Source of the DNA: Limisphaerales bacterium
GTDB taxonomy: Bacteria > Verrucomicrobiota > Verrucomicrobiia > Limisphaerales > UBA11358
Reading direction: 5' to 3'
NCBI GenBank assembly: GCA_025362675.1
Contig: JANYFN010000019.1
Coordinates: 1-36,684, forward strand
DNA: 36,684 bases
Shown here: piece after piece, positions 1-36,684 of the stretch
How positions within the stretch are numbered: position 1 is the first letter of the stretch
Layout of the letters: each line of letters starts with the position of its first letter
Notes under the pieces: model-generated
The model's input: only the letters and a program-made list of their open reading frames with translations
What the model was told of the DNA's origin: nothing
Database searches by the model: none
Program-made: the position numbers and the translations under genes

Positions 1-734
1 TCGTTTTTCACAAAGCTGCAATCTCGCCCATAGATGCGTGCGGCTTCGTTCAATCGCGGCCCAGCATACGAAAAGAATTGAATCGCGTCTGCGGAATGCC
101 CACCCCTGCCACTACCATTTCCTCGAACATGGGCAAGCAGCGCAACGAACTGGTCTGGCTCCGGCAGTTTCAATTCCTTCCGGCGCACACGCGCCCGTTT
201 TACGTCTTTGTCTTTGGCGGGGTTGTCGTAACGCACACCCGAATCCATAGCGATGTCCAGAATCCGCCGGAGAACAGAAAGCGTTCCGTTTATTACCGTG
301 GAAGCATACATTTTTCCAAACCGCGACCGCCATTCGAGGCAGTCAAACTTCGTGATGCGTTTCACATCCATCTGTTCCAAGCCAGTCCAAGTTTTGAGAA
401 GATCAATGGCCGCTCGTTCGTTGTATTTTTTCGTGCTTTCCTTAATATCAGTGGCGTGTTTCTGGCGTTCTCTGAAAATTGCGAGCGCATCGCCAAAAGT
501 CATTTTCCCGACAATCTTGGTTTGCGACGGCGCGACGGCGCGATGTTCAGCATCCACCACGTCGGCCAATCGCAGTTTGGCCACCGAAAGAATGTTGGTA
601 TCGAGTGACTTTCGGACAAGCTTGCCACGCACCTTCGCGCGGGCAAAATATATGCCGGAGGGTTCATAGCGAACCAGATTGGCGACGGGAGCTTTTGTCC
701 AGAGGCTTTCAGATTCAGAATTTTCGGTTTTCAT
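1..734 (-). CDS. Tyrosine recombinase (integrase), C-terminal part outside the window
   Basis: The reverse strand reads open from an ATG at 734 to the window edge, giving 244 residues without a stop; the C-terminus is missing because the window ends. Residues about 28-60 resemble the AP2-like N-terminal DNA-binding strand region of phage integrases (SGIYFARAKVRGKLVRKSL). Residues about 78-170 fit the helical core-binding domain. The catalytic domain begins near 190 and carries the first catalytic arginine in AGPRLNEAARIYGRD (R227), equivalent to the TGLRxSE motif of the family. The remaining catalytic residues (K, HxxR, H/W, Y) would lie to the left and cannot be checked. The gene points away from a tRNA-Arg 3' fragment at 845-893, the usual arrangement of an integrase beside its att site. 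Family assignment is firm; whether it is functional is unknown. Confidence 0.88.
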   Translation of the reverse strand, partial: MKTENSESESLWTKAPVANLVRYEPSGIYFARAKVRGKLVRKSLDTNILSVAKLRLADVVDAEHRAVAPSQTKIVGKMTFGDALAIFRERQKHATDIKESTKKYNERAAIDLLKTWTGLEQMDVKRITKFDCLEWRSRFGKMYASTVINGTLSVLRRILDIAMDSGVRYDNPAKDKDVKRARVRRKELKLPEPDQFVALLAHVRGNGSGRGGHSADAIQFFSYAGPRLNEAARIYGRDCSFVKN

Positions 735-741
735 GGAAACA

Positions 742-826
742 GTATCAGATGGCGGTATCAGATTGGGTGTAACGGAATCATTACAAAATGAAGACCGCCC
801 AATGTTTATTGTGTTCTCTTGATACC
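742..826. repeat. Short repeats between integrase start and att site
   Basis: GTATCAGAT occurs twice in direct orientation (742-750 and 755-763, 13-bp period), and TGATACC at 820-826 is the inverse complement of GGTATCA at 754-760. Repeats of this size beside an integrase gene and an att site are typical of arm-type or excisionase binding sites. That role is inference. Confidence 0.4.
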
Positions 827-844
827 GACATGAAGGAAGGCTAC

Positions 845-893
845 GCTGTTTCCTAAACAATGGATCACGGTTCAATTCCGTGCGGGGGCACCA
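845..893 (+). other. 3' fragment of tRNA-Arg(CCT), presumptive att site
   Basis: The stretch ends like a tRNA: a T-stem/loop/T-stem (CACGG 866-870, TTCAATT 871-877, CCGTG 878-882), an acceptor 3' strand CGGGGGC (883-889), discriminator A and encoded CCA (891-893). Before it is a seven-base anticodon loop TTCCTAA (850-856) with anticodon CCT and the 3' anticodon stem ACAAT. The 5' anticodon stem (GCTGT, 845-849) no longer pairs well, and no D-arm or GCCCCCG acceptor strand lies upstream, so this is not an intact tRNA. Identity to the tRNA seems to start around the anticodon loop, within the palindrome TGTTTCCTAAACA (847-859), a common crossover place for tyrosine recombinases. The intact tRNA gene should lie beyond the left edge. 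Confidence 0.72.
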
Positions 894-1032
894 CTTCCGC
901 CGCTTATAAAAGTCAGGTGATAGACCAATAACCGTTCACCATTTATTGCTTTTGAGCACACCGTGCCGCGCAACAATGTTACCGGTTGCAATTGTCGTCA
1001 GTTGTTCTGAAAATACCTGAAACCATTTCATC

Positions 1033-4000
1033 GTGATCAGAAAAATCCTGCCACTGCAATTCAAGCCAAAACCAAACTTGGGGTTTATTTTATTGGCGCT
1101 GGCGATCTGTTTTCAGCAAATCAGTTTCGCGCAGACGAAGCGCGCGGGCGCAGCTGCCCGACCGGAGTTGAACTACGAGCCGCACGGCAATTTTGCAAAC
1201 AATGTGGCGCGTCCGTTGCGTTACTGGCCGATCAATGGTGATTTTGTCATCACCAACGGCGCGGAATTTTTTAATCGTCCGCTTTATTGCCTCAACTCCG
1301 GCTTCCGCATTGACGGTGGGGACAAGCCAGAATTTTCGCTCTACCTGCCGGGACGAGGCGGCAATTTGCGCCTAGGCATCAAAACTTCTGGCGGCATGAA
1401 ATGGTTGAATGACGCGGCGCAAATCGTCACGCGCTACCGGGCTGGCTCACTGATTTATGAAATCCGCGATCCGCTGCTTGACGATGCCGAACTGGATTTG
1501 ACCGCGCTCCCGTTGAGCGAGACGAAAGGATTGATTCTGTGCGCGAAGTTTTTGGAGAGCCGAGTTCCTTGGGTATCTCCGGTGAAACTGATATTCGCTT
1601 TTGGCGGCGCGAACGGGATGAGAGGCGCGCGCGGTGGAGACATCGGTTGCGAGCGCGAGCCGGTCGGAAACTTTTTCCAGCTCAAGCCGGAGCAGTGCCG
1701 TGGAAACGAATTTGTCATCACGACAAACCGATTTGTTTTGCACAGCAAAGCGGCGACCCTAGCCGGATTTTTTCCACTGGGAACCAGGTTGCAACTTGTG
1801 GATGCGAGCAAATGGGACGCGCGCGGCGATTTGCTTTCCACGACAAATGCCAAAACAGAATTGCCGGTCCTGATTGGCGAACTGGAATTACAAACTGACC
1901 ATGAATATTTTCTCACGCTGCAACAAATTAGCAGCGATGAGAAAACTAAAGTGGATGATTTGGCTGAGTTGTTTTCGGCCGCTGAAAGTCATCGCCGCTC
2001 AATTGCAGCGCGCGTGTTGGTAGCAACGCCGGACCCTTTCATCAATGCCGCCGCTGCGGCGCTGAACATGGCGGCGGACGCGGTGTGGGATGACAAGCAG
2101 CAATCTTTCATGCACGGCGCGGTGGCGTGGCGGACACGGCTGCTTGGCTGGCGCGGCCAATACGCTGGCGACGCGCTGGGCTGGCATGAACGCACGGCAA
2201 CGCATTTTGAGGGTTTTGCCACAACCCAAAATACGGATGCGATTCCGGAGACAATTCCGTCCGCTGACGAGCAATTTAATCTCGCGCGCAGCGAGGCGGC
2301 GATCCACTCGAACGGCGACCTTTCCAAAAATCATTACGACATGAATCTCGTCGGCGTGGACGCGTTCTTTCGGCATCTATTGTGGACGGGGGATACAAAT
2401 TTCGCGCTCGCGATGTGGCCGACCATTGAGCGACATCTCGCGTGGGAACGACGGTTGTTTCGCCGCGAATTTGGCACTGATAAGCTGCCACTTTACGAAG
2501 CTTACGCCGCGATTTGGGCGAGCGACGATTTAAATTACAGTGGCGGCGGCACGGCGCACGCGAGCGCTTACAATTATTTTGCCAACACAATGGCGTCGCG
2601 CGTCGCTAAAATTCTTGGCAAGGATTCTTCAATCTACGAAAACGAAGCGGCGTTAATTTTGCGCGGCATGAATAAATATCTTTGGCTCGCTGACGATGGA
2701 AATTTTGCCGAGTCAAAAGATTTGCTCGGTCGGCAACGCGTGCACCCGAATTCCGGTTTGTGGACGTTTTATCACACGATTGATTCCGAAGTGCCGACGC
2801 CGTCGCAAGCGTGGCAGATGGCGCGCTGGATGGATGAGCACAGTGCGCATATTCCCATTCGCGGCGTAAATGTGCCGGACGAAAATCTGTTCACGCTGCC
2901 GGAAACGAGTTGGATGCCGTATCAATGGTCGCTCAATAATGTCGTCATGGCCGAGGCCGCGCACACGGCGCTCGGCTTCTGGCAGGCGAACCGCGCGGAA
3001 GCCGCATTTTTATTGTTCAAGGGCGAATTGCTCGACTCGGCGTTTCTCGGTTTGTGTCCGGGAAATTTTGGTGCGATGACGTCGCACGATATGGCGCGCG
3101 GCGAGGCGCAACGCGATTTTGGCGATGCGATTGGAATCAATTCCCGCGCGCTCGTTGAAGGACTTTTTGGAATCAAACCGGATGCGCTGGCGGGAGAATT
3201 AAAAATCGTTCCCGGATTTCCAATAAAGTGGAATCACGCAAGCATCCGTCATCCCGATGTTGATTTTGAATTTAATCGCGACGGTTTGACCGAGACATAT
3301 TTGATCAAACCCAAATTTCCGAAGTCCATGGGATTGACCTTGCAAATCGCTGCGTTGGGAACTGAGGCGGAAGTTACGGTGAATGGTCGATCGGAAAAAT
3401 GGAAATGGATTGGAGATTTATTTGGGGTGCGGCGGATTGAGATCGCTAACTCAGCGACTGAAAGATTTGAAGTGGTTGTGAAGTGGAGCGGAGCGTTTCC
3501 AGCCGAAAAAGTCGGGCCGGAAATTTCGGTTGAAACGCTGAAGCAAAATCCGGCGTTTGATTGGACCAATACCATTTCTTCCGCTCAAAAGCTTGAGGCG
3601 GTGAATCTAGTTCCGTGCTTCAACGACCAAGTGACCCAGATTTTTCGCAACGAATATCGTTCACCCCGCTCGCCATTCGCCTCACTCGCGATTCCCAAAC
3701 AGGGCATTGGCGGCTGGTGCGAGCCGAATGCGAATTTTGAGGTGGACGATTCCGGTCTGCGGGAACTCTCCAAAAAAAATGGCGGGAAGATTGTTCTGCC
3801 GGACGGAATTTGGTTCGCGACGCCGGGCGACACAAGCGCGAAAAATATTATCTTCACCTCGCAATGGGACAATTATCCGCGCGAAGTCTTAGTGCCGCTC
3901 ACGGGTAAATCCTCGCACGCATTTTTGCTGATGGCTGGTTCAACGGACGCGATGAAGAGCCGGTTTGATAACGGCGAGGTGATTGCGACCTATGCCGACG

Positions 4001-4305
4001 GCACCACCACGAGACTCGCCTTGAATAATCCGGTGAACTGGTGGCCGATTGATCAGGATTATTTCATTGATGACTTTGCTTTTCGCCGCGATGAACCCAT
4101 TCCGCCGCGGGTGGATTTACGGACCGGAAAAATCCGCCTGCTTGATGTCCAACGTTTCAAGGGCCAAGGTAAAAAAGTTCCCGGCGGCGCGGCGACAGTT
4201 TTAGAATTACCGCTCGACGCGACGAAGGAGTTGAAATCGTTGACTGTGCGCGCGCTCGCGAACGAAGTTGTCCTTGGTCTGATGAGCGTGACCTTGGCGC
4301 GTTGA
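1033..4305 (+). CDS. Secreted DUF4450-type glycosidase-like protein
   Basis: This 1090-residue protein opens at a GTG and has a signal peptide ending near residue 34 (hydrophobic core LGFILLALAICF, then SFAQ). The segment at about residues 75-115 (NGAEFFNRPLYCLNSGFRI, then PEFSLYLPGRGGNL) matches what I recall of DUF4450, found in large secreted proteins of Bacteroidetes and Verrucomicrobia that act on polysaccharides. Residues about 330-720 are rich in W, Y and H with alternating helices (for example WRTRLLGWRGQYAGDALGWH), as in six-hairpin (alpha/alpha)6 glycosidases; the C-terminal part is beta-rich. A hydrolytic role on plant or algal glycans is inference, and no substrate can be named. 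No clear ribosome binding site precedes the GTG. It is followed after 6 bp by a phosphatase-like gene, so the two may be cotranscribed. Confidence 0.75.
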   Translation: MIRKILPLQFKPKPNLGFILLALAICFQQISFAQTKRAGAAARPELNYEPHGNFANNVARPLRYWPINGDFVITNGAEFFNRPLYCLNSGFRIDGGDKPEFSLYLPGRGGNLRLGIKTSGGMKWLNDAAQIVTRYRAGSLIYEIRDPLLDDAELDLTALPLSETKGLILCAKFLESRVPWVSPVKLIFAFGGANGMRGARGGDIGCEREPVGNFFQLKPEQCRGNEFVITTNRFVLHSKAATLAGFFPLGTRLQLVDASKWDARGDLLSTTNAKTELPVLIGELELQTDHEYFLTLQQISSDEKTKVDDLAELFSAAESHRRSIAARVLVATPDPFINAAAAALNMAADAVWDDKQQSFMHGAVAWRTRLLGWRGQYAGDALGWHERTATHFEGFATTQNTDAIPETIPSADEQFNLARSEAAIHSNGDLSKNHYDMNLVGVDAFFRHLLWTGDTNFALAMWPTIERHLAWERRLFRREFGTDKLPLYEAYAAIWASDDLNYSGGGTAHASAYNYFANTMASRVAKILGKDSSIYENEAALILRGMNKYLWLADDGNFAESKDLLGRQRVHPNSGLWTFYHTIDSEVPTPSQAWQMARWMDEHSAHIPIRGVNVPDENLFTLPETSWMPYQWSLNNVVMAEAAHTALGFWQANRAEAAFLLFKGELLDSAFLGLCPGNFGAMTSHDMARGEAQRDFGDAIGINSRALVEGLFGIKPDALAGELKIVPGFPIKWNHASIRHPDVDFEFNRDGLTETYLIKPKFPKSMGLTLQIAALGTEAEVTVNGRSEKWKWIGDLFGVRRIEIANSATERFEVVVKWSGAFPAEKVGPEISVETLKQNPAFDWTNTISSAQKLEAVNLVPCFNDQVTQIFRNEYRSPRSPFASLAIPKQGIGGWCEPNANFEVDDSGLRELSKKNGGKIVLPDGIWFATPGDTSAKNIIFTSQWDNYPREVLVPLTGKSSHAFLLMAGSTDAMKSRFDNGEVIATYADGTTTRLALNNPVNWWPIDQDYFIDDFAFRRDEPIPPRVDLRTGKIRLLDVQRFKGQGKKVPGGAATVLELPLDATKELKSLTVRALANEVVLGLMSVTLAR

Positions 4306-4311
4306 CGAGGA

Positions 4312-4695
4312 ATGCCAACTTACGTGAAACCCCGGCTCAAAATTCTTTTCGTGTGTGCGATGAATAAGAAGCGGAGCGCCACGGCGGAACAATTATATCG
4401 CAACGATGCGCGCCTGGAGGTGCGGTCGGCGGGCGTGCGCAGTGAAGCAAAGCGGCGCGTGAGTGAAAGCGACATGCGGTGGGCGGATATTGTTTTTGCG
4501 ATGGAGCGCAGTCATAAGCGCTGGCTGGCGTCGCAATTTCCAGAGCTCGACTTGCCGCCGATTGAGGTGTTGGAAATTCCCGATGACTACGAATTCATGG
4601 ATGTGGAATTACAGGAAATGCTACGGCTGACGCTTGATCCGGAAATTAATTCACTTCTATCTGCTCGTGAAGATTCTCGCGCCCAAGATAATTAA
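4312..4695 (+). CDS. Small low-molecular-weight phosphotyrosine phosphatase-like protein
   Basis: This is a 127-residue protein with the CX5R(S/T) phosphate-binding signature near the N-terminus: ILFVCAMNKKRSATAEQLY, corresponding to the VCxGNxCRSP loop of low-molecular-weight protein tyrosine phosphatases. The cysteine and arginine are present, but the usual glycine before the asparagine is methionine. SAGV and a WADIVFAMERSHKRWL segment match the family's central part, and IPDDYEF could carry the aspartate general acid. It is shorter than classical LMW-PTPs (about 150 residues) and fits the abbreviated bacterial group. The start ATG follows GAGG closely. It overlaps the convergent hemA stop by 4 bp. 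Phosphatase activity is likely but the substrate is unknown. Confidence 0.78.
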   Translation: MPTYVKPRLKILFVCAMNKKRSATAEQLYRNDARLEVRSAGVRSEAKRRVSESDMRWADIVFAMERSHKRWLASQFPELDLPPIEVLEIPDDYEFMDVELQEMLRLTLDPEINSLLSAREDSRAQDN

Positions 4696-5720
4696 CGTGC
4701 CGCTGCGGGTTGGTAACCTTCAAGCAGAGTAGCAACTTTCTCGGCAATAATCTGTTCGCAGCGGGCAACTTCTTCGTGGCGCAATTTCAGGTATTCGCTC
4801 GCGATACTTTGGAGGTCGTCCACGTTGTAGAGATAGACGTTATCGAGCTCGTTGACGGCGGGATCAATGTCGCGCGGCACGGCGATATCAATGAGGAGCA
4901 GGGGACGATTCTTGCGGCGGCGCATCAGCGGTTCGAGTTTGGTGCGGTCGAGAATGTGATGTGACGCGGCGGTGCTGCTGATGGCGATGTCGATGCGCTC
5001 AAACTCGTCAGGCCATTGCTCGAAAGGCACGGCGCGTCCGCCGAGTTCAGCGGCGAGAGCGTGGGCGCGTTCAGGTGAACGGTTCGTGAAGGTGATTTTT
5101 TTCACGCCGCGTGATTGTAAGGCGCGCGCAGTCTTCTCACTGGTTTCGCCAGCGCCGATGACGAGAACTTCGTGTTCGGCAAGTGTGCTAAAAATTTTCT
5201 CGGCCAGTTCCACGGCGGCGGACATCACGGAAACGCTGCCGCGCTGGATGTTGGTTTCCGTGCGGATGTGCTTGGCGACATTGAAGGCGCGCTGAAATGC
5301 TTTGTTAAGCCGCGCGCCGGTGTGTTTGTGTTGAAAGGCGAGGTCGTAAGCCTGCTTGAGCTGACCGAAAATTTCTGTTTCGCCGATAACCATCGAGTCG
5401 AGTCCGGCCGCAACTTTGAAGAGGTGGTGCAAGCTGTGCGGCTCGGCAATGGTGTAAAGTTCATCCCCGAGCGCGCCGTCGTAAGCGTGGTGCGCGATGA
5501 GAAATTTTTTCAATTCTACGAACGCCGTTTCTGGTGCCAACGGGGTGACGATGTAAAGTTCCACGCGGTTGCAGGTGGAGAGAATAGCGGCTTCGGTGGC
5601 GAGACCGGATTCGCGCAACGCAGCGAGTGCGCCGGGAATTTTCTCACCGGCAAAGGCGAAACGCTCGCGTAGTTGCACGGGCGCTGAACGGTGGCTTAAT
5701 CCGATGACGACGACGCTCAT
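4692..5720 (-). CDS. hemA: Glutamyl-tRNA reductase
   Basis: This enzyme reduces glutamyl-tRNA(Glu) to glutamate-1-semialdehyde with NADPH, the first committed step of C5-pathway tetrapyrrole synthesis. The N-terminal catalytic domain has SHRSAP (residues 9-14) and STCNRVELY with the catalytic cysteine at position 50, the canonical position. The NADPH-binding domain has VIGAGETSEKTARAL. At 342 residues it is shorter than the usual 400-450: the protein stops after the spinal helix (LRHEEVARCEQIIAEKVA), so most of the C-terminal dimerisation domain is missing. The ATG overlaps the stop of the upstream cytochrome assembly gene by 4 bp, so the two are translationally coupled, linking haem supply to cytochrome maturation. 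Confidence 0.95.
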   Translation of the reverse strand: MSVVVIGLSHRSAPVQLRERFAFAGEKIPGALAALRESGLATEAAILSTCNRVELYIVTPLAPETAFVELKKFLIAHHAYDGALGDELYTIAEPHSLHHLFKVAAGLDSMVIGETEIFGQLKQAYDLAFQHKHTGARLNKAFQRAFNVAKHIRTETNIQRGSVSVMSAAVELAEKIFSTLAEHEVLVIGAGETSEKTARALQSRGVKKITFTNRSPERAHALAAELGGRAVPFEQWPDEFERIDIAISSTAASHHILDRTKLEPLMRRRKNRPLLLIDIAVPRDIDPAVNELDNVYLYNVDDLQSIASEYLKLRHEEVARCEQIIAEKVATLLEGYQPAAAR

Positions 5721-6622
5721 TGTCCAGTGATGAGTGACGAGCCACCTTCGGCGAGCAGCGGGTAGGTGCGTTGGGTGGTCACGCGTTCGCTGGCAGATGG
5801 CTGCTCTTGGTGCAGGGGAGAAAATTTATTGGTCAGACCGAACGTCAGCAATAGACAGGCAAAGGCGACGACAATACCCCAGGCGAAGCGCCGAGCCGAG
5901 CGTCCAAAAAATTTATGTGCCACGAGCGCTTCGAGATACACGAGCCAGAGCAGCGCCGACCAAAGGACTTTGGTGTCGGAGAAATACGATTTGCCTTCCG
6001 GTCGCGGCAGCAGCCAGCCCGCGACCAAACCTACTGTGAGCAGAACAAAACCTACGGCCACTAAGCGTGTGGTGATGAGTTCTAGCCTTTGAATTGAAGG
6101 GAGAAACGAGAGAAGCGCGCGGAGTTTGCGGACTTTTAAATCACGCTGTTGAGCCATAAACATTGCCGCCGCCACCGCTGCCAGGCCGAACGCGCCGTAG
6201 GCTTGCAAAATGGTTGCGGCATGCAGGCTGCGCAGCGCGCCAGAGAATTCAGGCTTCGGTCCGTGCGGCGGATCGAGCGACGGCATCAGCGCAAACACGC
6301 CGACGGTGAACAACACCGGGGCCGCGAATGCACAGATGAATTTGAAGCGCGGCATGAGCGCATAAGCCAGTGATGCGAGGCCGAGCGCCCAGAGCAGAAA
6401 GGTGGTTGCCTCGTAGAGATTATTGACGGGGCAACTGTGCAGCGAGAGTCCCCGCTTCGTCATCGCTAACGTGTGCAACGCGACACCAGCAGCGAGCAGG
6501 AAATAATTTACCCAGTCATCGCGGCGAAAACCTTTGCGCCAGAGGAAAACAGAATAGACCGTCGCGCTGCCGTAAAGCAGCACGGCGAGCAAAAAACAAT
6601 GCCGGTCAGTGAACCAAGCCAT
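5717..6622 (-). CDS. Cytochrome c assembly protein, HemX/CcsA-like
   Basis: A 301-residue polytopic membrane protein with about eight hydrophobic segments spread from residue 5 to about 265. The segment SCPVNNLYEATTFLLWAL resembles the conserved region of the PF01578 family (CcsA/CcmC/HemX), which handles haem at the membrane; histidines at LHTLAM, SLHAA and VAHKFFG are candidate haem ligands. It sits directly before hemA with an ATGA overlap, the same pairing as HemX-hemA in many bacteria, where HemX modulates GluTR level or cytochrome biogenesis. No Shine-Dalgarno precedes the ATG. Family is secure; choosing between a cytochrome c maturation role and a HemX regulatory role is not possible from sequence alone. 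Confidence 0.85.
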   Translation of the reverse strand: MAWFTDRHCFLLAVLLYGSATVYSVFLWRKGFRRDDWVNYFLLAAGVALHTLAMTKRGLSLHSCPVNNLYEATTFLLWALGLASLAYALMPRFKFICAFAAPVLFTVGVFALMPSLDPPHGPKPEFSGALRSLHAATILQAYGAFGLAAVAAAMFMAQQRDLKVRKLRALLSFLPSIQRLELITTRLVAVGFVLLTVGLVAGWLLPRPEGKSYFSDTKVLWSALLWLVYLEALVAHKFFGRSARRFAWGIVVAFACLLLTFGLTNKFSPLHQEQPSASERVTTQRTYPLLAEGGSSLITGQ

Positions 6623-6720
6623 GCGAACAGCTTAAATGCCGCGTTGGCCGGTGCAAGCGTGCAATTAAAATTGAACTTTTTAGCGCTGGTTTTCTTTGCC
6701 AAGATGCCGCTACTAAATCC

Positions 6721-8679
6721 ATGAATAATTTCCGAAATGGTGGCCGCTGCACATTTGTTTTGCTGGCAATATCGTTCTTAGTGAGCGCCGGCAGTTTTGC
6801 GTTGCCGGCAAAAACTTTTTGTGAGTTTTATATTTCGACCAGCGGCAGGGATGCGAATCCCGGCACGAAATCGAAACCGTTTCTCACGTTGACACACGCA
6901 CGTGACATCGTGCAGACGATGGTTCCAAGTATGACCGGCGATATCGTAGTTAATCTCCGTGGCGGAAATTATTCGTTGACCGAGCCAGTAGAATTTCGCT
7001 CGCCAGATTCAGGGATCAATAGTTTCAACATTATTTATCGGGCTTACAAAAATGAAACTCCCGTCATCAGCGGTGGCGTCTTGGTGACGAACTGGACGCT
7101 GGATCATGGCCGAGTTTATTCAGCGAAATTAAATTGGGATGGCAAGTTGCGCGGTTTGTTTGTCAACGGGCAGCGCGCGGCGATGACACAAAAAGAATTC
7201 AAGGGCAGAGGAGCCTGGGGCGAATTTATCGTCACCGGTCGCGAGCCGTGGGCGGAGACGCCCGGCAAAACTTTGGACGGAATTCAATTTGATCCGGCGG
7301 AAGTTCCCGCGCTGACCAATCCCTCCGATGCGGAACTCTTGCAGCATCGCACTTGGAATTTTTTGGTGATGGGCGTGCGCGACGTCGCAACGGAATCGGG
7401 CGCGCGCATTTTGAAACTGCAACAGCCCTGTGGTGCGATTGCGGCAACGCTGGCGTGGGGGTGTAACCTCGGTCCCACAAATAATTTTACCATCTGTAAT
7501 GCCTTCGAATTTTTGAATGCGCCGGGTCAGTTTTATTTTAACCGCGTGACCCACACGCTTTATTATTTTGCCCGCAATGACGAGGACATGAGCAAGGCTA
7601 CAGTTATCGCGCCACTCAGTGAAGGGTTGCTGAGACTTTCTGGAAATTCGACGAATAATCGCGTAAAAAACCTTAGTTTCAGCGGTATAACTTTTGCCTA
7701 TGACCATTGGCTGCTGGAAAAAATCGGCGATTCGCGCGGCGTGGTGGGCGTGCAAAGTCTTGGTCTTTACACACGCTTTCGTGCTGATGGCAATCATCAT
7801 AAAAGTCATTACGACATCTTGAATCTGCCGCCAGCGACCGTTGAAATTCGCAACGCAGAAAATATCCGCTTTGAACAAAATTATTTTGTCCACCTCGCCC
7901 GCGGTTCGGCGGTCAGCCTCGTGAACGATGTCGTGGATAGCTCGATTATCGGCAATGTTTTCAATGATATTTCCGGCAATGCCGTGAACGTCGGCCACCC
8001 GCAACACTACCTGATCGGCGATGGCCCGTTGTTCGCCAACGGCGTCGAAGGTGTTTGTGCGCGCGATAAAATTTCCAATAATTACATCCGTAAAGTGAGT
8101 CTTGATTACAAACAAGGCGAGGCCATCAGCGGGTTTTTCACTGAAGCGGTGGAGATCTCACATAACGATATTCAGGGCGTGCCTTATGGTGGAATCGCGC
8201 TTGGCTGGTGGTGGGGTAACGCGGAAATTCCGGCCTCCACCGTGCCAAAAAATAATGCGATTTTGTTCAATCGGGTATTCGACACGCAACAAGAACTACT
8301 GAAGGACGGCGGGGCGATTTATGTCTTGGGCGAGCAGCCCGGCGGGCGCATCCAAGGTAATTACGTTCACTCGCTGACGAGACTGATTTATCCGGATGAT
8401 GGCTCAGCGTTTTGGAACATTTCTAATAACGTCCTCGACCCACAGCCCAATGGTAAGTGGCTGTTTGTATGGACCGATCGCATTCACGACCTGCGGATTG
8501 AAAATAATTTTATCACCGGCACGAACTTGCAAAACAAGGCGACGGATAATTGCACGCCTATTAATACGACGTTGATGAGAAAATCTTTTTCCGCCGAAGC
8601 GAAGAAAATTGTGGCCGCCGCGGGCCTCGAAAAAAATTACCGTAACCTTCCCGGAAAAATTCAGCCTTGGATGAAGTAG
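6721..8679 (+). CDS. Secreted right-handed parallel beta-helix protein
   Basis: A 652-residue exported protein with an N-terminal signal sequence (hydrophobic FVLLAISFLVSAGSFA). It begins with FYISTSGRDANPGTKSKPF followed by LTHARDIV, the standard opening of secreted beta-helix proteins related to pectate lyases and polysaccharide epimerases. From about residue 300 to 600 there are repeated N-rich turns (IENNFITG, ISNNYIRKV, ISHNDIQGV) typical of stacked beta-helix coils. An action on polysaccharide is probable from family; the exact activity (lyase, hydrolase or binding) is unknown. The last 19 bp overlap the convergent rex gene. No Shine-Dalgarno is visible before the ATG. Confidence 0.82.
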   Translation: MNNFRNGGRCTFVLLAISFLVSAGSFALPAKTFCEFYISTSGRDANPGTKSKPFLTLTHARDIVQTMVPSMTGDIVVNLRGGNYSLTEPVEFRSPDSGINSFNIIYRAYKNETPVISGGVLVTNWTLDHGRVYSAKLNWDGKLRGLFVNGQRAAMTQKEFKGRGAWGEFIVTGREPWAETPGKTLDGIQFDPAEVPALTNPSDAELLQHRTWNFLVMGVRDVATESGARILKLQQPCGAIAATLAWGCNLGPTNNFTICNAFEFLNAPGQFYFNRVTHTLYYFARNDEDMSKATVIAPLSEGLLRLSGNSTNNRVKNLSFSGITFAYDHWLLEKIGDSRGVVGVQSLGLYTRFRADGNHHKSHYDILNLPPATVEIRNAENIRFEQNYFVHLARGSAVSLVNDVVDSSIIGNVFNDISGNAVNVGHPQHYLIGDGPLFANGVEGVCARDKISNNYIRKVSLDYKQGEAISGFFTEAVEISHNDIQGVPYGGIALGWWWGNAEIPASTVPKNNAILFNRVFDTQQELLKDGGAIYVLGEQPGGRIQGNYVHSLTRLIYPDDGSAFWNISNNVLDPQPNGKWLFVWTDRIHDLRIENNFITGTNLQNKATDNCTPINTTLMRKSFSAEAKKIVAAAGLEKNYRNLPGKIQPWMK

Positions 8680-9293
8680 CTTAAGTTTTCCAGTTCGATC
8701 GCGAGGTTGACATTGTTCACCATCACATCTTCCGGCACGGCGAGAACGATGGGTGCAAAGTTCAGGATGCCGGCGATCCCGGTATCCACGAGGGTGTTGA
8801 CCACGTTTTGTGCCACGGCTGGGGGCACGGAGAGGATGGCCATTTTGACATTTTTTTCGCGGATAAACTTTGGCATGTCATGCATGCCAAAGATTGGCTG
8901 GGAAATTTTTTTATCGCGTTTACGATCCGGGTCGGTGTCAAACGCAGCGATAATTTCAAACCCTTCTTTTTCAAAGCCGCGATACGAGAGCAAAGCTAAG
9001 CCGAGGTTGCCGACCCCCACGAGAATCACTGGTTGCAGGCTGGACGTGCCGAGTTCTTCAGAAATTTTTTGCAGTAGTTCGTTGACATCGTAACCCAGCC
9101 CACGCGTGCCGAAGGTGCCAAAATAAGCGAGATCTTTCCGCAACTGGGTGGGTTTGACACCGGCCGCCTTGGCGAGGGCCTCGCTCGAAACCGTGCCAAT
9201 ACTGTTCTCGCGTAGCCGCGCCAGACAGCGCAGATAAATCGAGAGCCGATAAATCGTCTTGCGCGGGATCACTTGCCGACTGGTTTTTTTCAC
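8661..9293 (-). CDS. rex: Redox-sensing transcriptional repressor Rex
   Basis: Rex senses the NADH/NAD+ ratio: NADH binding releases it from operators of fermentative and respiratory genes. This 210-residue protein has the N-terminal winged helix (SSEALAKAAGVKPTQLRKDL, then AYFGTFGTRGLGYDV) and the Rossmann nucleotide site VGVGNLGLAL, and ends with the domain-swap helix region NLAIELENLSYF. Length and motifs are standard. It starts at a GTG without a Shine-Dalgarno. A perfect Rex operator palindrome at 9334-9351 lies about 40 bp upstream, so the gene is very likely autoregulated. Its 3' end overlaps the convergent beta-helix gene by 19 bp. Confidence 0.96.
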   Translation of the reverse strand: MKKTSRQVIPRKTIYRLSIYLRCLARLRENSIGTVSSEALAKAAGVKPTQLRKDLAYFGTFGTRGLGYDVNELLQKISEELGTSSLQPVILVGVGNLGLALLSYRGFEKEGFEIIAAFDTDPDRKRDKKISQPIFGMHDMPKFIREKNVKMAILSVPPAVAQNVVNTLVDTGIAGILNFAPIVLAVPEDVMVNNVNLAIELENLSYFIQG

Positions 9294-9333
9294 GGCTGCA
9301 AAATTAAGCCACTAAGCGGCGGGCGGCAAGTGT

Positions 9334-9351
9334 TTGTGAATTATTTCACAA
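9334..9351. promoter_or_regulatory. Rex operator (ROP) palindrome
   Basis: TTGTGAATTATTTCACAA is an uninterrupted palindrome with arms TTGTGAA/TTCACAA around TTAT. It matches the Rex consensus TTGTGAA-N4-TTCACAA and lies 41 bp upstream of the rex start codon. The same site could also influence the gene on its other side, but the neighbour there (phosphatase gene, ending at 9416) is convergent towards it, so rex is the only plausible target here. Confidence 0.85.
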
Positions 9352-9415
9352 TGGCAGATCAATACGCGACGATTGAAAAATCCATTCAGCAAGCGATCGG
9401 AAATAGGCTGTCGTC

Positions 9416-10243
9416 TTAATGGATGCTCACGACCAACGCCGTCGTATTATCGCGCCCAGAATTGGTTACCGAATTGGCGACCAGAATTTTAGCGGCGGCG
9501 TCATCGCTTTCGTTGTGACGCAGAATATCGATCAGTTGGTGATCATAAAGTCCATCCACCAAACCATCCGAGCAGAGCAGGAAAATATCCCCGCGCTGGC
9601 AAGTTACAACGCCAACCTGCGGACTGACAAATTGGTTTGCGCCGCCGAGCGCTTTTTGTAGGACATTGCGGCGCGGGTGCCCACGCGCCTCGCGTTCATT
9701 GATCTGGCCGGTGCGAAAAAGCCAGCCCACGTGCGTATCGTCGGCGGTGAGCTGCGTGATTTCACTCTTCCCTTTCGCTAAATGATAAATCCGGCTGTCA
9801 CCGATGTGGCCGAATATCATTTTCCCCGGCGTGAACCAACCCAGGCTCATGGTGGTTTGCATGCCTTCGATCTCCTCGTAGCTGCCGCCGAGATAAACTA
9901 ATGCCCGGTGGATTTGTCCAAACAGTTCATTCAAAATAGCCGTGGTTTTTTGTCCGTCGTCACCGATTTTGCGGAACGTTTGCGGGAGCAATCGGGTGAT
10001 TTTTTCCACCGCAATGTTGCTCGCGTATTCACCGGCCTTCGAGCCGCCCATGCCGTCGCACACGGCGAAGGCGTAATCGTTTTGCTCCGTGGTGGCCGAA
10101 CCGAATTTGCCGAGGCGGAAAACTTCCTGCGCGTCAAATTGCAGGCCGAGAAACGCGTCCTCATTGTTTTTTCGGAAACGGCCCACGTCGCTACAGCCAG
10201 ACCAATGGAGGGCAGTGGATTTGGGCTTGCTGATTTTTTTCAT
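9416..10243 (-). CDS. PP2C-family (PPM) serine/threonine phosphatase
   Basis: A 275-residue soluble protein phosphatase with the PPM motif series: RKNNEDAFLG, CDGMGGSKAGEYAS (metal-binding Asp), GHIGDSRIYHL, CSDGLVDGL and GRDNTTALVV. These supply the aspartates that bind the two metal ions. Bacterial members dephosphorylate targets of Hanks-type kinases. I choose the ATG at 10243 (MKKISKPK) rather than the in-frame start 51 bp upstream, because it forms an ATGA overlap with the preceding kinase-like gene. Its neighbours (mini-kinase, ECF sigma factor, FecR/TPR barrel, CHASE2 kinase) suggest that it reverses phosphorylation inside one signalling circuit; that link is inference. Confidence 0.92.
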   Translation of the reverse strand: MKKISKPKSTALHWSGCSDVGRFRKNNEDAFLGLQFDAQEVFRLGKFGSATTEQNDYAFAVCDGMGGSKAGEYASNIAVEKITRLLPQTFRKIGDDGQKTTAILNELFGQIHRALVYLGGSYEEIEGMQTTMSLGWFTPGKMIFGHIGDSRIYHLAKGKSEITQLTADDTHVGWLFRTGQINEREARGHPRRNVLQKALGGANQFVSPQVGVVTCQRGDIFLLCSDGLVDGLYDHQLIDILRHNESDDAAAKILVANSVTNSGRDNTTALVVSIH

Positions 10244-10629
10244 ACCGTTTTCGCTTCGGATAAAATGGTGGCGAATTCGAAATCGATCAAACAAAAGCGG
10301 CCGTCGCTGAAACGGTAGGTCACATTGCGGAGGTCGGCATCGTCATGGCGCACGCCAAAAGTTTCGAGTTCGGCAAAGAGCGCCAATCGCCTTTGATCAT
10401 CAAGCCGTTCGACGCGTTGGCCGCAGTTGGTGGTGACGATCTGGGGCATGGTTTCGTCCGCTTCCAGTAAACGCGGAACAAAGTTGCAGCCGCGCGTTTC
10501 GAGGTAGCGCAGGACGCGGACTTCATTGTTGAAACGTTGCGCGGCGTCCGCCCCATGATACGTTTTGAAAACTCGGCCATCGAAGGTGAGATGCACCGTG
10601 GCGCGTAGCGTGTCTTTTACTTTTAGCAT
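10240..10629 (-). CDS. Minimal protein-kinase-like protein
   Basis: With the ATG at 10629 the product is only 129 residues, yet it shows the kinase signature in order: a lysine in the N-lobe (VFKTY, K22), a helix glutamate (FNNEVRVL, E36), the catalytic loop HDDADLRN (H95, D97, N102, exactly HxDxxxxN) and a metal-binding DFE (D116). It ends about 11 residues after DFE, so the activation segment and C-lobe helices of a normal kinase are absent. This is the architecture of very small Bud32/RIO-like or phosphotransferase-like proteins. A TTG at 10665 could add 12 residues. The stop overlaps the PP2C start by 4 bp, so the pair is translationally coupled. Activity is untested; it could also be a pseudokinase adaptor. 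Confidence 0.68.
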   Translation of the reverse strand: MLKVKDTLRATVHLTFDGRVFKTYHGADAAQRFNNEVRVLRYLETRGCNFVPRLLEADETMPQIVTTNCGQRVERLDDQRRLALFAELETFGVRHDDADLRNVTYRFSDGRFCLIDFEFATILSEAKTV

Positions 10630-10688
10630 GATGATGAACGTCTTCCTAGACTCGGCCTTTGGCAAAAACGTCGGCTGCCAAAATGAAT

Positions 10689-11327
10689 TTAGTTCGCCGG
10701 CCGCAATCCAGATTCAATGCGTTTGACTTCTTCTTTGAGCATTTCGGTGACGCGGTGTTTAGCCAGGTAAACCTGATCAATCGGCACGCTGAACGCCTCG
10801 GCTACTTTTTCTGGCTCCCAATTTTTATTCGCGTAGAAATCGAAGATTTGAAACTTGGCCGGGTCTAGTCGCCGCTTCACTTTGGCCATCGCGGCACCGA
10901 GTAGATTTTTTTCCCATTCATCGTTCCAGATCACATCGAGCTGGTGGCTAGCGGGATCAACGTGGTTGTTCGCCGCATGCGTTTCGGTGTCTGGCTCATT
11001 CGTTATCGGCTCGTGCTCAAAATGATTTTTACGTTTGCGAAGTTGATCCGCAATTCGCCAGCGCGTCAGATTCAGCAGCCAGCCTTTGAAGGAACCCAGG
11101 GCGGGATTGTAGTTGAAGTTGGCCATTTGTTTAGCCACACAAAACATGGTTTCCTGAACGACGTCCTGCGCCTCGGTTTTTGTGAGGCCACGTTTTATGG
11201 CCACGCCGTAGATAAGCTTCCAATAAGTGTCGAAAAATTCCTGCCAGCTTTTTTGATCCTCCCAGTTTTTGAGGCGCTTGATCAAGGTGGCACGCGTAGG
11301 AAGCAATTCGTCAGTTTCCGTGGCCAT
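10689..11327 (-). CDS. RNA polymerase sigma factor, ECF-like sigma-70 family
   Basis: A 212-residue protein with sigma region 2 at about residues 25-95 (LIYGVAIKRGLTKTEAQDVV, then GSFKGWLLNLTRWRIADQLRKRK) and a helix-turn-helix region 4 near the C-terminus (EKVAEAFSVPIDQVYLAKHRV). Region 3 is absent, as in ECF factors; a longer acidic linker separates the domains. It directs RNA polymerase to a set of promoters in response to a signal. No anti-sigma factor with an obvious zinc or membrane domain is adjacent. Instead the neighbours are a kinase-like protein, a phosphatase and a divergent FecR-domain outer membrane protein, so control by phosphorylation or by the FecR-like protein is a reasonable guess. 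Confidence 0.9.
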   Translation of the reverse strand: MATETDELLPTRATLIKRLKNWEDQKSWQEFFDTYWKLIYGVAIKRGLTKTEAQDVVQETMFCVAKQMANFNYNPALGSFKGWLLNLTRWRIADQLRKRKNHFEHEPITNEPDTETHAANNHVDPASHQLDVIWNDEWEKNLLGAAMAKVKRRLDPAKFQIFDFYANKNWEPEKVAEAFSVPIDQVYLAKHRVTEMLKEEVKRIESGLRPAN

Positions 11328-11443
11328 GTTACCAGCAATGTAGCCTCCGAGCCGATTTCGTAAATGAAAAAACGCGGTAATTGTTGCGGAGATAGCTAAC
11401 CGCCAGCGCTTTTACTTGTTTAAGCGGCAGCAGTTTACTTATA

Positions 11444-11449
11444 TATAAT
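11444..11449 (+). promoter_or_regulatory. Possible -10 element upstream of the FecR/TPR/barrel gene
   Basis: TATAAT lies in an AT-rich stretch about 20-30 bp before the start. No convincing -35 at 16-18 bp spacing is present (TTGTTT at 11416-11421 is 22 bp away), so an activator or another sigma factor may be used. Confidence 0.35.
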
Positions 11450-11470
11450 GAATTCAATTAGAAGAAATCC

Positions 11471-14400
11471 TTGAAACTTATGCCCAGTTCTCAGAATTGT
11501 ATGTTTCGTGTTCACTGCGCGCTTTTTTGTTGGTTGCTGTTAGCGATTGAACCGTGTCAGGCTCAATCGGTCATCGCACCAATTTTTCCAGGAGAAGTTC
11601 AGATCGAGGCGCTGCGTTTACCCGTGGAGATTTCTAAGGGTGGAACGGCCGTTTGGTCCTCGGCATTAACCAACCAGATTCTTCACGCGGGTGACCATTT
11701 GCGAACGGGAGTAAATGGCCGTGCTACTTTGCGCTGGTCGGGACAAAGCATTGTTTCGGTAAGCGCCTCCACGGAGCTGGAAATTCTCCGGCCGCAACAA
11801 GCCGCCGATGAAAGCGGTCTGCACTTATTGCGCGGCATGGCGTCATTTTTTCATCGCGATAAACCGGGCCGTATTCAAATCATTACGCGCGGCACCATCG
11901 CGGGCGTCGAAGGCACGGAGTTCGTGCTTGCGGTGGACGACACCGATCACACGACGATGTCGGTGATTGACGGACGGGTGAGTTTTGGCAACGAACAAGC
12001 CACGCTGCTCCTGACCAACGGACAGCAAGCGGTGGCCGCGCCGGGACAAGCTCCGGTGCCGACGCCCGGTTTCATCGCCAATAACCTGTTGCAATGGTGC
12101 TTCTATTATCCGGCGGTGATTGATGCCGATGATTTGAAACTTACCGCCATCGAGCAAACCGAGCTCGCGTCGTCGCTCGCGGCCTACCGCAGCGGCGATT
12201 TGCCGGACGCGCTCGAAAAATTTCCTGGCGGCATGCCGACGCTTTCGGATAGTGAAAAAATCTTTCACGCAGCCTTGTTGCTCTCAGTCGGCGAAGTAGC
12301 CGCCGCCGAGGCCGTCATGTCAGCGATCACTGATAAATCGGGTCCGCCGCAAAAACTTTCCCGCTCCTTGCAGCAACTCATCGCCGCCGTGAAGCGCCAA
12401 CATTTTCAGTTGGAACGTTCGCCGCAGCTCGCGTCTGAATTTCTGGCGGATTCCTATTTCCAGCAATCGCTCGCCACCAATAAATCGTCCTTGGCTAACG
12501 CGCTCCAAGCTGCTCGGCAAGCGACGGTCATTTCGCCACACAACGGTTTCGCCTGGGAGCGGGTCGCGGAGTTGGAATTCGGTTTCGGTCGCCTGGCAGA
12601 GTCAGAAACTGCGCTCGACCGGAGTCTCGCGCTGGCACCGCGCAATGCCGAGGCGCTCGCGTTGAAAGGCTTCATTCTCGCCGCGCACAATCATACGCGG
12701 GCGGCGATGGAATGGTTTGATCGCGCTATTGCTGTCAATCCCGGGCTGGGTAACGCGTGGTTGGGACGTGGGCTTTGCAAAATCAGAATTGGCAACGCGC
12801 AGGATGGGCGCGGGGATTTACTGGTCGCCGCGGCCACCGAACCGCAACGCGCTGAGCTTCGTAATTTTCTTGGCCGGGCTTTTGCCGTGGCCGGCGATGC
12901 TCCCCATGCGATCAGCGAAATGGCCATCGCCGAAAAACTGGATCCCAATGATCCGACCACCTGGTTTTATTCGGCGCTGTTCAAACAGCAGCAGAACCGG
13001 ATCAACGAGGCGATTCGCGATCTGGATAAATCCAAAGAGTTGAACGACAACCGCCGCGTATATCGCTCGCAATTTCTGCTCGATCAGGATCGTTCGGTGC
13101 GCAATATCAACCTCGCTGGGATGTATGAGGACGCCGACATGATCACCGTCGGCCAACACGAGGCGGCGCGCGCCGTGAATGATGATTACGGAAATTATGC
13201 GGCCCATCTCTTTCTGGCGGAGAGCTATTTTCCGCAGAGCTTTGACAACAATAATAACTTCACTCTGCGTTACGAAACCCTAGGTGCCAGCGAGCATTTC
13301 ATTGCCGATTTGTTGGCGCCGCCGAATGTCAGCGTTTCGTCGCCGTCCATTTCGCAGCAGACCTACTCCCATATTTTTCTGCACGATGGTTCGCGGGCCA
13401 GCACGAGCACGGAGTATTTGAGTCGGGGAGCGTGGAGCGAAGCCGCCTCGGTTTACGGTTCCTACGGCAACTTCGGTTACTCCGTGTATATGTCGGAAAA
13501 ATATGATCCGGGCCAGCGGCTGAACAGTGATTTTGACTCGCATTATTATACTTTATTACTGAAACAACAGCTCACACCGCGCGATATGGTTTTTGGGGTG
13601 ATCGAACATTACGAAAGCAGCGGCGGCGATTTAGCGCAGCGATATTTCCAGAACGCGGTCGCCGAAACGTATCGTTTTAAGGAGGAACAGCAGCCGAATT
13701 TGACCCTCGGCTATCACCATGAGTGGAGTCCTGGGGTTCACACCTTGGCTTTGCTTTCAAGACTGAATGATTCGTATTCCTTCTACAATTTTGCCCAGCC
13801 TTCCATCTTTGCTGATTATCCGGATATTTCGCCGGGAGTTCCCGGTTTGGTAGCGGTTTCCCCGATGACGTTCACCGAGAATTTTCTGAATCAGTCCACC
13901 ATTTATTCGGGTGAGCTGCAACAGATCTGGGAAAAACCCGACCACACCACCATCTTGGGAACACGCTGGCAGGCGGGAGATTTCAAATCCACCCTCACGC
14001 TCAGGAATGCTTTTCCCAATGCTCCCGAATTTCCTTTGCCACCCAACGTTGAGGACGCACAGTCTGTCAATCCTAAGTTTGATCGGGCGAGCGTTTACGG
14101 CTATCACCAGTGGCAGGTTTGGGAACCGCTCGAACTCATAGGTGGATTAGCGTATGACCACCTACACTTCCCGGAAAATTTTCAGGGCACCCCGGTTTCC
14201 CCCAAGGAAAAAACCGAAGAACAAGTTTCGCCCAAGGCTGGCGTCATCTGGACGCCCGCAAAAAATTCCACCGTCCGTCTGGCTTACACCCGGTCTTTGG
14301 GCGGCGCGAGCTACGAGCAGAGTCAGAGCATCGAACCGTCTCAGGTCGCTGGTTTCGTGCAAAACTTCCGTAGTATCATTCCTGAATCCATCGTCGGTGG

Positions 14401-15085
14401 CACTTCGGGCGGCTCGTTTGAAACTTATAATCTCGCCTTCGAACAAAAATTTCCTACCGAAACCTATCTCTCCTTGTGCGGCGAAGTTTTGAATTCCCAA
14501 GTCCGGCGCGTGGTTGGGGCTTATGATTACTTCCCGGATGAAATTGATTTCCCCTTAGAATCCGGCCTGCGCGAAAATCTGGATTTTCAGGAAAAGTCAG
14601 TGCTGCTGACCCTTAACCAATTGCTCGGAAAAAGTTGGTCGCTCGGTGCCAGCTACCGCATGAGCCAAGCGATTTTGGATGACACTTATCCGGATCTCCC
14701 GGCGAAAATCCCGGGTTTTGTGCGTTCCATTTTACCGCACCAACGCACTGAGGCGATCATCCATCAAGTTGACCTCTCCGCACTATGCAATTTGCCCAAT
14801 GGCTTTTTTACCCGCGGCCACGCCGTATTGTATTCCCAATACAACTACGGCTATCCGGCGGAGCAACCAAGTGTTTATCCGTTCGGTCCGCAGCCCGGTC
14901 AACCTGGCGACACGCTCATTCAACTCGATTTCTTTGTCGGCTATCGTTCGCCCAATCGGAAAATGGAAGTCTCAGTCGGCTTGCTGAATCTCACCGACCA
15001 AGACTACCACCTGAACCCGCTGACGAGTTATGCTGATCTGCCGCGCAGCCGCATGTTGGTGCTCCGGCTCCGATTGGACTTTTAA
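11471..15085 (+). CDS. FecR-domain / TPR / outer-membrane beta-barrel fusion protein
   Basis: A 1204-residue exported protein with three parts. Residues 1-32 are a signal peptide (cleavage near CQAQ). Residues about 40-200 form a FecR domain: GDHLRTGVNGRATLRWS, LHLLRGMASFF, IITRGTIAGVEGTEFVLAV, SVIDGRVSF. Residues about 335-570 contain tetratricopeptide repeats (ALALKGFILAAHNHTRAAME, then FDRAIAVNPGLGNAW). From about 640 to the end the sequence alternates aromatic strands and turns and closes with LRLRLDF, the terminal phenylalanine typical of outer-membrane barrels; it resembles the barrel of TonB-dependent receptors, but no plug or TonB box is visible. It may start at TTG 11471, after AGAAGAAA, or at ATG 11480. 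It is divergent from the ECF sigma gene. A sensor or export platform role is inference. Confidence 0.8.
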   Translation: MKLMPSSQNCMFRVHCALFCWLLLAIEPCQAQSVIAPIFPGEVQIEALRLPVEISKGGTAVWSSALTNQILHAGDHLRTGVNGRATLRWSGQSIVSVSASTELEILRPQQAADESGLHLLRGMASFFHRDKPGRIQIITRGTIAGVEGTEFVLAVDDTDHTTMSVIDGRVSFGNEQATLLLTNGQQAVAAPGQAPVPTPGFIANNLLQWCFYYPAVIDADDLKLTAIEQTELASSLAAYRSGDLPDALEKFPGGMPTLSDSEKIFHAALLLSVGEVAAAEAVMSAITDKSGPPQKLSRSLQQLIAAVKRQHFQLERSPQLASEFLADSYFQQSLATNKSSLANALQAARQATVISPHNGFAWERVAELEFGFGRLAESETALDRSLALAPRNAEALALKGFILAAHNHTRAAMEWFDRAIAVNPGLGNAWLGRGLCKIRIGNAQDGRGDLLVAAATEPQRAELRNFLGRAFAVAGDAPHAISEMAIAEKLDPNDPTTWFYSALFKQQQNRINEAIRDLDKSKELNDNRRVYRSQFLLDQDRSVRNINLAGMYEDADMITVGQHEAARAVNDDYGNYAAHLFLAESYFPQSFDNNNNFTLRYETLGASEHFIADLLAPPNVSVSSPSISQQTYSHIFLHDGSRASTSTEYLSRGAWSEAASVYGSYGNFGYSVYMSEKYDPGQRLNSDFDSHYYTLLLKQQLTPRDMVFGVIEHYESSGGDLAQRYFQNAVAETYRFKEEQQPNLTLGYHHEWSPGVHTLALLSRLNDSYSFYNFAQPSIFADYPDISPGVPGLVAVSPMTFTENFLNQSTIYSGELQQIWEKPDHTTILGTRWQAGDFKSTLTLRNAFPNAPEFPLPPNVEDAQSVNPKFDRASVYGYHQWQVWEPLELIGGLAYDHLHFPENFQGTPVSPKEKTEEQVSPKAGVIWTPAKNSTVRLAYTRSLGGASYEQSQSIEPSQVAGFVQNFRSIIPESIVGGTSGGSFETYNLAFEQKFPTETYLSLCGEVLNSQVRRVVGAYDYFPDEIDFPLESGLRENLDFQEKSVLLTLNQLLGKSWSLGASYRMSQAILDDTYPDLPAKIPGFVRSILPHQRTEAIIHQVDLSALCNLPNGFFTRGHAVLYSQYNYGYPAEQPSVYPFGPQPGQPGDTLIQLDFFVGYRSPNRKMEVSVGLLNLTDQDYHLNPLTSYADLPRSRMLVLRLRLDF

Positions 15086-15543
15086 GGCAGAAAACCCGTC
15101 AGGACGATTGGGTAATTCGTCGTGGGCACGTTATTCGGGAAATAAATCGTGAAGCGATATTTGGCGCTGACGGGCAAATTCGGCACGGTCACACTCTTGG
15201 CACCGCAATCCGTGTCGTTATTCTTGCCGAGATAAACCACTTTGGTATCCGATCGTCCGCCACCATCAGCAGCGGTAAAAACCGTGGTGTTATTCGTATC
15301 TGGCACCCAACCCCAGCCGCTGGCCACCGTTTTCGTATAACTGACAAATCCCGAGTATGTGCCCGGACACGTGCCAATCGTCCCGCTACTAATGGTTGCT
15401 GCGGCAAAAATTTTGATTGAGGTTGGCCCACCAGCTTGTGGGATATCCAATTTATCTGTGTTAATAGCGGGTGTGGTGCAGCCGGTCAGAAATGACGCGG
15501 CGACAACGGTGGCGAGGGTCAACGGAAGGAGTGTTTTTTTCAT
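15082..15543 (-). CDS. Putative lipoprotein of unknown function
   Basis: A 153-residue protein with a clear type II signal peptide: positively charged MKK, hydrophobic stretch and lipobox LTGC with the lipidated cysteine at position 22. The mature part is beta-rich (TSIKIFAAATISSG, YRFTIYF) and has two further cysteines (GTCPGT and TDCGAK) that could form a disulphide. I do not recognise a family. It is convergent with the FecR/TPR/barrel gene and overlaps its stop by 4 bp; it may belong to the same envelope-sensing locus, but that is only position-based. Confidence 0.7.
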   Translation of the reverse strand: MKKTLLPLTLATVVAASFLTGCTTPAINTDKLDIPQAGGPTSIKIFAAATISSGTIGTCPGTYSGFVSYTKTVASGWGWVPDTNNTTVFTAADGGGRSDTKVVYLGKNNDTDCGAKSVTVPNLPVSAKYRFTIYFPNNVPTTNYPIVLTGFLP

Positions 15544-15738
15544 TTTTTCGGTTTTGGTCGGCTAGATGATTTTACCGACAATAGTAATTCGTTGCGTATC
15601 CGAAAAACTTTCAAAAAGATTTCATTTTTTGGGATCGAAAGATTCTATCGGCCAGTAATCCATTCAAAATAAAGTTTGAGCCGGTTACGAATCGGGCTGA
15701 TATCAAAAAGGAATCGCTCGCAGAATATTTTTTCCTGT

Positions 15739-15761
15739 AAACCTTCAGACGAAACCTTCAG
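15739..15761. repeat. Direct repeat upstream of the CHASE2 kinase gene
   Basis: AAACCTTCAG occurs at 15739-15748 and 15752-15761, a 13-bp period, about 50-70 bp before the GTG start of the kinase gene. It could be a tandem regulator site; nothing further supports this. Confidence 0.35.
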
Positions 15762-15811
15762 GCTGGAGCGACGGTTCGTGGGCAAAGTTTTTTACCGCCC
15801 ATCCGGAAGTA

Positions 15812-17782
15812 GTGAGAATTCAAGTCATCATCCACCATCGATATTTCGATTTCGCCGTCGTTGCGGCGTTGTCGGTAATATGTGGCTGGCTGTTGTGGCT
15901 GATGCCGCTCGGCGAATCGTGGAAGCGGGCCAGCTACGATTATTTATTCCGCTTCGGTGCGCGTGCCAACACCAATCAAGTCACGCTGGTGCTCATGGAT
16001 AATTCATCGTTTGCCCAGCTTAAACAAACGCGCGGTGAGCCCTGGGATCGTGGATTGCACGCGCAGTTATTGAACCGGCTCGCGGATGACGGTTGCCGTC
16101 TGGTGATCTTTGATTCTTTTTTTCGTGCTCCCCGCGCGGCGGCGACGGATACGGCGTTGGTCAACGCGTTGCGACGACAGAATCAGGTGCTGTTGATGGC
16201 GGAACAAGCCGAGTTGTCGCATCCCGATTTCTTGGAAGTGCAACCCATTTTGCCGGAGAAAATTTTCTTAGAAGCGGCGCGAACAAATTGGGGGGTCGCC
16301 TGGCTGGATCCGGATATGGATTCTGTGGTGCGCCGACTCTGGCCGTTTCCCTCGCCGGGACCGTATGCGAGTTTACCGTGGCAGGCGGCGAGTTTGATGG
16401 GCGCGGAGCTTTCAACGAAACCGGCGGAACGGTGGTTGCGGTATTACGGGCCAGACGGACCGGGAGCAAAAATGAGTTATTCATTCGCGTTATCGCAGCC
16501 GACCAATTATTTTCACAATCAAGTAGTGTTCATCGGCACGCAACCGAGCACGACGTTGCTGGATGGGGAGGTGGATAAATTTGCCACGCCTTATTCTAGT
16601 TGGACGGGCGAGTCTAGCGCCGGCGTGAAAATCATGGCGACGGCTTACCTAAATCTGCTGAACGGTGAATGGCTCCGCCGTTGGCCCGCTTGGTTTGAAT
16701 TGGGAATTTTACTGGCGTCGGGACTTGCGCTCGGTGTCTGCTCGCGGCTCAAACCGATAACTGTTTGCGTGGTGGCGGGGATGGGTTCCGTTGGAGTTAG
16801 CCTCGGTGCGATCAGTTGGAGTTACTTCACCAACGACTGGTTTCCATGGTTGATTGTAGCGGGCGGACAGATTCCGTGCGCGCTGGTTTCAGTGCTCGGC
16901 ATAAAACTATTTCGCGTCTTTGAATTGAATTCCAAGAACAAAAAGAAAGCGCATAAAATTCCGGTGACGCCGGGCTACGAACTATTTCAGCCGCCTATCG
17001 GAGAAGGTGCTTACGGTGTGGTCTGGCTGGCTCGGAGCCAGGCCGGCCAGTGGTGCGCGGTGAAAGCGGTGTATCAGGAAAAATTCGGCAAAGATCTCGA
17101 TCCGTTCGACCGCGAATTCAACGGCGTTACTCGTTACCAACCCCTTTCTGGAAAATATCCTGGTCTTTTGCGGGTGGAGTTTGTCAGCCAAAAACAGGAT
17201 GGATATTTTTACTATGTGATGGAGCTGGGCGATTCTCTGGTGCCGGGTTGGGAAAAAGATGCGACGTGTTTCAAACCCCATAATCTTGGCGCTGAACGGG
17301 CGCGTCACGACAATCGCCGATTGCCGGTGTGTGATTGTTTGCGATTGGGAGCCGAACTCGCGGAGTCACTCGAACTGTTTCACCAGCACGAACTCATTCA
17401 CCGCGATATCAAACCAGAGAATATCATGTTTGTGAATGGTCGGCCAAAGTTCGCTGATTTTGGACTCATTGCGGATCGTCGGCCCACGGATCAGGTGAAG
17501 ACTTTCGTCGGCACGGCTGGCTATATGCCGCCACCGCCAGAATGTCCCGGCACGACGCAGGCAGATATTTACGCGTTGGGGATGGTCCTATATGTGTTAA
17601 GCACTGGACGGGCGCCAGATATTTTCCCGGCCATCGCGACCACGTTGGTGACGAATCGTCAAACCGAAGATTTTTTTCCGTTAAACCGGATAATCACGAA
17701 GGCTTGTCAGCCGGAGCCGAAGGATCGTTACGCTTCCGCCAAAGAAATGCATGCGGCTTTAAAGATTGCCGCCGAAAAGTGA
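15812..17782 (+). CDS. CHASE2-domain transmembrane serine/threonine protein kinase
   Basis: A 656-residue membrane kinase. TM1 is at about 12-32, then an extracytoplasmic CHASE2 sensor at about 40-285 (VTLVLMDNSSFAQL, VIFDSFF, VVFIGTQPSTTLLDGEVDKFATPY, GVKIMATAYLNLLNGEWLRR). Three more membrane helices follow at about 292-365, a CHASE2 hallmark. The cytoplasmic kinase at about 388-650 is complete: GEGAYGVVW loop (397-402), CAVKAV (K418), HRDIKPEN (D532), DFG (549-551) and a P+1-type GYMPPPPE. It senses an unknown periplasmic signal and phosphorylates Ser/Thr. Start is GTG after a weak GGAAG. The nearby PP2C gene is the obvious candidate for reversing its action. Confidence 0.93.
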   Translation: MRIQVIIHHRYFDFAVVAALSVICGWLLWLMPLGESWKRASYDYLFRFGARANTNQVTLVLMDNSSFAQLKQTRGEPWDRGLHAQLLNRLADDGCRLVIFDSFFRAPRAAATDTALVNALRRQNQVLLMAEQAELSHPDFLEVQPILPEKIFLEAARTNWGVAWLDPDMDSVVRRLWPFPSPGPYASLPWQAASLMGAELSTKPAERWLRYYGPDGPGAKMSYSFALSQPTNYFHNQVVFIGTQPSTTLLDGEVDKFATPYSSWTGESSAGVKIMATAYLNLLNGEWLRRWPAWFELGILLASGLALGVCSRLKPITVCVVAGMGSVGVSLGAISWSYFTNDWFPWLIVAGGQIPCALVSVLGIKLFRVFELNSKNKKKAHKIPVTPGYELFQPPIGEGAYGVVWLARSQAGQWCAVKAVYQEKFGKDLDPFDREFNGVTRYQPLSGKYPGLLRVEFVSQKQDGYFYYVMELGDSLVPGWEKDATCFKPHNLGAERARHDNRRLPVCDCLRLGAELAESLELFHQHELIHRDIKPENIMFVNGRPKFADFGLIADRRPTDQVKTFVGTAGYMPPPPECPGTTQADIYALGMVLYVLSTGRAPDIFPAIATTLVTNRQTEDFFPLNRIITKACQPEPKDRYASAKEMHAALKIAAEK

Positions 17783-18253
17783 ACTTAGGGACCGAAGCCC
17801 ATAAAAAAGAGATACCAGCGTCGTTACCCATCCCAAAACCAAGCCGCCCCGCCCATGCCACTTACCCATACCCAAAACGACGCTGATATCAAATTTTTGT
17901 GTGAGCCCAATAACCCTTCTCACACATGAAGGAATACGTTTGAGTTTTAAGAATCTTTCAAAAAACTTTGAACTATTTTTAACCATCCGTCATTCCCTTG
18001 AGTTGGACAAGGCCCAGACAATTTGCTCACGCTGGTCAAACATCGCCATTTGGGAGGGAGACTGGACTTTCCACCAAATAATTATGTGCGCGAAAAAGTG
18101 CGGCTAGTATTGATTTGAATAGATTTTCCCACGAAAGGATTGCAGTCTGGCATCCGCCCTGCTAAAAAACTTAAATCACAGGTTTGCCAGTAATCACCGG
18201 CGACGCAGACTGGCGATCTGTTTTTTGAAACGACTAAACCGACAACACTTAAC
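17783..18253. other. Intergenic region before the glutamine synthetase gene
   Basis: This 471-bp stretch has no convincing gene. It contains an 8-bp inverted repeat (TGTGTGAG 17898-17905, CTCACACA 17919-17926), which could be a weak factor-type terminator hairpin for the kinase gene or a regulator site, and a possible sigma-54 promoter at 18148-18163. A GCCAGT/ACTGGC pair lies in the presumed leader just before the gene. No known riboswitch is recognised. Confidence 0.5.
18148..18163 (+). promoter_or_regulatory. Possible sigma-54 (-24/-12) promoter of GSII
   Basis: TGGCATCCGCCCTGCT has the GG and GC doublets separated by exactly 10 bp, as in the RpoN consensus TGGCAC-N5-TTGCW, with mismatches at one base of each half. 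It lies about 90 bp before the glutamine synthetase start, a gene class often under nitrogen/RpoN control. The motif is short, so chance occurrence is possible. Confidence 0.4.
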
Positions 18254-19294
18254 ATGGCAAAATATAAATTAGAATACATCTGGCTCGACGGTTATGAACC
18301 CGTCGCGAATCTCCGTGGCAAAACGCAGATCAAGGAATTTGCGAAGTTCCCCAAACTCGAAGAACTCCCGATGTGGGGCTTCGACGGCAGCTCGACGCGT
18401 CAGGCGGAAGGCCGCACCTCGGATTGCATGCTCAAGCCCGTGGCTGTCTATCCCGACACCACCCGCAAAAATGGCGTGCTCGTGATGTGCGAAGTCATGA
18501 TGCCGGACGGCAAGACGCCGCATCCGACGAACGCCCGTGCCACCATTCTCGACGACCCCGGCGCGTGGTTCGGTTTTGAGCAGGAATATTTTCTCTACCA
18601 GAATGGCAAGCCGCTGGGCTTTCCGGAAGTGGGCTTTCCGTTTCCGCAAGGTCTTTACTACACCGGTGTCGGCTACGACGCCGTTGGCGATATCGCCCGT
18701 GAAATCACCGAGAAGCATCTCGACCTCTGCCTCGACGCCGGCATCAACCACGAAGGCATCAACGCCGAAGTGGCGAAGGGCCAGTGGGAATTCCAGATTT
18801 TCGGCAAAGGCTCCAAGAGCGCCGCTGATCAGATGTGGATGGCTCGTTACCTTCTCAACCGTTTGTGCGAAAGCTACGGCGTGGATGTGAACTACCATTG
18901 CAAACCGCTCGGCAAAGACGTGGATTGGAACGGCTCCGGCATGCACTCCAACTTCTCCACTGAATACATGCGCACCGTTGGCGGCAAGGACTACTTTGAA
19001 GCCCTCATGGCCGCGTTCGACAAATACAAAAACGAGCACATCGCCGTATATGGACCTGACAATCATCTCCGCCTCACCGGCCTTCATGAAACGCAGTCCA
19101 TTGATAAATTCAACTACGGCATCGCCAACCGTGGCGCGTCCATCCGTGTGCCGCACAGTTTTGCTAACAACGGCTACAAAGGTTATCTCGAAGACCGCCG
19201 CCCAAACTCTCAGGGCGACCCTTACAAAATTGCCAGCCGCATCTTGCAGACCATCGCCACCGTTCCGACGCCTGGCGCTAAGAAAAAGAAATAA
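18254..19294 (+). CDS. glnII: Glutamine synthetase, type II (eukaryote-like)
   Basis: This enzyme makes glutamine from glutamate, ammonia and ATP. At 346 residues and with the GSII pattern it belongs to the eukaryote-type decameric class rather than the 470-residue [83 protein letters not shown] and [12 protein letters not shown]. These supply the metal, glutamate and ATP residues. The ATG has no Shine-Dalgarno. A possible RpoN promoter lies upstream and a strong intrinsic terminator follows, so it is probably monocistronic. GSII lacks the GSI adenylylation site, so control would be transcriptional or by feedback. Confidence 0.96.
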
Positions 19295-19310
19295 TTGATT
19301 CACTCACTAA

Positions 19311-19344
19311 ACGGCGCGGCATAATTGCCGCGCCGTTCTTTTTT
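19311..19344 (+). terminator. Intrinsic terminator after the GSII gene
   Basis: A perfect 10-bp stem ACGGCGCGGC / GCCGCGCCGT with loop ATAATT is followed by TCTTTTTT. Confidence 0.9.
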
Positions 19345-19401
19345 ACCACCAACGATAATTTTTTGTTGGCATTTGTCCCAAAATTTGTAGATTCTCTGCG
19401 C

Positions 19402-19503
19402 ATGGGTTCAATCAAAAAACGCCGTAAGGCAAAAATCAACAAGCATAAACGGCGTAAGAAGCTGCGCTTGAATCGTCACAAGAAGCGCACTTGGCAGAAA
19501 TAA
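19402..19503 (+). CDS. 33-residue basic ribosomal-type protein (bS22/mS38, AURKAIP1/COX24 family)
   Basis: A short gene (ATG 19402, TAA 19501-19503) encodes 33 residues, about half of them lysine or arginine. It begins [20 protein letters not shown] and ends with HKKRTWQK. The MGSxxKKRRK start and the [16 protein letters not shown] core match what I recall of the AURKAIP1/COX24 family: mitochondrial mS38 and the small bS22 protein of actinobacterial 30S subunits. It is flanked by two intrinsic terminators, so it forms its own transcription unit, as expected for a highly expressed ribosomal protein. Ribosome association is family knowledge applied here, not shown by the sequence. Confidence 0.82.
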
Positions 19504-19523
19504 CTGCCACGCACGAATTCAAA

Positions 19524-19560
19524 ACCGTCCACGGCTCCAGCTGCGGGCGGTCTTTTTTTT
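19524..19560 (+). terminator. Intrinsic terminator after the small ribosomal-type gene
   Basis: Stem ACCGTCC / GGGCGGT (one G-T pair) extended inside by GGC/GCT, followed by a run of eight T. It ends 2 bp before the next start codon. Confidence 0.8.
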
Positions 19561-19561
19561 C

Positions 19562-19948
19562 ATGAAATATCGCTTTGAAAAGCACTACACGCGGGAGGAG
19601 GCGCAAGCACTCGTGCCGCAGTTGCGCCAGTGGCTCGGCGAGTTGAACCGGCTGCGGGAGGAGACGGAGCGTTTCGAGAAGCGCTTGAGTGGTTTGGTGG
19701 CGGACGGTCAGGATTATGGCGGCGAAACGGTGAATAACTGGATACGCGCTTTGGCCGGGATGCAGGCAGTGTTGCAGGAGTTTTCGCGCCGGGAAATTTT
19801 TATTAAAGATTTATCGCGCGGACTCTTGGATTTCCCCGCACTCATTGGCGGACGCGAGGTGTTTCTCTGCTGGGAATCAGATGAGGACACAGTTGAGTTT
19901 TGGCACGACTTGGAAAGCGGCTACGGCGGGCGCGAGAAACTAGGCTAA
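19562..19948 (+). CDS. DUF2203 family protein
   Basis: A 128-residue soluble protein with the DUF2203 pattern: YTREEAQALVPQLRQWL at the start, a coiled helical middle, and the conserved C-terminal block GLLDFPALIGGREVFLCWES, then DEDTVEFWHDLESGYGGR. The function of this family is not established. The start codon follows the T-tract of the previous terminator, so the transcript either starts inside that hairpin or reads through it. No catalytic site can be named. Confidence 0.85.
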   Translation: MKYRFEKHYTREEAQALVPQLRQWLGELNRLREETERFEKRLSGLVADGQDYGGETVNNWIRALAGMQAVLQEFSRREIFIKDLSRGLLDFPALIGGREVFLCWESDEDTVEFWHDLESGYGGREKLG

Positions 19949-20024
19949 AACCTGGGCGTTCACGTTTTAAATAAACTTTTCACCCAACTGCGATGCGTCC
20001 GTTGGGCGTTTCAACGCAGACAAA

Positions 20025-21149
20025 TCATTTCGCGATGCGACCGGTCTGTTGGGCGTTGCCGCGCCATAAGGGCCAGGAGCTTTTCGCCGGCGGTGCGGGG
20101 TTGGGTGGGCGCACTGCCACCAGATTAAACGTATTGCAGGCGTAGATATTTCCTTGGGGATCCACGTTCGGTGACGATTCAAGTTCGTAAGACATGTGGT
20201 AGGTCCATGTCGGTGGCCAGGTGTGATCGCGGTTGAAACTACAAATCTGCAACCAGGGTAGCGAATAGATCACTTCGCGGTTGGCGGTGGCCGCTGGGGC
20301 CATATCCATCGGCACCTCGGTGAGATGATGAAAGGTAATCTTTCCCTCGGGACTCACAAAATAATAATCCCTGCCGGCGGAGAGATAGAGATTGCCATCT
20401 TCATCGAGCACGGCAGTGGAACCAGTGAAGCTAAAGGTTTGCAATCGCCAGCGCTGCGTGCCGTCGGGTGCCAGTGCGTAAAGATAGCCATCGGTGGAAC
20501 TAAAATAAATTGTGCCGTCGGCTGCCAGCGTGGTGGAGGCTTCGATCTCGCCGCCGGTCTGAAACTTCCATTTTAATTTTCCATCCGCCGTCAGTGCGTA
20601 AAAATTTTTATCGTGCGAACCAAAGTAAAGCGAGCCGTCCCGGCCGATCGCGGGTGAGGCGGAGAGGATACCACCGGTGGTGAACTTCCACTTTAATTTT
20701 CCATCCGGTGCCAAAGCGTAAAAGTTTTTATCGTGTGAGCCGAAACAGAGCGTGCCGTCTTCGGCGATGGCCGGCGAGGAATCCACCCAAGCGTCGGTGA
20801 GAAATTTCCATTTCAATTTTCCGGTCGCCGAGACGGCGTAGCAATACCGGTCACGCGAGCCAAAATAAATAGTGCCATCGGCGCCGACTGCGGGGGAGGA
20901 TTTGATTTCGCGTTTGGCTTTGAAGCGCCATTTGATATTACCCTCCGGCGTGACGGCTAGCATCCAGCCATAAAAAGTTCCCTGATAAACAGTGCCGTCG
21001 GGCGCGAGGGCAGGGGAGGACAAGGTGCCTCGACCAGGCAGTTTCAACTTCCAGAGCGGGGTGACTGCATTGGTGCTTTCTGCGTGCACATCACCCATAG
21101 TCAGACAAAAAAACAGGAGTGCCCGGAGCAGGATGTTTTGCGATCGCAT
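20025..21149 (-). CDS. Secreted PQQ-like beta-propeller repeat protein
   Basis: A 374-residue protein with a signal peptide (LLRALLFFCLTMGDVHA). It is built of about seven near-identical blades of the form SPAIGRDGSLYFGSHDKNFYA followed by DGKLKWKF, the outer-membrane-assembly/PQQ-type propeller signature without the tryptophan-dock residues of true quinoprotein dehydrogenases. Neighbouring blades are alike even at DNA level, which suggests recent repeat duplication. It probably binds a ligand or partner at the cell surface; no enzymatic function is indicated. Confidence 0.85.
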   Translation of the reverse strand: MRSQNILLRALLFFCLTMGDVHAESTNAVTPLWKLKLPGRGTLSSPALAPDGTVYQGTFYGWMLAVTPEGNIKWRFKAKREIKSSPAVGADGTIYFGSRDRYCYAVSATGKLKWKFLTDAWVDSSPAIAEDGTLCFGSHDKNFYALAPDGKLKWKFTTGGILSASPAIGRDGSLYFGSHDKNFYALTADGKLKWKFQTGGEIEASTTLAADGTIYFSSTDGYLYALAPDGTQRWRLQTFSFTGSTAVLDEDGNLYLSAGRDYYFVSPEGKITFHHLTEVPMDMAPAATANREVIYSLPWLQICSFNRDHTWPPTWTYHMSYELESSPNVDPQGNIYACNTFNLVAVRPPNPAPPAKSSWPLWRGNAQQTGRIAK

Positions 21150-21276
21150 TGGGACAAGCTTAAACGCGAGCCGGCGTTGAATTCAAATGCAAAGCGCATC
21201 GGCTGACGGAAGATTTTCGATACGAAACATTTGTCGGACTTGAATGTTGGACTTTAACTCTCTAGCTTTTGCGCTT

Positions 21277-22206
21277 ATGGAAAAAGTTGTCATCATTGGT
21301 TCCGGCCCCGCTGGCTGGACCGCCGCGCTCTATACCGCTCGCGCGCAACTGGCGCCGCTCGTTCTCACGGGCAAACAACCAGGCGGCTTGCTCACCACGA
21401 CGAGCATTGTGGAAAATTTCCCCGGTTTCCCTGAAGGCGTGGATGGTTTTGAATTGATGACGCGCATGCAGAAACAGGCTGAGCGCTTTGGCGCAAAAAC
21501 CAGTTTTGGCGTTGTCGTCGAATCAGTAGATTTTTCAAAAAAGCCTTTCGTTCTCAGCGTCGATGGCGAAAAAGTTGAGGCGCAAACCGTCATCATCGCC
21601 ACCGGCGCCAGCCACAAACATTTGGGTGTTCCCGGTGAACATGAGTTGGAGAATAAGGGCACGACTTATTGCGCGACATGCGATGGTGCGTTGCCGATGT
21701 TCCGCAATCAACCACTCGTCGTCGTCGGCGGCGGCGATTCTGCCTGCGAAGAGGCGATGTATCTCACGCGCTTCGGTTCGATCGTTTATTTGATCCATCG
21801 CCGCGATTCATTGCGCGCGTCCAAAATCATGGCGGAGCGTGCGTTAGCGAATCCAAAAATCAAACCCATCTGGGATTCGGCGGTCACGGAAGTTCTCGAC
21901 GTGACGCAAGACAAAGTGACTGGCGTGAAATTAAAAAACCTCAAGACCGGCGAAGCATCGGTCTTGCCCTGCGCTGGCGTATTTATCGCTATCGGCCATG
22001 TGCCAAACACGGATATTTTCAAGGGCCAGATCACGACCGATGAAAATGGTTTTGTGGTTCCGCAAAATGGCACGATGACAAACGTCCCTGGTGTTTTTGT
22101 GGCGGGCGATTGTGCCGATCACGTTTATCGCCAAGCCATCACTGCGGCCGGCGCGGGGTGTGCGGCGGCGATTGATGCGGAGCGCTTTTTGGCGGCGCAA
22201 ATTTGA
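21277..22206 (+). CDS. trxB: Thioredoxin-disulfide reductase
   Basis: This flavoenzyme transfers electrons from NADPH to thioredoxin. With the start at ATG 21277 (MEKVVIIGSGPAGWTAALYTARA) it has 309 residues; an in-frame ATG at 21244 would add 11 residues before the FAD motif and is less likely. It carries the FAD site GSGPAGWTAALY, GGLLTTTSIVENFPGFPEG, the redox pair CATC (C132/C135), the NADPH site VVGGGDSACEEAMYL with HRRD, and the C-terminal GVFVAGDCAD. All active residues are present. It is convergent with a small DUF1328 gene. Confidence 0.95.
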   Translation: MEKVVIIGSGPAGWTAALYTARAQLAPLVLTGKQPGGLLTTTSIVENFPGFPEGVDGFELMTRMQKQAERFGAKTSFGVVVESVDFSKKPFVLSVDGEKVEAQTVIIATGASHKHLGVPGEHELENKGTTYCATCDGALPMFRNQPLVVVGGGDSACEEAMYLTRFGSIVYLIHRRDSLRASKIMAERALANPKIKPIWDSAVTEVLDVTQDKVTGVKLKNLKTGEASVLPCAGVFIAIGHVPNTDIFKGQITTDENGFVVPQNGTMTNVPGVFVAGDCADHVYRQAITAAGAGCAAAIDAERFLAAQI

Positions 22207-22249
22207 CAGGCGCAAATCGCGACCAGTATTTAAGGCCGGAACATCGTGC

Positions 22250-22405
22250 CTAGGATTTTTTCTTGAGAAACGACAGGACGGCGAGCACGAGGAAGATCAG
22301 GAAACAAATTTTAGCGATCTGGGCGGCGGTGCCGGCAATTCCGCCGAATCCTAAAATGCCTGCGAGGATAGCCACGACGAGGAATACCAAGGTGTAGTGG
22401 AGCAT
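22250..22405 (-). CDS. DUF1328 (YtjA-like) small membrane protein
   Basis: A 51-residue protein on the reverse strand (ATG 22405, TAG 22250) composed of two hydrophobic helices separated by a short glycine turn: [33 protein letters not shown], then [13 protein letters not shown] and a basic KKKS tail. This matches the DUF1328 family pattern ([17 protein letters not shown]). These are inner-membrane proteins, often linked to stress, with no established function. Confidence 0.88.
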
Positions 22406-22721
22406 AAGGTTTATTGTGTTTAGTTGATAAATCTACTTGCGTCACCGTTAAACTAGTCATGCTAGGCAGTCAACCTAGATTGCCAGAAACCAGGCATTAT
22501 TTAGTTTCAATTCCAAGCACCGAGCCACTCTGAACAAATTCCCAAAAACTCATTCGCGTCGGTTTATCTTACAACTTGAAGCACATCAATCCAGTTTGTC
22601 AAGCGACAGACCTATTTTTATTAGCCTGCCTCGCAGTAGTTTGCGAGTGTTTGGGGATTGATTCAATTTAATGGCGGAATAGCTGCTGCGTTAAATATGA
22701 CTCCACTCAAATTAACTAACT
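22406..22721. other. Intergenic region before the lectin-like gene
   Basis: This 316-bp, relatively AT-rich stretch contains no gene. It holds a small palindrome (CTAGG 22462-22466, CCTAG 22474-22478), an inverted repeat CTCGCA-GTAGTT-TGCGAG at 22630-22647, and a possible sigma-54 element at 22672-22687. Confidence 0.5.
22672..22687 (+). promoter_or_regulatory. Possible sigma-54 (-24/-12) promoter of the VPD-CTERM gene
   Basis: TGGCGGAATAGCTGCT has GG and GC separated by exactly 10 bp and lies 34 bp before the ATG. PEP-CTERM genes of several Proteobacteria are known to use RpoN promoters (PrsK/PrsR-linked). The inverted repeat at 22630-22647 just upstream could bind an activator. The motif is weak, so this is a lead only. 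Confidence 0.33.
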
Positions 22722-23573
22722 ATGAAAAAATCCACCCTTGCAAATTTGGTCGTCGCCGCCCTTGTCGGTGGCGTCACGCAAACCTATGCCACCAGCCTGA
22801 ATTATGCTGACTTCTCGAATGTGTCAGGGCTTCAGGTGAACGGCAACGCTGCCCAAGCCACTTCCGGCGATGGTCAGGTGTTGCGATTAACCCCATCCGC
22901 CCCAGGCCAAAGCGGGAGTGCGTTTTCGTTGAATGCAATCGCCTTGAACAGCGGTTACTCGTTCAGCACGTTTTTTAGTTTCCGGCTTTCCAACCCCGGC
23001 GGCATCGGTGATGAGGATGGACAGGGAGCGGACGGCATCGTTTTCACTGTGCAAACCGTTGCCAATACCAGTGGCGGTGCCGGTGGCGGCATTGGTTACC
23101 AGGGTATCGCAAATAGCCTGGGTATTGAATTCGACACTTATAACAATGGAAGCGGACTCAACGATCCGAACGGAAATCACATCGGAATTGATACGGCTGG
23201 AAATATCGCTTCCGTCGCCACCCAAACGTATCCCACGCGCATGAACGACGGAAATGTTCATTATTCTTGGGTTGATTACAATGGCGCAACCGGTCAATTG
23301 GACGTGCGTCTGGCCGATTCTTTGAGCCGTCCGATTGCAGCAAATTTAAGTTACAACTTGGACCTTGGGGCCATTTTAGGTAGCGCCAACGCCTTCGTTG
23401 GGTTCACGGCCGGCACCGGTGCTGGTTACAATGATCAGGATATTCTTAGCTGGCAGTTCAACGACAAATACGATCCGATCAATGGCTCGGTTCCCGATGT
23501 CGGTTTCACGTTTTCAATGTTGGCGTCTGGCCTCGGAGGCTTGATGCTAATTGGCCGTCGTCTCCGTTCCTGA
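22722..23573 (+). CDS. L-type lectin-like protein with VPD-type C-terminal sorting signal
   Basis: A 283-residue exported protein with an N-terminal signal (KKSTLANLVVAALVGGV). The middle shows the legume-lectin-type pattern: ADGIVFTVQ, then LGIEFDTYNNGSGLNDPNGN and HIGID, whose Asp and Asn residues bind calcium and manganese in the family, then WVDYNGATGQLDVRL and FVGFTAGTG. The C-terminus VPDVGFTFSMLASGLGGLML followed by IGRRLRS is a sorting tail: a VPD motif, one transmembrane helix and a basic end, close to the VPDSG-CTERM class processed by a dedicated exosortase. The exosortase is not in this window. It is probably anchored, then cleaved and displayed or released as part of the extracellular matrix. 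Confidence 0.82.
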   Translation: MKKSTLANLVVAALVGGVTQTYATSLNYADFSNVSGLQVNGNAAQATSGDGQVLRLTPSAPGQSGSAFSLNAIALNSGYSFSTFFSFRLSNPGGIGDEDGQGADGIVFTVQTVANTSGGAGGGIGYQGIANSLGIEFDTYNNGSGLNDPNGNHIGIDTAGNIASVATQTYPTRMNDGNVHYSWVDYNGATGQLDVRLADSLSRPIAANLSYNLDLGAILGSANAFVGFTAGTGAGYNDQDILSWQFNDKYDPINGSVPDVGFTFSMLASGLGGLMLIGRRLRS

Positions 23574-23599
23574 GACTGGGCCGTTTGATTTTTCGATTC

Positions 23600-23630
23600 A
23601 AGTCCCGCACGAAAGTTGCGGGACTTTTTT
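23600..23630 (+). terminator. Intrinsic terminator after the lectin-like gene
   Basis: Stem AAGTCCCGCA / TGCGGGACTT around a GAAA-containing loop, running into T residues. Confidence 0.9.
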
Positions 23631-23772
23631 ATTTCCTAACCGCGAGGTTAATCCGTTGTAATGCGGATCCTAAGTTCAGATTGAATGTGAGTGCGGACGG
23701 AAATTCACTTTACGGCAATTCATTCTCTGCTACTCTCGTTGGCCTTTGTCCAGTGGGCAAAGCGATTTTTTT

Positions 23773-25017
23773 ATGGCTAAACTTTTCATTGAAGATATTG
23801 ATCTCAAGGGTAAACGCGCCCTCATTCGCGTGGATTTCAACGTGCCGCAGGACAAAGTCACCGGTGCCATCACCAATACCAAGCGCATCGAAGCGGCCTT
23901 GCCGACGATCAAATACGCGTTGGACAAAGGCGCGTCGGTCGTGCTGATGAGCCATCTGGGTCGGCCGGACGGCAAGCGCATCGAGAAATTTTCCCTCAAG
24001 CCCATTGCTGAAGCGCTTTCTAACCTGCTGGGCAAACCAGTGCAATTCCTGAACGATTGCGTCGGCGCGGAAGTCGAAGCTGTCTGCGCGAAAGCCAAGC
24101 CTGGCGACGTGATTTTACTCGAAAACCTCCGCTTCCACATCGAGGAAGAGGGCAAAGTGAAGCTCGAAGACGGCACTAAACTCAAGGCCGATCCTGAAAA
24201 AGTAAAGGCGTTCCGCGCCAGTCTGACGAAGCTCGGCGACGTTTACATCAATGATGCTTTCGGCACTGCTCATCGCGATCACAGCTCAATGACGGGAGTG
24301 CTTTTGCCGCAACGCGCGTGTGGTTATTTGATGAAGAAGGAACTCGACGCTTTCGGCGCGGTGCTTGATCACCCCAAGCGTCCGTTGCTCGCGATCCTCG
24401 GCGGTTCGAAAGTCGCCGACAAGATTCAGCTCATCAACAATCTTTTGGACAAGGCCGACGAAATCATCATCGGCGGTGGTATGGCTTACACCTTCCGCAA
24501 AGTTCAAGACAACATGGAAATTGGTAAATCACTTTTCGACGCGGAAGGCGCAAAGATTGTTCCTGAATTGCTTGCCAAGGCGAAAGCTCAGGGCAAGAAA
24601 ATTCATCTTCCATTGGATTGGATGACCGGCGACAAGTTTGGACCAGACGCGAAGGTCGGCACAGCGACGCTCCAAAGTGGTATCCCCGCAGGCTTGGAAG
24701 GCATGGACGCGGGGCCGGAATCCTCCAAGCAATTCGCGGCGGTCATCGCTCGTGCGAAGACGATCATTTGGAACGGACCTCCGGGAGTATTTGAATTTCC
24801 CGCGTTTGAAAAAGCCACCAAATCCATGGCCGATGCGATTGTCGCGGCAACTGCAGCCGGTGCGACGACGGTTGTTGGCGGCGGTGACACGGCCACGGCA
24901 GCAAAGAAATTTGGCGCGGACAAAAAAGTTTCCCACACTTCGACCGGCGGCGGTGCATCGCTGGAATTCCTCGAAGGCAAAGTGCTGCCCGGTGTGGCGG
25001 CCCTGTCGGAGAAATAA
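23773..25017 (+). CDS. pgk: Phosphoglycerate kinase
   Basis: This enzyme transfers phosphate between 1,3-bisphosphoglycerate and ADP in glycolysis. The 414-residue protein starts at ATG 23773 ([20 protein letters not shown]); an in-frame TTG 27 bp earlier is less likely. It has [61 protein letters not shown] and the C-terminal [11 protein letters not shown] plus [14 protein letters not shown]. It contains a small insertion (about residues 135-150, [16 protein letters not shown]) compared with the shortest enzymes. It heads the pgk-tpiA-secG operon. Confidence 0.97.
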
Positions 25018-25041
25018 ATTTAACTCAGAAATATTTTTGAA

Positions 25042-25806
25042 ATGAACAAAGAACGCAAACTGATTATTGCCGGTAACTGGAAGATGAACAAGACCGTCGC
25101 CGAGGCGTTGACGCTGGTGGAAGACCTCAAGCGCGACCTCGCCAACGTGAAGGAAGTGGACATCGTCATCGCGCCGCCGTTCACGGCCTTGAGCGAAGTA
25201 TCCAAAATGGCGCTCGACTCGAACATCCGCCTCGCCGCGCAGAACATGAGCGAGAATAATTTCGGCGCGTTCACTGGCGAAACCTGCGCGGGAATGTTGA
25301 AAGAATTTTCCGTGCGCTACGTCATCCTCGGCCACAGCGAACGTCGCCAATTCCAAAAAGAATCCGACGCGCTCATTGCCAAGAAAGCCGCCGCCGCTCA
25401 CGCCGCGACGCTCAAACCCATTGTCTGCATTGGCGAAACACTCGCGGAGCGCGAAGGTAATCTCACCGAAAAAGTTTTAGAAACGCAGACGCGTGGCAGT
25501 CTCGCCGGCTTGACTAAGGAACAAATGGTCGAAACGGTTTTAGCCTACGAACCCGTTTGGGCGATTGGCACGGGCAAAACGGCGACGACGCAGCAAGCGC
25601 AGGACGCGCACGCGTTCATTCGCGGCGTGCTGGCGAAAATGTTTGATGATGCGACCGCAAAGAAAGTCCGCATCCAATACGGCGGCAGCGTGAAGCCTGC
25701 CAACGCCAAAGAGTTGATGAGCCAGCTCGATGTGGACGGCGCGCTCGTTGGCGGAGCTTCGCTTGAAGCAAGAAGTTTTGCTGACATCATCAAGAATTCC
25801 ATTTAA
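25042..25806 (+). CDS. tpiA: Triosephosphate isomerase
   Basis: This enzyme interconverts dihydroxyacetone phosphate and glyceraldehyde-3-phosphate. It is a 254-residue TIM barrel with GNWKMNKT (catalytic Lys), HSERRQF (catalytic His), AYEPVWAIGTGKTAT (catalytic Glu and flexible loop 6), YGGSVKPAN and GALVGGASL. It follows pgk by 24 bp and precedes secG by 14 bp, a common gene order. No Shine-Dalgarno precedes the ATG; the upstream bases are AT-rich. Confidence 0.97.
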   Translation: MNKERKLIIAGNWKMNKTVAEALTLVEDLKRDLANVKEVDIVIAPPFTALSEVSKMALDSNIRLAAQNMSENNFGAFTGETCAGMLKEFSVRYVILGHSERRQFQKESDALIAKKAAAAHAATLKPIVCIGETLAEREGNLTEKVLETQTRGSLAGLTKEQMVETVLAYEPVWAIGTGKTATTQQAQDAHAFIRGVLAKMFDDATAKKVRIQYGGSVKPANAKELMSQLDVDGALVGGASLEARSFADIIKNSI

Positions 25807-25820
25807 ACTAATAAAATAAT

Positions 25821-26204
25821 ATGAGTTTCATTGCCGCTTTATTGACCTTTATCCTTGTCATCAACTGTCTCTTGTTGATTTTTCTTGTGCTGGTTCAATT
25901 GCCCAAAAAAGATGCGGGCGCTGGGATGGCTTTTGGTGCTGGTGCCGCAGATGCCCTCTTCGGTGCCGGTTCTGGCAACGCGCTCACCAAGATCACCAAG
26001 TATTCGGCGGGCGCACTGATTGTGCTCTGTCTGGCGATCAATTTCTTCGGCGGAAAATCTGGCCGCGACAACAGCGGATCAGATTTCATCAAGCAAGTTC
26101 AGCAAAAGCAGATGCAAGCCACCGTCCCAGCGACAACCCCTTCATCCATCGCGCCGGCACCAATTACGCCAGCTCCCGCAGCTATCGGCACGAACGGTAA
26201 GTAA
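25821..26204 (+). CDS. secG: Preprotein translocase subunit SecG
   Basis: A 127-residue inner membrane protein of the SecYEG translocon. Two hydrophobic helices lie at about residues 5-25 and 53-72, joined by the conserved loop VQLPKKDAGAGMAFGAGAAD, typical of SecG (QxxKGxGLxxxFGGG-type region). The C-terminal tail is proline/alanine-rich, longer than in E. coli. It is the third gene of the pgk-tpiA-secG operon and is followed by a terminator. Confidence 0.93.
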   Translation: MSFIAALLTFILVINCLLLIFLVLVQLPKKDAGAGMAFGAGAADALFGAGSGNALTKITKYSAGALIVLCLAINFFGGKSGRDNSGSDFIKQVQQKQMQATVPATTPSSIAPAPITPAPAAIGTNGK

Positions 26205-26222
26205 AAGAAGCTTTTCTCAAAA

Positions 26223-26255
26223 AGCGCGCCCCGATTTTTCGTGGTGCGTTTTTTT
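26223..26255 (+). terminator. Intrinsic terminator of the pgk-tpiA-secG operon
   Basis: Stem AGCGCGCC / GGTGCGTT (with two G-T pairs) and a loop centred on GATTTTTC, followed by a T run. Confidence 0.75.
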
Positions 26256-26442
26256 ATGCCGGAAGACTTTGCCCGATTTGAGTGCCTGAAAACTCAGGGA
26301 TTCTTTTGCGTCCATAGTGATGAAGTTTGTTCTTTAACGATGCGTAGGCCTGAGGTTTCAAGCTTGGATGTGGAAGATAAAGTCTAGTTGAAAGGCGAAT
26401 TTACAAATCTCCGCGCTACGGAAAAATACCCGGCCCCGAGCT

Positions 26443-27228
26443 TCAATAAACGAAAGCGTTCGCCAAGCGGTCCGCGTCCGTATTGCACCAAAGGTTCAGC
26501 GGGCTGAAGGCAAGCGGAAATTTGATATAGCGGGCGCTGCCGTCAGTCAACGTGTAGTTGGAACCACCGGTGGTAGTGTCATCGCCCCGGCTATCGTGGC
26601 GCGTCTGTTGGGCAATTCCGGTCGTGTCATTCCCGCCGTTTTCATAAATGTCCATGAAGTAATCCGGCGCGTCGGATTTTTTTTCGCCGAAAGAAATAGT
26701 ATCCGACGGATTTCGAACCGCAGTTTCTTTGATCGAAGTGCTACTGGCCGCGATGGCGGCGGCAAGCTCGGGCCAGTTACCCGGCGCGACACCCAATGCA
26801 CTCGCATAATAATCATTGAAGCCATTCAATAAATAGCTGCGCGGCGCGGCATCGGCGGGATAATTATTCGTATCAGTTTCGCCTGTTTTTGGCTGGCTCT
26901 TAGCCTCGCTCGGGCAAAGCAACAGTTTCAGACTGCGACCGTAAGCGTCATACATCTGTTGAGGCCAGCGGTTTTTGTCTCCGCGATGCGGGAATTGATC
27001 GCTGTAATCACTGGAATAAATTTTTTGAGCTAGGCCGATTTCTTTTAGATTATTCAAGCAGGCAATGCGTTTGCCAGCTTCCTTCGCGCGGCTCAAGGCA
27101 GGCATCAGCATCGCCGCCAGGATGGCAATAATCGCAATCACCACCAGCAACTCAATCAAAGTAAAGCCGTTCGTGGCCGGAATATGTTTCCAGCGATTGC
27201 TCCATTTTTTTTGTTTGTGAGTTTTCAT
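26443..27228 (-). CDS. Type II secretion pseudopilin-like protein (prepilin N-terminal domain)
   Basis: A 261-residue protein with a prepilin signal: a basic leader then [22 protein letters not shown], cleavage expected between G21 and F22 by prepilin peptidase, with the glutamate at +5. The rest ([42 protein letters not shown]) is the pattern of the large DUF1559/GspG-like family that is highly expanded in Verrucomicrobiota and Planctomycetota. It is probably assembled into an envelope pseudopilus or exported as a minor pilin; individual roles are unknown. It is divergent from the next small gene. Confidence 0.9.
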
Positions 27229-27300
27229 AACCTAACTCTCGGTGCCAACGTCTGTGAAGTTGTATTGACGCGGCAAAACCTCTCCGCGTTACAATGATTT

Positions 27301-27744
27301 ATGACCCGAAAGAATATTGTGCTGCTCGTGCTGGCCACCTTGTTAGCGGTGGTTTACACCGTTTATTTCACTGATTGGTTTGCGCCTAAAACGTTCAAGA
27401 TTTTTCATACCAGCCGCAATTTACGCCCCATGCGGCCGGGTTTGGCGCGCAATGGAATTTTGCCGTCACTCCAATTTGGCGTGAGCCATGAGTTGCGATT
27501 TACGGAAATCAAGGTAGTGCCCCTGACGGCGTGGCAGACAAACCAACACGTCCTGCCGATTTGGCACTTGGTCACGAGTTCGAATTCCGTGCCGATGAAA
27601 TCTTTTTTTTACGGACAGAATATTCCCGGCCTGCATCCCGCCATCAAAGGCACCCATCCCGAATTGCCGGAAACCAACGTGACTTATCGGTTATTCATCA
27701 CGGCCAGCAAATTCAGCGCGCAACACGACTTTGAATTGAAATAA
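27301..27744 (+). CDS. Hypothetical protein with one N-terminal membrane helix
   Basis: A 147-residue protein with a single N-terminal hydrophobic segment (IVLLVLATLLAVVYTVYFTDW) that is either a membrane anchor or an uncleaved signal. The remaining part would be extracytoplasmic and beta-rich (LRFTEIKVVPLTAWQT, LPIWHLVTSSNSVPMKSFFY, VTYRLFITASK). I do not recognise a family. Its codon use and GC content look like its neighbours. Confidence 0.7.
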   Translation: MTRKNIVLLVLATLLAVVYTVYFTDWFAPKTFKIFHTSRNLRPMRPGLARNGILPSLQFGVSHELRFTEIKVVPLTAWQTNQHVLPIWHLVTSSNSVPMKSFFYGQNIPGLHPAIKGTHPELPETNVTYRLFITASKFSAQHDFELK

Positions 27745-27747
27745 TTT

Positions 27748-28005
27748 TCAATCGCGTCTGTCTGCTTTCGGAAAATTCTTTTCCCAAAAAACCGCCAGCT
27801 CATCCGGGCCAAAGTCTGCGAGGATCTTTCCTGCCACCTCGATCACCGGCGCGAGCGACTGACCAGAAAGTTTCACCATTTCGTCCAACGCGGCATGATC
27901 GGCGATCACGTCCAGCGTTTCGTATTTGAGGCCGCGCTCATCGAGCCAGCGTTGCGCTTTGTGGCACCAGCCACAATAGGGTTTGATGAAGAGTCGGATT
28001 TTCAT
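27748..28005 (-). CDS. Glutaredoxin-like protein
   Basis: An 85-residue thioredoxin-fold protein beginning MKIRLFIKPYCGWCHKAQRWL, with the redox pair C-G-W-C and the family cis-proline region APVIEV. It reduces disulphides, probably with glutathione or thioredoxin reductase (trxB is also in this window). I place the start at ATG 28005 because the family begins just before the first beta-strand; upstream in-frame codons are in the overlap with the MBL-fold gene. Confidence 0.88.
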   Translation of the reverse strand: MKIRLFIKPYCGWCHKAQRWLDERGLKYETLDVIADHAALDEMVKLSGQSLAPVIEVAGKILADFGPDELAVFWEKNFPKADRRD

Positions 28006-28028
28006 ACAAAAAATATTGTGGCGGGACG

Positions 28029-28874
28029 TTAAAATTCCAAAGTCCCACACGGCACATGCTGGGCGGCGATTTGCATTTTGACGTGGCTGGCACCGATGTG
28101 ATGCAGTTGCTCGGCCATGACGTGTTCGGCGAGTTCGGGCTTGTTGCATTCGCGACTCAAGTGCGCGAGATACAATTGTTTCAAATCAGCAGACATGATT
28201 TGCGCGACGGTATCGGCGGCGGTGACGTTGGAGATGTGACCATGACGACCGAGGATGCGCTGCTTCAACGCCCACGAACGGCGCGGACAATCCTGCAACA
28301 TTTTCACATCGTGATTCGATTCGAGGACGAGAACATTGGCGGTGCGGATGCGTTCGAGCACGAGCTTGGTGACGTGACCGAGATCGGTCGCAAAACCGAT
28401 ATTGCCGGCACTGGTGCGCAGCAGGTAGCCAACGGGGTCTTGCGCGTCGTGCGGGATGGAAAATGTATCTATGCTCACGTCGCCAATCTCAAAACTCGCG
28501 CCGGTCTCAAACAATCGCCAATCAACTTTTGATTTGAGATGTTCGGTGCCGTCCAGCCCTGCGAAGGCCGGTTTCTTTTTCGAGTCCCATTTCGCCTTGA
28601 ACGCCCAGATCGTTCCGTCCTGCGTGCCGCGATTGCAAAAGACCGGGATATGAAATTTATCCGCCAGCCCAAGAATGCCGGCGATGTGATCAGAATGTTC
28701 GTGCGTGACGAGAATGGCCGAAAGTGTCTCCGGCGTCTTGCCGATGGTGGCGAGCCGCTTGCGAATTTGCAGCGGCGAAAAGCCCGCGTCCACGAGGATG
28801 CGGGTTTCGCCGGTCTCCACGTAGGAACAATTGCCGGCAGAACCGCTGCCGAGGATGGTGAACTGGACGGACAC
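28029..28874 (-). CDS. MBL-fold metallo-hydrolase (YycJ/WalJ-like)
   Basis: A 281-residue protein that opens FTILGSGSAGNCSYVETGE and has the metallo-beta-lactamase motif THEHSDHIAG, followed by SIPHDAQDPVGYLL, ATDLGHVT and a late LAHLSRECNKPELA histidine. This combination matches the YycJ/WalJ group of single-domain nucleases or phosphodiesterases, thought to act in DNA mismatch processing. It starts at a GTG and precedes the glutaredoxin gene by 23 bp, on the same strand, so the two may be cotranscribed. Confidence 0.88.
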   Translation of the reverse strand: MSVQFTILGSGSAGNCSYVETGETRILVDAGFSPLQIRKRLATIGKTPETLSAILVTHEHSDHIAGILGLADKFHIPVFCNRGTQDGTIWAFKAKWDSKKKPAFAGLDGTEHLKSKVDWRLFETGASFEIGDVSIDTFSIPHDAQDPVGYLLRTSAGNIGFATDLGHVTKLVLERIRTANVLVLESNHDVKMLQDCPRRSWALKQRILGRHGHISNVTAADTVAQIMSADLKQLYLAHLSRECNKPELAEHVMAEQLHHIGASHVKMQIAAQHVPCGTLEF

Positions 28875-29048
28875 AAAAAGAAACTAAAGTGGAAAGCTTA
28901 AACCGGAAAGCCGAAAACGCTCCGACTAATGTTTTTGTTGCGAGGATTGCCGATACCAACGGAGCCTGTTCAGCAAGGCCGTCCGTGGCTCGGCTTGAAT
29001 CTCCAGCCTGAATTCAAAAACCGTTGAACTCGCTCGCGTTCGGCTAAA

Positions 29049-29076
29049 TTGACTATTATTTAAATCACGTTAATTT
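29049..29076 (+). promoter_or_regulatory. Possible sigma-70 promoter of the S53 peptidase
   Basis: TTGACT (29049-29054) and TAATTT (29071-29076) are separated by 16 bp. Transcription would begin near 29083, downstream of the first possible start at 29077, which supports the ATG at 29119 as the real start. Confidence 0.45.
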
Positions 29077-29118
29077 ATGCCGTTCCTGCCCAGTTCCTTG
29101 GGGGCGCGAATCATTAGA

Positions 29119-32100
29119 ATGATAACTAACAAATCGATTTACAAATCAATCGCTCTGGGTGTTTTGTTGCTTGACGCGATGGGAAACATTTTTGGCGCGG
29201 AGCTGAAAACCCTGCCCGGCCATGTGCCGCCGCAGTCAAAATTGCTGGCTGCAAAAAGCGATCTCGTCGCCACAAATGAGCTGCGGCTCGTGCTGGGCGT
29301 GCCGCTACGCGACGCCGCCGGGTTGGAGAAGTTTTTGCAGACCATTACTGATCCGCGCAGTCCCGAATTCCGTCACTATCTGACGCCGACAGAATTTACC
29401 GCGCGCTTTGGTCCCACTGAAAGCGACTACACGGCGGTCAAAAATTTTGCCAAAGTAAACGGACTGAAAATTACGGGGGAACACGACAACCGGTTGGTTC
29501 TGGATGTCAGCGGCAAAGTTGAAAATATCCAACGCGCGTTTCAAATAAAACTGCAACGATTCCAGCACCCGACCGAGGCGCGGGAGTTTTTTGCACCCGA
29601 TCAAGATCCGACCGTGGCGGCCGCCTTACCCTTGGCGGATGTGAGTGGCTTGAGCAATTTCAAAATGCCGCACCCCAAACTGGTGAAACCAAAAATTGGT
29701 TCTGCTCGCGTCGTTCACAAATCAGGTTCCGCACCCAACGGTGATTATTTAGGCTACGATTTTCGCAAGGCTTATGTGCCGGACACGACGCTGACGGGAG
29801 CGGGACAGATCGTCGGGCTATTACAATTTGATGGATTTTACCAAAGCGACATCACGGCCTATCAAGACGCTGCCGGTCTGCCGCATATTCCGGTGGAATC
29901 AGTCCTCATTGATGGTTTTAACGGAATTCCAACCACCGGACCCAACGCAGGCAATGGCGAGGTGGCACTCGACATAGAACTTTCAATGGCGATGGCACCA
30001 GGCTTATCAAAGGTCATTTGTTTTTCTGCCGATCCGAGTGGTTTTCAAAATGATATCTTGAGCGCGATGGTTTCGAGCAACATGGTGAAACAATTCAGTT
30101 GCTCTTGGGGTTGGAGCGGTGGCCCAAACATAACTACAGATAATTTGTTCAAACAGATGGCGGCGCAGGGACAATCTTTCTTTAACGCTTCCGGCGACAG
30201 TGGCGCATTCACGTTGCCAGTCAACAGCACGAATGCCGTGGATAATCCGAACGAGCAGAATGCGCCCTCGAGTTCGCCTTACATCACGCACGTCGGTGGG
30301 ACGTTTTTGAATACCGACAACAACGGCGTGTGGACTTCGGAAACAGTGTGGAATGGCGGTAACAATTTTTCCGGCCCCACCGGATCGAGCGGCGGGATCA
30401 GCACTTACTACCCAATTCCGAGTTGGCAGACCGGCTTCAGCATGACGAAAAATAAAGGCTCGTCCACGCAGCGCAACATCCCCGATGTCGCGATGGTGGC
30501 CGACTACATTTATTATTATCACGATAACGGCCAGGCGGACGAGGTGGCGGGCACGAGTTGTTCCGCGCCGCTGTGGGCGGGCTTCACGGCCCTGATAAAC
30601 GAGCAGGCAGCGGCGCTAGGCAAACCATCGGTCGGACTTATCAATGCGGCGATATATGCCATCGGCAAGGGCGCTGACTATGCCTCGACGTTTCATGATG
30701 TCACCGTCGGCAACAACACCACGGCGTGGAGTCCAACGGCTTATTTCGCTACCACCAATTATGATTTATGCACTGGCTTGGGCACGCCGGCGGGGCAAAC
30801 ATTGATTGATGAACTTGTGGGCGCGGCAGAAACCTTGCAGATCTCGCCCGCAGAAGGATTCGTGGTGAGCGGAGTCAAACACGGCGGGATAAATCCGTCG
30901 TCGTCGACAATTTTGATCCAAAATAATGGTAATTTTCCAGTGACGTGGGCGCTGCAAAATTCTAATGCCGTGAACTGGCTAAAAGTGCGTCCGTTCAAGG
31001 GCACGCTCGCCCCCGGCGACTCCGCCCAGCTCACGGTGGCCTACACTTTTTACACCACGAATCTCCCGGCTGGCAATTACACCGCCTATTTGAAATTCAC
31101 CAATCTCATGGCACACAGCTTGAGAACCGTGCCGTTCACCATGCAGATGTTTCCAGAATTATCCGTTTCTCCCGCGCAAGGCTTCACCGCTAACGGGGCC
31201 GTCGGTGGGCCATTTGATATTTCGACGCAGGATTTTACGTTCACCAATCGCAGTCCCGTTTCGCGAGGTTGGCGGGCGATCCGGTTGGCCAACTGGATTG
31301 ATATTTTGCCCAGCAATAACGGCGTCGTCGCTGGCGATTTTGGCACGGCGAATTTCACCGTTTCTTTAAACGCCAATAGCATTCGCCTCCCGGGCGGCGA
31401 ATACGCCACTTCCGTTTATGTGCTCAACCAGTTGAACCAATTGATCCAAGTCATTCCGTTCACGGTGCGCGTCGGCCAGAATATCGTTTCCAATGGCGGG
31501 TTTGAGACCGGTGATTTTCGCGGCTGGACCCTCGCGGCCGCCGACACCTTCGTTACCAACAGTTCGGGCTTTATTCACAGCGGTAACCGGAGTGCTATGC
31601 TCGGACAACAAATCTCACCAGGCTATCTTTCGCAAATCCTGCCGACGACTGCGGGGCAGACGTATCAACTTTCCCTGTGGCTGGCGAATCCGAAAAGCAC
31701 CCGGAGCCCAACACCCAATGAATTTTCGGTGCTCTGGGAAGGTAACCCCATTTTTGACCAGAGCAACCTGCCTTTCACCAACTGGATGAATTTTCGATTC
31801 AATGTCACCGCCACTGCCAATGGTTCATCGCTGCAACTTGGTTTCCGTTGTGATCCGTTTTGGATCGGGCTTGACGACGTGACGGTCAAACCAGTGCCGC
31901 CACCCTTCCTCAGTGCCATTGCGCAGAAGCTGGTGGCTCCGGCCGGAACAAATGTTTCGGCTGTGAACGCAGGCGCTGCAGTGTTCAATTTCACTTTTGC
32001 CGTCACGGCCGGATATAATTATCAAATCCAGTGGAAAACGAATTTGTTGCAGCCCGACTGGAGCGATTATGGCGACCCGATAAAAGCTACGAATGAGATC

Positions 32101-32169
32101 TTGAATTACTCGGACACGAAGACAGTTGCCTTCCCGCAGAAATTTTTTCGGCTCAAACTCGTGCCCTGA
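29119..32169 (+). CDS. Secreted S53 (sedolisin/kumamolisin) serine-carboxyl peptidase with C-terminal beta modules
   Basis: A 1016-residue exported acid peptidase precursor. After a signal peptide (ALGVLLLDAMGNIFGAE) comes a pro-kumamolisin activation domain at about 25-185 (SPEFRHYLTPTEFTARFGPT). The S53 core has E281 and D285 (GEVALDIE), the oxyanion aspartate D360 (ASGDSG), the nucleophile S480 in GTSCSAPLWAG, and the calcium-site region FHDVTVGNN...YDLCTGLGTP. Beyond it lie two beta-sandwich modules of BACON/Ig type, a CBM4/9-like module (NIVSNGGFETGDFRGW) and a tail (YNYQIQWKTNLLQPDW, FPQKFFRLKLVP) that I associate with Verrucomicrobiota. Start choice rests on the signal peptide and promoter position. 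All catalytic residues are present. Confidence 0.92.
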   Translation: MITNKSIYKSIALGVLLLDAMGNIFGAELKTLPGHVPPQSKLLAAKSDLVATNELRLVLGVPLRDAAGLEKFLQTITDPRSPEFRHYLTPTEFTARFGPTESDYTAVKNFAKVNGLKITGEHDNRLVLDVSGKVENIQRAFQIKLQRFQHPTEAREFFAPDQDPTVAAALPLADVSGLSNFKMPHPKLVKPKIGSARVVHKSGSAPNGDYLGYDFRKAYVPDTTLTGAGQIVGLLQFDGFYQSDITAYQDAAGLPHIPVESVLIDGFNGIPTTGPNAGNGEVALDIELSMAMAPGLSKVICFSADPSGFQNDILSAMVSSNMVKQFSCSWGWSGGPNITTDNLFKQMAAQGQSFFNASGDSGAFTLPVNSTNAVDNPNEQNAPSSSPYITHVGGTFLNTDNNGVWTSETVWNGGNNFSGPTGSSGGISTYYPIPSWQTGFSMTKNKGSSTQRNIPDVAMVADYIYYYHDNGQADEVAGTSCSAPLWAGFTALINEQAAALGKPSVGLINAAIYAIGKGADYASTFHDVTVGNNTTAWSPTAYFATTNYDLCTGLGTPAGQTLIDELVGAAETLQISPAEGFVVSGVKHGGINPSSSTILIQNNGNFPVTWALQNSNAVNWLKVRPFKGTLAPGDSAQLTVAYTFYTTNLPAGNYTAYLKFTNLMAHSLRTVPFTMQMFPELSVSPAQGFTANGAVGGPFDISTQDFTFTNRSPVSRGWRAIRLANWIDILPSNNGVVAGDFGTANFTVSLNANSIRLPGGEYATSVYVLNQLNQLIQVIPFTVRVGQNIVSNGGFETGDFRGWTLAAADTFVTNSSGFIHSGNRSAMLGQQISPGYLSQILPTTAGQTYQLSLWLANPKSTRSPTPNEFSVLWEGNPIFDQSNLPFTNWMNFRFNVTATANGSSLQLGFRCDPFWIGLDDVTVKPVPPPFLSAIAQKLVAPAGTNVSAVNAGAAVFNFTFAVTAGYNYQIQWKTNLLQPDWSDYGDPIKATNEILNYSDTKTVAFPQKFFRLKLVP

Positions 32170-32233
32170 GCGTTTAGAACGGCGCCACCGTCCGCAAACT
32201 TGCTCGTCCCGCAAAATTAGTTAGCATGGTTTC

Positions 32234-33682
32234 GTGAGTGAACTCCCCGAGCGCGTTGAAGGTGAAATCCTCAATCGGCGATTACTGTTGCGCGGACAAA
32301 AAATTCTCGTCGCCGTCTCCGGCGGCGTGGACTCGATGGTTCTGCTTCAAACTTTAAGTTCACTTGCCTCAAAAAATCGGTGGGAAATTTGCGTCGCGCA
32401 TTTCAACCACCACCTGCGCGGACGCGCGAGCAATGCGGATGAAAAACTCGTCCGACGCACGGCGGAAAAACTGCGGCTGAAGTTTTTCAACGGCGGCGCG
32501 GATGTTAAAAAGTTTGCCGCGCAATCCAAACTTTCCATCGAGATGGCGGCGCGGAAATTGCGTCACGAATTTCTAGCGCGCGTCGCCCGCGAACAAAAAA
32601 TTTCCACCATCGCCCTCGCGCATCATGCCGATGATCAGGTCGAACTTTTTTTTCTGCGCCTCCTGCGCGGTGCTGGCGGCTCTGGATTGACGGGCATGAA
32701 ATGGCAATCGCCTTCGCCCGCCGATAAAAAAGTCCGACTCGTCCGCCCACTGCTCGGCTGCGCGAAAAACGAACTGCTGGCCTTTGCGCGCGAACAGAAA
32801 ATTGAATTCCGCGACGACGCTTCCAATGCATCCACCGACTTCCTTCGCAACCGCATCCGCAACGAACTGCTGCCGTGGTTGCGGAAAAAATACCAGCCCG
32901 GCCTGGATAAAAATATTTTGCGCGTGATGGAAATCGTCGGCGCGGAGGCGGAATACGTCACCACCGCCGCGCAAAATTGGCAGCATGGTAGGACTGACCT
33001 GCCGGTCAGCCAAGCCGCGCGGCAGCACTTTTTTTGCGGTCTGGATTTTGACAAGTTGCCCGTAGCCATTCAGCGAAAAGCCTTGCAGCAACAACTCATC
33101 GCGGCGGGCGTCCCGGTGGATTTTGATTTGATCGAGCAGCTTCGCGCCGCAGCGGGGAAGTGGGTCAGTGTCAGTCCAGACATTTCAATCGCTCGCAATG
33201 GCGCGGGTGAAATCGAATTGCGACGGGAAACGATGACGCAGTTTGATCTGGCGGAAATTGAGTTGAATTTACAGGGCAGGGCGGGGCAGGTGACATTTGC
33301 CGGCAAAAAAATTCACTGGAAAATTTCGGCGCAAAAAAAGTTTTTAGTTCCACCGCTGAAAACTGGTGTGGAATATTTTGACGCGGACAAAATCGGCGGC
33401 GACATCATTTTGCGTCACTGGCATGCGGGCGACCGTTTTCAGCCCATTGGTTTGAAAGCGGCGGTGAAGTTGCAGGATTTATTTGTGAACGCAAAAATTC
33501 CGGCGGCGCGGCGGCGCGATTTGGTTTTGGCCACGACGGGTGACGGCGAAATTTTTTGGGTCGAAGGTTTGCGGATCGGCGAGTGTTTCAAGCTCACGCC
33601 GGAAACTAAACGACATCTTGGACTGCGGTGTCAGAGCGCAGCGGCGACACCGCTTTCGGGCGCACGGGCAAGTCGCGAGTAA
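32234..33682 (+). CDS. tilS: tRNA(Ile)-lysidine synthase
   Basis: TilS ligates lysine to cytidine 34 of tRNA-Ile(CAU), changing it to read AUA. The 482-residue protein carries the PP-loop SGGVDS (29-34), VAHFNHHLRG, IALAHHADDQVELFFLRLLRG and GLTGM, then the TilS C-terminal region (FQPIGLKAAVKLQDLFVNAKI, AARRRDLVL, FWVEGLRIGE). The start is GTG. The last 21 codons (from about residue 462) lie inside a palindromic repeat element (33617-33741), which also supplies the stop codon, so the native C-terminus was altered by that insertion. Confidence 0.94.
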   Translation: MSELPERVEGEILNRRLLLRGQKILVAVSGGVDSMVLLQTLSSLASKNRWEICVAHFNHHLRGRASNADEKLVRRTAEKLRLKFFNGGADVKKFAAQSKLSIEMAARKLRHEFLARVAREQKISTIALAHHADDQVELFFLRLLRGAGGSGLTGMKWQSPSPADKKVRLVRPLLGCAKNELLAFAREQKIEFRDDASNASTDFLRNRIRNELLPWLRKKYQPGLDKNILRVMEIVGAEAEYVTTAAQNWQHGRTDLPVSQAARQHFFCGLDFDKLPVAIQRKALQQQLIAAGVPVDFDLIEQLRAAAGKWVSVSPDISIARNGAGEIELRRETMTQFDLAEIELNLQGRAGQVTFAGKKIHWKISAQKKFLVPPLKTGVEYFDADKIGGDIILRHWHAGDRFQPIGLKAAVKLQDLFVNAKIPAARRRDLVLATTGDGEIFWVEGLRIGECFKLTPETKRHLGLRCQSAAATPLSGARASRE

Positions 33683-33741
33683 GTGGCAGCTTTCGACCGT
33701 TCCAAAGCGGCGTGGCGCTTCGCTTCCCGCCGCAGTCCAAG
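33617..33741. repeat. Palindromic repeat element with 12-bp inverted ends
   Basis: CTTGGACTGCGG at 33617-33628 is exactly inverted as CCGCAGTCCAAG at 33730-33741. The 125-bp unit between contains AGCGGCG/CGCCGC-type stretches and covers the tilS 3' end. It resembles high-copy miniature elements of Verrucomicrobiota genomes, which I know only from memory; copy number cannot be checked here. Confidence 0.7.
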
Positions 33742-33751
33742 ACCCGTCCTT

Positions 33752-34435
33752 TCAAAATGACAACTGCACCACGCGTTCGCGGATCTGGTTTTGCCAGCGG
33801 TTGAAATAGCCGAACAGCCGGTAAAGTTCCTCCAGTTTCAATAAAAGCGTTTCGCGTGGGCGTGCCCCCTCATCCCGGCCTTCTCCCTCGATGGGGGAGA
33901 AGGAGTCCGCTGCCTTGTTTTCATTGGCCTCCATCCATGCGGCGTCGAGCGATTTCAAATCCGTCACCGCCTGCTCGCGCAAGGCGTTCAAGGTTTGTTG
34001 GAGCGCGTTCAGTTTCTCGACCCAGTCCTGTCCGCGCTCGAACAATTGGACTTGCAGCAGCGGCGAGGTGACCATGGATTTTTCCGCGAGAAACGCATCG
34101 GTGTGGCGGCAGGTGGTGGCGATGCTCGCGAACAGATCCGCGAGTGCGGCGGGAATCTGCTGGATGTCCGCCGGCTTCGCGCCGCGTTCGAGTTCAAGCA
34201 GATGCAGCAGGCGCGATTTGGGTTCGGAGAGACAATTGAACGCGGCGTTCAGCTCCGTGAATTTTTTGGTGGCGTCCGCCTTGGCCGCGTCGCTGGCGGA
34301 ATGGATTTTGTCCGGGTGCGCGCTGGCCGAGAGCGTGAGAAAGGTTTGCTTGAGCAAATCCGCATCCAGCCACGGGCGGCGCGGTTCGTTGAGCCGGGAA
34401 AAATTATCCAATCGAAAATTGTTTTGTGGCGCCAT
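33752..34435 (-). CDS. hscB: Fe-S cluster co-chaperone HscB (J-domain protein)
   Basis: A 227-residue protein with a divergent J-domain at about residues 10-75 containing HPDK (ASAHPDKIHSASDAAKAD), then a helical C-terminal domain (SRLLHLLELERGAKPADIQQ, IPAALADLF...) as in HscB/Jac1. It brings the scaffold IscU to its Hsp70 partner. Residues about 175-190 (DSFSPIEGEGRDEGARP) come from a short palindromic repeat (33879-33903) inserted in frame between the last helices, and have no equivalent in the family. It is downstream of a TPR gene and an iscA-type gene on the same strand. Confidence 0.82.
   Translation of the reverse strand: MAPQNNFRLDNFSRLNEPRRPWLDADLLKQTFLTLSASAHPDKIHSASDAAKADATKKFTELNAAFNCLSEPKSRLLHLLELERGAKPADIQQIPAALADLFASIATTCRHTDAFLAEKSMVTSPLLQVQLFERGQDWVEKLNALQQTLNALREQAVTDLKSLDAAWMEANENKAADSFSPIEGEGRDEGARPRETLLLKLEELYRLFGYFNRWQNQIRERVVQLSF
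33879..33903. repeat. In-frame palindromic repeat inside hscB
   Basis: CCTTCTCCC ... GGGAGAAGG forms a hairpin (arms 33879-33887 and 33895-33903). The surrounding CCCCCTCATCCCGG is part of the widespread 'CTCTCCC...GGGAGAG' class of repeats, often seen in genes as peptides like SPxEGEGRxEG. Confidence 0.7.
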
Positions 34436-34451
34436 TGATATTGACCTGCCT

Positions 34452-35138
34452 TCAATTCGTCTTGCTGAATTGTAAATAGAAATTTAGGTCGTTAGTGAAG
34501 CTAACTAAATCGCCATTCGCCTTATAGACTAAAGCCCGGGCCTTGTAAGCCAGAGCGTCATTGGTTTTTAATTTGATGGCCTTTGTGAAATCAGCGATTG
34601 CTCCAGGTAAATTACTTAAACTGTGTTTCGCAATTCCGCGAGCCAAAAAAGCTTCTGGATAGATTGAATTGAGTTTGATGCCCGCATCATAGTCGGCAAC
34701 CGCCGCGCTAAACTGACCGATGGTTTGTAGTGCCCAGCCACGAGTGAAATAAGCTTCAGCATTGCTAGAATCTTGCTCGATAAATTTTGTCATATCTGAA
34801 ACCGAATCTTGAAAATTTCCCAATTTCATTCTGGTCATTCCGCGATCAAAATAAGCATTGGCATTGTTAGAATTTAGCTGAATAGCACGGTTCAAATCTT
34901 CGAGCGCACTGCCATAATCACTTTGCATACGACGTGCACGACCTCGATTACGATAAAAAACCGAATCTTCTCTGCTTTGAATTGCTTTGCTGAAATCTGC
35001 TACTGCGCCTTTGTAGTCTCCGTCTGAGAATTTTTTTTGCCCTCGGTTAAAGTAGTATTCTGGCCCTCTCCAAAAAAACGCTGCCGCGCACACGGTCAAA
35101 ACAAAACCGATTAAGAGTAAGTTATTACGGTCGCTCAT
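34452..35138 (-). CDS. Membrane-anchored TPR protein
   Basis: A 228-residue protein with a single N-terminal membrane helix (NLLLIGFVLTVCAAAFFW) and then about five to six tetratricopeptide repeats of the form YYFNRGQKKFSDGDYKGAVA, FSKAI / AYFDRGMTRMKLGNFQDSVS. TPRs mediate protein-protein contacts; no enzyme domain is present. The ATG at 35138 (MSDRNN) is preferred over an in-frame upstream codon overlapping the iscA-type gene. It lies between the iscA-type gene and hscB, same strand. Its GC content is visibly lower than its neighbours, which may indicate a more recent origin. Confidence 0.82.
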   Translation of the reverse strand: MSDRNNLLLIGFVLTVCAAAFFWRGPEYYFNRGQKKFSDGDYKGAVADFSKAIQSREDSVFYRNRGRARRMQSDYGSALEDLNRAIQLNSNNANAYFDRGMTRMKLGNFQDSVSDMTKFIEQDSSNAEAYFTRGWALQTIGQFSAAVADYDAGIKLNSIYPEAFLARGIAKHSLSNLPGAIADFTKAIKLKTNDALAYKARALVYKANGDLVSFTNDLNFYLQFSKTN

Positions 35139-35166
35139 TTTTGAAAATTCTATTTGGAGTCGGCTC

Positions 35167-35553
35167 TCACGCACTAAAACTTTCCCCGCAGGAGCAGCTC
35201 GTGGCGGCGTTGGGATTTTTCACCTTGAAACCGCCGTCTTGCAGGGCGTCCACGTAATCGAGTTCGCTGCCGGTCACGTAGAGCGCGCTCTTGGGGTCCA
35301 CCACCACGCGCACGCCGCCGCTTTCCACAAGGATGTCGCGGTTCGCGGGGCCGTCCTGCAAATCCATCTTGTAGGACAGCCCGGAGCAGCCGCCGCCGAC
35401 CACGGCCACGCGCAACACGCCATTCGCGCGGCCCTGCTTGGTGAGGAGGGTGGAAACTTTTTTGGCGGCGTTGGCGGTGAGCTTGACGAGCCGTTCGTCG
35501 CCGGTGCGAACATTCGGCGCGGCGGCGGTTTTGGGAGCGAGAGTGGCAATCAT
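35167..35553 (-). CDS. Iron-sulfur cluster insertion protein, IscA/ErpA type
   Basis: A 128-residue A-type Fe-S carrier. Its core has VKLTANAAKKVSTLL, LRVAVVGGGCSGLSYKMDL and the terminal SCSCGESF, giving the three conserved cysteines (GCSG and CSCG) that bind the cluster. An extended N-terminus of about 28 residues (alanine/proline-rich) is longer than in E. coli ErpA. ATG 35553 is preferred over TTG 35565. No iscS or iscU is adjacent; together with hscB it forms a partial Fe-S assembly locus. Confidence 0.93.
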   Translation of the reverse strand: MIATLAPKTAAAPNVRTGDERLVKLTANAAKKVSTLLTKQGRANGVLRVAVVGGGCSGLSYKMDLQDGPANRDILVESGGVRVVVDPKSALYVTGSELDYVDALQDGGFKVKNPNAATSCSCGESFSA

Positions 35554-35604
35554 TGACAGCAGCAACCTAGATTAAAAATCAAAAATGCGAAATTAAAATA
35601 ATAC

Positions 35605-35738
35605 GGTGGAACCGGCATCCTGCCGAAAACCGACGGAGCGCGCACGCTATTCATCGGCGTGAACGAACGTTGGCATCTCACGCCGCACACGGAATTTGGC
35701 TGGAAACCAAATTCAACCGGCTGGAAGCCGGTTCCACC
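35605..35738. repeat. Mosaic of palindromic repeats between the iscA-type gene and xth
   Basis: At least three hairpins lie in 134 bp: GGCGTGA/TCACGCC (35656-35662, 35678-35684), GAATTTGG/CCAAATTC (35692-35699, 35707-35714) and AACCGGCT/AGCCGGTT (35715-35722, 35726-35733). The outer sequences GGTGGAACCGGC (35605-35616) and GCCGGTTCCACC (35727-35738) are mutual inverse complements, so the unit is bounded by a 12-bp inverted repeat. Their reading GGTGGAACCGGCTTCCAGCC gives peptides like TGFQPV, common in databases for such repeats. Confidence 0.7.
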
Positions 35739-35820
35739 CAGGAGAAATTGCAAGAGACGCCCGCTGGACGGTGGGAGGAAATTTCATTTCCATTTTTCAT
35801 AATTACTTTTTAATTGGGCG

Positions 35821-36576
35821 ATGAAAATCATTTCGTGGAACGTCAACGGCCTGCGCGCGGTGTTGAAGAAAAACTTTCTCGAATTTCTCGATGCCGAAAA
35901 ACCAGACATCCTTTGCCTGCAAGAAACCAAATGCACGCCGGATCAAGTCGAACAACTCTGGCCTGCAAACTACACGACGTTCTGGAACAGCGCGGAAAAG
36001 AAGGGTTATTCCGGCACGGCCATCTTCACCAAGATCAAGCCGGTCAAAGTTTATCCGCACATTGACATCAGCGAACACGACAAGGAAGGTCGCGTGCTGA
36101 CTGCTGAATATGCGGATTATTTTTTGGTGAATGTTTACACGCCGAATTCCAAACGCGAACTCGAACGCCTGCCGTATCGCCAGCAATGGGACGTGGACTT
36201 TCTTAAGTATTTGAAAAATCTGGAGAAGAAAAAGCCGGTGATCTTTTGCGGTGACTTAAATGTGGCGCACACGGAAATTGATCTGGCGAATCCAAAAGCA
36301 AATGTCCGCAACCACGGCTTCACCATCGAGGAACGTAATGGTTTCAGCGCGTTTGTGAGTGCAGGTTTTGTGGATTCTTTCCGGGAATTCGAGAAGGGCG
36401 GGGGACATTACTCGTGGTGGAGCCCGATGAGCGGTGCCCGCGCGCGGAACGTGGGCTGGCGCATTGATTATTTTCTCGTCTCGCAAGCGCTGCGTCCGCG
36501 TCTGAAAAAATCATACATTCTGCCAAAAGTTTTAGGCAGCGACCATTGCCCGGTGGTGTTGGAATTGGGTTCTTAA
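35821..36576 (+). CDS. xth: Exodeoxyribonuclease III (AP endonuclease)
   Basis: A 251-residue base-excision repair enzyme that cleaves abasic sites and degrades 3' ends. The whole EEP-fold signature is present: ISWNVNGLRAVL, CLQETK (metal Glu), GYSGTAIFTK, VYTPNS (catalytic Tyr), CGDLNVAHTEIDL (Asp/Asn), WWSPMSGARARNVGWRIDYF and GSDHCPVVLEL (Asp-His). Length is close to that of ExoA/ExoIII. It begins at ATG 35821 after the palindromic repeat region. It appears to be transcribed alone. Confidence 0.96.
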   Translation: MKIISWNVNGLRAVLKKNFLEFLDAEKPDILCLQETKCTPDQVEQLWPANYTTFWNSAEKKGYSGTAIFTKIKPVKVYPHIDISEHDKEGRVLTAEYADYFLVNVYTPNSKRELERLPYRQQWDVDFLKYLKNLEKKKPVIFCGDLNVAHTEIDLANPKANVRNHGFTIEERNGFSAFVSAGFVDSFREFEKGGGHYSWWSPMSGARARNVGWRIDYFLVSQALRPRLKKSYILPKVLGSDHCPVVLELGS

Positions 36577-36591
36577 CCGCAAGCTGGTGGC

Positions 36592-36664
36592 GGTTTTCGC
36601 GCTGCGAAAACCAGTGCCGCGTGCAGCGGCGCAACGTCTTGGGGAGGGCGAACACGTTTCGCCC
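36592..36664. repeat. Two hairpins after xth
   Basis: GGTTTTCGC-GCT-GCGAAAACC (36592-36612) and GGGCGAA-CACGT-TTCGCCC (36646-36664). No U-tract follows the first, so it is more like a repeat or REP-type unit than a classical terminator; it may still end xth transcription. Confidence 0.5.
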
Positions 36665-36684
36665 ATCCGTTCCGCCCGCTGCTG

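Follow-up and report, generated by a model that had tools for sequence, protein, structure and literature searches.

The locus described here raises the question of how an ECF sigma factor is controlled when no anti-sigma gene lies beside it and the FecR domain encoded next to it belongs to a barrel protein. In the FecA-FecR-FecI system, FecR is an inner-membrane anti-sigma factor with an N-terminal cytoplasmic sigma-binding domain, and the receptor carries STN and plug domains. The window, by which we mean the whole stretch of DNA analysed, is contig JANYFN010000019.1 (36,684 nt) of a Limisphaerales bacterium (GCA_025362675.1; Verrucomicrobiota; UBA11358). A first-pass annotation had placed six signalling and envelope genes within 8.4 kb of it. 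All six are present in the list of open reading frames at those positions, and their Pfam families agree, with none for the secreted protein. The fusion of FecR to an outer-membrane barrel, also reported there, is seen as FecR and TonB_dep_Rec_b-barrel matches in one protein, which we call FecRb. Gene calls are simple ORF picks; the FecRb start is listed as TTG 11471, and ATG 11480 or 11498 is likelier.

Features of the locus and its flanks, with positions in the window and the supporting matches
Feature	Position	Strand	Evidence or remark
ECF sigma factor, 212 aa	10689..11327	-	Sigma70_r2 6.4e-9 (Pfam); sigma70-ECF superfamily model above its cut-off
Divergent intergenic region ECF/FecRb	11328..11470	.	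Degenerate-looking promoter-like element at about 11335-11364 (by eye)
FecRb	11471..15085	+	FecR 1.4e-11, TPRs, TonB_dep_Rec_b-barrel 1.1e-13 (Pfam)
Small secreted putative lipoprotein	15082..15543	- (antisense, between FecRb and kinase)	Lipobox (by eye and regular expression)
CHASE2 Ser/Thr kinase, 656 aa	15812..17782	+	CHASE2 1.2e-33, Pkinase 1.4e-24 (Pfam)
Mini-kinase, outside the unit	10240..10665	-	APH-type kinase 6.3e-7 (Pfam)
PP2C phosphatase, outside the unit	9416..10294	-	PP2C_2 1.5e-15 (Pfam)
Glutamine synthetase, right-hand boundary	18254..19294	+	Adjoins mini-kinase in relatives without the cassette

Judged from gene content in this and related genomes, the unit is the four genes at 10689-17782, for the ECF sigma factor, FecRb, the small secreted protein and the CHASE2 Ser/Thr kinase. 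Conservation of the neighbourhood had been set beforehand as the check on the annotation, and it is found: contig C39 of this genome carries the four genes once more, and the core three recur in relatives, sharing one strand in L202 and standing divergently in L203, two loci that come from other families. With this second set, chance does not suffice to explain why four of the six genes stand together. Two to six sequences of this genome went into the models for CHASE2, kinase, cyclase, histidine kinase, FecRb and ECF, and single sequences served as queries for PP2C, the mini-kinase and the regulator, so that distant relatives may have been missed in both cases.

The kinase of the window combines a CHASE2 domain and hydrophobic stretches (by eye) with a C-terminal Hanks kinase domain, which bears the motifs GEGAYG, a VAIK-type Lys, HRD and DFG; none of the 24 kinase rows covering HRD and the Lys has lost either. 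Relatives that share only its kinase domain (49 genomes, E ≤ 1e-20) adjoin this ECF family in nine of nine cases, three broken kinase pieces being left out of the count, and the kinase lies within 1.5 kb at 18 of 27 newly added ECF loci across the class. Within the genus the ECF occurs in 17 of the 19 genomes with the CHASE2 kinase and in five of the 30 without it (p = 6e-7, uncorrected for ancestry; kinase pieces in G031 and G036 scored as absent). Gene neighbourhoods thus indicate that the kinase/ECF pair is a unit of its own, widespread in the class.

The pairing of FecR with CHASE2 was followed through 85 loci, comprising the best 80 of 181 FecRb relatives and five loci of this genome. CHASE2 is present in the available sequence of 56; of the other 29, 14 end no more than 1.5 kb downstream, and 11 have at least 3 kb of downstream sequence with no CHASE2 match, one of these (L019) having the ECF. 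FecRb/CHASE2 pairs have three outputs, a Ser/Thr kinase, a cyclase or a histidine kinase. At the typed loci, 15 of 20 with kinase output carry the ECF (exceptions L017, L041, L051, L063 and L076), as do none of 19 with cyclase or histidine kinase output; these counts leave out twelve typed loci that have less than 1.2 kb upstream and show no ECF (L005, L010, L023, L028, L029, L030, L036, L038, L055, L060, L066 and L079). L011 is untyped, its CHASE2 gene running off the contig and the histidine kinase about 5 kb upstream being unrelated. In a FecRb tree (FastTree, 81 rows), 30 rows hold all 22 kinase loci and one cyclase locus, the other 51 hold 20 cyclase and seven histidine kinase loci, and output type needs three changes. 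The association of ECF with kinase output at FecRb loci is largely that of one lineage, with one to three phylogenetically independent pairs and no significance. The untyped FecRb locus L025, with ECF pieces upstream, falls on the cyclase/histidine kinase side of the tree.

All six CHASE2 genes in this genome cluster with FecR, FecRb or a contig-end FecRb piece, not always adjacently. On contig C44 no CHASE2 match accompanies the FecR (L007), and the FecR on C286 extends past the end of its contig; L005 and L006 are perhaps two ends of one broken-up FecRb gene. At L003, also in this genome, a smaller, barrel-less FecR protein pairs with CHASE2, as FecR proteins do in other phyla; FecR, not the barrel, is therefore argued to be the constant partner. 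We conclude, from gene order, that the FecR/CHASE2 sensor pair also occurs apart from the ECF, with cyclase, histidine kinase or Ser/Thr kinase as its output.

The reading that we consider probable is that 10689-17782 encodes one trans-envelope module, in which FecRb would act through the CHASE2 kinase on the ECF in place of an anti-sigma factor, a FecR/CHASE2 sensor pair being joined to a kinase/ECF pair. A cue at the surface or in the periplasm would reach FecRb, possibly with the involvement of the small two-cysteine secreted protein; FecRb would pass the signal to CHASE2 in the inner-membrane kinase, as their recurrent pairing suggests; and the kinase would phosphorylate the divergently encoded ECF. 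Of the joint circuit proposed in the first-pass annotation, the path from barrel through CHASE2 kinase to ECF is supported as the best reading, and PP2C and the mini-kinase fall away as parts of it.

The ECF had been described as being without a recognisable anti-sigma factor, and this holds: the ORF list and a Pfam scan at E ≤ 1 reveal no anti-sigma gene beside it and no FecR-type cytoplasmic sigma-binding domain. In L002 a transposase-like frame of 190 aa between ECF and FecRb gives no anti-sigma match; its DUF772 match, at 8.8e-4, is under the Pfam cut-off. The paralogue in the second set is 56% identical to the window ECF. An N-terminal TRx[S/T]L motif, T11-R-x-T14-L in the window, is invariant and is the candidate phosphosite. 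The sigma2.2 motif is EAQD in the window, and across 33 aligned ECFs it reads EAQD in 16, EAQE in six, EAED in four, EAEE in three and EAKD, EAKE, ESEE and DAED in one each. Membership of ECF43 was rejected on these acidic motifs, which differ from the uncharged QTTA/STTA of that group. Because sigma2.2 keeps its acidic residues, the mechanism demonstrated for ECF43 is not directly transferable, and the likely site of phosphorylation would be TRx[S/T]L or the linker, not the sigma2.2 site of ECF43. We tentatively extend the proposal to a fuller scheme, plausible enough to state although we would not expect it to hold in every part: a kinase driven by FecR barrel and CHASE2 would phosphorylate TRx[S/T]L as a second, non-ECF43 phospho-switch, with the two-cysteine protein as ligand or modulator and a front end shared by three outputs.

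It is also conceivable, although we think it unlikely, that the ECF is regulated solely by how its gene is transcribed, or else by an anti-sigma factor encoded elsewhere, and that FecRb and the kinase form a separate pathway or are ECF targets, lying near for co-regulation. With acidic sigma2.2 residues, the ECF need not be intrinsically inactive. Kinase loci and ECFs also occur apart: G035 and G045 have the kinase with no ECF at threshold, and in G048 and G032 the ECF lies away from the FecRb/kinase pair with no subfamily kinase in the 12-15 kb around it. Furthermore, a promoter-like element, TTGCCAA-N16-CATTAC, lies directly 5' of the ECF start in many relatives. A regular expression matched it in 15 of 23 FecRb-type or near ECFs (those scoring at least 250 bits); in 14 of the matches the element stops 5-6 bp short of the assigned start, and in L095 it stops 22 bp short. 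The eight missed by this expression, which is looser than the pattern of the regulon search below, include the window ECF; among them the element is visible by eye in L092 and L125 and partly so in L096 and L126. The window's copy gives no score with a matrix derived from the 15 matches, and in the more distant ECFs L127-L135 no element is visible by eye. A regulon sought through TTGCCAA-N15..17-CATTA in the 49 genomes was dropped: 11 of the 73 sites among the matches listed are at ECF genes (by coordinates), and the remaining 62 do not clearly exceed the reversed-pattern control (47, hand sum). Against control by transcription or an unlinked factor, the kinase subfamily adjoins the ECF family even without FecRb or CHASE2, in the proportions given above, and no anti-sigma-like gene lies next to the window ECF.

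A further alternative concerns FecRb, which comprises a signal peptide (by eye), a FecR domain, a TPR array and a predicted C-terminal TonB-receptor-type β-barrel, and which is predicted to lie in the outer membrane with its FecR and TPR parts in the periplasm. It could be mainly a transporter or exporter, of the TonB type or a PgaA/BcsC-like TPR-porin, whose expression the signalling genes regulate, making it target and not sensor. The AF2 model (pLDDT 89.6, pTM 0.88) matches the barrel fold of TonB-dependent transporters, FecA included, in a structure search, and the order of TPR then barrel resembles polysaccharide-export porins, with weak matches to PGA_TPR_OMP (0.0039) and BcsC (2.8e-5). 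Some FecRb genes adjoin genes for large secreted-looking or Ig-type proteins, some of these without CHASE2. A TonB-dependent transporter, however, has an N-terminal plug, and here FecR and TPR precede the barrel: a Pfam scan at E ≤ 1 gave the window FecRb neither a plug nor an STN or FecR N-terminal domain, and the paralogue likewise lacks STN and Plug, only the barrel model matching among receptor parts. Since the barrel-less FecR protein at L003 and, in the portions consulted of PMC5192318 and PMC9239204, FecR proteins in other phyla also pair with CHASE2, we regard a primary transport role as rather improbable.

The small secreted protein contains a two-cysteine domain, 'CPG...C', with no Pfam family; its AF2 model (pLDDT 82.9) has no PDB fold match at E ≤ 0.001, and weak carbohydrate-binding module and cupin matches were set aside. 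The C39 counterpart is only 24% identical and was detected by a domain model at 8.9e-5; of the 18 loci that this model detects, 15 had gone into building it, and only L002, L021 and L062 are new.

The six-gene circuit of the first-pass annotation, with PP2C and the mini-kinase opposing the CHASE2 kinase, is very improbable, for although the mini-kinase shares the strand of the ECF and starts 23 bp past its stop codon, which makes co-transcription possible in this genome (and would be derived), the two lie on different contigs in each of the 15 other genomes with both. It occurs in 37 of the 49 genomes and adjoins PP2C at 15 of 16 relatives' loci, the sixteenth being incomplete; at ten of the 16, glutamine synthetase is directly divergent to it, leaving an empty site. 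The ECF is found in 16 of 37 genomes with the mini-kinase and six of 12 without (p = 0.75), so the suggestion that PP2C helps to set sigma activity finds no comparative support. With their own locus in relatives and a presence unrelated to the ECF, both were ruled out as circuit members; comparative gene order indicates that PP2C and the mini-kinase are an independent locus, and that the cassette sits in the gap between mini-kinase and glutamine synthetase.

Both halves of the module have known counterparts. Kinase-regulated ECFs include ECF43, with Vibrio EcfP/PknT and Xanthomonas EcfK/PknS, and ECF59, 61, 62, 217 and 283 are proposed to be so regulated, phosphorylation being proposed or shown as the switch (PMC8999054, PMC13147305, in the sections drawn on here). 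As far as those sections go, both systems have an ECF near a membrane Hanks kinase and no anti-sigma factor; they differ in that ECF43 has a phosphorylatable Thr in its sigma2.2 motif, and here the motif is EAQD with an invariant TRx[S/T]L and the kinase sensor is a CHASE2 domain paired with an outer-membrane FecR barrel. On the sensor side, partial text of PMC5192318 and PMC9239204 describes the BiofilmReg operon of Burkholderiales and P. aeruginosa, with LysM-FecR and a CHASE2 histidine kinase, mostly with a regulator, and a Campylobacterota cluster of CHASE2 cyclase, FecR outer-membrane protein, TPR protein and phosphodiesterase. Shared, to the extent of that text, is a FecR-domain envelope protein gene beside a CHASE2 sensor enzyme, with a TPR protein in the Campylobacterota version; here FecR, TPR and barrel form one polypeptide, the output is a Ser/Thr kinase with an ECF, and there is an extra two-cysteine secreted protein. 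The FecA-FecR-FecI system resembles the module in having a TonB-receptor-type barrel, a FecR domain and an ECF in one locus, and differs in that FecR is here fused to the barrel and not to an inner-membrane anti-sigma factor, plug, STN and FecR N-terminal domains were not detected, and a kinase would take the inner-membrane step. FecR/CHASE2 pairs and kinase-linked ECFs are thus each known already; their combination is new.

What is understood of two-membrane signalling to sigma factors comes chiefly from FecR-type anti-sigma relays. In this module FecR forms one protein with the barrel, and it is a CHASE2 kinase that occupies the place expected of the anti-sigma factor. The signal sensed by CHASE2 domains was unknown as of 2016 (PMC5192318, in the part consulted), a question that a recurrent outer-membrane partner opens to testing. 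The common FecRb/CHASE2 front end, with its three interchangeable outputs, lends itself to comparison, and from the invariant TRx[S/T]L a phosphosite can be predicted precisely.

The six genes named by the first-pass annotation are all present in the window at their positions, and domain searches bore out the domains claimed for them. The ECF sigma factor contains a Sigma70_r2 domain and matches a sigma70-ECF superfamily model above cut-off. FecRb, the FecR-TPR-barrel protein, combines FecR, TPRs and a TonB-receptor β-barrel model; searches at E≤1 found neither a plug nor an STN domain, nor the FecR N-terminal domain. The final gene of the module encodes CHASE2 and Pkinase domains, and the small secreted protein gave no match in domain searches. 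The host genome, a 4.3-Mb draft in which the window is contig C70, has six CHASE2 and six FecR matches. On its contig C39 the ECF, FecRb, secreted-protein and CHASE2-kinase genes occur again, with order and orientation as in the window and identities of 56% (ECF), 45% (FecRb) and 43% (CHASE2 kinase). The C39 small secreted protein is weakly similar to that of the window (24%) and has a domain-model match at 8.9e-5. PP2C and the mini-kinase are absent from the 17 kb read on C39.

Features of the window and, where marked, of L002, the paralogous locus of the same genome
Feature	Position	Strand	Remark
DUF4450 protein	1033-4305		1090 aa
Rex, PP2C and mini-kinase	8661-10665		PP2C and mini-kinase divergent from glutamine synthetase, apart from the module inserted between
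PP2C	9416-10294	-	
Mini-kinase	10240-10665	-	141 aa; minimal, APH/Bud32-like
Four-gene module	10689-17782		ECF, FecRb, secreted protein, CHASE2 kinase
FecRb	11471-15085	+	
Glutamine synthetase	18254-19294		
Lectin_legB (legume-type lectin) protein	22722-23573		1.1e-33, in a bacterium
Protein with pro-kumamolisin activation domain	29077-32169		1030 aa
DUF772 transposase-like frame (L002)	6461-7033		between ECF and FecRb; 8.8e-4, below cut-off

The limits of the module are set by its neighbours. Among 49 genomes of the genus, the host genome included, 37 have one copy of the mini-kinase, with identities of 70-82% for those beyond the window; in all 15 other genomes that have both it and the ECF the two lie on different contigs. 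Of the 36 mini-kinase loci elsewhere, 16 were read (L118-L124, L136-L144). PP2C adjoins the mini-kinase in 15 of these, the 16th (L121) ending early. In 10 (L118, L119, L120, L122, L123, L124, L137-L140) glutamine synthetase is the immediate neighbour of the mini-kinase on the opposite side; it was not seen in L136 and L141-L144. Rex lies beyond PP2C in L119. The order in the window is Rex, PP2C, mini-kinase, the four-gene module, glutamine synthetase, so that the module occupies precisely the site left empty in these ten relatives. The presence of the ECF is unrelated to that of the mini-kinase (16/37 genomes with it, 6/12 without; p=0.75). PP2C and the mini-kinase, previously proposed as members of the circuit, have their own locus in relatives; on this genomic evidence they are bystanders of the module. 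In the window the mini-kinase starts 23 bp behind the ECF, and the two could be co-transcribed. The mini-kinase itself possibly serves nitrogen or redox control.

A FecRb search of the genome collection, from which the best 80 of 181 relatives were used together with five loci of the window genome, gave 85 loci. These best 80 comprise 77 from Verrucomicrobiota, two labelled only 'bacterium' (L059, L072) and one from Pontiellaceae (L033), a Kiritimatiellota family in the NCBI taxonomy. CHASE2 was found in the DNA read around 56 of the 85. In 14 of the other 29 the DNA ends less than 1.5 kb downstream, and in 11 (L019, L024, L044, L048, L053, L056, L064, L069, L081, L082, L083) no CHASE2 match was found despite at least 3 kb. 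FecRb adjoins reading frames of more than 2000 aa in L024, L081 and L083, and a secreted-looking 673-aa protein in L044 and L048, with no CHASE2 match in the DNA read, so that a further role of FecRb at the surface is conceivable.

Three types of cytoplasmic output occur in the CHASE2 proteins: a Ser/Thr kinase, a nucleotide cyclase or a histidine kinase (HK). The HK type often comes with an Ig-domain protein and a regulator of the sigma54 type. The order CHASE2-HK, regulator, Ig-domain protein, FecRb is common to L001, L070, L073, L077 and L085, and differs in L072. The count of ECFs covers the 39 typed loci that either show one or have 1.2 kb or more of upstream DNA; it gives 15/20 kinase loci with the ECF versus 0/19 cyclase or HK loci (Fisher p=8e-7, which ignores ancestry). 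The ECF also occurs at four untyped loci (L011, L019, L025, L059). A FastTree of 81 FecRb rows separates 30 rows, among them every one of the 22 kinase loci plus a single cyclase locus, from 51 (20 cyclase, 7 HK), and three changes suffice for output type. L025, which has ECF pieces, is on the 51-row side. With output types split by so few changes, the association within FecRb loci is largely that of a single lineage, amounting to one to three independent pairs, without significance.

Coupling of kinase and ECF is also seen beyond FecRb loci. In the 49 genus genomes searched with the window kinase (E≤1e-20), nine matches span the kinase domain and not CHASE2, and an ECF, found by a separate search, adjoins all nine (G003:C102, G006:C128, G013:C14, G016:C98, G023:C90, G025:C101, G025:C110, G032:C176, G038:C132); split CHASE2-kinase pieces (G003:C25, G009:C148) were left out of the count, as was a G036 piece that contains a stop and whose contig has no ECF. 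Within the genus, 17/19 genomes with the CHASE2 kinase have the ECF versus 5/30 without (p=6e-7, ignoring ancestry). In G048 and G032 the ECF is located apart from the FecRb/kinase pair, and L017, which agrees in its coordinates with the G048 locus, has no adjacent ECF. Class-wide, the ECF family occurs in 80/236 genomes at E≤1e-35, and the kinase lies within 1.5 kb in 18 of 27 newly fetched, best-scoring loci, often in overlapping frames; L181 reaches just 90 bits. The remaining nine comprise L175, with FecRb adjacent, and eight with neither kinase nor FecRb, of which five belong to genus g33, L194 is truncated by its contig and L177 (also read as L205) has a kinase ∼3 kb off. The g33 ECFs (L195, L196, L197, L200, L201) belong to the same family, without this kinase subfamily within 1.5 kb; the distinct copies aligned (L196, L200, L201) carry the motif TRKSL. 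Outside the window's family, L202 (f11) has CHASE2 kinase, ECF and FecRb in this order on one strand, and L203 (f6) has the divergent layout of the window without the secreted protein. A promoter-like element, TTGCCAA-N16-CATTAC, lies upstream of the ECF and ends 5-6 bp from its start codon (L002, L009, L013, L014, L037 and others), a proximity which suggests nearly leaderless ECF transcripts if the element is a promoter.

Both halves of the system have precedents. Burkholderiales have operons of LysM-FecR with a CHASE2 histidine kinase, with a related operon in P. aeruginosa (PMC5192318), and in Campylobacterota most CHASE2 cyclases share a gene cluster with a phosphodiesterase, a TPR protein and a FecR protein of the outer membrane (PMC9239204). 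In Sinorhizobium meliloti, targets of the cAMP regulator Clr are reported to include a TPR protein as well as one with a FecR domain; there, a cyclase construct without CHASE2 produces cAMP constitutively (PMC5498481). Phosphorylation is proven for ECF43 factors (PMC8999054, PMC13147305); ECF43 membership of the present ECF is excluded by its sigma2.2 motif. On the other kinase-linked groups two reviews disagree: one describes acidic residues as kept and mechanisms as unknown (PMC8999054), the other a serine replacing the lost charge in ECF59 and ECF60 (PMC8103513), a pattern not shared by the present ECF. No description of a FecR-barrel/CHASE2-kinase/ECF combination was found among the papers listed in literature searches on CHASE2, FecR, sigma factors and Verrucomicrobiota, with subscription papers mostly outside their reach; the FecR/CHASE2 and kinase/ECF halves are each already known.

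The most likely working of the module is a relay in which FecRb would act as the outer-membrane sensor, its periplasmic FecR/TPR part would act on CHASE2, and the CHASE2 kinase would in turn act on the sigma factor. For the step from FecRb to CHASE2 we draw on their recurrent pairing here and on the published FecR/CHASE2 clusters of other phyla; the step from kinase to sigma factor would follow from the coupling of ECF and kinase in genomes and from the proven phosphorylation of ECF43 factors.
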